Source of the DNA: Sycon ciliatum
Taxonomy: Eukaryota > Porifera > Calcarea > Leucosolenida > Sycettidae
Length of the DNA stretch: 64,000 nt
Direction of reading: 5' to 3'
Assembly: GCF_964019385.1 (NCBI RefSeq)
Contig: NC_088649.1
Span: forward strand, 21,978,435-22,042,434
A program made the position numbers and the translations under genes. This document shows, in pieces, positions 1-64,000 of the stretch. The first letter of the stretch is position 1; each line of letters opens with the position of its first letter. The notes under the pieces were generated by a model. It was not told the origin of the DNA, did not search any database, and saw only the letters and a list, made by a program, of their open reading frames with translations.

Positions 1-166
1 AAGTTCGTGCGAAAATTCGTACACACTTTCGCAAGGCCTGTCGCGAAACTTCGTTCGAACTTTCGTTGTGCAGAACCTCTCTATTCACTTTGTGCACATG
101 GCGGGTTGAAATCTGACCCGGGTCGAACTCAACCCGGGTTGAAACGCTTCATGTAAACACAGCCTA
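1..166. mobile_element. Possible DNA-transposon end, cut by the window edge
   Basis: The stretch ends in a terminus-like sequence that reads inward on the minus strand as AGGCTGTGTTTACATGAAGC. It is followed by repeated CCCGGGT-type blocks and by several short TTCG-containing repeats. Termini of this style are common on hAT- or PIF-like non-autonomous elements. The other end lies outside the window, so neither a terminal inverted repeat nor a target duplication can be shown. Family assignment is a guess. Confidence 0.25.
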
Positions 167-173
167 TATTCAA

Positions 174-820
174 ATTGTATTGTATTGTATTGTATTTATT
201 TAAAAGGATTCTCCAAAAGCAAATGGATGCTTATCACGGAAGTCTCCCACATAAATATCGCAAGAAAAATGGGGAAATGGGGGAGAGGAGAGTGGAAGAT
301 GAAGCATGGGAAGAAGGGAAACAAGTACCTAAATATCGAGGTATAAAAGCAGAAAAGAAATCGACGAGGGAAGAAATCACCTCTGCAGATAATAGCGGGA
401 CATTTAGATGAAAAAAACCCAGCAAGGATTAATTTCAAGGAAAAAAATTTCTCAAACGGAAAAGTTCGGAATTCCAGTCAGAGAATATCGATGCTGAGAG
501 TAATGAGCCTTTAGAGCAATGCGAAAATTGACAGAGGACTGAACGCTGCGGATGCGTTCTGGAAGTTTGTTCCATTCCACAGATAAACTGAAGAGAGGGG
601 ATTTAAGGAAATGGGCGCCAGAACGAGGTAAAACTATAGAGGACGGGTGTCGACAACTAAGGGATACATTGAATTTGAAACGAATTAGCAAAGACGGAAA
701 CTGGTAAAAGACATGATGAAAATACAGCAAGGACAGAATCTGACGACGCCACTTCAGGGATGACCAGTCACAAGTACGATTAAGAATCTGCTTCGGGGTT
801 TCCCACTCAGGAGGGTGCCG
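174..820 (-). pseudogene. 5'-truncated LINE, C-terminal end of reverse transcriptase ORF plus 3' tail
   Basis: The reading frame at 452-886 (minus) ends in the pattern found at the C terminus of many APE-type LINE ORF2 proteins: W-N-K-L-P-E-R-I-R, then S, then F-R-I-A-L-K. Downstream on the minus strand are about 250 bases of 3' UTR, then AAATAAA and a pentanucleotide tail, (ATACA)n, at 174-196, which looks like the LINE 3' end. Nothing of the endonuclease or the reverse transcriptase palm remains, so this is a dead 5'-truncated copy. Its 5' boundary is hidden by the SINE-like repeat that starts near 823; the first 20 or so codons of the open frame belong to that repeat. Confidence 0.6.
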
Positions 821-822
821 GC

Positions 823-1363
823 AAATAGGGCTTTCAAACGCAAGATCGTAACGTGAAGCAACTTGGAAGAATGAGTATGAATGCAAAGTGTATGGGGGAA
901 TGCATGTAGGGCGATAGTGCGGGTTCGAATCCCAGGTAATGCCTGAAAAAAATAGGAGAATTGAAAAATAAATTTATAACATCCCTTTTCTTTTTTGCCG
1001 TCAACAAGGCGGTAGACGGTGTCGTAACACCCTCGACCGTACCTGTCCAGTACCTCTCCCGTACATGTCCCGTACCTGTCGCGTACCTTTCCCGTACCTG
1101 TCCCGTACCTATCCCATACAATCAAAGACGGCTGGCCACAATGCATATTCAAATAGGGCTTTCAAATACAAGATCATAACGTGAAGCGACTTGAAAGAAT
1201 TAGTATGTATGCGAAGTGTATCGGGGGATGCATGCAGGGCGACAGTGCGGGTTCGAATCCCAGGTTATGTCTAAAGCAAAAAGTAGAAACTTATAAGAAT
1301 TTATAACATCCCTATGCTTTTTTGTCTAGGTTATCAAGGCAAAAAAGCATGGCGTAGGGCCCC
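823..1363 (+). repeat. Composite SINE-like repeat, copy 1 (two tRNA-like modules around a minisatellite)
   Basis: Two related modules of about 200 bases (about 823-1000 and 1128-1345) both contain a perfect pol III B box, GGTTCGAATCC (922-932 and 1250-1260). Both carry an A-box-like GCGAAGTG/GCAAAGTG...GG 30-40 bases upstream, which is tRNA spacing. Between them lies an 11-bp minisatellite. The same composite occurs at 36528-37222. A tRNA-derived SINE is the simplest reading; the paired arrangement is unusual. No protein is encoded. Confidence 0.6.
1039..1116 (+). repeat. 11-bp minisatellite, unit GTACCTGTCCC
   Basis: About seven degenerate units of GTACCTGTCCC lie in a row between the two SINE-like modules. 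Shorter arrays of the same unit flank the second composite near 36490-36520 and 36930-36965. The minisatellite is therefore part of the composite repeat and not a local accident. Confidence 0.8.
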
Positions 1364-2180
1364 TGAGCTTCCAGGCTCTCTCGTTTTGTGTTTCACTCAG
1401 ACGACTGTAGCATCTGGATTCGGAATAGCCTTACTATCTTGAGACGGGTCAGCCATACGGGTCAGCCATACCTGAAACATGTCATTCATTGTGACTAAAA
1501 CTTGCGACAACATTATCTATTCGCCTAGAAACGACGTGAATAACTAAAAGTAATACAAATTAAATTGGAAGAAAAATTCCCTCTCACAAGCCGCCCACGT
1601 AAACACTGGACACACTGAAGGTACCCGTGCGAAGGCTAGCTGCTACTTGATATCCTTCGTAGGATTCATCCTCAACACTCTGCAAAGACTGATGGCTTCC
1701 TTCCCTACATAGTCAAAACAAACAAAAGTACTGCTCGAAAACTTCTTGACAGCATTCTGGCACTCTCATGAAGTGGTTCTATGATTTTTTTGGAAAAATG
1801 CTACGAAATGCCACGATAAAGGTACGCAAAGTACGACATTTCGTGACGTTTCCCGGGACACAGCGCTCCACAGAAAAGTGACCTGAGGCAAAGCTCGCCC
1901 GCCTGGATGTGTGCCCGTGTCATCTCCCGGTATTGTACTACTCCCTGCTTGCTACCACACAGTACATGTACTCTAAACCAGGGAGTAGGACAATTATAAT
2001 TGTACTACTCCTACTCTGAACGTGCATGCGCAGCCGTACACACTTCCAATTTGGCTCATGTCGATTTCAAAAATATTGACGCATGTTGTTTTTGAAATAT
2101 TTCAAATTTGGCAGGAGCTTTTCGAGAATTTCTTTCGGAATATTACTCAGTTCCTTCCCCAATTACTCTCATATTGATTT
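1364..2180. other. Non-coding stretch with short palindromes
   Basis: No gene is supported. At 1915-1951 a block reading GTGTCAT...TATTGTACTACTCCCTG resembles the 5' region of LINE A (47938-47971). Nearby are an inverted partner (CAGGGAGTAGGA, near 1980) and two short palindromes, AGTACATGTACT and ACAATTATAATTGT. Confidence 0.5.
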
Positions 2181-5100
2181 TTAAGCAATTGAATAGGAAA
2201 CACCCAATTTCGAAATTGTTATGCACAAAGTTGTTGTGTCAACATGTACACCAGGGGCAATAGAGGCAACTGGTGTCTGGCCTTGTGCAGCGTCTGGAGC
2301 ATAAACAGTAGGGACGGCTGCAGCTGGCGGGGGTGTAGGAGAGACTCTTGGTCGGAGGAAACGGCGGTTGCGCCAATAGATGCGACCGCTTGGAAGTTTC
2401 ACCAAGTAGTCCCGGTGCTGACCAATGGCTACGATTGAGCCATGAGCTGACCACAACTTGGTCCGGGGATGCTGGATGTCGACATGTGCTCCAAGAGACA
2501 GACGAGGAAGGGACCGAGCAGAGCGGTTGTAATGCTGCTGAGTCGACTCCAGGTAGTGTGATGAGCGCTGGTCAACTTCATTAGCGTGTGTTTGCCATGC
2601 AGGAGCAAAGCTGGAATGGTGGGCAAACACAAAAGATGACAGAGGCCGGCCGTAGAGAGCTTGGGCTGGACTCTGACCAGTGGCGTTCGGGGTATTCCTC
2701 CACTCAAGCAACGCACGTTGAAAGGAATCCACGTCGAGGTCGCCATTACTAGTGGTCTTGTGAATTAGCGACTTCATGGCTTTCACGGCATTCTCGGCAA
2801 GCCCATTCGACTGCGGATAATGGGGAGAGGATTTAGCATGACGGATGTGCCAGGTATCACAGAACTTAGCGAACACATGGGACTGGAACTGAGGGCCACC
2901 ATCACTGGTAAGTACCTCGGGGACACCAATGTCAGGAAACCAGCGGCGAAGAGACCGAATGACGTCTGCAGAGGAGGCAGTGCGTCCGAGCTTGGCAACG
3001 CAGGGCCAGCTGGTTAGTCGGTCCACATACACTAGATACTGCAGGCCTTCACACTCAAACAGGTCGGCGCTGCAATGCTGGAATGGCAGATCTGGAGCAC
3101 GATCGTCCACACGGAGTGGCTCCTTCGGTTGTGAGGCGCTGTGCAGGCGGCACTTGTCACAACTGCGGACAACATGCTCGATGTCGGCTGACAATCGTGG
3201 CCAGAATACAATCTGCCGGGCACGGGACTTCGTGCGCGTCAATCCTTGATGGGATGCGTGCAGATCAGACAAGACACGCTGCCGGAGAGCGACGGGAATC
3301 AAGAGACGGGGTCCTTTCATCACTAAACCACTGTCAATAGAGAGGTGCTCGTGACCATTCCAGTACGGCTGGAGTGACTCAGGCATGAGGGACCTCTTAG
3401 CAGGGAAACCAGACACGATGAACTGAACTAGGCACTGGTAGTCAGCGTCGGCCTGGGCGGCGGAGCGGAGCGCGTGGTACTTCAGGCCACCAGACGTATC
3501 AAGCGTGCACACACGGATAGCAGCGCCCTGAGAGGCAGTACTCTCACCCAGTTCATCGTCAGGGCAGGGGTCGCTGACTGGATGGCGGGACAGAGCGTCA
3601 GGGAAAGCATGATCCGTGCCTTTCCGCCAGGTTGCGTGTAGCTGATAGGGCCGAAGTTTCAGGACGAGCCGCTGCAGCCGGGGATTCTCTATCTGATCCA
3701 AGTAGTAGGAGTTCAGAATAGGGATGAGCGGGCGGTGGTCGGTAATAACTTCAAACCGAGCACCGGAGAGATAGATCGAACACTTGCGTACTGCCCAGGT
3801 AACTGCAAGGCATTCAAGCTCAATGACGGCGTATCTCGTCTCGGCATCAGAGAGGAACCGGCTTCCACATTGGAGTATGCACCAGGTGTCGCCCTGCTGC
3901 TGCCACAAAACATAACCAAGTCCGTTCTTCACGGACGCATCAGTTTCTAACCGAAGCGGTCGGCCAGGCTGAAAGAACGACAATATCGGGGGAGAAGCCA
4001 GGGCAGCTTTGACGGCGTTAAACGCGTCAGTGTGTGCCGACTCCCACAGGAACACATTCGTGGACTTCAGCAACGGGCGAAGCGGGTCGCTGAGCTGTGC
4101 GATACGGGGCGAGAAATCACTACACTGGTTGATTAGCCCGAAGAATGAGCGGACGTCAGTGCGATTAACGGGTACTGGGAAATCAGTGATGGCTGCCGTC
4201 TTGTCACTGTCAACGGTGTAACCATCCGTGTTGATGTGGTAGCCACAGTAGTCGACTTCTGGTACGCCGAAGACGAATTTCTTAGCGCTCAGGGTAATGC
4301 CGTGCTGACGGGCGCGGAGCAGAGCGTCACGAACGTGGGTGAAATGAGTCGTCAGTTCCGTATCGTACACAAGACCATCGTCAACCACTTTTACGAAGTT
4401 GGTGAGGCGATCAAACGCTGCGTCGGTACGGGAGTTGAATACATCACCAGCCGAGACAAGGCCCTGCGGGTTGCGAAGAAACTGGTACCGCCCCCACGGT
4501 GTGATAAAGGTGGTGAGCGGCTTGGCATCGTCGGACAGCGGGACTTGCCAATAGCCATGTCGGGCGTCGAGCTTCGTGAAGTAGCGGGCTTTGCCGATGG
4601 CTGCCACTGCGTCATGTGGTGTACGAGCAGGATGGGTGGGTCTGCGTACCTGATCATTCAGCTTTCGAAGGTCCACAGTCAGTCGCATCTCAGTTGTGCC
4701 CTTCTTCTCAACGAGAACGATCGGATGGCACCACGCAGAGGGTTCTGTGACTGGCTCGATAATGCGATCATCGACCATACTGTCCAGTTGGGACTTTATC
4801 TGATCCCGGTAGGCAAACGGTATGGTGCGAGCAGTGCGGACGCAGCTGGGTTCTGCACCTGGTTCCAACTGAATGTCCATGGGCGGACCATCCATTGGTG
4901 GAAGCTGTGAGCTGTCGAAAACGTCGGCAAACTCTTCCAGAAGCTGCTGTTGGAGCTGCTGGGCCGTGTTGGGTTCAGTACGGGCAGAACGGACAAACAC
5001 GGAGGGCCAAGAAGCAGGCAACAGATTCAAGGCACAGAGGCTTTGGCGGGATAGCAGTGCCTCATCCAGGCCTTTGTACACGTGCAGTGTGGTGTCGTGT

Positions 5101-6404
5101 GTGACGGAATCGAGCGTCAAGGTCGCCTGGATCTTGCCAAGACTGGTCAAGGGTGCGCCATCAGCGGTGCGCACAACATCCTTGTCGGTAGGCAGATTCT
5201 CAATAAAGTCTCCGAGGAGCTCGAGGTGTGCAGGGCCAATAGCGTTGATGTCGCTGCCGGTGTCAGGAAGCCAGCGCAAACTGGTTGGCTTGTCGGCAGA
5301 CACGAGCTGCGTGTTGACGGCTATGGTAGCCCCTTCACGGGAGGACGCGGCACGTTGCAGCTTCAGCTGACCGACAGTCCTCTTAGAAGCAGACGGACAC
5401 ATGGATAAGAAGTGACCGGTGCGTTGGCAGCCATTGCATTTGCGATCCGCAGCAGGGCAGGGTCGCTTGCTATGAGCGGTGCGGCCACAATTGGGACACT
5501 TGTCCGGCGAGGGCTTGCTGCCAGACTTGGTATCCTTGGCTGCGGGTGCTCGAGCTTGCTTGGATGCCATTCCTTTCTGCTTCTTATAGCTGGAACGAAC
5601 GGCACTCACGGACGCGTCTCCAGTGGCCTGACTGGGGATACGTGACGAGGTTTGACTGGCAGCCTCCTCGGCGCGGCATAGGTCGACGCAGGTTGCCAGG
5701 GTTAGATCTTTCATTGCCAGCAGCTTGTGTCGAACGTCATCCTGCAGGATGCCGGTAACAATGCGGTCTCGCAGAATTTCATCCGTGTTAGCCTGGAGCG
5801 ACTGCTGGCATGTTTGACACATACGCCCTGAGCATGTCGAACAGACATCCAACCCGGAGAAGTTGCACGCATGAAACAACTCCCTCAGGGATGTGTACCA
5901 CGCGTCGAACGTCTCTCCAGGTTGCTGGGCACGGCGATAAAATTCAATCCTGTCCAGCAGGGGGTTGCGCTGGCGCCGGATGAACTTGCGTAGTTCAACC
6001 ATGGCCTCCGGGACATCATGGGTGTTTGGCACCACAATCACACCTTCACGAACGAAACGTCGCAGGTCCTCATCCAAGGCCTGCCTAAACGCGGCCATCC
6101 TTGTCTCGCGGGGCTGCGCTGACAACAGCTGACACCGGGAGTAGTCCTCCCAGGCCTCGCTCCACGATACAAATTCAGCTAGATTCGCCGACGACAACAA
6201 TATGGGCCGATCCACAGCGACGAGCTTGGTGGATGGAGCAGGAGCAGACGAAGCAGGTGCACTCGTGCTGCTTGATGATCCTTGCGACATTGACTGCAAC
6301 AGAGTTTGGAGCTGCGCATCGCGCTGGGCAGATGCTTGCACTTGAGCTTGGATCAGCTGCACCAGTTGGTTGATGTCCGGCTGTGACTTAGCACCATCCG
6401 CCAT
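2181..6404 (-). CDS. Ty3/gypsy retrotransposon Gag-Pol polyprotein, single uninterrupted ORF
   Basis: This 1,407-codon frame encodes the structural and enzymatic polyprotein of a Ty3/gypsy (Metaviridae) LTR retrotransposon. In order it shows a Gag-like region (about residues 1-290), two zinc knuckles (CPNCGRTAHSKRPC and CNGCQRTGHFLSMC, about 300-335), an aspartic protease DTGSD (about 380), reverse transcriptase with VVDD (about 671), RNase H with ETDAS (about 820), an HHCC integrase zinc domain (CDKC, about 1080) and the integrase triad D (about 1113), D in TSDGG (about 1168) and E in GLAENAV (about 1203). The D-35-E spacing is canonical. Gag and Pol are fused without the usual frameshift or stop. 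The RT motif has V-V-D-D in place of the commoner Y-x-D-D. The start ATG follows a leader with no earlier in-frame start. Long LTRs are not visible. The last 20 or so residues may be read-through into the former 3' LTR. Confidence 0.92.
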   Translation of the reverse strand: MADGAKSQPDINQLVQLIQAQVQASAQRDAQLQTLLQSMSQGSSSSTSAPASSAPAPSTKLVAVDRPILLSSANLAEFVSWSEAWEDYSRCQLLSAQPRETRMAAFRQALDEDLRRFVREGVIVVPNTHDVPEAMVELRKFIRRQRNPLLDRIEFYRRAQQPGETFDAWYTSLRELFHACNFSGLDVCSTCSGRMCQTCQQSLQANTDEILRDRIVTGILQDDVRHKLLAMKDLTLATCVDLCRAEEAASQTSSRIPSQATGDASVSAVRSSYKKQKGMASKQARAPAAKDTKSGSKPSPDKCPNCGRTAHSKRPCPAADRKCNGCQRTGHFLSMCPSASKRTVGQLKLQRAASSREGATIAVNTQLVSADKPTSLRWLPDTGSDINAIGPAHLELLGDFIENLPTDKDVVRTADGAPLTSLGKIQATLTLDSVTHDTTLHVYKGLDEALLSRQSLCALNLLPASWPSVFVRSARTEPNTAQQLQQQLLEEFADVFDSSQLPPMDGPPMDIQLEPGAEPSCVRTARTIPFAYRDQIKSQLDSMVDDRIIEPVTEPSAWCHPIVLVEKKGTTEMRLTVDLRKLNDQVRRPTHPARTPHDAVAAIGKARYFTKLDARHGYWQVPLSDDAKPLTTFITPWGRYQFLRNPQGLVSAGDVFNSRTDAAFDRLTNFVKVVDDGLVYDTELTTHFTHVRDALLRARQHGITLSAKKFVFGVPEVDYCGYHINTDGYTVDSDKTAAITDFPVPVNRTDVRSFFGLINQCSDFSPRIAQLSDPLRPLLKSTNVFLWESAHTDAFNAVKAALASPPILSFFQPGRPLRLETDASVKNGLGYVLWQQQGDTWCILQCGSRFLSDAETRYAVIELECLAVTWAVRKCSIYLSGARFEVITDHRPLIPILNSYYLDQIENPRLQRLVLKLRPYQLHATWRKGTDHAFPDALSRHPVSDPCPDDELGESTASQGAAIRVCTLDTSGGLKYHALRSAAQADADYQCLVQFIVSGFPAKRSLMPESLQPYWNGHEHLSIDSGLVMKGPRLLIPVALRQRVLSDLHASHQGLTRTKSRARQIVFWPRLSADIEHVVRSCDKCRLHSASQPKEPLRVDDRAPDLPFQHCSADLFECEGLQYLVYVDRLTSWPCVAKLGRTASSADVIRSLRRWFPDIGVPEVLTSDGGPQFQSHVFAKFCDTWHIRHAKSSPHYPQSNGLAENAVKAMKSLIHKTTSNGDLDVDSFQRALLEWRNTPNATGQSPAQALYGRPLSSFVFAHHSSFAPAWQTHANEVDQRSSHYLESTQQHYNRSARSLPRLSLGAHVDIQHPRTKLWSAHGSIVAIGQHRDYLVKLPSGRIYWRNRRFLRPRVSPTPPPAAAVPTVYAPDAAQGQTPVASIAPGVHVDTTTLCITISKLGVSYSIA
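2231..2243 (-). repeat. Putative start of 3' LTR (13-bp match to the 5' side)
   Basis: On the minus strand the sequence reads TGTTGACACAACA inside the last codons of the gag-pol frame. The same 13-mer lies 185 bp upstream of the polyprotein start (6589-6601). Sequence after the 13-mer differs on the two sides, so the 3' LTR seems lost or replaced just after its first bases. The 13-mer starts with TG, as LTRs do. Confidence 0.4.
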
Positions 6405-6601
6405 GGCGAAATCACAACTATCGATATCGTACTACAAGGCTACGAAAAAATTCTAGAACTTCGAAACGGACAATTTTCGAAGCGAAACGAAAACGGGCAG
6501 AGAGCAACACTACAGGTGGGCTACTCTACAACTGCAATGGAACTACTAGTATACTAAGACTACAGGTAAAGTAAGACGTTCACTGCGCCATGTTGTGTCA
6601 A
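6405..6601 (-). promoter_or_regulatory. Putative 5' LTR and leader of the Ty3/gypsy element
   Basis: On the minus strand this begins with TGTTGACACAACA and runs 197 bp to the gag-pol ATG at 6404. No convincing primer-binding site or LTR 3' boundary could be placed. Transcription of the element would have to start here. Confidence 0.35.
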
Positions 6602-7005
6602 CAAACGCAAACACACGAGGTAGGGTTTGTGACTTATCTTTCAGAAGACAAAGAGAAAAGACTTCTTGTCCATAGCAAAGGACAGGCAGAAAACCGTGAT
6701 GCATGTGTGTACTAGTATGCGTACACACGCGAGTACAAAAGGGCAATGCGTACAACAGGCAGAACATATATGGATACACCAAAAGTGATCACAGATTTTG
6801 CGTGGTATAGATGATGGCCAGGCGGGTTTTTGAAATCACACGTCTCACACGTACGAGATGATTTGGCTACCACGCAACGAAGAGTGCATACCGGTTTGTA
6901 CCAAGAGTACATATGTACTCTTGGTACAAACAAGAGTACAACCAAGTTTTTTTTAGTGTAAAACTCTTGCCATTCCGGAGACATATTTGCCACACCTGTG
7001 TACTA
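6602..7005. other. Non-coding stretch with a 36-bp perfect palindrome
   Basis: No gene is seen. At 6895-6930 lies a perfect palindrome; its half-site is TTTGTACCAAGAGTACAT. A related partial copy (GAGTACATGTACTCT...ATGTACTCTTGG) lies near 39503-39533. Confidence 0.7.
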
Positions 7006-7307
7006 TTACCGTAAAGTACCGTTGATCCGCCCCCCACGCCATGTCGCTTCCCAGCTGGATTTTCAGCAGGGGGTGGGAATTAGATCAAGGCTGTCAAGTG
7101 CAGTACGATGTACAACAACGTAGAGGATCAGACTCAATGTGCTGGATTGTGCACATTTTCATCCTGGATTGGCAAGTATTGTGTACAGCAGTGCATGTGT
7201 CGGTTCAACATCGTATTTCGTTGTATACGCCAAAGTCGCTTCACAAGGAGAAAATCGACAGGGGGCGGGAATTAGAGAGGGGGCGGATCAACGGTACTTT
7301 ACGGTAA
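7006..7307. mobile_element. 302-bp MITE with perfect terminal inverted repeats
   Basis: Both ends carry the same inverted repeat of about 29 bp, perfect over its length, beginning TTACCGTAAAGTACCGTTGA (7006 onward, and ending at 7307 on the other strand). There is no coding capacity. The outermost TTA/TAA could be part of the repeat or a TA-containing target duplication, so superfamily is not settled. Confidence 0.75.
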
Positions 7308-7377
7308 TTATCCATATAAAAACCGCTTTGTGAGCGGTTTTGAAAAACCTTTACTGGTACTGCTTCGTCGTAAAAGT

Positions 7378-7668
7378 AAGAAATTAGAACTGGCCCATTG
7401 TTCCCCCAAATGAGAACCGATCCACCTTAATCGCGAATGACGGGACCCGAACGCACCAGTAGCACGAGGGCGGGAGGGCACAGGACAGCAATTATCAGAG
7501 GGTAATACCACCTACCGCTAGTACAGTACATGGCTTATAGTCCGGACAAACGTCCCCATCTGCATTCACAAGTAGGAACCTCGTGCTACCGATGCGTTCG
7601 GGTCCCGTCATTCGCGATTTAGGTGGATCAGTTCGCATTTGGGGGACAATGGGCCAGTTCTAATTTGC
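7378..7668. mobile_element. Foldback element with arms of about 90 bp
   Basis: The left arm (about 7378-7470, starting AGAAATTAGAACTGGCCCAT) is repeated inverted at about 7577-7668 with few mismatches, around a 106-bp centre. No target duplication or coding content is evident. Confidence 0.65.
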
Positions 7669-7808
7669 TGCTGACCGGTGGAATATGCTGCCTTCCACTG
7701 TTCGTACTTGTAAGGATAGCCGCTCATTTATTCGCTCATGCATAACCTTCCTAGGGGCGTCCGTAAGGGGACCATAGGTCTGTGGGAAACACCCTAGTAA
7801 AATAAAAG

Positions 7809-8683
7809 TTAAAGGGGAAGTATACCCTAAAATCAAATTTTCACCAGTTGTAGTCTTCGGGGTGCTGAGTCGAATGGTCTTGGTCCGAGGAAGCTGAGAC
7901 GCTCCCTTCCTACTTGAATCCCAATCGAACTCGCGCACTTCCACCGAAACTGGGTGACTGCGCCCTACTAGATGGGGATTTGTATGCAAAATGTCACTAA
8001 AAGCGCCATTTCGTTCTTATAAAAGCATTGATGACCGCGATTGGCCCATATGTTGTAGTCTTTTGGACGCTGAGTCGACTGGTTTTGGTCCGAAAAGGCT
8101 GCGATGCAGCGTTCCTCCTTTATTCCCAATCGAAAATGGTTGAACAAGCGGTCACGTGCTCCTGCGTACACCAGTCAGCTGGTCACCGTGCCTGCAGGGT
8201 ACAACTTACTAGCCTGTTTGACCTTTTTTGGGTGCAGTCCTGTCACTCGAGTTGAACTCAAGTTGAACCTTGGTGTGAAAGTTGTCGCCTGCTGGCGCGG
8301 TGACCAGGTGATTTTGGCACCCAGGAGCACGTGACCGCTTGTTTAACCATGTTCGATTGGGAATAAAGGAGGAACGCTGCATCGCAGCCTTTTCGGACCA
8401 AAACCAGTCAACTCAGCGTCCAAAAGACTACAACATATGGGTCAATCGCGGTCATCCGTGCTTTTATAAGAACGAAATGGCGCTTTTAGTGACATTTTGC
8501 ATACAAATCCCCATCTCGTGGGGCGCAGTCACCCAGTTTCGGTGGAAGTGCGCGAGTTCGATTGGGATTCAAGTAGGAAGGGAGCGTCTCAGCTTTCTCG
8601 GACCAATACCATTCGACTCAGCACCCAGAAGACTACAACTGATGAAAATTTGATTTTAGGGTATACATGTACTTCCCCTTTAA
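7809..8683. mobile_element. T2/Kolobok-like MITE, 867 bp, long inverted repeats, TTAA target duplication
   Basis: The element spans 7813-8679 and starts and ends AGGGGAAGT/ACTTCCCCT, flanked on both sides by TTAA (7809-7812, 8680-8683). Arms of about 354 bp (7813-8166 and 8326-8679) are nearly exact inverted repeats around a 159-bp centre. A TTAA target with TTAAAGGRR ends is the hallmark of the T2/Kolobok group of MITEs (established for Xenopus T2 elements); assignment here rests on those ends only. A second, 5'-truncated copy is at 34469-35101. Confidence 0.75.
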
Positions 8684-8843
8684 TAATAATAATAATTGTG
8701 GAAGAGAAAAAGACATATGGATATGGATACAAGTTAAGAGTAACTCTCCATCACAGTTACATGATACTATATACAGTCAGAAAGTGCAATTACTAGGCAC
8801 AAAACTGACAGAGTACTGAAACATTCGACCTCCTGACACCTAG
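8684..8843. other. Spacer with (TAA)n run
   Basis: A short (TAA)n run directly follows the TTAA of the MITE. The remainder up to the LINE is non-coding. Confidence 0.6.
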
Positions 8844-11617
8844 CTTCAACACATCTCCCAAGTCCAGGCATTTAGTGACCTCCTAGAGGACTGTCTGTCC
8901 AATATTAGCCTCCCCAATTCGGCGATTGTACTTGCAGGAGACTTGAATGCTCGCCACTCTGACTGGTCTCCTAGTGACACCACGAATCGTGCTGGAAGGG
9001 AGTTCCGTAACTTCTTCTCTTGTTTTGGCCTTGAGCAAATGGTGACATTCCCCACACACTTTACCCCCCACGGCTCAACATCGCGCATTGACGTTGTACT
9101 CACGGATCATCCTCACCTACTACTCTCTGTTACATCTGTTGCTCTTCTTGGTGCATCTGACCACGCACAGATCCTCAGTCATTTCTTCTGCCTACTGATG
9201 CTGTTTACCGTGAGGAACCTGCTGCAAGCGGACATCCCGCTGCTGCACCCCGAAGCCACTTCAGCAATGTTCCTGCAAAGCCGGAATATGACTTTAAATC
9301 CGTGCCATCTTCCGTCTGGGATAGTGTGAATGCAGAGCTCTCTGATATTGACTGGAGCTGGCACCTGCGTGCCAGCAACGTCGATGATGCGCTTTCACAC
9401 TTTTCTTCCATTCTCAACAGTGCCCTTGAGAAGCACCTCTGGCCATTCGGAAAGCAGCCGTATTCTCACCGCTGCCCACGGCCCAGTCAGCCACCCTGGG
9501 TTGAAGCCCATCTCCGCACAGCAATCAAGTGGAAATATGATCTCTATAGCATTTTTAGGAAGTACCCAACACAACAAAACAAACAAGCATACCAACAGCA
9601 GCGAAATATAGTGAAAACCCTGACGCGGACAAAGTACAGAGCTTATATCCGCTCAGTGAAAACTACTTTGCAGGGTAGAGGCCGTCCATCGCTTCACCAG
9701 TTTGTGAGGCAAGCAAGAATTCGAAATGTATCACGGGAAATTCCGTCACTCACAACAGGGACTCAGCAGGCGGCTGACCCTTTGGCCAAAGCTACGGCAT
9801 TAAACGCCCAGTTTGCCTCCGTGACTCGGCCAGATGACCCGTTGCTCTCTATTCCCCCTATTCTCACCCCCTCGGAGCCCTCAGCTTGTTTCACGTCCGT
9901 CATCACCACAACTGCCACTGTCCGGCGTCATCTGAAGAAGCTTCCGACGTGCAAGGCGTCTGGTCCTGACGGCATCCCCAACCGGGTCCTCAAGGCCCTG
10001 GCACCATCCATAGCATTCCCTTTGTGCCATATTTTCAACATGTCATTTACCACGGGCATATTCCCTTCCGCATGGAAAACAGCGAAAGTCATACCTGTAT
10101 TCAAGAAAGGTTCCCGCCACGAACCTGCAAACTACCGCCCTATCTCTCTTCTTCCCTGCGTGTCCAAAGTATGTGAACGCATCTTTTATGACCACTTATA
10201 CAGACATGTTTCGCCGTTTCTGAGTCCCGCACAATCTGGGTTTCGTAAAGGCGACTCCACCTCTCTTCAACTGATCCGCATCGTGCAGCAGGTGTGCCAG
10301 CATAGGGATAACAGAGCGCTTGCTGGCATTTGCTTCTTTGACTTGGCCAAGGCTTTTGATACCGTCTGGCATCGAGGACTTTTGGCAAAGCTCGAGCATG
10401 CAGTCAGGGTACGCAAACAACCACTCTCCTGGCTGAAATCTTATCTCTCTGGGCGTTATCAGTACGTAACTGTGCTTGGCACATCCTCGGCTGCAGAGCC
10501 AGTATTGTCGGGCGTTCCTCAAGGATCAATTCTTGGTCCCCTACTATTTATAATTTACGTAAACGACTTACCTGCAGTCTTCCCTGGAACGTCTCTGTTT
10601 GCTGACGACACGACCCTTCTCACCTCATCAGCTTCCCTCACTGGCCTGAAAAACAACTTGCGTGCTTGCATTCAGGCATTTCTTTCCTGGATGTCGTCCT
10701 GGAGGTTGTCCCCAAATCTATCAAAAACAAAGATCATGCTCTTCCCGCCCCAGCCGGAGTTCACAACCCTCATCCATGCCAGCTTTCCAAATCCAATTGA
10801 CATAGTGTCTTCTCACAAACACCTTGGCATTGTGATTGACTCTGCACTCTCTTGGGTACCTCACATCGAATATACCTGTAAAAAATCAAGTAAATCCTTA
10901 GGAATTCTCTCAACCCACTGCTCCTACCTCCCACTTTCTTGCAAGCTTCTTTTTTTATTTAGCCTACCTTCGCCCAATATTTCATTATGCAGATACGTCT
11001 TGGGTCGGGTTATCCTCTTCCGCTGCTGCAAAGCTTGAAATACATCACAAGAAAATCCTTAAAACTCTCCTCCGTCAACCCCGCATGCTCTCATCATCCG
11101 CCCTTTATAAAATCGCTCACACAACCCCGTTATCACATGGACGCAGAGCACACCTGGCTTCTCATGTCCATTCTTTTAAGCTTCGAGTTGTGCCCACCTC
11201 ATCTCATGTGTTTTAATTGGTTCTCTTCTCTAAGAACTAGAAACTCGCTCTTACTCCCTAAGTGCAACTCATCCACTCTTTTGCGCTCCCCTCTCTTTAT
11301 TGCTTTATCTGTTTGGCTCACCCTACCCAGAGAAAATAAGGACCTGACCTCACTCCGCCTGTTTAAGATCCGTGCCGCCCCTTATTTACTACGACATGCA
11401 TAGCTCATTATCCACATGTCCTTTGCGTCTCTGTGTTTTTCACTGTTTTTATTTGACATTATCTTTCTTTACGTTCGTTTTGCTACTCTTTCTTTTTCCC
11501 TCCCCTTATTTCTATTTATCGCCGTGGTTGGCAATCACCCACACTCGTAATATTGGCCGGTGTTTCCGCCGAGTCTTGAGATGTTGCAATAAATAATAAA
11601 TAATAATAATAATAATC
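8844..11617 (+). pseudogene. APE-type LINE (LINE C), 5'-truncated, two frameshifts
   Basis: This is a degenerate ORF2 of an APE-class non-LTR retrotransposon. The endonuclease C-terminal half is readable at 8844-9190 (LAGDLNARHSDW, then IDVVLTD, then SDH). A frameshift near 9185-9195 moves the frame to 9196-10950. That frame has the linker, the RT fingers (SGPDGIPNRVLK, PANYRPISLLPC), KAFDTV, GVPQGSILGPL and the catalytic LFADD (near 10600). A second shift lies in a T-rich run near 10955-10970, after which the thumb and C terminus continue to 11403. The 3' UTR has AATAAA motifs and ends in an (AAT)n tail at 11589-11617. ORF1 and the endonuclease N terminus are missing, so the copy is dead. 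The clade is CR1/L2/Jockey-like, not resolved further. Confidence 0.88.
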
Positions 11618-12108
11618 TCCGTAGCGCTAACCGACAGCCTTCCAACTTGGAAGGTTCAAGGTTATGGAAAAGACCAAACAGGGGAAGGCAAGCGCAACGA
11701 AAACGAGCAAAAGCTACAGTCCCAACGGAACAAAGAATGTAGTTTGTTACTGGACGATGACGAGACCAGTACGATATTGACAAAGCGGTCTAACTACAAT
11801 TCGAAGCAGCAAAGCAGCACACCACCCAACTTGGGTGGGTCATAAATATCAAAGATAAGTAAAGAAAGGGAAGCTTTGCGAAAACGAATTGCACAAGTCG
11901 AAAGCCAAACTCCTACAGTACTCCTCATGCATGACATTGTGATGGACTATGTTTTGTCAACGTCGCCCGTGCACTCTTCTGTCAAGTCCAAAGTGCTCAC
12001 ATACTTGGCAATGTCTTTGCATTGATTAACTTTTATCCTAGTTATGTCACGGGTAACTTTAATGAAGTACCCACAGGCCGTGTCGATCCGCACATCGTCC
12101 ACTCTCTC
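11618..12108. other. Non-coding stretch, nothing recognised
   Basis: I see no gene, RNA or mobile-element signature here apart from ordinary sequence. Confidence 0.5.
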
Positions 12109-12333
12109 ATGTACTTGGCCTGCTTTGTCTGTGTATCCATTTCATGTGCGATCCACAAAATCGACTAGACACTGGGTGCAATACGCTCTCTATCTGAAGA
12201 CGTTCTTCTGGCGACATCTCGCCATGTACTTGGCCTGCTTTGTCTGTGTATCCATTTTCATGTGCGATCAACAAAATCTCAATGCACTACAGACTAGACA
12301 GTGGGTGCAATACGCTCTCTATCTGAAGACGTG
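12109..12333. repeat. Tandem duplication, unit about 112 bp
   Basis: Two copies, both beginning ATGTACTTGGCCTGCTTTGT and both ending CTCTATCTGAAGACGT, lie head to tail (about 12109-12217 and 12223-12333). They differ by a small insertion and a few substitutions. Confidence 0.8.
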
Positions 12334-13565
12334 AACCATTAATTTTTTTGGAAAAGTTATACGTACACCTGAAACGTAATGAAGTACAGGAATAGAGAGA
12401 GTGACTACAATACGCTCTCGACCTGATATAGTGATAACGTGTTAGAAGGTAACAGGTCTACAGTCCCACCGTACCCTTCCGGCACGACTGGAGACCATTA
12501 AATGTTTTTGACCTGATAACGTGAGTACAAGACACTCTCCACCTGATAACGTGTTAGTAGAAGGTAACTGGCAACATATCAATGGGTTGCCTTACAGTGG
12601 TCTAGAGGAGACGTCTTCGCAGCAATATTTTCCCTCCTGCGCATTCAGTCGCCGACGCAACAGCGTTTACTGGGCCGTTTCAGCTGCGGAAGACATTCGA
12701 TTCATCGGGCCAATTCAGCAACAGGGTTGTGGACACACAGGGGACAGAGGGGAGACATTGTTAGTGGACAAGAAATATGCAGTGGCAAGTGGCGAGTGCC
12801 GCATGGATGTCAAGTTGTCATGCACAATTCAGCTATTACTTACGGTCCAGCTAGTCCTGCCATTGCTCGCTCGTCCTGGTTCCTCCTCGTTCGTCTTCCT
12901 GCACGTCTGCACTTGTCCTTCCCCACCGTTGGCTTTGCGGTACGGGGTGCCGGAAGGAATTCCCACCATGTATCCATGTACATGAAGTCCCACCATGTCT
13001 CCATGTACATGTCCACGGCCACGTCAGCAGTTTGTATAGTACCGGAAGGAGTTCCCACGATGTCTCCAAAGGCCTAGAGCGGACGTCTTTGCAGCAATTC
13101 TGTTCGTCCTGTGCATTCAGTCCGCCGACGATGTCTCCAAAGGCCTAGACTAGGCTAGAGGGGACGTCTTTGCAGCAATTCTTTTCACCCTGCACATTCA
13201 CTCCGCCGACAAGACAGCGTTAACGGGGCCGCGCCGGTGCAAAAGGTCCACGTCAGCAGTTCTCAACTATTTCGCGGACGGGATAGTCGCCTCGACAGCG
13301 TTTAAGGGGTCGTTTTTTTTTGTTTTTTTTGTTTTTTACTATGTTCACACTCCCAGCTCGAAAATAATAAAGAAAGACAATGATACTGAGACTAGGACGA
13401 ACGTGACAACTATTGAGCAGGGGCTGCACCGACACGCAGCAGTGATGGTGGGGCATTGATGGCTCTGCCGACCTGAGGTCTCGGCATCACGGCCAAAAAC
13501 ACGCACCAAAAACAAAATATAGAGCTTTACGAGTCAGCAAAATGAAAAGAAAGGAAGGGTTAACA
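12334..13565. repeat. Degenerate minisatellite-like region
   Basis: Several phrases recur with drift: GACCTGATAACGTG (three times between 12420 and 12560), GGACGTCTTTGCAGCAAT (about 12608, 13082, 13160) and a CATTCAGTCCGCCGACG block. The last block (CAGTTCTCAACTATTTCGCG, 13256) reappears at 14578. Poly-T tracts interrupted by G occupy 13312-13337. No open frame here looks like a gene. Confidence 0.6.
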
Positions 13566-14480
13566 TCAGCGAGTGTGCGGGAGAAACTGTGAGACTATTA
13601 ACAAATTACAAGGGCTGTTACTGAGAGGAGCATCATCATGGCTGATCATGGCGAGTCGGTTGTCTGAGCCAGTTGTGGTGCATAGATAGGGGTAGAGGAG
13701 AACGACGAGAGCATCATCATAGCGAGTCGACTGGCCAGAGCCAGTTTGTGCTTCGCAGATGGCGATAAACATTAGTTTTGAATGCTTGCATTCCCTTGCT
13801 GTGGGGAGGCTGGGACAGAAGAGCGGCGGGGAGGGAGATCCAGACACTAATACTGCAGTGTGGGAACGAGCGCTTTAATGCCAGCGGGACAGATGCAAGC
13901 AGCTGGTGTTGGAGCTGGTGGTCATGGCCAATGACGCTTCTATGCTCGCTGCGAGTTCTGGGGCTGGATGAGGGGAAATGGCGCGGTGGCAAAACAGAGA
14001 GCAGCTGCGGAGGGCCAGGCAGGTAATGCAGCTTGTATAGGCAGGCAAGCGAGGCAACAGTACGACGGATGGCCAGGGTAGGTAATAGTGCACCTGGACC
14101 GATGATTCGCAGAGCACAGCGTTGGATATGATCCAGGCGTTGCAGGTAGCTGGGTGGAGCACCTATCCAGATGAGGGGGGCATACTCCATAACTGGTCGA
14201 ACAAATGCCTTGTATACTGTGGTGCGGACGGCTGGAGAGAGAATGTGCGCTGCACGGTGCAGGAAGCCCAGGCGTTGTTTGGCTCGAGTGGCAACCTTCC
14301 GTAGATGAGTGCTGAATGACAGCTTCGAGTCAAAGGTCACTCCAAGTAAAGAGAGAGCCTTCTCCTCAAGGACAGGAGTGCCGCCGAAGACTATGCGAGG
14401 CAAATTGATGGGGGTTCTGCGGAGAGTGGCGGTCATGGCTTGGGACTTCGACGTTCCAGGTGCAAAAGGCATCCATCAAT
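13566..14480 (-). pseudogene. LINE fragment (LINE H), RT thumb and C terminus only
   Basis: The frame at 13717-14472 (minus) is open for 251 codons and carries the end of a LINE reverse transcriptase. It has LGVTFDSKLSFSTHL, then the RPVMEYAPLIW thumb motif, then L-D-H-I-Q-R-C-A-L-R-I-I-G, and a short C-terminal tail. The palm with its catalytic aspartates is absent, so the copy is 5' truncated. About 150 bp of 3' flank with a partial duplication (GCATCATCAT...GCGAGTCG, twice) precede the element end. Confidence 0.8.
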
Positions 14481-14703
14481 GGCACTTTGCAGTACGGGGT
14501 ACGGAAAGGGGCCTCCTCGAGTCCTCGTTCGACTTCGTCGACTTCTGCAGTTCTCCTTCCCGTCAGGTCCACGTCATGCAGTTCTCAACTATTTCGCGTA
14601 CGGGATAGTCGTCTTTGTCGTACGCGACATCGGCGTTTACCGAGTGTCATTGGCACAAAGCAGACCGTTGACGGGGTCACGTGTCAAAAAAGTATCAACA
14701 ACG
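14481..14703. repeat. Continuation of the degenerate minisatellite
   Basis: The phrases seen at 13240-13310 (CAGTTCTCAACTATTTCGCG...GGGATAGTCG and GTTGACGGGGTC) recur here, so the LINE H fragment sits within, or was inserted into, the same repeat field. Confidence 0.5.
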
Positions 14704-14863
14704 TGTCGACTAAGTGTCGACCACGTGTTTAGCAGTACACTCAGCGGTACACTAATTCTCGTGCCATTCTCGTGTCACAAAACTGGAACATCGAGTACCA
14801 GTATGGAAAGGCTTCAGACAGGAAGCCTTTCCAATGTTGGTTTGCGTTGCGCAAACCGTAGCC
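14704..14863. repeat. Direct repeat A, copy 1
   Basis: A block of about 160 bp starting CGACTAAGTGTCGACCACGT and ending GGTTTGCGTTGCGCAAACCG is repeated at 15629-15783 with few differences. It contains TGGTTTGCG/CGCAAACC, a short palindromic end. Confidence 0.85.
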
Positions 14864-15370
14864 GCCGTACAGTAGACCACACAACTAAGCGAATATTTTA
14901 TTTATCCCTCATCCAATCCACTATTGAATACGCCAGCAACTCGTATGCTCACTGTCTTACACCATCTTTATACTCTCGCCTTGTTACTTAAAGTTATATC
15001 AGCATGAAACAGGTTTTTGGTCTCCCTTGCCGTACCCCGACTGTCTTTGTTTTGCGGCACGCTAAGTTATACTCCCTCGAATCTCGTCTCAACTTGAGGC
15101 TTTTTATTTTTGTTTTCCGCTGTATTCATCAGCTTACAAGTCCTCTTCTTTCCTCAATGTTCACCCTCCAGTCGGCTGCTACTTGCACCGAGACGCGCAC
15201 TAGAGGGCAATCATTCTCTTCACTTTCTTTGCCCGCTGCTACCACTAGATATGGCATGTTCTCTATTTCTTTCCTTGGCGCTGATCGGTGAAATTCTCTG
15301 CCTGTCTCGTGTCGTCAGGTTGAGCATCTATCCGTTTTTTTTCGCTCTGTAAAGAGCACTTAGGGTTCCC
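14864..15370 (+). pseudogene. LINE fragment, RT C-terminal portion
   Basis: In plus-strand frames interrupted by stops I read a LINE thumb-like segment (LSLIQSTIEYASNSYAHCL near 14900, then MKQVFGLP) followed by a C-terminal tail with N-S-L-P. It lies between direct repeats A and B and is a decayed 3' end of an APE-type LINE. Confidence 0.55.
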
Positions 15371-15380
15371 TGTAACAAGA

Positions 15381-15628
15381 CGCTAAAGTCGTACGCACTG
15401 CCGGGCTCCCGCGCGGGGCCCCACGCAAGCATTCGCAACCGCGATGCGCGTACGGCATGCCGTATAAGCCACCTATCCGCCTTGGGTGCAAGCTCACCCA
15501 AGGCCACCCTCGCAAGGCAGGAACAAGTAAAGACATTCGGCAGTTGTTTGTTGTGCCAGCCCGCCGCAGAAATTGTCGGCATTTCACAACAGAAAGAGGG
15601 CTACCAAGAGAGGGAACTCAAATTTGTC
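15381..15628. repeat. Direct repeat B, copy 1
   Basis: A 248-bp block beginning CGCTAAAGTCGTACGCACTG is repeated almost exactly at 15881-16125. It contains a hairpin CCTTGGGT...ACCCAAGG. Copy 1 abuts repeat A copy 2 without a gap. Confidence 0.85.
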
Positions 15629-15783
15629 GACTAAGTGTCGACCACGTGTATAGCGGTACACTCAGCGGTACACTAATTCTCGTGCCATTCTCGTGTCACA
15701 AAACTTGAACATCGAGTACCAGTATGGAAAGGCGTCAGACAGGAAGCCTTTCCAATGTTGGTTTGCGTTGCGCAAACCGTAGT
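15629..15783. repeat. Direct repeat A, copy 2
   Basis: Second copy of repeat A (see 14704-14863), joined directly to the end of repeat B copy 1. Confidence 0.85.
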
Positions 15784-15880
15784 TAACCTACATGTCACAG
15801 AGCCGCATCTCCCGCATGGAGATGCCGTCCGGACGCGTCTGCGGACACGCCAAAACCGGCTAAGTCTCATACGAGCTCCG

Positions 15881-16125
15881 CTAAAGTCGTACGCACTGCC
15901 GGGCTCCCGCGCGGGGCCCCACGCAAGCATTCGCAACCGCGATGCGCGTACGGCATGCCGTATAAGCGACCTATCCGCCTTGGGTGCAAGCTCACCCAAG
16001 GCCACCCTCGCAAGGCAGGAACAAGTAAAGACATTCGGCAGTTGTTTGTTGTGCCAGTCCGCCGCAGCAATTGTCGTCATTTCACAACAGAAAGAGGGCT
16101 ACCAAGAGAGGGAACTCAAATTTGT
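15881..16125. repeat. Direct repeat B, copy 2
   Basis: Second copy of repeat B, ending in the same GGGAACTCAAATTTGT as copy 1. After this point the sequences diverge. Confidence 0.85.
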
Positions 16126-16889
16126 ATGTTGCATAATATACTTTACTTGGACCTTAGAAGCTGTTTGCAACGAAGACATCATGAACGCTTCAAAATTGTG
16201 TGTAAGTACTCAATATTTCTATACTAGTAGCTGTTAGGTTTCTTTGTTGTCACTTGTACATGTACTGTGTTATCAAGAACATAATTATAAGTGCCCAAGA
16301 GTGTCTAATCTCTAAATCTGCATGCGTGGTCTAATTCTCACATTGTACTTTCGCCGCTGGTTCTAACAAGCAGCAGAGTACATGCTCCAGCTTGGTAACC
16401 AGGGGTGTCAGTGATAGCTCTACCCGGGCAGCTATCAGAGACTGTGTTAACATTGGAGACTGTGCTCGTACTTGTTTGCTCCACTATCAAATCGACTCCT
16501 GTTGTCTATATAGGCATAAATGGACCATATCACGACTGATTTTCTCAACCCCAAACTCAGGTATATTGTCACAATTGATGTTTCATAACAACATGGACAC
16601 CGGGAAAGAAATAGAAGCTAAGATGAGAAAATAATAGTATGATAGATCAATATGATAAAATATGAACAGTATGGGAAATAGTAAGATGTCATGACTGTCA
16701 GCATCACAAATATAAATACCATGCAGCAGTGTATTTTACGTGTGCTGTGGTTGTACCGTAAGGTCCGCTGCAAATGCCCACCCCATTTTTGCAGGATCTG
16801 CTGGCCTGTACACACTGATCCCATGCACAGTCACCCCTACTGTACGAAAGTGCATCTCACACCGTAGCGAGAAGAGCATTTTTCTATGG
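16126..16889. other. Non-coding stretch, nothing recognised
   Basis: AT-rich sequence without supported features. Confidence 0.5.
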
Positions 16890-17637
16890 TAAAGCCTAGT
16901 TCACATTCGACGGGGCGCGACGGGACGCGACGTAAGGATCGACGGAAAGCGACGGGACGGTCTGACGGCGTCCAATGTGAACACCAGGAATGGGAACGCA
17001 ACCGAACTACCGTACAGATCGGTAAGCGACGGGAAGATTTGGATCGATCTAACTTTTCATACCGTAGACGGGCGTAGACGGGGACGCAAGCGTACAAAAC
17101 GGCTGCAATTTGAGTGTAAACAGGAGACGGCGTCGTGCGCCGACTGCTCCCGATTCGTACTTGGACATGTTTAGCAATTCGAACACTGCGCTTCCCATGA
17201 TAACTCACAAAATTGCTAGCACGACTTGAGTTGAATTTTAGCAACATAAGATCTCATGTCACTTATTGTATTTTAGGGATAGTTCAGAAGCGTGACAGAC
17301 GAACTAATCTATCATTTCCTGGGGCTATTAATTGAATGCCACAACTTTCAGGGCTAATGTTTTGGTCTTCACGAAAAACTGGTATTGTGAACTTGATTCC
17401 GCTTCTTTCAAGGAGAAATAATTGAAAAGAAGTCCCGAAAAACGAGAAATTAGGTCCAAAAGTCACCCCGTCACGGACCGTGCCTTATGACTCGCGCCGT
17501 TCGACGTTGAACGTCGCAACGACTGCTGCATGTTGTGTCGTACGAATCGTACAGGATTTTACAGCTCACCCCAGCCCTCCCGACAAGACCTTACGTCCCG
17601 TACCGTCGGCGTTGCGTCGAATGTGAACTATGCTTAA
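16890..17637. mobile_element. PIF/Harbinger-like MITE, 742 bp, TAA target duplication
   Basis: Inverted ends AGCCTAGTTCACATTCGACG (from 16893) and its near-exact reverse complement (ending 17634, one mismatch) are flanked by TAA on both sides (16890-16892 and 17635-17637). A 3-bp TWA duplication is typical of PIF/Harbinger. Sub-terminal regions are rich in CGACGGG-type repeats. No transposase is encoded. Confidence 0.65.
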
Positions 17638-18479
17638 ACTATGTCCACTCTCGTGGATTCAATATCTCTTTGGGCACTAGCTGCGAGCTAGCTCGCGTTG
17701 ATTTTATGATGCTGGTGGTTTTATTTCGGAAATCCAAATGAGAGTTTCTTTCGAATAACAAGGTAGCAAAGAACAGAGTATTGAAGCACCAAATACACTT
17801 TTGAAGGTGTTTCAAAGCATCCTCTTAATCATGCAACTCTCAAAGGCAAGTGTTTTTCTCGAGCACTTCATAGTTTTCAGCAAGTTAGCAGCGACTTTGT
17901 AGGTATAGCTTCTCTGACATACCCTGTTCGACTTGCAACTGCAAAACTGCGACCAGTCGAGTCGTTGAATGACGCTTCGCCAGAACAACATTGTTCCGTT
18001 TTGAAAGCATCACATCGTGGCACTGCAGAATTTTCATGAAAACCAGATGGATTCTACAGCATTACCACATGGAGAGAGCTAGAGGACTACCCCAAAGACG
18101 ACTCATTTATTAAATGAAGGGAAATCTTGACAGAAGGTGAAGGTATTCTTTGCAGCAATGTAATGACAATCATTTTTGCAGAGCCTCCTGGTAAGACATA
18201 GGCAGTTTGTGTTGAGTTTTTGCTTTTATTTTACATTGCAAGTCAAACGGGCAATCATGCCCAATGTTATGATGACGATGGAAAGGGAGATAAGGTTAAG
18301 AACAAGATTAGTTATCCTGGATTACGGGGAATGAAGAAAACAGTGAGTCTAGGAATCTCTCCATAGATAATCTCAGTATTGGTCATGAAAATAGACTTTC
18401 AATGGACGTGAGAGCTGAAATGTGCTAGGGCAGGCCAACTAGAGGTGAATGCTAGGCTGTGAGATTCCGAAGTATTACT
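17638..18479. other. Non-coding stretch, nothing recognised
   Basis: No open frame, RNA or element signature that I can support. Confidence 0.5.
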
Positions 18480-20410
18480 CTATTCTGTGTTTGTTTTATC
18501 TAATGCATTGCATATCCAAGGACAATCATCCTCAAACGGATAAAATCTAAGATAACCTAAAATAGGTGGTGTAAAGAAAACAGCGAGTATGGAGAACTCT
18601 CGGGATAGGGAACACAGGCGTGATTTGAGCAGCAAACTGACATTGCCGTGAAGAATGCGGTGTACGAGAAGCCGCAACTTGCAATCCTCCCGCTCGACAG
18701 CCGGACAAATGCCGAGTTGGGCATACAGCTTCATAGTGTGGGCACTCGAGGGCTGGGTTGTGATACAGCGGATGCGATGCTTATCCAGTCTGATGAGGGT
18801 CTGTTTGAGGCTTGGTGAGAGGCTGGCGAAGTAGGCATTTGAGGCGTAGAGTAGGTCAAGTAGGATAAGAGCTGTGTAGTAAAGGAGGGACTGCGCACGG
18901 GTGATGTCTGCTCCGATGTGATGCAAGACTCGGAGTTTAAAGGACACCTTCTTCACCACAGCAGCCACTTGAACTGCCCAGCTCAAGCGCTCGCCCAGAC
19001 AAATACCAAGGTTTTTTGCTGTGCTGGTTTGAGCCAGAGGAGTGCAACAACATGTAACTTCAAGCTCTAGTCTGGTCCGCCTTCCGGCGGAGATGCTCAG
19101 AACCTGGGTTTTCTGCGCATTGAGGATTAACCCCTTGTCCCCCAGAAATTTGGATACTGCAATGGAGAGGACATGGTTGATGGTAGCTACATCAGAACTG
19201 CAGGTGTAGATCATGATATCGTCAGCAAACATCAGAAACAGCGCTGGTGACGCACACTGCACTACGCTCCTTGTGTAAAGGGAGAGTACAGGCCCCAAGA
19301 CACTGCCCTGTGGAACACCGCAGGTGCAGATGATCGTATCAGAGACTTCCCCGTCGGCTAAGAATACTCTCTGGTGTCTGCCACTGACGTAGTCAATGAA
19401 CCAATCGAGGGCAACTGAGCCGATACCAATATCAAGGATTTCCTTCACCATCGCTTGGTGGTTAACCATGTCAAAAGCCTTGCCCATGTCCACTAAGACA
19501 AGGCCACAGTGCTGGCTGTGGTCTGTGGCAGTGAGAAGGCTATCGACGGCAACGGTGATGGCGTCCTCCGTAGAGTGGTGAGGACGGAAGGCGAACTGGT
19601 TGTCGGGAAGTAGATGTTTCGCATGGACAAACTGGCAGAGCCGCTTTGAGGACGATCTTCTCCATGATCTTTGACACTACTGGGAGCAGCGAGATCGGCC
19701 TATAGTTCTTTGGGATAGATGGGTCACCGAATTTGAATAGAGGACGTGCATTTGCTAGCTGAAAATAGCTGGGTACTCGCCCCTCAGCCATTGAGGCATT
19801 GATGAGGATGGTTAGAGAAGGAGCTAGAGCACGGGCGCGGTGTTTCAGCATGTTGCACGGAGCTCCGTCACTGCCGGTTGCTTTCAGGTCCTCAATAGCC
19901 TGCAGAAGTTTAAACACCTCTTTACAGGTGGCGGGCTCGAATCGAGTGAGTGACCTTTCCAGGTGTGGACCAGCGGGTGGCACAAGGCAAGCTGGCTGAG
20001 TGGGATCTGTCACAACATCTCCGAATTTCTGACTCAATCTGCCAATAGGTTGCAACGGCGGTGTGTCCTTCTTCTTCTGACCACTAAGGACGTTAATCAT
20101 TTGCCAAGTCTTTCACGGATTCGACCTGCCAGAGTTCAGCAGTTGATAGTAATGGTTGGCCTTCAGCTCTCTCTCTCTCTCATTTCTTTGCGCTCAAGCG
20201 GGCTAGTGAAAACTCCTGATAGAGCTGTTGATCTAATGGACTGATTCTCAACCTGCGATGGGCTCGATCCCGAGAGCGGATAGCGGAGTGATATGCAGGA
20301 ATCTTCCCTGGTGTTGATTTTTGGGGACTAGTCTTGATGTGGCTTTTTCGCACAGGTGTAAACCGATCAAGAGTGAGAAGAAGCCGTTGAAACCACTGCT
20401 CCCACAATCG
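18480..20410 (-). pseudogene. APE-type LINE (LINE D), 5'-truncated, frameshifted RT
   Basis: Reading on the minus strand: a linker piece (20180-20407, W-F-Q-R-L...D-R-F-T-P-V-R), RT fingers (20100-19540: LKATGSDGAPCNML, NYRPISLLPVVSK), a frameshift near 19500-19600, then the palm (19493-18480: GKAFDMV, CGVPQGSVLGPV, LMFADDIMIY) and the thumb. The frame closes early at 18480. The endonuclease and ORF1 are missing. The catalytic F-A-D-D is intact, but the copy cannot be active. The domain sequence resembles LINEs A and B more than LINE C. Confidence 0.85.
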
Positions 20411-21062
20411 ATAAGTATGCTGTCAAATGGAAGTGAGCATTCAACACTTTGTCTAGAAGTATGAGTGTGTTTGACACGTTAACATCTGACTGATGCACAG
20501 TACATTAGTTGGTCAAGTCCACAACAAATTCCCACCAATTTGCTTGCTTCAGTTGTTTCAACGCTGACTCCTCTTCGTGGATGTTCTCTTTTTGTTCGGC
20601 AGATTATAATTTGTTGACGACATTGTGTATTTGTACAGATGTGTTTGGTTGGTTAGTTGGTTTGTGTTTCATTCAAAGAGAATGCCGACTGGATAAAATA
20701 ATATACTAATAGTCCCCATTCGCATGTCACTCAATGAAGGATCCATGGGCCTAACGCATCTGTCAATGAAATCCAGCCAGAAGACCCAACAAAAGGCATT
20801 TCAATATTGTTAGAACCGAATAAAATGATGGCGAAGAAGGGCCTACTATGGAAGTACATAAAAAGATAAAAGGCAACTAATGAGTTGAGAACAGACGGGG
20901 GAGGGGGCTTGAATACGATGATATGTAAATCTAGTCTTTGGTTTGCTACTTCTTTTTCCTCTTTATCTCTTAATGATCGGTTTTTCGGGCTTCTTTGTAG
21001 CACTGTACACGTAGTACATTGTACTGTTGAGCCACCAAAGTAAAATTTATTCAATATACAAT
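20411..21062. other. Non-coding stretch, nothing recognised
   Basis: No gene supported. Confidence 0.5.
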
Positions 21063-22266
21063 ATGGCAATAAATAAGATAAATTGTGCACTCATAACAAC
21101 AGCAAAAATGAAGAAAGTCAAGTTCTATAACGTTTTCTTGTGACTGTCATCAGTGGAACGCCGTCACATAAAAATGTAATAACTAAAACACACACTTATA
21201 TACATGTAGCTAATATGGTTTCAGGTAGAAATACAGCAGCTAACAAGTACAAAAAGCGAAGTTTGCACCTTTGCAATGTGTGAATATAGTGTATGTGAGA
21301 AAGGTAGTGGCAGATGAATGTGATACTGTGTGAATGAATGTAATGGTGCGTGTGTATTATTTGAAGAGTGTGAGTGATACAACGTTTTCTTTCTGTTTAC
21401 ATAGCACAGGGTCACGAGTACGAATATACACAGCTTCCAACACCTGCAGTTGCTTGAAGAAACGTGCGCAACGAATAACACTAAACCAGGAATCGTCAAA
21501 CACCTTACGACATTCTGGACTGGACACCAAATGCTTGTACACTGCAGACTTCCTCTTGTCAACATCAAACTCCTCCGCATCACTGCTCATCACAAGGCAA
21601 GGAGACGCAGGAGGAAGCACAGGCACGGCACAGAACGAATCAAGGAGAGGGAAGCGGTGTCGCGAGGAGATGGAGACTGATGACGACGAATACGAGTGCG
21701 ATGGGATGGACGGCGGCATTGGAATGGAGGTGGAGGATGAGAGTAGTGATGAGGAGGAGTTTGATGTTGACAAGAGGAAGTCTGCAGTGTACAAGCATTT
21801 GGTGTCCAGTCCAGAATGTCGTAAGGTGTTTGACGATTCCTGGTTTAGTGTTATTCATTGCGCACGTTTCTTCAAGCAACTGCAGGTGTTGGAAGCTGTG
21901 TATATTCGTACTCGTGACCCTGTGCTATGTAAACAGAAAGAAAACGTTGTATCACTCACACTCTTCAAATAATACACACGCACCATTACATTCATTCACA
22001 CAGTATCACATTCATCTGCCACTACCTTTCTCACATACACTATATTCACACATTGCAAAGGTGCAAACTTCGCTTTTTGTACTTGTTAGCTGCTGTATTT
22101 CTACCTGAAACCATATTAGCTACATGTATATAAGTGTGTGTTTTAGTTATTACATTTTTATGTGACGGCGTTCCACTGATGACAGTCACAAGAAAACGTT
22201 ATGGAACTTGACTTTCTTCATTTTTGCTGTTGTTATGAGTGCACAATTTATCTTATTTATTGCCAT
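21063..22266. mobile_element. 526-bp-arm palindrome, head-to-head truncated copies, probably Penelope-like
   Basis: Arms 21063-21588 and 21741-22266 are exact reverse complements apart from a few substitutions (no net indel: paired positions sum to 43329), around a 152-bp loop. Each arm encodes, outward, the same protein end of about 70 residues: EEFDVDKRKSAVYKHL, F-D-D-S-W-F-S-V-I, LEAVYIRTRDPVLCKQKE, then a closing LTLFK. An E-A-x-Y-I-x...P-x-L-C-x-Q-K ending after a C...F-x-V-I segment resembles the C-terminal GIY-YIG region of Penelope-like elements. Those elements are known to occur as inverted truncated copies. The loop encodes an acidic stretch in the plus frame. The family call is tentative. 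Confidence 0.5.
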
Positions 22267-22343
22267 TTTACGACTATTGTCTCCTCGTCGATTGTTCAAT
22301 ATACAATACAATACAAAAATACCGGTATTGCGATAATTCGTAA

Positions 22344-28374
<6,031 letters not shown>

Positions 28375-28377
<3 letters not shown>

Positions 28378-29093
28378 GGTCCGGCTCATCGCAATTGTCG
28401 CTTATCTATCGCCACTAAGAACAGGAGTTTTATTGCCGCTCTGTTTATTTTCAATAGGCATAGTGAGGAAGCATGATACATGAATACCCTCCGCCACAAG
28501 AAAATATATTCAGCCATGGAATCAGGTGAAGCGAGTCATAGAAGGGAAGCAAGGTAAGCAAAATGCACGAAATCATAGTAAATCAGCGAATAAGCGCGTT
28601 CTTGCACTCACACTCTTACAGGTCCAGAGTTCATTCAACTCCCCATCACTCAAACTGCGGCCGCTACATGAACTGACATAAATTTGCTGGTGTCTAGCTG
28701 CTGGCGTAGACTGGTCACGTGCCTCCGTGGTTGCAGAGCGTCTTACTTGAGGAAGAGAATAGGCCCATCTTTTCTCGACCAATGTCGCCTTCTGTCCATG
28801 TAACCGCCTTCGGCATTCATATGTTGGCCTATTTAACATTGGCATGCTCTGCGGATTTGTAGGCATGCTAGGCAATTTAAATATTATCCTGCAAAGTATT
28901 TTGTAGGTGCTTGACTACTATACTACGTCATGTATTACAATTGGTACATGACTTAATTATAGCCGTTTGGCATGGTACAATAACCGTTTTTGTTTTATTT
29001 TTTATTTTTTAATGGCTTTCTCTTCTTCCTCGGATGGTTTACAATTTGTATCACAATTATTTGTGGGTTCAGCAATAAAGGATGTGACTACTT
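28375..29093. other. Unique spacer, starting with a solo terminal repeat
   Basis: It begins with CTTGGTCCGGCTCATCGCAA...TTGTCGCTTATCT, close to the terminal repeat of the element at 30560-31342, but no inverted partner is found here. The rest is non-coding, including a palindrome-free AT-rich part. Confidence 0.5.
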
Positions 29094-34468
<5,375 letters not shown>

Positions 34469-35105
34469 GTGGCCCATATGCTGTAGTCTTTTGGACGCTG
34501 AGTCGACTGGTTTTGGTTCGAAAATGCTGCTATGCAGCGTTCGGCCCTTATTCCCAATCGAACGTTGTTGAACAAGCGGTTACCTGCTCTTGGGTGCCCG
34601 AATCACCTGGTCACCACGCCAGCAGGCGACAACTTTCACACCAAGGTTCAACTCGAGTTCAACTTGAGTGACAGGACTGCATCCAAAAAAGGCCAAACAG
34701 GCTAGTAAGTTGTACCCTGCAGGCACGGTGACCAGGTGACCGGTGCACGCAAGAGCACGTGACCGCTTGTTCAACTATGTTTGATTGGGAATAGAGGAGG
34801 AACGCTGCATCGCAGCCTTTTTGGACCAAAACCAGTCGACTCAGCGTCGAAAAGACTTCAACATATGGGCCAATCGTGGTCATCCTTGCTTTTATAAGAA
34901 CGAAATGGCGCTTTTAGTGACATTTTGCATACAAATCCCCATCTAGTAGGGCGCAGTCACCCAGTTTCGGTGGAAGTGCGCGAGTTCGATTGGGATTAAA
35001 GTAGGAAGGGAGCATCTCAGCTTCCTCGGACCACGACCATTCGACTCAGCACCCCGAAGACTACAACTGGTGAAATTTTGATTTAAGCCTTAACTTCCCC
35101 TTTAA
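34469..35105. mobile_element. T2/Kolobok-like MITE, second copy, left arm truncated
   Basis: Same element as 7813-8679. The left arm is reduced to about 34473-34594, while the right arm (34756-35101) is complete and ends ACTTCCCCT next to TTAA (35102-35105). The central segment (34595-34755) is inverted relative to the first copy. Confidence 0.75.
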
Positions 35106-36130
35106 CCCTTTGCCGGTCTAACTCAATGTATGTGAGGGGTGGTCACGCAAATACATGTACACACAACCAGCAATAACTCAAGAACCAAGTGTTGTAGGTA
35201 TAGGTAAACCATAATATTTTCAAAATCTGTGTGCCTGAACGCGTCCAGAAAATTCAAATATGACTAGGTCGAGGCAAGGATAGGGCCCATGGTAGCCCTT
35301 CAAGTTGAGAGAAAATACAATTGCGGATGAAATACACGAATATCACAGCACGAAGGGCATACCAAGTTCGTGATGGAGCTGAAGTCGTACGATAAACAAT
35401 CAGGTAAGGGCTACGTCTTTACAAGAAATGTAGGCTCCCTACAATACCGCCGTTGAACACCAACACCTCGCCATCGGCGATACGCCAGCAGCAGCAATTC
35501 CCATTGCACGATTTCGCAGTTTCGGTTTGGTCATCTCAGCGCTGCTCGCGTCAGATTCACTCTCGCTCAGATGAGTACTCAGGCGCGAGCTTACGCATGC
35601 CGTGATTCTCACGGCCAGGCAAATCAGCTGATCGCACCTGACGAGTCCTTGTGACAGTCGCTGTCGCCGTGTCGGCAGCAGGAAGGCTTCCTCTCTGTTT
35701 GGAGAATTTTGTTTCTTCATTCGTGGACGATATATTTTTGAACTAGCAGGACTCAACAGAGCTCTTTTTCTCAACATACTACACTGCAAAACCTCCCGGG
35801 ACATCCAGCCTGGAATGGTGATGTTACTGCTCTCAGAACGCTTGTCAAACACGGCCCCAAGAGATGCACTCGCATTCTTGAAATGCGCGCATGGCGGATG
35901 GTCGTCTTTTCCAATTTCAACAAACTTCAGTCGATCGATACGGCAAAAATTTGTATGGTAAGCATGGTTGGTTTGCACATCGTCAGAAAGCCTTGGAACT
36001 CAGCTACGCGTAGAGCGCCATTTCAGCTGTCTCCTTGCAACAAGACCCCAAAAAAATGAGGGCCAAACGTACCGATACTATAGTATCGGTATAGTATCGG
36101 TACGCTTATGGTAGACCGGTAAAGGGTTAA
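35102..36130. mobile_element. piggyBac-like non-autonomous element, 1,021 bp, TTAA target duplication
   Basis: TTAA (35102-35105) is followed by CCCTTTGCCGGTCT. The right end AGACCGGTAAAGGG (to 36126) is followed by TTAA (36127-36130). TTAA plus CCC...GGG ends are the piggyBac signature. The inside holds a palindromic CCGATACTATAGTATCGG near the right end and a minus-strand open frame of 179 codons (35439-35978) that I do not recognise and that shows no piggyBac transposase motif. Confidence 0.75.
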
Positions 36131-36527
36131 GACAAAATCAAGGAACAAGTACCTTCGATCCGTTGGTGTTCGTCTTAAAAAGAGGTTCGACTGGATAGCA
36201 TTCATACTTACCAAAACATGTGTACAATTTTACTATTAAGGATAGCCTTGTTTATCTCTCAGTATCTCCAACAGTAGCCTTGCCCAAATATTATATCCTC
36301 AGGATTATCAGTGTAGTTGTTGGAAGGAGGTGTTTGAATCAACAATGTATACCTTAACATTTTAATTCCCGTAGCTATGCAGAAGACGTTACTTCAGTAA
36401 CGTCTGGCGCTAGCCAGGGTCCACACAGCTTTAATTTGGTGTTTGTTTGTTTGTTTGTTTGTTTGTGTGTTTGTGTCACGCCTGGCGCTATCCCGTATCT
36501 GTCCCGTACCGTACCGTACCATCAAAC
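36131..36527. repeat. Spacer with (GTTT)n and short minisatellite
   Basis: (GTTT)n lies at about 36438-36472, then the GTACCTGTCCC-type minisatellite at 36490-36520. Nothing else is seen. Confidence 0.7.
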
Positions 36528-37222
36528 ACAGCTGGCCACATACAGCTGGCCGCAATATTCAAATAGGGCTTTCAAACGCAAGATCATAGCGTGAAGCAAC
36601 TTGGAAGAATGAGTATGAATGCGAAGTGTATGGGGGAATGCATGTAGGGTGATAATGCGGGTTCGAAACCCAGGTAATGCCTGAAAAAAAATAGGAGACT
36701 TGACAAATTTATAACATCCCTTTTCTTTTTTTGCCGTCATGTGTAATGCGTAATATTTATTTATTTTTGCTTTGTTTTGGTTTACTGTCATGACTGGCTA
36801 CCCCCCCCCCCCCTCCCTCCGTATTGGCCTATATTCTCTGGCCACGGGAAGGTGAAATAAATAAATAAATACATAAATAAATAAATCAAGGCGGTAGACG
36901 GTGTCGTATTACCCTCGACAATACCTGTCCCGTACCTGTCCCGTACCTATCCCGTACCGTACCATACAATCAAAGACGGCTGTCGGCTGGCCACAATGCA
37001 TATTCAAATAGGGGTTTCAAATACAAGATCATAACGTGAAGCAACTTGGAAGAATTAGCATGTATGCGAAGTGTATCGGGGATGCATGCAGGGCGATAGT
37101 GCGGTTTGAATCCCAGGTTATGTCTAAAAACAAAAAGTAGAAACTTATAAGAATTTATAACATCCCTATTCTTTTTTTGTCTAGGTCATCAAGGCAAAAA
37201 AGCATAGCGTAGGGCCCTGAGC
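36528..37222 (+). repeat. Composite SINE-like repeat, copy 2 (ends in assembly gap)
   Basis: Two tRNA-like modules (36528-36745 and 36983-37222) match those at 823-1363. The B boxes are GGTTCGAAACC (36660-36670) and GGTTTGAATCC (about 37103-37113), each one change from consensus. An extra 140 bp with poly-C and (AAAT)n sits between them. The repeat runs into the gap; copy 1 shows that at least GCTT follows. Confidence 0.6.
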
Positions 37223-37422
37223 NNNNNNNNNNNNNNNNNNNNNNNNNNNNNNNNNNNNNNNNNNNNNNNNNNNNNNNNNNNNNNNNNNNNNNNNNNNNNN
37301 NNNNNNNNNNNNNNNNNNNNNNNNNNNNNNNNNNNNNNNNNNNNNNNNNNNNNNNNNNNNNNNNNNNNNNNNNNNNNNNNNNNNNNNNNNNNNNNNNNNN
37401 NNNNNNNNNNNNNNNNNNNNNN
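37223..37422. other. Assembly gap, 200 N
   Basis: Exactly 200 unknown bases, probably a placeholder length. Open frames that cross it are meaningless. Confidence 1.
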
Positions 37423-38038
37423 GATCGTAGCATCTTCTTGTTTTTTTTGCAGAATCAAAAAGTCTTTCATTGTAGTTACCGTACACTGAAATGGCACCAA
37501 ATGCCCGGAAATGCTTGCAATTGGCTTCAATTTTTGAAATTTTTTCCCGGGGGACGACCCCCGGACCCCCCTTCCATGGCCGCCCCACCTCAAAAGCCCT
37601 TCCGACGCGCCTGGAAAGGAACAAAAAAGGAGCAACACCAGGGATTTTTCCATACCCGGAACCCAGGTGTGTAGCCCCTGGCCTGGCAAGGCTCTCCCAC
37701 AGACTCCAGTACAACGGTCACGTACAAGTGTCCCACAAACCTCGTTTATTCAAAATAATCATATCCTATCCGATAAAAACATTTATCACTCTCTTAGTAT
37801 TGACTGGCATAGATTTTGCCATACCTAAGCAGTCAAATTTTCCTGCATATTTCACTCCTTAGGGCTATATTGACTGCTAACATTTGAGTGCTTAGGGGTT
37901 GCGCAGTTGAACGGTGCCTAGTGCAGCATTTTCATTGCATGAGTAGGTGGTGGTGCAACGATTGTGCAATCATAAAACCGGGATTCATGAGGTTATCGTT
38001 CTGGAATTTGAAATACAGACTGTTTGTCGTGATAAATC
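37423..38038. other. Non-coding stretch, nothing recognised
   Basis: It contains a C/G-rich inverted stretch (CCCGGGGGACGACCCCCGG, about 37546-37564) but no gene. Confidence 0.5.
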
Positions 38039-38160
38039 TAATATTGACTTCGAACTTGGTCAGTATAGGAAATAAAAGACCTCGTAAAAGACCTCGGCTT
38101 CGCCTCGGTCTTTTACTCGGCTTTTATTTCCTATATTGACCTCGTACTCAGTCAATATTA
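38039..38160. repeat. 122-bp foldback hairpin
   Basis: Arms of about 55 bp (TAATATTGACT...CAGTATAGGAAATAAAAG and its inverse ending AGTCAATATTA) meet at a centre GACCTCGGCTTCGCCTCGGTC. The arms share long perfect blocks, including GTAAAAGACC. This looks like a short foldback element. Confidence 0.7.
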
Positions 38161-38167
38161 GATACTT

Positions 38168-38760
38168 TTGTTTGTTTGTTTCTTTTATTTGAATTCGTTT
38201 AGAGCACAGGCAATTCTGCCTTCTCACCAGAGGAAAAACCTCCGGTTCCTGCTAAGAACGAATATAATATTATGAGAGAAGGAAATATGTAAAAGAATCA
38301 TAACATGATAATTCCAAAGCACAAAGTTTGTATATAATTCAAATGGGTGTTTGTATGTGTAAGCATGCAGTGAAGAAAACACCGAGAAAACATGCAGTAA
38401 TGTTTAGGGATGCTGAGCAAGTTGGTTACAAATTACAATTAATTCTGTTCAGAGCCAGTTTAAAGGCAACCGCCGCACTGTGGAGGCGAATATCGCTGGG
38501 AAGGGCATTCCAAAGAGTGCTTCCCACAAATGTCAATGAATGATGACCGGAAGGTCCAGGAAGGAAAGGCACTTGCAGTAGCCGCTGCTCCTGTCCTCGA
38601 GTAATTCGGCGATCATCCCGGGATGCTTGACCTGTGTTAGCCATCAACTGAAAGTAGGCGCAGAAAAGAGGACTTGCAAGATCATGTAGGCAACGGAAAA
38701 CAAAAAACAATACTTCATAAAAACAGTTCATAAAAACAGCTCTTTAGGATCGGACCCAGT
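38168..38760 (-). pseudogene. LINE fragment (LINE E), C terminus and 3' end
   Basis: On the minus strand, 38731-38426 ends with F-V-G-S-T-L-W-N-A-L-P-S-D-I-R and A-F-K-L-A-L, the standard end of APE-type ORF2. The 3' UTR runs to 38186 and the tail is (AAAC)n at 38168-38185 after AATAAAAG. Everything upstream is lost. Confidence 0.65.
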
Positions 38761-40029
38761 CCGCATAACCAAGAGAGCTAGCTCCCTTGGCTGCTGTTGG
38801 AATATGCAAGAAAAGGCCTTCCAGAGAAGGTCTAACAAGAAGAAGTGGCTATGGTTATGAAATGAACACCGGTGACCACGGAGACAGACCACACTCTCAT
38901 TATAGATACTGGTTATAAATAGACCGAATACAGAAAATGATCTGATAGCCTATGAAGAGTAAAATAAATTGAACCAATGACAACAAATACTCGTCCAGCA
39001 CAGGAGTTGTCATTAATAATATTATTATTATTGCAAATAACGCTGAGTAATTACACGAATGCATATAAATCCGGCATTTGCTTTCGGGAAGGATTCACAA
39101 ACATAAGACAAAAACACCATGGCTCAATGTAACTGCACATACGAAAAGCAGCTTCTATTGTCAAGTTCGAGTGGCAATTTCAGAAAGACGGTAGACTGAA
39201 ATGATCGTGCACGATGTTCACTCTGCAGGGGATAAGTCAGGTACGCGGCTCGGCAGTAGGCCTTGACGGATTATGCTAGCATGATTTTTCGCATAATTCT
39301 TACCAAAATCGAATAATCGCATAATTCGAGGCAAATTGCATACGAATCGCATAAATTGGAATAATCCGCCTGTTCGCATCAAATTCCACACAGTTGTACA
39401 ATGTTCTACAAGTACAAGTACCGGTACAAGTAGATGCACCAGGAAGTCGTAGGTTTACGACTCCCTTGATAACATGTCCAGTCCACTACAATCAGTGACG
39501 GCAAGAGTACATGTACTCTCTTATGTACTCTTGGTGACGGTCGTAGCTACATGTAGGTCGGACGGTGCGTTGACTCCGTTGAACTGTTGCTACTACAGTA
39601 CAACGCCCTCTACAAAAAAACAACTCTTGCGCTAGTCGTCATGCATGTAGGTTAGGGGTGGGGGGGGGGGGGGGGGAGGCCTGTGGCGTCTCCACTCAGT
39701 CACAGGACCCCGGCAATCAAATTTATTGTTTTCCACTGCTTTTCTCATTTATATATTATATTATGGACACAGAGGGTGTGCGCCTTAACAAGCAATAGTG
39801 CTCAAATGCCCGGAATGGGCAGAGCGTAGTACGCAAGAGGTACACAAAAGGAAGTATATAGGGCTGTTTTTGTTGTAACTCAGAGTTTCATGGCAAAAAC
39901 CAATCATCAGACAACATAAGGAGATTAGAAAAAACGCAGGTATATGAAGGCAAGCAGAGGAGATAGAATAATTCAGTGCAGACAATATGATAATCATTCA
40001 ACACCTCCCAGAGGCAGTACGCTCTGACG
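38761..40029. other. Non-coding stretch with simple runs
   Basis: A poly-G run of 18-23 bases lies near 39655-39677, an (ATT)n run near 39018-39032, and a GTAC-rich palindromic stretch at 39500-39540. No gene is seen. Confidence 0.5.
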
Positions 40030-41325
40030 TGCCAGAATCAACATCTCAGGTGCAGATAGGCGGAAAACCACTTTAGGGCTGTCCCTGTTATGCCGATATC
40101 GAATAGGTTGTTGTGCGCGTCGTCCTTGCTGCAGCAATCACCTCACTGTTACCGTTAGGTTTTCTGCGCTCCCATCAGCCAATTGTCATGCATGTCAATA
40201 TCTCAGATCTGAATCCAACGTGTGATTGCGAATATAACTAAACGTTCATGCACGTGAATCCGATTTCGCTTGCGGAACTTGGTGTAATTCAGTGGAATTA
40301 TTTCTATAATGCTTGTTCAAGTTGCTTTCCTTTTGAGTGTAGTGGCCTGGTTTGGCCATTGCCGTTCTCGACGCATTATTCTGCTAATAGGGAGATTCCG
40401 GAGTACGATTTTTCGTGCCAAAATCCGTAGAGGCGCTAAGGATTTTTTATACGTCGTTTTCGATCAGTGAAATGTTCTGGAGTACGGAACTTATGTGTTT
40501 GCCGTCATTTACCAGGTTACCATCGCAAACACGTCAGATTCCCGCGCTATGCCTTTTTATTTTGAAAATTTGTACCGAAATCAAAACTTCCCGCGGAAAA
40601 TCGATGTTTCTCGTACCGAATTTGTACGCGAAAAATCTTTCTGCACCCGATGACGCAAAATCTCCATACGAAACATGTTTCGTGTGAAAGCCAGTCCACA
40701 CGGATTCTCCGTGCCGAAAAATCGTATGGAGCACGCCTGGAACAATCCGTAGCGCCCACACGGATTTTGGCACGGAAAATCGTACCCCGGAACCTCTCTA
40801 ATATCGGTATCATTTTGTCGTACTGGACTAGCACATTATTAGCACACATTTCGGGTTTGTTTTCTCACTTCTATTGTTGCAACTCACATTTGCGTCTTTC
40901 AGTGCTGCTAGTATATGTTTCTGTCTCTTGGTTGTTCCATAAACTTTCTTTCATACTGCACTGTCCATTAGTTCGACGACGATTCCTGCAAATTTGTATC
41001 CCTGGTGATGGTTAGGTCGGGAGAGCACTATAGTATAACTATGTAGTGCTATTCAGGAAAAAAGCTTCCTCGGCCTACTCAAGCTCAACTGAAGAGGGGT
41101 GAATTCCCTAAAAAAAACTGTATGTTCAGTAGGGAGTGGTGCTTTCTTGCAGGTTTGCCCAGTGGACGGTTCGATGGACTTCTCGTGTGCCCCGGATGGC
41201 TGTCAGCCAAGTGAAATTTTCAAGATGGCAGGAAAGGCGCGAGCTCCCACACAGGGAGCAACACACAATTCCCAAAATATCGCCGAAGTCGCACCTGCAT
41301 CTTCTCCTGCACACGGAAGCAGGGA
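40030..41325. repeat. Paralogous block copy 1a (spacer of a tandem gene family)
   Basis: Parts align with 61980-63090: CTCCCATCAGCCAATTGTCA against CTCCCGTCAGCCACTTGTCA (40170, 62130), and 41009-41320 against 62778-63085 with a long shared run (TTCTCGTGTGCCCCGGATGG). The latter contains a conserved frame with D-F-S-C-A-P-D-G-C / N-F-S-C-A-P-D-G-C after a TTTCTTGCAG splice-acceptor-like site. Homology stops at about 41330, where a LINE begins, and resumes at 51765. Confidence 0.6.
40385..40803. mobile_element. MITE, 409 bp, terminal repeats of about 38 bp, candidate TAATA duplication
   Basis: GGGAGATTCCGGAGTACGAT... (from 40390) and the inverse of CCGGAACCTCTC (to 40798) match over about 38 bp with four or five differences. 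TAATA flanks both ends (40385-40389, 40799-40803). PIF-like by the TAA content of the duplication, not certain. Absent from the paralogous block near 62.2 kb as far as I can see. Confidence 0.65.
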
Positions 41326-41329
41326 GAAC

Positions 41330-42262
41330 GCGAATTCAATTCTCCTCGTCAACACCACGAAAACTGTCGTCCTTTCCTTCCAACCCCAACACTTCATCCA
41401 CATCACGCTACACTCGACTCGGCTGCAGCAGGTCCACCAACATAGGCACCTTGGTGTTACACTCCAAGACGATTTGCGATGGACCCAACACATCATATAA
41501 ACCACCAACAAAGCCAAAAAACTACTACACCAACTCCACAAGACACGTGGCGCAATGAACCTTTCCAGCCTATTGTTAATATACACAACCTACATCCGAC
41601 CCGTTCTCGAATATGGCAGCCTTGCCCTCTCCAACATCACACAGCAACAGCGGGACACACTGGAGAGAATTAAACGCCGTGCTATATGCATCTGCCTTCG
41701 GATTCCCCTCTTTGCACCAGTTCACCACAGCTCCCTCCTCCATCACGCAAAGCTCCCCACACTTAGCTCACGACTCCTACTAGCATGGGAAATCCACCAT
41801 CAAACCTCCCCTGCACACCTGCAACAACCACATCTTGCACCACAACGTCAACACCAACCATTCACCCTTCGACAGACAAGGACCTACCCCATCGGACACG
41901 CACACACGAACAGGCACCGAGATTCCCCCATAAACAGTACCCTCACCCTCTACAACTCACTCCCTATCGACATCACAACCCAACTTCGTAGAAATTCTTT
42001 CCGAAACAATGCATCCAGTCTTCTTTTGAGCAGTACCTGCTCCTGCTCCGCGTATCCCCTGGTTTCTGATATCTCGAACGTGTACTTAACTATCTCGATC
42101 ACCGCTGCTAACGTTATTGCCCAAGCTTGTTTTTCATGATCCATTGCTTCTTGCCTCCCGGTTAATTTCCATCTAGCTGTTTCTGGCTAGTACCAGTTCT
42201 ATCGCACTTATTAATCATCCTTATTGGCGTCACGCCATCGTGGAATAAAAGAATAAGAATAA
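41330..42262 (+). pseudogene. LINE fragment (LINE G), RT thumb, C terminus and 3' end
   Basis: The frame with LGVTLQDDLRW (near 41450) has a stop at 41498. The frame from 41555 continues with TTYIRPVLEYGSLAL, L-E-R-I-K-R-R-A and a C terminus L-Y-N-S-L-P-I-D-I. The catalytic palm is missing. The 3' end carries GCGTCACGCCATCGTGGAAT and an A-rich AATAAGAATAAAA tail at about 42245-42262. Confidence 0.75.
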
Positions 42263-42518
42263 AACTGTTTTCTGATGATCGCTTAGTGCGTGAAACTCTG
42301 AGTAAAAACACTTCCTCTGTCCCCCTATTGTTAGAATAATAATACTAAGTTATACAAAAGAAAAAGGACCAAGGTACTACACGTTGCGCTATAATGTCTA
42401 TAATAAATCCTTGGCTCTCCATCCGAGTCAACGCAATACTAACTAAAATTTAATAGAAGAGATCGCAAAAAAAAAAAAATTCTAAATACCGAGTGGTAGG
42501 CAAATTGAGCGCTCTGAC
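42263..42518. other. Spacer with A13 run
   Basis: A13 at 42468-42480, 38 bases upstream of the next start codon; otherwise nothing. Confidence 0.5.
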
Positions 42519-43154
42519 ATGGACAGGCCAGCTGTCCATTTCCAGTGTCCAAAGACTGTGAAGCATCTGGACGTAGCAAAGGCAATTCAAGCCTGCAGTC
42601 TCTCGCTTGGAGATGTCCTCCAGATCGACCTGCACGGCCGGCCCGGGTCTTGTGTTCTGACCCTGCGTGATTTCGCCACCAGGGACAAGCTCGTCGCAGC
42701 AAATCTGCAGTTGGAGGGTAAGAGCATTGACGTGCTCCCGGGAGATGGCACAGTATCCGCTACCCGTGTTTACATTTATGGTTGCGAACCCGCATTGCAT
42801 CTGGGCCACATAGAGTCGGCTTTGGGGGAATTTGGCGAAATTGTCGGCAATATTGATTGCGAATTTGTCACCGTTGAGAAATTCAAAATTCTCACGGGGG
42901 TACGGCGGGTGCTAATGATCCTGAAGAAAGGTGTACCCTGCAAGCTAAGCATTCAGAAAAGGTCGTACCGTACACATCACCGCGACCAGATACAGACGTG
43001 CTTTCGCTGTGGTGTATCTGGCCACCAAGCACGTGACTGTCCTGCACGCCCAAATGCTGCACGTACACGTACGAATCACACTTCGTACTCCACTGTCGTA
43101 CAGGGCCAGGCTGCGGACCGTATGGCGCACGGCTGTTTCGCGGCCACCACTTAA
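42519..43154 (+). CDS. CCHC zinc-knuckle protein, LINE ORF1/Gag-like
   Basis: This 211-codon frame starts at an ATG in a good context (G at +4). Residues about 5-150 look like two RRM-like alpha/beta units (VHFQCP..., then TRVYIYGCEP...GEIVGNI...RRVLMIL). At residues 161-174 it has CFRCGVSGHQARDC, a canonical CCHC knuckle. This architecture is typical of the nucleic-acid-binding ORF1 of LINEs and of Gag-like host genes. No ORF2 follows; 367 bp downstream, the convergent RAG1-like gene ends. A solo ORF1 is odd because LINE fragments normally lose their 5' part, so domestication or a chimera is possible. The role is inferred as RNA or single-strand binding. Confidence 0.6.
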   Translation: MDRPAVHFQCPKTVKHLDVAKAIQACSLSLGDVLQIDLHGRPGSCVLTLRDFATRDKLVAANLQLEGKSIDVLPGDGTVSATRVYIYGCEPALHLGHIESALGEFGEIVGNIDCEFVTVEKFKILTGVRRVLMILKKGVPCKLSIQKRSYRTHHRDQIQTCFRCGVSGHQARDCPARPNAARTRTNHTSYSTVVQGQAADRMAHGCFAATT

Positions 43155-43521
43155 CAATATGGCGGCCTTCGCCCAGGTTTACGGTGAAATTCAAAAATAT
43201 TCTGAAAACTGAAAAAGATTTCAAGATCCTGTGGGATTCACGCGAAAACTGTGCTTTGTCAAGGTAACAAACACCGCGATCGGGACAAGGATTCAAACTT
43301 TTGAAGTCGCACAACAAAAAGTGTTCAACTTCGACAACAACAAACAAGGAAAGAAAAGGAAGGAGAAGGTAGACAGTCATGCACAGCAGGTTTTTGCTGG
43401 ACGACGTCTCTTCCTGTTGTCACTACAGAGCTCAAATAGGAGTCAGCAGTACCGTTGTTATTTTTCTTACCTGGATCAGGGCTGAAATGGCCAAGCTGCT
43501 GCTGCGTCCAGGGCCTAAGCA
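43155..43521. other. Intergenic space between convergent ORFs
   Basis: No feature seen; no obvious terminal inverted repeat of the RAG/Transib type (CACWRTG). Confidence 0.5.
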
Positions 43522-46500
43522 TCACTGCTCGAGCTCGGACGCCTTGCGTTTTCTTGATGCCGTGGCGGGACGAACAGCGTCATGTTGTGGCAATGTCCCG
43601 ACGAGATGTTGCTGGCACATTGCTGTGAGGCGCTGCAGAGTCCCAGGAATGGCGTTATAATCGAAACTCAGCCTGTTGAATCTGGCGTGAATTGACTCGC
43701 TGCCCTGCTCGGCGAGTAGACCCAGACCGACTCCAAATTTCCTGGTGAACGGGACTGTGTGCTCCTCCAAGAGATGTAGTTTCGGAGTTATGTTGCCGAG
43801 CTGCCGGGTGATTATGGATTCTCTGCATTTGTGAAGAAACAGCTGGATGCAGTCAGCCAGCTTTGAGATGTCGGCCTCTGACATGCTGTTGCAATGGCTG
43901 AAACGGTGGCTGCAGTCGGCATATCCCGAAAACAATCCATGGTACCGCTGCTGCAAAATTTCTGCATCAGCAACGAGCTGCTGGCAACGAGTGGAAACCA
44001 CCTCAACTGGAGCAGACATCAGTGCTCTTAGTACGGCAGGCTGCAGTGTGCGATGTACATGGTTGCCCACGAAGGCACCGCCATGGTAGGCTTGCCGATC
44101 AACATTGTGTGCTTGGAGCACAGACTCGAGACTTGACGCGCATGGTCCTGTGACTTTCTTGTTCTTTCTCATCTCGTCTAAGTCTTGTACGAGTTTGCTG
44201 TGCTCATCACTTGCAGCAGTGAAGGCGTCGCTGGCGGCTTTCCACAGTTGCTGTATTGCTGCAGCTACAGTGTCCATGTTGACGTTGGGAAAGCTGGTCG
44301 GTGCGTGTTGCTGCAAGAGCACTGCGTATTGGAGCTGCTGCTGTAGTTCATCGCTCTTCGCCTGGGCATCCTCCATAGCTTGCCTGGCGGACCGAACTTT
44401 GTCGCTGAGAACTGTTAGCTCTTGAAACTGGAGCTGATCATCTGCACACGGCTGGAGAGTTGCTGCTGCCAGTTTCACGTCCAGTTGTTTGACTTCAGCT
44501 AGGTAGATGTCATACAGCCATGCGAAAATGCCGAGATCCAGATGTAAAGACGGAATAACAACGTTGCTGACGGGAATTGGCAAGATAACTGGGCGGATGG
44601 CATTGTTGTGGTGCTTGGCTTGCGAAAGATTTGCTCCAGAGGCGATAAAGTTGGCATGATCCACTGCTATTGTCTCCAGTGTTCTGCCCTGATGATCTCC
44701 TGCATCACGCTTGTCTGCCGGGTGCTCCATCTGCTTCTTCGGACAAAGGCAATGGAGACATGGGCGATAGCCACTCGAGCCAGACAAACCATAGCACTTA
44801 GTCTGGTAATCATAGTCACCAAAGAAGAATAGCACAAATGACTTGCCTTTCCACTTGATAGTACTTTGCAGCTCCTTCACCTGGTCTGCATACACTCCAA
44901 GTGCGATCTGGAGGTTGGCAGGGCTGTCTGGGCAGTCAAACACGCACAGAGGAATGGTGTTGTTCAGCGAGTTCGGATGCTTCAGGTTTGCTACCTGGAA
45001 TACAAACTTGAAGGAATGGCCGCCGTGGTCACCGCCAAGCTTTAGCCAAATCTCGGACTCCGGAATGACATTTCCGTGCCAGGTCAGCCACCCATACGTG
45101 TCGTACAAGTCCAGATAGTGCATCACGATGTCAATGAGATTTGGCATGTACACCATGCATGCCATCACTATGCTGCCGTCTTTCTTATTCATTGGCACTT
45201 CCTTTGCTGTGTATTGTGGAACCTGCTGCGCAATGAATGTTCGGGCTGTCTTCTCGGACTCCAGCTGGATGCCGAATCCAGTCAGCCAGCGCTTCAGGTG
45301 CCGCACTCTGTTCCATGGCAGGTTCATATCTGCTTTCAAGGCAAGCAGTGAGCCCTTGGCCGGTGTGCTGTGGCGTATGCCGGCATCTTGCAGCAGCTGA
45401 TCCTGCTCTTGTTTACTGAGCGTTCTAAGTCCAGCAACTTCCTGCGCTCTGGCTCCAGTTGCTCCTCCACAAACAGTGTCTGCGTGCCTCACCAGTTCAG
45501 ACGAGCGGCGTCGCAGTGTGCTAGGAGCTGCCTGATCCGAAGGCACACTACTCACCACAGTGCGCTGATAAACTTGCGGTCTCCCATGTGTGCCTGTTCG
45601 CACCGTCAGCCTGCCGTCGTGTACTTTCGATGCTACTAAGTGATTCGTGAGACGCTCGGCAACATTACCGCACAGTTTAGAAGGCGAGGCAGACAGCACA
45701 TCCTCAACTGTTGAGAGCGGTCGTACTGTGCGGATTGGCGGCGTATCTGTTGCTGGGTTGAAGGAGCAAGTTGCTACGTGCTCCTTGAGACTCCGGAGGG
45801 GTACAACTGCTGGGCAACCTTGCAGTGATTGCATGTGAAAGTCACACCGCACGGACCAGTTGCCGATTATCCTTGCAAGAACTCTGCCTGGCTGCTTGAG
45901 CTCTGACGCTCTCATAGGTGCAGCGCACACTGGACACTGGCTGCTGCTGGCTAGCCATGTGCATATGCAGTCTACGCAGAATAGCTCTTGACAGCATGCT
46001 GCTTCGACTACATTGTCGATAACATTGTTGCATACAGTGCACTTTTCTATAGCATGTTCATCAATAAATCTCTCCTTCGTTAGCTCGGCGCTTGCTTTGT
46101 GCATGCAGCTGGCTATGGCTCGCACACTGTCCACTGATGTATCCAAGCCATTTCTAGATGATGCTCCTGGGACATCTGTTGCACTTGTTGTCTTGTGTGT
46201 TGCGCACGCGTGCCCACTGTGTGCGTCTGCTGCGTCTGGCGCTGCCGCACCTCGTAAATCTGTTTTCTTCTTCTGATGCTTGCCCCTGGTCTTGGCAGTG
46301 TGATTCAAACAAAAATCACAGTGTGTGCGGTGGTGGGGCTGCCATTTCACGGCAGGGCCACAACCACCACCACAGAATTTGGATGTGCCACTTGCTCTTT
46401 TCAGTGTTTTGTCACACAGACTGCATATATACGGAGGATGTATGTTTTGTTTGTCCTGTGACACATTGACATTTAGGACAGACAGGAGAGTGTCAGCGTG

Positions 46501-46596
46501 TTTCTGCACACTGTAGCGGGTTGGCTGCTTACAGGAAGAGAATTTCCTGCCGCCTAAGCGGCACACCTCTTGCAGGTGCTGCGTGTGTTCGTCCAT
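43522..46596 (-). CDS. RAG1-like protein (RAG1/Transib-type DDE recombinase with RAG1 N terminus and RING)
   Basis: This intact single-exon frame of 1,024 codons is close to vertebrate RAG1 in length (about 1,040). The N-terminal zinc region (residues about 12-96) follows RAG1: IHP, C58xxC61, then W85xPH...C93DFC96 and a basic tail. RING: C186xxC189...C202...F206C207xxC210...C221xxC224, with Glu204 where RAG1 has the RING His. Next is a C251/C261/H273/C277 finger. The core has LGGD523HGG, an L-C-x-F-D segment, GDYD596, C613LHC616, LHLDLG (685-689), H941-x4-H946 and EQGSE967S, in the order of RAG1 D600, D708, C727/C730, LHCDIG, H937/H942 and E962. A coiled-coil-like insert fills about 700-810. 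The expected role is DNA cleavage and strand transfer in the nucleus. No RAG2-like kelch gene or RSS-like end was found nearby. Transposon ORF or host gene is unresolved. Confidence 0.8.
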   Translation of the reverse strand: MDEHTQHLQEVCRLGGRKFSSCKQPTRYSVQKHADTLLSVLNVNVSQDKQNIHPPYICSLCDKTLKRASGTSKFCGGGCGPAVKWQPHHRTHCDFCLNHTAKTRGKHQKKKTDLRGAAAPDAADAHSGHACATHKTTSATDVPGASSRNGLDTSVDSVRAIASCMHKASAELTKERFIDEHAIEKCTVCNNVIDNVVEAACCQELFCVDCICTWLASSSQCPVCAAPMRASELKQPGRVLARIIGNWSVRCDFHMQSLQGCPAVVPLRSLKEHVATCSFNPATDTPPIRTVRPLSTVEDVLSASPSKLCGNVAERLTNHLVASKVHDGRLTVRTGTHGRPQVYQRTVVSSVPSDQAAPSTLRRRSSELVRHADTVCGGATGARAQEVAGLRTLSKQEQDQLLQDAGIRHSTPAKGSLLALKADMNLPWNRVRHLKRWLTGFGIQLESEKTARTFIAQQVPQYTAKEVPMNKKDGSIVMACMVYMPNLIDIVMHYLDLYDTYGWLTWHGNVIPESEIWLKLGGDHGGHSFKFVFQVANLKHPNSLNNTIPLCVFDCPDSPANLQIALGVYADQVKELQSTIKWKGKSFVLFFFGDYDYQTKCYGLSGSSGYRPCLHCLCPKKQMEHPADKRDAGDHQGRTLETIAVDHANFIASGANLSQAKHHNNAIRPVILPIPVSNVVIPSLHLDLGIFAWLYDIYLAEVKQLDVKLAAATLQPCADDQLQFQELTVLSDKVRSARQAMEDAQAKSDELQQQLQYAVLLQQHAPTSFPNVNMDTVAAAIQQLWKAASDAFTAASDEHSKLVQDLDEMRKNKKVTGPCASSLESVLQAHNVDRQAYHGGAFVGNHVHRTLQPAVLRALMSAPVEVVSTRCQQLVADAEILQQRYHGLFSGYADCSHRFSHCNSMSEADISKLADCIQLFLHKCRESIITRQLGNITPKLHLLEEHTVPFTRKFGVGLGLLAEQGSESIHARFNRLSFDYNAIPGTLQRLTAMCQQHLVGTLPQHDAVRPATASRKRKASELEQ

Positions 46597-47080
46597 GTGT
46601 GCACAGTGACTACAGTGAGAAGAAAGAAAAATTACAATTTGTTTTGACGCACGGTTTTCGGACTGTGTGCACGGATTCTCATGAGATTTTCTCCATGTAC
46701 TTCGTAGATACTTACCAACGAGAAATTCAACTGAACTAGTTGATCAGTAACCGGGAACAGAGCTAGGAACGCCAGAACTGTTGAGGAAATATGGAACACA
46801 ACGTACAGGAGAGCGAGTGGGAAATGTCCTCGATCGGCAAGGAAAATGAAACGAAGTGGACCGTGTGAGGCATGTACGCGCAGCTGGGACGATACAAAAG
46901 CCAAAAATCGAGACTTCAGTCGAAACCGGAGTGAATGGAGCATGTTCTAAGCGAATCCATTGAGATACGCATCCAATTTCCTCAAGTCAAATCACGAAAA
47001 TCAAGATTTTTTCCCCTTCAGCGACGCCATTTTAGGTGAGCGAAAATCGCGAAAAAAAACAGCCGTGGGCGGATGACAGT
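46597..47080. other. Upstream region of the RAG1-like gene
   Basis: On the minus strand this precedes the RAG1-like ATG. No TATA box is evident within 100 bp. Nothing else is recognised. Confidence 0.4.
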
Positions 47081-47975
47081 CCGGATCAGGGAGTAGTAAA
47101 ATACAGGGAGGTGACACGAGCATGTACGGCCAGTTTGACGATTGCCTTAGCACCGTTTTCACCCGGCGGGTGAGATTGGGGTACTATGGGTACCGAAGTG
47201 TGTAGACACGCGCGCGGATCAGGATTCTCTCGATCAGGGAGTAGTAAAATACCTACCGCCAAAGAGACTCCTACTGCAGCCCGTAGAACCTCAGCGCTGA
47301 GAATTTCCAACAATTGTCTGCCTTCACAAAGTTAGGTAGTCGACCAAACTATCACTATGTCAGGATAAAAGTCCAGCAAGAGTGGTATCACTTTGGGAGA
47401 TATCCCTGCGTGCCGTAGATTTTTCCTGTGTCGGTACAAGCTGTTTATGACGACGTAGCCCCGCATTTCAATCCTTGACAAACTTAGGAATATTTCATTC
47501 CGAAAAGTGAACTCCCGAATCTCTAGCATACCATAATATGAAATGCTCATCATCACAAAGAAGGTAGAGAAGTACTGGTTGATCACAACTGAGGAGAAAT
47601 TAGTGCCGATCGTGTGGTGTCCTAGAGATTTTTTCGACTTCGAAATCGGTGCACTCGCTTTCATCTCCAATCGTACACGTATTGTTCTCAAGGAAATCAC
47701 CTTCGTTCTATTGCTCCATGCCGTCGATCGGGACGAATTTCGGAAGGGTGGTACCTTTCCATATGACGATGACACAGATGTATCACAAGAGCAAAACAAA
47801 TGCTGTTCCATGAGATGGATAGACCTTTTCACGGAATTAGTTCTTCGACAAATACTCAAGATTGATTCAGCAGATCATCTTTTTTGCGAAAGAAAAAAAA
47901 ACAAGCGCGAGGCACCCATCAAAATCACGATTAGTGGCGTGTCACCTCCCTGTATTTTACTACTCCCTGGTCCGG
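47081..47975. repeat. Segment bounded by a 38-bp inverted repeat
   Basis: CCGGATCAGGGAGTAGTAAA... (47081-47118) and its reverse complement (47938-47975) match at 37 of 38 positions. A third partial copy of the core (GATCAGGGAGTAGTAAAATA) lies at 47231-47250. The right arm is inside the ORF1-like frame of LINE A and encodes the start of its 2A-like stretch, so the left arm may be an inverted piece of a LINE 5' end. Confidence 0.7.
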
Positions 47976-48439
47976 ATGTACTCGTTCATGTACAAGAACC
48001 CACTGGCGCTGAACCAAATCCAGGAGCTGTGATAGCAGGCGAAGCAACAGATAGCAACTGCCCATGTCCACCAAAAGGTTCAACCACACTAGAGGGCTCG
48101 AACCAACAACAACAGCAGCAGCAGCAGCACTGCGACAAGCGACCACCAAAGGTCTCTAAGATACCTGTGCGGCAGGCAGCTTATTCTGTACCAGTCGCCA
48201 CGCCAACAACCCTGCCAGCAGAAGAGGCTACACGTGGAGTGCCGGCATTTCCGCTCTCTCGTGGGAAGGGGTGTCACTCTTCACCTGATGACGAAGGATT
48301 CATCCGCGCATCAGGCAAGCACACATTCAGCGCAAGAGTCCTGGCATTCGACCCCCAAGTCGCATGGGCAAATGAGGCATCTGCAAAAGAGATGAACCGC
48401 CTTGCCCAACGTGTGAGGAGTCGGCGAGGAAGCCAATAA
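47543..48439 (+). CDS. LINE A ORF1-like frame with degenerate 2A-like motif
   Basis: An open frame of 298 codons. Its first 130 residues are unlike any family I know and may be fortuitous. From about residue 131 it reads C-I-L-L-L-P-G-P-D...GAEPNPGA, which resembles a 2A ribosome-skipping motif (a leucine-rich lead-in, then D-V/I-E-x-N-P-G-P), but Asp and the final Pro are changed, so skipping is unlikely. Several APE-type LINEs of invertebrates are known to carry 2A sequences near the start of ORF1. A poly-Gln run (CAACAGCAG repeat, about 48110-48128) and a basic C terminus follow. ORF2 starts about 150 bp downstream. Confidence 0.45.
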   Translation: MLIITKKVEKYWLITTEEKLVPIVWCPRDFFDFEIGALAFISNRTRIVLKEITFVLLLHAVDRDEFRKGGTFPYDDDTDVSQEQNKCCSMRWIDLFTELVLRQILKIDSADHLFCERKKNKREAPIKITISGVSPPCILLLPGPDVLVHVQEPTGAEPNPGAVIAGEATDSNCPCPPKGSTTLEGSNQQQQQQQQHCDKRPPKVSKIPVRQAAYSVPVATPTTLPAEEATRGVPAFPLSRGKGCHSSPDDEGFIRASGKHTFSARVLAFDPQVAWANEASAKEMNRLAQRVRSRRGSQ

Positions 48440-51400
48440 CCGGTAAACTTCTGCTTGTAATCTCGATTCTATGCTAGTCCTCGTCATGATTGTTCTTTTT
48501 CTTACTAATTACTACTTTTCACTGCTATATCGTCTTTAAATCAACACGCTCAGGTATTCTCTCCACGAGCTGCCACCATCAGTTTTCCGGTGAGCACCCA
48601 GGATACCCGAACGCTTAAACTAGGTTTTTTGAATGTCTGTAGCTTGCGCTACAAAGTCGATGAAGTAACGGCACTCCTTCAGGTGCAGGACTTTGATATT
48701 TTTGGATTGGCCGAAACCTGGCTGGATAGCACTATTGGTGACGGAGAAGTAGCCATTCCTGGATACAGCCTCACAAGGACCGATCGCAGCGGCAGGCGAG
48801 GTGGCGGCACGTGTATCTATTACAAATCCACCCTGCCAATCAAACCGCGCCCAGATCTAAGCGTAAGCGGCTTAGAGCACAGCATCACCGTGTCGGCTGC
48901 GCCTACAGGCCCCCTGACACATCCGTGGAGTTTTGGACTGATTTAGAAAGTGCCATGCATAGTGCTGGCTCTTCAGCCACGTCTTTAACGGTGTTGGGGG
49001 ATTTCAATGTGGATTTGTCCGCTAATCACCCCAATCATCAGCGAACCCATCTACAGAGCCTGTGCTGCACGTTCGACTTAACCAACTGCGTGGATGCAGT
49101 GACGCGCATCACTCCAAGTACGCCGAAAGGCACCCTTATTGACCTTGTCCTCACGGACAGGAAGATGGTATCCAGCTGCAGGGTGATACCTTGTCTGATC
49201 AGTGATCACAGCGCTGTGCTCGCCAACCTGAACATTTCAGTTCCTCGTGCAGAGACTCAATCGAAGCAGGCCAGGCGGATTCGGAATATAAGTATCCCTG
49301 AGTTCAGAATCGCTCTGGAGCAAGAATTTCAGCATTTCCCTTCCCTTCCACAGTCGTCAAGCGTGGATGATACGTGGCATGATTGGCACTCGCGCTTTAT
49401 GACTGTCCTGGACAGGTATGCTCCGATGAAGACTGTACCACCGCGCCGCAAGCCTCTACCTCCATGGTCCGACCGTGAGACGTATCAACTCATCAGGACA
49501 CGGAATAGGCTGCACACGCGCTGGCTCCGGAACCCCGAAGATATGGCACTTCACAGTGCATTCAAACTGGCTCGGACGCAGGCATCTAACGCGATTCGGC
49601 GCAAACGAAACTCGTATTTTCATCAGACATGTCAATCTGCATCTGCAAACCCTCGTAAGCTCTGGCAGCTCATCAACAGCCTTACAGGCCGTACCCGAGC
49701 ACAACCGGATCATACATGCGACGTTGAAGAGGTCGGCAATACGTTCCATCAAGTTGTGACCGACGCCAATAGACCTCCCATATTGGCAGAACCTCAGGGG
49801 CCATTGAGAGGGGAAGTCCTTTCGGATTTTCGAGGGACTGATGCAGGTTCCGTTTACGAACTGCTCCGTAAAGTCGACGCCAGAAAAGCAACAGGTAGTG
49901 ACGGGGTCCCAGGATCGTTGCTGCTCGCCACTGCCGACATCATCGCACCAAGCCTCACCCAACTTTTCAACATGTCCCTGAAATCGGGTATCGGTCCTCG
50001 AGCCTTCAAGCTAGCAGAGGTTCGCCCCCTCTTCAAATCGGGAGATCCTGCTTCCCCTGGGAATTATAGACCAGTATCTCTACTACCCATTATTTCGAAA
50101 ATCCTCGAGCGGATTGTACAAAACCAGTTACAAGGTCAGCTTTCCCGTGTTCATGCGCTGCCTGACACGCAGTTTGTGTACCGGCATGGCTACTCAACAG
50201 AAGATGCATTGGTTGTCCTGACGGACACGCTCCTGGAGGCCTGCGATCGACGCCAGGTATCGGGAGTGTGCTTTCTCGATCTCTCCAAGGCATTTGACAA
50301 AGTCAGTCATGAGCGTCTCATTCAGGACCTGTTTGCTTTAGGAGTGACAGGTAGACCCCTTCGCTGGCTCATCAGCTACCTCAGTGAGCGGACACAGCGA
50401 GTTTGTTTCGGGGCCAGCAGCAGCACAATCACCTCTTGCAGCTGCGGTGTGTACCAGGGATCGGTGCTCGGCCCGTTGCTCTTTAACGTGTACACAAGAG
50501 ATGTTCCTCAAGTAGCCCAATCCGCAGCCACGATCCAGTTCGCCGATGACGTCGCAGTATATTGTAGCGCTGACACGACTCAGGCTGTTGCCAGTACGCT
50601 CTCCACCGCAGTCTCCTCCTTGGCTGCATGGCTGGAAGAGCGAGGACTGATTCTGAATGAGAAGAAGAGTCAAGTTCTCACAGTCTTTCCTGGTAGAGAC
50701 GCTGGACCCCGGGTCACAGTCCTCTGTCGCAGCCAAGCTCTGCCGACAGTCACCAGCGCGAAGTACCTTGGCGTCATCATTGACGAGGGGCTGAACTTTC
50801 AGCAACACCTGAAAGCCATTACAGCAAAGGTGTCCCGCAAAGTAGGTGCCCTCTGGCGGACTCGGAGATGCTTGAGCCTGGCGGCCCGAGTCACCTACTT
50901 GAAGTCCGTGGTGATGCCGGATCTGACCTACGCATCAAGTTGTTTCGCGTTCTGTCCAACTGCCCAGCAAGCAACGGATCTCCAGACGCTGGAGAACAAA
51001 GCGGTTCGCGCAGTTTTTGGCGCTCGGCCATACGACTCTGCTCAACCTCTGCTCCAACGGGTGGAACTCTACCGAATCTCAGAGCTGCACAAGCAAAAGG
51101 CGCTATTGCTCACCTGGCGATGCATCCACGGCATTGCGGGGAACCGGCTCTGTGGACTGATTTCAAGGTCACCAGATCGGCGTACCCGCTTGCAGAAGGA
51201 CATCGGAGCGCACATACCACCCGCCGCAAGCCGCGCTGGTCAGGCTAGGTTCTCTGTTGCCGCTCCCAAGCTGTGGAACGCACTACCCAGCGACATCCGC
51301 ACCATCCCCCAACGCAGTGTGTTCAAGATGTCAGTCATCCCACATACGCTCGCTCCATGAAACGTATCACCCATTATTCCAATCACTGTTGCTGTCGCAT

Positions 51401-51763
51401 CCACTCGTATGTCGCATCCACTCGTAGTCCACGTCCACTGATGTCGACCGAGGTAGCTCTCTTGCTACTGTGTAATAGTGACATGTACCCAGCTAATGTC
51501 TCTGCTTCGTTCAGGGAAATCAGAATAGGAAGTCTGCTGTACCACCCGCTCTTTTCTTTTTACTTTTAAAAGCGATTATTTGTAACATGGAAATTTGTTC
51601 CTTGGCTCACCATCTGAGTTCTTAAAGCTATTATTCATTTTCTGCTGACCCCGGTTATTTCTTTTATTAGTATTGTTTTCTTTGCCTTCGCTTTCTTGTT
51701 ATTGGGCAACTTGCCAGCTAGAATCTGCGAAGTAAAATAAACAACAACAACAACAACAACAAC
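48440..51763 (+). pseudogene. LINE A ORF2 (endonuclease-reverse transcriptase) with one frameshift, 3' UTR and (CAA)n tail
   Basis: The endonuclease N terminus reads at about 48600-48880 (LGFLNVCSLRYK, AETWLD, GGGTCIYYK). Against LINE B about 20 bp are missing near 48880, after which the frame changes and runs to the stop at 51360. The second frame has VGCAYRPPD, VLGDFNVDL, LIDLVLTD, ISDHSAVL, then RT NYRPVSLLPI, SKAFDKVSH, GVYQGSVLGPL and QFADDVAVY, and a thumb with VVMPDLTYAS. The usual P of G-V-P-Q-G is Y here. No ATG lies at the ORF2 start. The 3' UTR ends AAATAAA(CAA)n at 51735-51763, the same tail as LINE B, which makes A and B one family. Frameshift and motif change make this copy inactive. 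Confidence 0.88.
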
Positions 51764-51764
51764 C

Positions 51765-52670
51765 AGGCGTGCGCTGTTATGGATTGGACTTGATAACTAT
51801 GTGAATAATCGTGTCTAAATAATGTACTCTCAAAAGTCACAATTCACAGTTGGAGGTGGAATCTTGGTTGACAGTGGGTACCCGTTACGGCACTATGATT
51901 ATCATTATTTCCTCAGTCAAGAATCTATTTACAAGGCCTTCAATCCGAGTAGTATATAAAGGGAGCGTTCTGGCGCAAAGCCCTCCCTATACATACTACT
52001 AACGCGCAACATACGAACAGTCAAGGACGATGCAGTCCTGATTTAAAAATTGGGAACAATCGGAGTACGTGGCGTAGCCACGGACTGCTCGTAGTTCGCG
52101 GAACTCAGGTGAAGTGAAACGATGACAACTGAAAAGGCTACAATGGAGCTTCAAAGTTTTGCAAAAGTAAAAGATCTCTTTCTTTCACACACTGTATCTC
52201 TGTCTGCCGTGGCCGGATGACTCGTGTACATCCATTGTGCAATACAGTGTTAGGCATAACTCTTCTCTCGTTGCCTTTTCAATGAAAACAACGGTACAAT
52301 GAAGTACACTGTCGCGGCACTGACGCTGTGCAACCGTGTAACAACAAAGCTAATTTGCGACTGCTAGAGAACTTGACATTAGGTCCCAGCCACAGCTATA
52401 TACCATTTTAACAACAGAGCTAATTTACAAGTGTGTTCCGATTGTAGAAAAGGAACACAAACGGAAATTCACACATGCACACACATATACACACTGGCCG
52501 AAAGCACAATCCCAGTACGGCCACACACAAACACACACACGCGTAAACACATACACACAAGCACACATGCACTTACTATACAAGCAAAAATGTTCCTCAA
52601 TGCCGGCGGCATCTGTGTGAAGACGACGTGATCAATTTTCATTCTTCCTGACCTCCAGGTAAAAAAAGAA
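51765..52670 (+). repeat. Paralogous block copy 1b (upstream region of the tandem gene family)
   Basis: Aligns over about 800 bp with 63205-63990, with shared runs such as AAGGCTACAATGGAGCT, GTGTTCCGATTGTAGAAAAG and GTGTGAAGACGACGTGATCA. Both copies keep a TATA-like site (TATATAAAG at 51953-51961; TATAAGAG near 63412). Both then have a short frame M-E-L-Q-(S/R)-(F/L)-(A/T)-K followed by GTAAAAG, a possible first exon with splice donor. A (CA)-rich stretch lies at 52470-52572. Confidence 0.65.
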
Positions 52671-52863
52671 ACAAGATGGAAAATTGCCCTCTGGTTAAGA
52701 TTAATTAAATTTTAAGCAAGAAAGGTTTTGCTGGGGAAGGCTGTCAGTTCACTGGACCACTAGGGCACGGGGTAAAGTCAGTGGACTTGCAGAATAGTTA
52801 CGAGCTACCCGCATGTCTTACCTACTCCGCTCCATCGCAGTGATCAGGCAACCACTTTCTTGC

Positions 52864-52871
52864 ATATAAAG
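52864..52871 (+). promoter_or_regulatory. TATA box of the secreted-protein gene
   Basis: TATAAAGG, 64 bp before the start codon at 52935, a normal distance for a core promoter with a short 5' UTR. It could alternatively be intronic if the upstream exon at about 52140 is real. Confidence 0.45.
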
Positions 52872-52934
52872 GCGAATGCTTTTATCACCAGCAATAAGGT
52901 GTAGTAAGCGTCTTTGCGAACAACAGAGAAGACA

Positions 52935-53852
52935 ATGCTTAGGCTGATCGCTGTGTACGTACTGGTAATGTCCAGTATTGGTGGACATGTACAATGCATT
53001 ACTAAGTATACCAGCAGAAGTATTGCTCCCTCGGGGTTGCAGAAGTCGGTTGATTTGACAAAGCGCCTTTGCGGCGTTTCACAGCTATCATCGGCCCGCA
53101 ATGTTGCAAACAATACTTGCTTCGTTACGGAGATGGGCGAAAGCATTATGGTTGTCTTTGACGCAGTAATGCGCAAGAAGATAAAGAGCTGTAGGCACAT
53201 TGTTGACCGAGGGAGGCATTGGAAGGAGAATGTCGGTTGTGCACTACTAACCTTCACCATATTTCGAGTTCAGGCATTAAAGGAACGGCTTCTAAGTCGT
53301 CCAGAGCTGCACAACATATTCGATATGCTGAAATCAAGTCAAAATTTAAATGCCACGGTCCACCATTCCCGAAACATCATAGAAAGGTGCAACCTGAAGC
53401 AAGTGTCCTCTCAGGATTACTGCAGGAACTCCAGTAGCACCGAGGCTTGCAAGTTGTTAGTTGTATCTAAGACGCTCTTGTTCTTCGTGACACATCCTCA
53501 GAGACCAAATAAAACCTCAATGGACGTAAGCCAGACTGACTTTGGATGCTGGGAGCCGGAACTGGAAAGAGCGCGTCTTCTCCTTGCAGAACGAGGGAGA
53601 TGGGATGTAGATGACAAATGTATTGATTCTCTACCGGATATCAGCTCGAAGCTATTCAAGTTGCTCATTCCCGTCATGTTCGAAAAAGCACGGACATTTC
53701 TGTTCGGTATAGTAGACAGACGCAAGGACAAGCATCGCTACCTGTCGTCATATTTACACACTAAACTTCTAGCGCTAATGGGACATCCAGCTGCTTTACA
53801 ACGCCACGTATACACACAGCAATGGCCAGTCGTCCGCCTTCTCTCCCTGTGA
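52935..53852 (+). CDS. Secreted protein of unknown function, C terminus replaced by LINE sequence
   Basis: 305 codons from the ATG at 52935. Residues 1-21 form a clear signal peptide (MLRLIAVYVLVMSS...VQC), so the product is likely secreted. The mature part has about nine Cys spread along its length, N-x-S/T sites, and no domain I recognise. A pseudogene relative at 61440-61955 aligns with residues from about 150 onward (ERCNLKQV against EKCDLKRV, FGCWEPE against LGCWESV, WDVDDKCIDSL against WDIDDRRVDTL). It shows that the family continues about 30 residues past R-H-V-Y. Here, from about 53813, the DNA is LINE F, so the last residues (ending W-P-V-V-R-L-L-S-L) are LINE-derived in the wrong frame. 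It may be a recent pseudogene or a truncated functional allele. Confidence 0.6.
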   Translation: MLRLIAVYVLVMSSIGGHVQCITKYTSRSIAPSGLQKSVDLTKRLCGVSQLSSARNVANNTCFVTEMGESIMVVFDAVMRKKIKSCRHIVDRGRHWKENVGCALLTFTIFRVQALKERLLSRPELHNIFDMLKSSQNLNATVHHSRNIIERCNLKQVSSQDYCRNSSSTEACKLLVVSKTLLFFVTHPQRPNKTSMDVSQTDFGCWEPELERARLLLAERGRWDVDDKCIDSLPDISSKLFKLLIPVMFEKARTFLFGIVDRRKDKHRYLSSYLHTKLLALMGHPAALQRHVYTQQWPVVRLLSL

Positions 53853-54282
53853 GTGGGGTGTTCCTCAGGGTAGTGTGCTAGGTCCTCTTTTGTTATCCAA
53901 CTACACAATGGAAATAGAACAGATCACAACTCCGGCCCACTCACAACTTTTTGCTGATTTTAACCTGCTAGACGCCATCAGTCAACCTGTCGAATTCATG
54001 AACTTAACGCTCTCCCGTTCTGTCTCCAACCTGGACAATTTTCTGGAGGAAAGATGTTTAAATCTCTCCAAAACCCACGTCCCGGCCCTACATGCGTCCC
54101 GCAGGCAGCCCTTGTCACTTAACATAGAATGCAATGGTAATCCCCTAGCTCAGACCACAACTCCTCGATATCTAGGTCTAGATCTCGATTCCCAGCTTCA
54201 GTGGGAGACTCAAGTTGCGTGTATCATACGGAACACTTCCCAGGAACTGACGGCGCTTCGAGCCATTCGCTTCCTCCAAAAT
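53813..54282 (+). pseudogene. LINE fragment (LINE F), RT palm and thumb, inserted in the secreted-protein gene
   Basis: In the frame running from about 53815 I read S-P-C-E-W-G-V-P-Q-G-S-V-L-G-P-L-L, then LFADF (catalytic second Asp changed to Phe), then L-E-E-R-C-L-N-L-S-K-T and YLGLDLDSQLQW. It stops abruptly near 54282 without a C terminus or tail, so both ends are missing. Confidence 0.75.
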
Positions 54283-54780
54283 TTTCGAAGCGAGACTGTC
54301 GCTTCGGCGGATTCGCTTCAGCGGAAAACACGACGGTCTGCTGTATATGGACTTGCTACGAGAAATTTGTATGCGTATGATGTCCATGCAACAAAAATGC
54401 GTGCAAGATAGTCATTGACCTTGTCTATTCTCCGTACCGTATGCACCACAGTCTCATTTTCCGCCAAAGTAGGAGTTGTGCCCTGTTTGTATGTGTGACC
54501 ATACACACGTGGTTTCGCTGGAGCGACACCAGGCTCGCTGCCGCCGAGCCTCGTCGCCGAAGCGAATCCTAGTGCATGTGTGACCGCGCCCTAAGCAGAA
54601 TGAGAACAAACTTACGTGTACATGCGCATGACTGCGCAAGAACGGCGAGGACAAGTGTCTAGAACCATTGTGCATGTTCTCGGTTCCGGCTGGTGCTAGC
54701 TAATGGCGCCACTGGCAGGGTGAAGGGAGGTAGTCAAGGTTGTCACAGGAAGCAGCTGCATTAGGCAATGGATGTTGAAC
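54283..54780. other. Spacer, possible MITE end near 54500-54595
   Basis: Repeated CGAAGCG/CGCTTCGG blocks occur at 54285-54325 and 54505-54570. The segment ending TGTGTGACCGCGCCCTAAG looks like a transposon terminus. A clear left terminus is not found, so it is not called. Confidence 0.3.
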
Positions 54781-55007
54781 ACGTTTATGTCATTCTTTCG
54801 ATGCTTCTTTTGCCTAGGTCATCAGAGACTCCACAGTGTGGTGGGTACGCGTTTTTGAGCTCCAGTTCTTGAAACCTTTTGGACAGCCCAGCCGGCATTA
54901 GGCCGGACTGGAGGTAAGTAGGTATCGTTGTAGCAGTAGTAGTAGTGGCAGCAGTTGCAGTAGTGTAGTTAGCTAGCTAGGTTGTGCACAACGAGAATCT
55001 TTGCGCC

Positions 55008-56330
55008 ATGGGTGAGCTCTCAAGCGCGGAGCAGGTGAAGCTACTTTGTAGCATTCCCGGAATACATCACAACGTGGTCAGCCTTGTAGATACTTTGAAT
55101 GCTTTCGTCCGTGAGGCCAGAAACAACGAAGTACGCCTCCAGCGGAGAGTAGACGAGCTCGCCGGCCTGGTCTTGGATTTAAGGCAAGAAATGAAGTCAT
55201 TGAAGGAGTCCGCCATTATGGCAGTCAAGCAACCATTTTCAAAAAGCGAGCTGGGCAAGGAGATCAAGAGTGCAGGTAGTAGTAGTACTACGAGTAAGAG
55301 TACCCGTACCAGTAGTCCTGGACAGTCAAAGCCACGCGCAAGTGACAGTGCAAAACTGCCAAACCAGCAGGTAAAACACGTGGGAACCCACACTGAACCC
55401 CGTACCCGTAGCGCCGCCACACCCTGGCACGCAACCAAGACAGTGCCCTCTGGGGACACAGAAATGGAGTATTCTGAGTCTGATGCAGGGGATACTGGAC
55501 TCCTGCCTGTCAGTGTCAAGCCCGTTTTCGGTGCTACTGCTGCCAACGCTGGGCCTAACCAGGACACCCTACCGGCCGCTGCAGGTACTGTTGAACCTGA
55601 AACTGGGAACACAGAGCGAGAGGAAGTGGATGCCATAAATGACGACAGCTGGCAGCTGGTCGCTGCAGCCCCACCAAGACGCCGGAGAGCAGTAGTGTTT
55701 GTTGGCAACCTTAGCAGCACCTGCACAATGGAGGGTCTCACGGAGTTTGTGCACCGCCGGTCTGTAGCAGCCACAGGGAACATCATAGATGTCCACTCAT
55801 GCAATGTACACACGGCAGCTAGCGGCAAAGTATCCGCCAGGGTCACCATCGATGCAGCTTGCCTGGCCACTGTGACCTCTGCCAACTTCTGGCCTCGGCC
55901 TCTCTACTGCAGGACATGGAAATTCAATCCACCCAAGAAGAGCAGCGGCAACGACAAGGCCCACAGCAGCAGTGATGGTGGCAGTGGCGACGGCAACGAC
56001 AATGCCCACAGCAGCAGTGACGGTGGCAGTGGCGACGACAGCAGCGGAAACGACTGTGGCAGTGGCGGCAGCAGCAGCAGTGACGGTGGCAGTGGCGATG
56101 GCAACGACAATGCCCACAGCAGCAGAGACGATGGCAGTGGCGACGACAGCAGCAGAAACGACTGTGGCAGGAGCGGCAGCAGCAGCCGCCGCAATAGCAG
56201 CAGCGACAGTTCTCCCAAACCCGGCGCTGAGTTAACTCGGACCCCTGGGCAGAAGTCACGACCCCACCAGCGTGGTTCTCCTGCTGAAGACCAAGCTGCA
56301 AAGCGCGTGGCTCCAGTCAGCAAACAGTGA
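55008..56330 (+). CDS. LINE B ORF1 protein, coiled coil plus RRM-like domain
   Basis: 440 codons. The ATG at 55008 sits in GCGCCATGGG, an ideal Kozak context, and is preferred over the upstream in-frame GTG. Residues about 30-75 form a coiled coil (N-E-V-R-L-Q-R-R-V-D-E-L...), probably for multimerisation. A Ser/Thr-rich linker follows. Residues about 225-300 look like an RRM, with VVFVGNL as RNP2. The C-terminal 130 residues are a low-complexity Ser/Gly/Asp repeat with a period of about 15 (GSGDGNDNAHSSSD) and then a basic tail. This layout fits an RNA-binding ORF1 chaperone of the retrotransposon particle. Confidence 0.8.
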   Translation: MGELSSAEQVKLLCSIPGIHHNVVSLVDTLNAFVREARNNEVRLQRRVDELAGLVLDLRQEMKSLKESAIMAVKQPFSKSELGKEIKSAGSSSTTSKSTRTSSPGQSKPRASDSAKLPNQQVKHVGTHTEPRTRSAATPWHATKTVPSGDTEMEYSESDAGDTGLLPVSVKPVFGATAANAGPNQDTLPAAAGTVEPETGNTEREEVDAINDDSWQLVAAAPPRRRRAVVFVGNLSSTCTMEGLTEFVHRRSVAATGNIIDVHSCNVHTAASGKVSARVTIDAACLATVTSANFWPRPLYCRTWKFNPPKKSSGNDKAHSSSDGGSGDGNDNAHSSSDGGSGDDSSGNDCGSGGSSSSDGGSGDGNDNAHSSRDDGSGDDSSRNDCGRSGSSSRRNSSSDSSPKPGAELTRTPGQKSRPHQRGSPAEDQAAKRVAPVSKQ

Positions 56331-56332
56331 TG
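56328..56332 (+). promoter_or_regulatory. TGATG stop-start overlap of LINE B ORF1 and ORF2
   Basis: The ORF1 stop TGA (56328-56330) shares its A with the ORF2 ATG (56330-56332). This arrangement permits termination-coupled reinitiation, as shown for the ORF1/ORF2 junction of some insect LINEs such as SART1. Confidence 0.6.
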
Positions 56333-59227
56333 CCTTCTGCCAGCCATATACCCCTGCTAAACCCCAATGCTACTCCCTTCCAGCCTCGAAGGTCCCGGGG
56401 CTCCCAAAGAACAACCAACTGCAACAACCTCAAACTGTTCGTCACGAGCCTCAACATCGGGTTTTTGAATATCTGCAGCCTGCGCTACAAGCTGCATGCA
56501 CTGGACAGCCTTGCCCACCAGCACAACTGGGACGTCGTTGGCGTTGCTGAGACCTGGCTGGATAGTACAATCTCGGATGGCGAAATTTGTATTCCCGGCT
56601 ACAGTGTTGTTCGCTGTGACCGGCCCGATCGCCAGGGTGGGGGCACATGCCTCTATTACAAGACATCACTCCCAGTTACCTATCGTTCTGATCTGCACAA
56701 TAGCCACCTGGAGGCTTCCTGGATAGCTATTGGCGGAGGGCAACACCAGCACCTCGTTGGCTGCCTCTATCGCCCACCAAATGCAACTGCTGATTTCTGG
56801 GGCCACCTGGACACAGTCCTCCACAATGCTGCCACGATCACGCCATCAATGACACTGGTGGGTGACTTTAATATCAATCTGGCTCAATGCATGAGCAGTC
56901 GTCCTCACCAGCGCTTCTGGGACCTTATCGGATCGTATGGGCTCCGCAACTATGTTCAGTCTGCCACACGAGTCACACCCCGATGTCCGGATGGAACGCT
57001 GCTTGATTTAGTGCTCTCCACCGTGGGTACTATAAGTCATTGTGAAGTTGTACCCTGCACGATCAGCGATCACTTCCTTGTGCATGCAAGTCTGTCTCTA
57101 CCCTCCTCGCAACACCAACTGCAGCGGAAATCAGTGCGCCCCACCCGCAAGATCCGTGCCATTAACGTTGCAACATTTCGTGAAGATATTGCCTCGTGCA
57201 GCCTCCACTCCTTTCCCCCTGCTGCAACTGTAGACGAGATGTGGAATGGCTGGCATGCCAAGTTTATGTCGGTTCTCGAAAGTCACGCTCCCCTGTGTGA
57301 AGTCAGAATCTCCACCAGGAGGACTCCCCCGCCATGGTCCGACCGTGATCTATTCCAACTGAACATGCGCAAGAATATACTTCACCGAAAGTGGCTACGA
57401 GATAAGACTAACGTGCATCTACATGAGGAGTACAAGCGAGCCCGTGCAGAAGCCTCAAATGCTTACCGGCGAAAACGCAATCAGCATTTCCAACAGCAGT
57501 GTCGTGATCACTCCTCCAACCTGCGGAAGATGTGGTCCGTGATCAACTCTGTCACTAGCCGTTCTCGTCAACATCATCAGCCAACGTGCGACATCACAGA
57601 AGTCTCGGATGCCTTCCACAGCATTGTACATGATCCGTCCCGTCCGGCGCAGCTCCAGATTCCCATTGGTCCACAGCCGCAAGGCTCAATGCTGACCTTC
57701 CAGTCAACCACCCCAGATGAGGTCAAGCACCTCCTGGAACGGATAAATCCTTGCAAAGCCACAGGCAGTGATGGGATTCCTGGGTGTCTGCTACGTGCTT
57801 GCGCTGACCTGTTGGCTCCATCGCTTTCAGTGCTCTTCAGCTCATCGCTGAGGCATGGTGAAGTCCCTCTGGCTTTCAAACATGCTGTAATAAGCCCTCT
57901 CTTCAAAGCTGGCGATCCATCGGTAGCTGCAAATTATCGTCCTGTGTCGCTCCTGCCGATCGTATCCAAACTACTCGAGAAGATAGTCCAGAAGCAACTT
58001 GTTGCACATCTGGAGCGATCATGTGCCATACCACCGACTCAGTTTGCCTTCCGCCGTGAGCACTCCACAGAGGACGCCCTAGTTGTAGCAACAGATGCCA
58101 TCTTAAAGGCCCGGGACGATAAGTTGACCACAGGCGTCTGCCTAATCGACATGTCAAAAGCCTTTGACAAGGTCAATCACAGCCAACTGGTCCGGGACCT
58201 ATTCGATCTCGGCCTGGACAATGCCTCCCTTCGCTGGTTCTGCAGCTACTTAAGCGATCGAACCCAGCAAGTGCGCATTGGCCCCACCTACAGTGTTGCT
58301 GCTAAGTGCTCATCTGGTGTACCTCAGGGCTCGGTCCTAGGACCGATCCTGTTTAGCATGTACACCCGTGATGTCCCTGCCATAGCCCATCCTGCTCCAT
58401 CTCTGCAATTTGCCGATGACATTGCAGTGCACTGCCACAGAAAATCAGTGCTAGCCACATCAGCCTGCCTGTCAGGGGCCGTCACCAACGTCGCTGACTG
58501 GCTCAAGCATCGACATCTGCTACTAAATGACGAGAAGAGCCAGGTCCTGTCAATTGTACCACAACGCAATGCGGGTCAGCATGTCGCTGTCCGCTGCAAC
58601 CAGACAGAGCTTCCCCTGAGCCCAACAGCAAGGTACCTCGGCGTGACCCTTGACGCCGCTGTGAAGTGGGACCCCCATGTTGACGCGATGGCGAAGAAAG
58701 TTGTGCAGAAGATTGGAGCATTGTGGCGGTCCCGCAGATGTCTGAGCCTCAGTAGTCGCATCCAGTATGTGAGGTCAGTCATCATGCCTGACCTCCTATA
58801 TGGGTCTAACGCCTTCTCTTCCTCCCTCAAGGTTTCGCAGCTTGATCGCCTTCAGGTCCTGCAGAACCGAGCGGCGAGAGCGGTATACGGTTTGCCGCCT
58901 CACACCTCGGCTCAGCCTCTGCTCGAACGGATGTCCTTGTACAGAGTTCGGGAGTGCTACGCCCAGAAGCGGCTCGTCCTGGTGTGGCGCTGTGTCAATG
59001 GGAAAGCCAGCAGTGTCCTCCAGGACCTATTCTCACCATCAGCTGGCAGCACCACCCGGCACCAGGTTTCCAGGGGCCTCACTGTCCCCTCGGCACAGTC
59101 AGAAGCCGGCAGATCTCGCCTGGCCTTTCAGGCAGCCTTGGCCTGGAACGCTCTCCCAAGGAGTGTAAGGGAGATCAAGGCTGCCCAGCAATTTAAGCTT
59201 GCCTCCATCCCCTACACCTTGCAATGA
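56330..59227 (+). CDS. LINE B ORF2, APE endonuclease-reverse transcriptase
   Basis: 965 codons from the ATG at 56330, whose A is the last base of the ORF1 stop (TGATG). The endonuclease (about residues 40-260) has LNIGFLNICSLRYK, VAETWLD, GGGTCLYYK, VGCLYRPPN, LVGDFNINL, LLDLVLS and ISDHFLVH, covering the usual APE catalytic blocks. RT (about 480-760) has TGSDGIPGCLLR, NYRPVSLLPIVSK, DMSKAFDKVNH, SGVPQGSVLGPI (about 661) and LQFADDIAVH (catalytic Asp pair at about 693). The thumb with SVIMPDLLYGS and the closing WNALP are present. No stop or frameshift is seen. It would nick target DNA and prime reverse transcription of its own RNA there. The clade is CR1/L2-Jockey-like. Confidence 0.92.
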   Translation: MPSASHIPLLNPNATPFQPRRSRGSQRTTNCNNLKLFVTSLNIGFLNICSLRYKLHALDSLAHQHNWDVVGVAETWLDSTISDGEICIPGYSVVRCDRPDRQGGGTCLYYKTSLPVTYRSDLHNSHLEASWIAIGGGQHQHLVGCLYRPPNATADFWGHLDTVLHNAATITPSMTLVGDFNINLAQCMSSRPHQRFWDLIGSYGLRNYVQSATRVTPRCPDGTLLDLVLSTVGTISHCEVVPCTISDHFLVHASLSLPSSQHQLQRKSVRPTRKIRAINVATFREDIASCSLHSFPPAATVDEMWNGWHAKFMSVLESHAPLCEVRISTRRTPPPWSDRDLFQLNMRKNILHRKWLRDKTNVHLHEEYKRARAEASNAYRRKRNQHFQQQCRDHSSNLRKMWSVINSVTSRSRQHHQPTCDITEVSDAFHSIVHDPSRPAQLQIPIGPQPQGSMLTFQSTTPDEVKHLLERINPCKATGSDGIPGCLLRACADLLAPSLSVLFSSSLRHGEVPLAFKHAVISPLFKAGDPSVAANYRPVSLLPIVSKLLEKIVQKQLVAHLERSCAIPPTQFAFRREHSTEDALVVATDAILKARDDKLTTGVCLIDMSKAFDKVNHSQLVRDLFDLGLDNASLRWFCSYLSDRTQQVRIGPTYSVAAKCSSGVPQGSVLGPILFSMYTRDVPAIAHPAPSLQFADDIAVHCHRKSVLATSACLSGAVTNVADWLKHRHLLLNDEKSQVLSIVPQRNAGQHVAVRCNQTELPLSPTARYLGVTLDAAVKWDPHVDAMAKKVVQKIGALWRSRRCLSLSSRIQYVRSVIMPDLLYGSNAFSSSLKVSQLDRLQVLQNRAARAVYGLPPHTSAQPLLERMSLYRVRECYAQKRLVLVWRCVNGKASSVLQDLFSPSAGSTTRHQVSRGLTVPSAQSEAGRSRLAFQAALAWNALPRSVREIKAAQQFKLASIPYTLQ

Positions 59228-59406
59228 ATGCTCTGTCTGACTTTTCCCGTCCACACACCACGTCATTTACTCTTCTCTGCGTGCTTGTGCGCTCAAGTTA
59301 TGAACTCTTTGTGTTCCCTCTGTTGACGCTTCAAAATCGCTCTATTGACACTGCAAAATCGCTCTGTTGACGCTACAAAATTGCATATCATCTCCCTCCC
59401 TCCCTG

Positions 59407-59409
<3 letters not shown>

Positions 59410-59451
<42 letters not shown>

Positions 59452-59460
59452 CTCTCTCTC
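59410..59460. repeat. (CT)n tract in LINE B 3' UTR
   Basis: About 25 CT units with one G interruption near 59450. Confidence 0.95.
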
Positions 59461-59574
59461 CCCGTAGCTCTCTCCCTTTTGAAATTCGCTTCCATAGAAT
59501 TGGGCACCATTGCCCGTTTGGCCTTGCGAAGCAAAATAAAAATCAACAACAACAACAACAACAACAACAACAAC

Positions 59575-61111
59575 GATACATGGGCGCGGGGTCAACGCGC
59601 TGGAGTTTCGGGAGCCTTCCCTGCCACTTCCTCACTTTGCTCGCTCTCAGTAGTCGTAGCCAAAATACAGGCATCCTAATAATACTTTTAACTAGAAGGT
59701 TGGTTGCTCCCACACTGGAACATGCACTTTCCCACCGACATGACTTGACGGACTCACGACTTCCATCACGAACACAAGAGAAGTCGTTTAAACCTTCCCT
59801 TCGGCAACCCTGCAAGAAAGCATCGCTCCTTGCTCAATACATAGTGCTTCGGAGAGTCCTCATGAGTTGAGCATGAGTATGTTCAGAAAGTTGGCTCTTG
59901 AGGCCCACCACTTGCATGGTGCTCCCCAGGCCAAATCATCACCAGGCATAAAACCTTACAGAAACACGGAGTTTTCAGCGCGACAAACACCAGAACACTA
60001 GATAGCAGCTTGATTCACTGTCGCTCATGGATAGAACAAACGCTGAGGATCCGTAGTCTTTCGCACCACTGTCGGTTCCTGACCGACTACGAGAGAGTAC
60101 ATGAAATTACAAGCCTGCACGGATTAAGAACAGTACGAAGTAGTGGAAGCAGCCCCGACTACGTAGTAGGAACTTGATTGCTCCCACGATGGACCAGCTG
60201 TTCAACAGCCGCGCATGGGTGATGATGATGATGTGGCATGTCACACCTCTATTGATGAATTTCGTAAATGCTTGCTAATGAAAGACATCCAAACACACTC
60301 GCATACAGAACATGCAGTGTGGGTCATAGTAATAATTATATCGCTTATAGTGATAAAATACTCGAAACCAAACACCAACGCCATCGGCGATACTGACTGG
60401 GCGGAGATGCAGCTTGCGTCATGTTCCCTGGTGCGCAGTTGTATAGCAGACTTTAGGAAGGATACAGTTGTAGTGTCCGATTCTCACTGATCATGTTGCC
60501 AACGACCCACAAGGTGTACATCTTATTAGTAGGAAGTGGTGGGTTATTCAGTTGCGAAAAAGGTCAACTTTTTGATGGTTAAATCATTTCGACAATGGGT
60601 TCAGGTTTTGCCATCCCACGACACGACAATGAAGAGGTTCGATACGGCTTCCTATTTTTACTTCTCCTGTCGAGCATGGCTGAAAATGTGACAACCAACA
60701 GCAACATTCTCAGCACCAAACTTATAGTCTCTGCAGAAAATTGATTAGACCCAGTGTGTGAGTAGCGTTCCAAAGGAATCATCAGCTCGCACTTGTGCAA
60801 ATGAACCGTGCTCGATTATAAACATGGGGAGGATTTCTGGTTCTTCTCTTCGCTGTAATATGCAGGAAGCTGGTCGACTGTGTGAATACTGTTTAACTGG
60901 AAAGTTTAACGACCAAAAAGTTGAACATTTCTGAAATTTTGGCATGATTACGTGCAGAAAGTTTAACGATGGCTACCTGACAACCCAGATGTATCCGCAT
61001 ATTTACCCATACATCTAGTGATAAGTTTTTTTTCAAATAACGAAAAATAATTGGTCGATAAAACTTTAGCTTTTGTGACTCGTCAGACATTCCAGTTCTA
61101 TAGTACTGTTG
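59575..61111. other. Non-coding or decayed gene sequence
   Basis: A small frame at 60595-60744 (49 codons) has a hydrophobic run F-L-F-L-L-L-L-S-S but no other support. At 60850-60900 a frame with N-M-Q-E-A-G-R-L-C-E-Y recurs at about 61270-61312 (N-V-Q-E-A-G-R-L-C-E-Y), so parts of the tandem gene family seem to be present as fragments. Confidence 0.35.
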
Positions 61112-61445
61112 GGCCGAGACGAACTTGGAACGAGAGCCTCTGGTGTGCTCTACTTGCCCCTAGCATTCTCCGAGTGCAATGCTTTGAAAATGTATGTTAG
61201 CCCATTGTATGCAGAAATCAAGTCAATGTGTAAATGCTTCTGTTCACCATTCGCACTTGCATTCTTTTTAAGCTGTAATGTGCAGGAAGCTGGCCGACTG
61301 TGTGAATATATTTGAGCCGAGACGAACTTGGAAAGAGAACCTCTGGTGTTGTCGACTTGGCCCTATCATTCTCCTTCTTGGAAAATGAATATCTTAGCCC
61401 ATCGTGTGACGAAATCAATATGTAAATGCTCTTGTTCACCATATC
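61112..61445. repeat. Tandem duplication, unit about 205 bp
   Basis: Two copies start GCCGAGACGAACTTGGAA (61112 and 61316) and continue with shared GAG(A)CCTCTGGTGT, TTAGCCCAT and GTAAATGCT...TTGTTCACCAT blocks, with substitutions and small indels. Confidence 0.7.
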
Positions 61446-61955
61446 GCACCATTATTGAAAAGTGCGACCTGAAGCGAGTGTATTCTTAGCTCTACTGCGG
61501 GAATTACAGTAGTCCCATTTACTGCAGGATGTTAGCTACGTATTAGGTTCTCTTGGTCTTAGTCGCGCATGGTTTTAGATCACGCCAAACATCGCTCGAC
61601 TTTGGACAGACTAGCTTGGGTTGTTGGGAATCAGTGAGGGAAGGAGCACGTCAACTTCCAGCAAAGCCGGGTAATTGGGATATCGATGACAGGCGTGTTG
61701 ATACGCTGAAGGTCATTGGCTGAAAGCTGTACTTGCAACTCATTCCTACACTTGCCCGTGGTTGAGTGGTTGGATAATGTCAACAGTAGGAACAGAATTC
61801 TTCTTTCGTATCTACTGGCTCAAGTACTGACCTCCAGCTCACAACAAGATGCTTTCAAACGTTATATCTGCTTTAATTTAAGCACTCGAAGTCCCGCAAT
61901 TTCAAGTTCATCGTTCGTCACAAAAGCGAGCTGGCAAGCTCAAAACAAGTTTTAG
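61440..61955 (+). pseudogene. Pseudogene relative of the secreted-protein gene
   Basis: Aligns with the 3' half of 52935-53812 (EKCDLKRV, LGCWESV, WDIDDRRVDTL, then LSYLLAQVL against SSYLHTKLL). It has at least four in-frame stops, so it is dead. After the position where LINE F interrupts the other copy it continues R-Y-I-C-F-N-L-S-T-R...Q-A-Q-N-K-F and then a stop at 61953-61955. That preserves what is probably the original C terminus of the family. Its 5' half is not recognisable. Confidence 0.6.
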
Positions 61956-61979
61956 CATCATGCCACGGGGTTCGCGGGC

Positions 61980-64000
61980 AAAGTGTGAAATCACCTGGGA
62001 CAGCTCCAGGGCGGTAAACCACTACCGTTGGTATTTGCTATCAACTTGCTCAACGTGACCTTCGTTCGTCTGCGCGTCGCTCTTGCTCCGTCAAACACAT
62101 CACTGTTTCCGACAGTGGTTGTAAGCTCCCGTCAGCCACTTGTCAGGAGTGTTATTCGCTCGCATCCAAATTCATTATAAAAATACCGTACGCACGATGC
62201 AGAGTTCAATTTGTGCGATATCATAATTGTTTGTGATGCACCACATCGAGCAGAACGCGATCCAAACACAAGCTTACCGACGGTTAGGCTGCCGACCTGA
62301 CTGGACAAAATTAATGATCCCTGGCTTCACCAGACGCCAGAAGTCGGAAACCACGTCCTTTGCCGTGACGTCCATCTCCAAAAGAAACTCCATCTTCGTC
62401 GTGAAAAGGCTTGAAATACTCTATATTCAGCGGAGATTCGCGGTCTCACGCTTTTTCAGATCGAATAATTTTGTTGTTGTAGCAGTTGCAGGGCAGATCC
62501 CAAGAAATTCGAAATTTCAATGGTGGAAGGGTGTACTACCAACAGGATTTCAAAAGGTATGGTTCGCGGCGCGATCGTTCTACCTACATCATTCAAACTT
62601 TGCCGAATGGTTCTAACCTACATGGAACCACAGGGTTTGATGACATAGCTGACGCAAAAAGTCACACACACACAGCACATCCGTGTGCACATAATTATAC
62701 TAAATTAGTGGACGTCGTCATTATCTTCCCGCTGGTCTCAAATGTACGATGACATGCTATTTCGCCTGACGTTTTATCCCTGGTGGTGGTTAGGTCTGGA
62801 GAGCACTGTATAGGTAATGCTCTTCAGTTAAAATCTTCATCAGGCTACTCAAACAAAAACGATGAGGGGTAAATTCCACGAACACTGTATGTTGAGCAGG
62901 GAGTGGCGCTTTCTTGCAGGTGTGCCGAATGGAAGGTTCGATGAACTTCTCGTGTGCCCCGGATGGCTGTCGTGAGTCAAGTGAAATTTCAAGGTCGCAT
63001 CAAAGGCGAGAGCTATTACGCACTGAGCAACACACAATTCACAGAGTATCGCCGAAGTCGCACCAGCCACTTCTTGTACACACAAAAATCAGTGAAAGTA
63101 CACACATTCAAAAAGCTATCATGCATTGTCCGTGTCCCTCGCTTCATACGTTTTCCAACTCTACACAGGCACGGAAGCGCAGAATACTATTTGGATTGAC
63201 AAAATCGCGCCAGGCGGCGCACTATTATGGATTATACTCTGCTACCATGTGAATGGCAAAGTCTAAAATAATAACCTGCTAGCACTGTGAATTGTGATTT
63301 ACAATTCACCGTTGGAGGTGGAATCGTAGTTGGCAGTATGCACCGGTTACAGCTGTATGACCATCATTATTTCCTCAATCAAGAAACACGTCACGTAACG
63401 TTCAATCCGCATTATAAGAGCAGGCGGGAATGGTGCCCACTTGGGTAAACATTTGGAAACAATCGCAGTACATTGTGTAGTTCGTAATTCGAGGAACGCA
63501 GGTGAAGCGAAAAGATAACAGCTGACAAGGCTACAATGGAGCTCCAACGTTTAACAAAAGTAAAAGATCTTTTTATTTTTTATCTTTCGTCGCCCTTGGC
63601 CGGATGACCCGTGTACATGCGCTGTGAAATAGAGTGTTAGGCATGACAGTCGTTACCTTTTCAGTGAAGGAAAAAGACGTACAATGAAGAACACTCTCGC
63701 AGCACAGACGCCGTGCAACCCCGTGACAAAAGAGTTAATATCGATTGCTAGAGAAGAACTTGAGAATGGTTATTATACTACACACAAAATTTTCATTTGT
63801 GTTCCGATTGTAGAAAAGTAACACCGACGGAAATTCACATAGACACACGAACACTCTCCTGTCGAAAGCACGATCGCAATACGGCCACAAACAAACACAC
63901 ACACGCATCTACTACACAAGCGAAAATGTTGTTCAATTCCGGCTACATCCGTGTGAAGACGACGTGATCAATTCAATTATTCTCCCTGCGATTGTCCAAG
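61980..64000 (+). repeat. Paralogous block copy 2 (family spacer and promoter region, to window end)
   Basis: 61980-63090 matches block 40030-41325, and 63205-63990 matches 51765-52670, with only about 115 bp between the two halves. In copy 1 the halves are 10.4 kb apart. By position, the coding part of the next family member should begin about 250 bp beyond the window. Confidence 0.6.

Follow-up and report, generated by a model that had tools for sequence, protein, structure and literature searches.

Does the long RAG1-like open reading frame of the calcareous sponge Sycon ciliatum belong to the RAG family proper or to another branch of DDE transposases, and is it a mobile element or a host gene? 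The frame lies in a stretch of 64,000 nucleotides of contig NC_088649.1 (assembly GCF_964019385.1), hereafter the window, whose own numbering is used throughout. It is best read as encoding a Chapaev (CMC/CMCT) transposase, within an autonomous and apparently intact DNA transposon 3,940 bp long (probability about 0.93).

The coding sequence, its zinc half-sites and its putative catalytic residues are as follows.

43522..46596, minus strand: transposase ORF, 1,024 aa plus stop, uninterrupted, starting with ATG
45028..45030, minus strand: D523, putative first catalytic Asp, 22/22 rows
44815..44817, minus strand: D594, putative second catalytic Asp, 22/22 rows, 19 residues ahead of C613 as in RAG1
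44749..44760, minus strand: C613LHC616, C(2)C zinc half-site, 22/22 rows
43759..43776, minus strand: H941-x4-H946, H(4)H zinc half-site, 19/22 rows with three gapped, aligning with the RAG1 H-x4-H
43696..43698, minus strand: E967, putative catalytic Glu, 19/22 rows with three gapped; weak C-terminal alignments place it on RAG1 E962

The preliminary description had claimed an uninterrupted frame of 1,024 codons, and the minus strand indeed reads from ATG to stop within a stop-to-stop open frame of 1,073 codons; on the plus strand, frame 1 is broken by many stops across the same interval. All the motifs it had named are present, including IHP, C58xxC61, W85-x-PH, C93DFC96, a RING from C186 and GGD523, followed in the core by GDYD594-596, C613LHC616, LHLDLG, H941-x4-H946 and E967 within EQGSES. 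The set is beyond chance, since a whole-protein homology search, in which scoring was limited to the 7,998 candidates with most words in common, gave at least 21 relatives at 35-59% identity. A second search with alignment A2 as query (8,000 candidates) gave at least nine matches, three of them new. One relative, P0017, carries the name Sycon ciliatum (49% identity, 67% query coverage). Three EukProt relatives with 'scpid' names are presumably from Sycon as well.

Conservation was counted over 22 aligned rows, i.e., the query (P0001) and 21 relatives. D523, D594, C613 and C616 are identical in all rows, and H941, H946 and E967 in 19, the remaining three being gapped at these positions. The second catalytic Asp had been placed at D596, a choice that the alignment contradicts: residue 596 is E in 16 rows and D in six, and the invariant D594 takes its place. 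The agreement in Asp-to-Cys spacing with RAG1 stands, and the value of 17 residues counted from D596 does not; D594-C613 is 19, exactly as D716-C735 in vertebrate RAG1 P0026, so the fit is better than first claimed. The His-to-Glu spacing was correct (21 residues for H946-E967, 20 for H950-E970 in P0026). The first and second Asp are 71 residues apart in the transposase, compared with 108 in P0026, taking D608 as its probable first Asp. The catalytic triad would thus be D523/D594/E967, with C613/C616 and H941/H946 falling between D594 and E967 in the DDE/C(2)C/H(4)H order of Chapaev transposases.

Four regions are distinguished in the protein.

46255..46596, minus strand: N-terminal zinc ('Chapa'/RAG1_imp_bd) domain, aa 1-114, matched by the RAG1 profile PF12560
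45742..46059, minus strand: RING and the zinc finger after it, aa 180-285, resembling the RAG1 dimerisation domain
43558..45372, minus strand: DDE core, aa 409-1013, predicted RAG1/Transib fold (structure model) and PF06918
44155..44445, minus strand: long-helix (coiled-coil-like) insertion, aa 718-814, with predicted helices at 722-764 and 774-810

In Pfam, PF12560 (RAG1_imp_bd) matches aa 4-114 (E 6.5e-08, 32.9 bits, cut-off 23.3), and RING models on aa 185-224 are significant, yet under their own cut-offs. The core is matched by PF06918 (DUF1280) on aa 420-578 (E 6.2e-13, 49.3 bits, cut-off 25), the model of Chapaev transposases, which have been placed in one clade with RAG1 (Majorek et al., 2014; PMC3985635). 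PF12940, which models the RAG1 core, has no match in the transposase up to E 10, whereas two vertebrate RAG1 controls gave E=0. The proposed check with RAG1 profiles gave a match above the cut-off for the N-terminal zinc domain and significant but sub-cut-off matches for the RING, and returned PF06918 instead of PF12940 for the core. Among the 21 relatives, PF06918 is found on 21, PF12560 on 10 and PF12940 on none.

The predicted structure was compared with 988 PDB chains, aligned from the best 1,000 ranked by Foldseek. Its core takes the RAG1/Transib fold, as had been proposed; the pTM of the model is 0.57, so that the relative placement of domains is uncertain. The protein thus has the N-terminal zinc domain and RING/zinc finger of RAG1 and RAG1L proteins and, by prediction, their core fold. 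What remains of the name 'RAG1-like recombinase' is this layout and fold; membership of the RAG1 core family is not retained, given PF06918 and the missing PF12940. The core extends over aa 409-1013, compared with 459-1007 in RAG1, and contains an extra stretch (aa 718-814) that falls after C(2)C and before H(4)H and has no counterpart in RAG1. The structure matches of this insertion are generic long-helix proteins and not RAG1; possibly it serves dimerisation.

The ends of the element were sought in the sequence on either side of the gene.

43128..47067, minus strand: Chapaev-type DNA transposon, 3,940 bp, one gene, with 11-bp terminal inverted repeats (TIRs) from CAC, a 4-bp target site duplication (TSD) and a restorable host frame
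43124..43127: TSD GGCG, left copy
47068..47071: TSD GGCG, right copy
43128..43138, plus strand: TIR CACGGCTGTTT, on the gene's 3' side
47057..47067, minus strand: TIR, CACGGCTGTTT on the minus strand, on the gene's 5' side

The termini CACGGCTGTTT and AAACAGCCGTG show the CAC..GTG pattern, and GGCG on either side of this single copy lies within the 3-4 bp duplications that, together with such termini, are hallmarks of Chapaev (PMC4079192). The TIR is short, with 11 exact bp, beyond which the two copies differ in the length of a T run. In the tested flanks, the pair at 43128/47067 is the sole exact 11-bp inverted pair with a 4-bp duplication, and 2,000 Markov-resampled flank pairs gave four such pairs in total with CAC not required; this count was designed post hoc, after the pair had been noticed. 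A looser TIR/TSD scan gave 22 candidate pairs, compared with 4-18 in 20 shuffles, the best matching at 11/16 and the shuffles at up to 13. Only one of its candidates with a 5-bp TSD starts with CA (CAAGGAAAG, 11/16), and none exceeds the shuffles. Two other repeats were considered as ends. The inverted repeat TCCCGGTTA/TAACCGGGA (42156/46756) was rejected because no flanking TSD was visible by eye, and a 39-bp inverted repeat at 47080/47976 is part of a separate hAT-like element. The 11-bp repeats with CAC..GTG are likely the element ends. No further copy of the element occurs within the 64-kb window.

These results bear on the possibility that the gene is a RAG1L of a RAG transposon of the ProtoRAG/TransibSU type. 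The layout and predicted fold are those of such proteins; the family models separate the two groups, since the best 120 of 239 rows of a RAG1-query search carry PF12940 on 119 and PF06918 on none, the reverse of the 21 relatives described above. Target duplications of RAG and Transib elements are 5 bp (PMC4411706; PMC8355894), whereas the pair found here has 4 bp. Nor does the element hold a RAG2-like gene: its 3,940 bp leave no room for RAG2L, with 865 bp beyond the coding sequence and other stop-to-stop frames of at most 111 codons, and kelch/RAG2 models have no match on the 21 covered of 45 window ORFs (>=150 aa). Family models, TSD and lack of RAG2 together make RAG1L membership very improbable, and the Chapaev assignment is kept.

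The insertion site can be reconstructed from the neighbouring sequence.

42519..43127, plus strand: putative host LINE ORF1, 5' part with CCHC knuckle, broken by the transposon (PF00098, E 7.1e-07; frame restored)
47977..48439, plus strand: putative host LINE ORF1, 3' part, in the restored frame
47087..47969: short hAT-like element, 883 bp long, likewise within this LINE ORF1, with a 32-bp TIR beginning CAGGGAGTAG and a perfect 8-bp TSD GTCCGGAT

The interrupted ORF, with its CCHC knuckle, precedes a reverse transcriptase ORF (48811-51360) and is read as a LINE ORF1. The hAT-like element lies 19 bp from the Chapaev element, and its TSD copies GTCCGGAT are at 47079-47086 and 47970-47977. Excision of the Chapaev element, one GGCG and the hAT-like neighbour gives a single LINE ORF1 frame of 361 aa; without excision the frame stops at 211, and with the Chapaev element alone excised at 236. 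What the restored ORF tests is the frame; the exact base is left unfixed, as joins displaced by multiples of three remain open as well. In tblastn against the window the restored ORF1 found only its own two parts, so the junction lacks confirmation from a related intact copy. The insertion site is independent support for the element ends.

Several other repeats occur in the window. A Gypsy-like pol ORF of 1,407 aa, matched by models of RT, RNase H and integrase, is located at 2181-6404 on the minus strand, and LINE-type reverse transcriptase ORFs at 9302-11038, 18480-19493, 48811-51360 and 54984-59227, one of which also has an endonuclease and is preceded by another ORF. The interval 22344-31469 holds several long (CTA)n triplet arrays, up to about 1,670 bp in length, along with a 2,056-bp direct duplication of 99.8% identity (22344-24399 and 25284-27339); arrays and duplication may be genuine or may stem from the assembly. 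A palindromic repeat of about 875 bp is present at 7809-8683, with a second copy at 34470-35106. Rfam and tRNA scans found nothing.

An intact ORF would also be expected of a domesticated gene, derived from a transposon and kept for a host function, and three EukProt relatives (P0008, P0020, P0021) come from transcript-derived collections. The inverted repeats and TSD are still present, however, and the gene sits within a putative LINE ORF1 in TE-rich DNA; with transposon ends in place, domestication was rejected as a scarcely credible reading. As the transposase of a Chapaev element, the protein would dimerise via its RING region, perhaps also via the long-helix insertion, and bind its own inverted repeats. 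D523, D594 and E967 with two metal ions would then cut the repeats in a RAG1/Transib-like cut-and-paste reaction, and the element would have inserted with a 4-bp stagger and no RAG2 partner. From homology it is plausible that the flanks form a hairpin intermediate and that the RING acts as an E3 ligase.

Among known systems, the RING-bearing subgroups of Chapaev (CMC/CMCT, PF06918/DUF1280) share the core family, the CAC..GTG termini, the 4-bp TSD and the order of Chapa domain and RING; the present element differs from them in its sponge host. The species in the tree legend of Kapitonov and Koonin (2015; PMC4411706) include no sponge, and among the papers listed by a literature search, whose coverage excluded subscription journals and Repbase, none was found to name such a Chapaev from a sponge. 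Vertebrate RAG1 is alike in the N-terminal zinc domain, RING and zinc finger, in a DDE core that bears C(2)C and H(4)H, and in the predicted core fold; the transposase differs in having transposon ends and in lacking PF12940 and RAG2. EnSpm, Mirage, Chapaev and Transib have been grouped with RAG1 by their C(2)C and H(3-4)H motifs (2025; PMC12730594). The RAGL transposons ProtoRAG and TransibSU differ by a 5-bp TSD and a RAG2L gene, and Transib by a 5-bp TSD and absence of the N half, according to PMC4411706 and PMC8355894. N-RAG-TP of Aplysia, as cited in PMC8355894, also brings RAG1 N-terminal-like sequence into an invertebrate transposon, and differs in being described there as entirely N-terminal-like. 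The preliminary description, which had set a protein with both halves against the many described invertebrate relatives with only the N terminus or only the core, is close in its biology, and the novelty is not borne out: the RAG1 layout in Chapaev and its meaning are already in print (Kapitonov and Koonin, 2015; PMC12730594). The element is a fresh example of a known Chapaev family and leaves the published picture unchanged.

The two halves of the protein relate differently to RAG1. The N half aligns with RAG1 at E 4.8e-24 in a profile search of PDB chains (RAG1 aa 101-377 of 9jpu) and at E 2.2e-26 in hhalign (25% identity, 246 columns). The core profile alone remained below significance against the RAG1 core in hhalign (E 0.24, probability 0.2%), where only the C-terminal part aligns, though in a sensible register, with H941, H946 and E967 on RAG1 H, H and E962. 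The C-terminal core stretch obtained only 2.0 bits in the PDB-chain search; chain 6oem has Q in the E967 column, consistent with the E962Q variant, which is named in other PDB entries. Structural alignment of the cores gives 15% identity. Within families the order is reversed: mean identity among nine Chapaevs is 43.8% for the core and 34.3% for the N half (core higher in 35/36 pairs), and among 16 RAG1s 80.8% and 48.4% (120/120 pairs).

A core more conserved within families, with an N half closer between them, may reflect exchange of the N half, or saturation and poor sampling. By the first explanation, the two-part layout was not inherited jointly by RAG1 and Chapaev, and the N half moved after the cores had split, through capture or through recombination, along the lines of the N-RAG-TP hypothesis. 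This is a tentative proposal, and the opposite is better regarded as probable. The contrast between halves argues for it; against it, the sequences are few and similar (core Neff ~3.0 and ~1.6), saturated zinc-ligand domains hold a higher identity floor, and the full-length profile alignment is collinear from aa 1 through to aa 705, well inside the core. Kapitonov and Koonin favour an ancestral fusion with loss in Transib (PMC4411706). Slightly more doubtful still is the specific version in which Chapaev-like and Transib-like transposons exchanged the N half once their cores had diverged, which would make the V(D)J recombinase a chimera and a Chapaev like this one the closest surviving source of its N half.

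As a complete, apparently intact Chapaev with the whole RAG1 layout in an early-branching animal, the sponge element offers a test of whether the layout of Chapa domain, RING and core is older than the RAG transposon, and of what part the RAG1 N half plays when a mobile element has no RAG2. The RAG1-like fold predicted for its core would lend structural support to a link previously argued from sequence. If the N half was indeed exchanged, the sponge elements would keep the source architecture complete and mobile.
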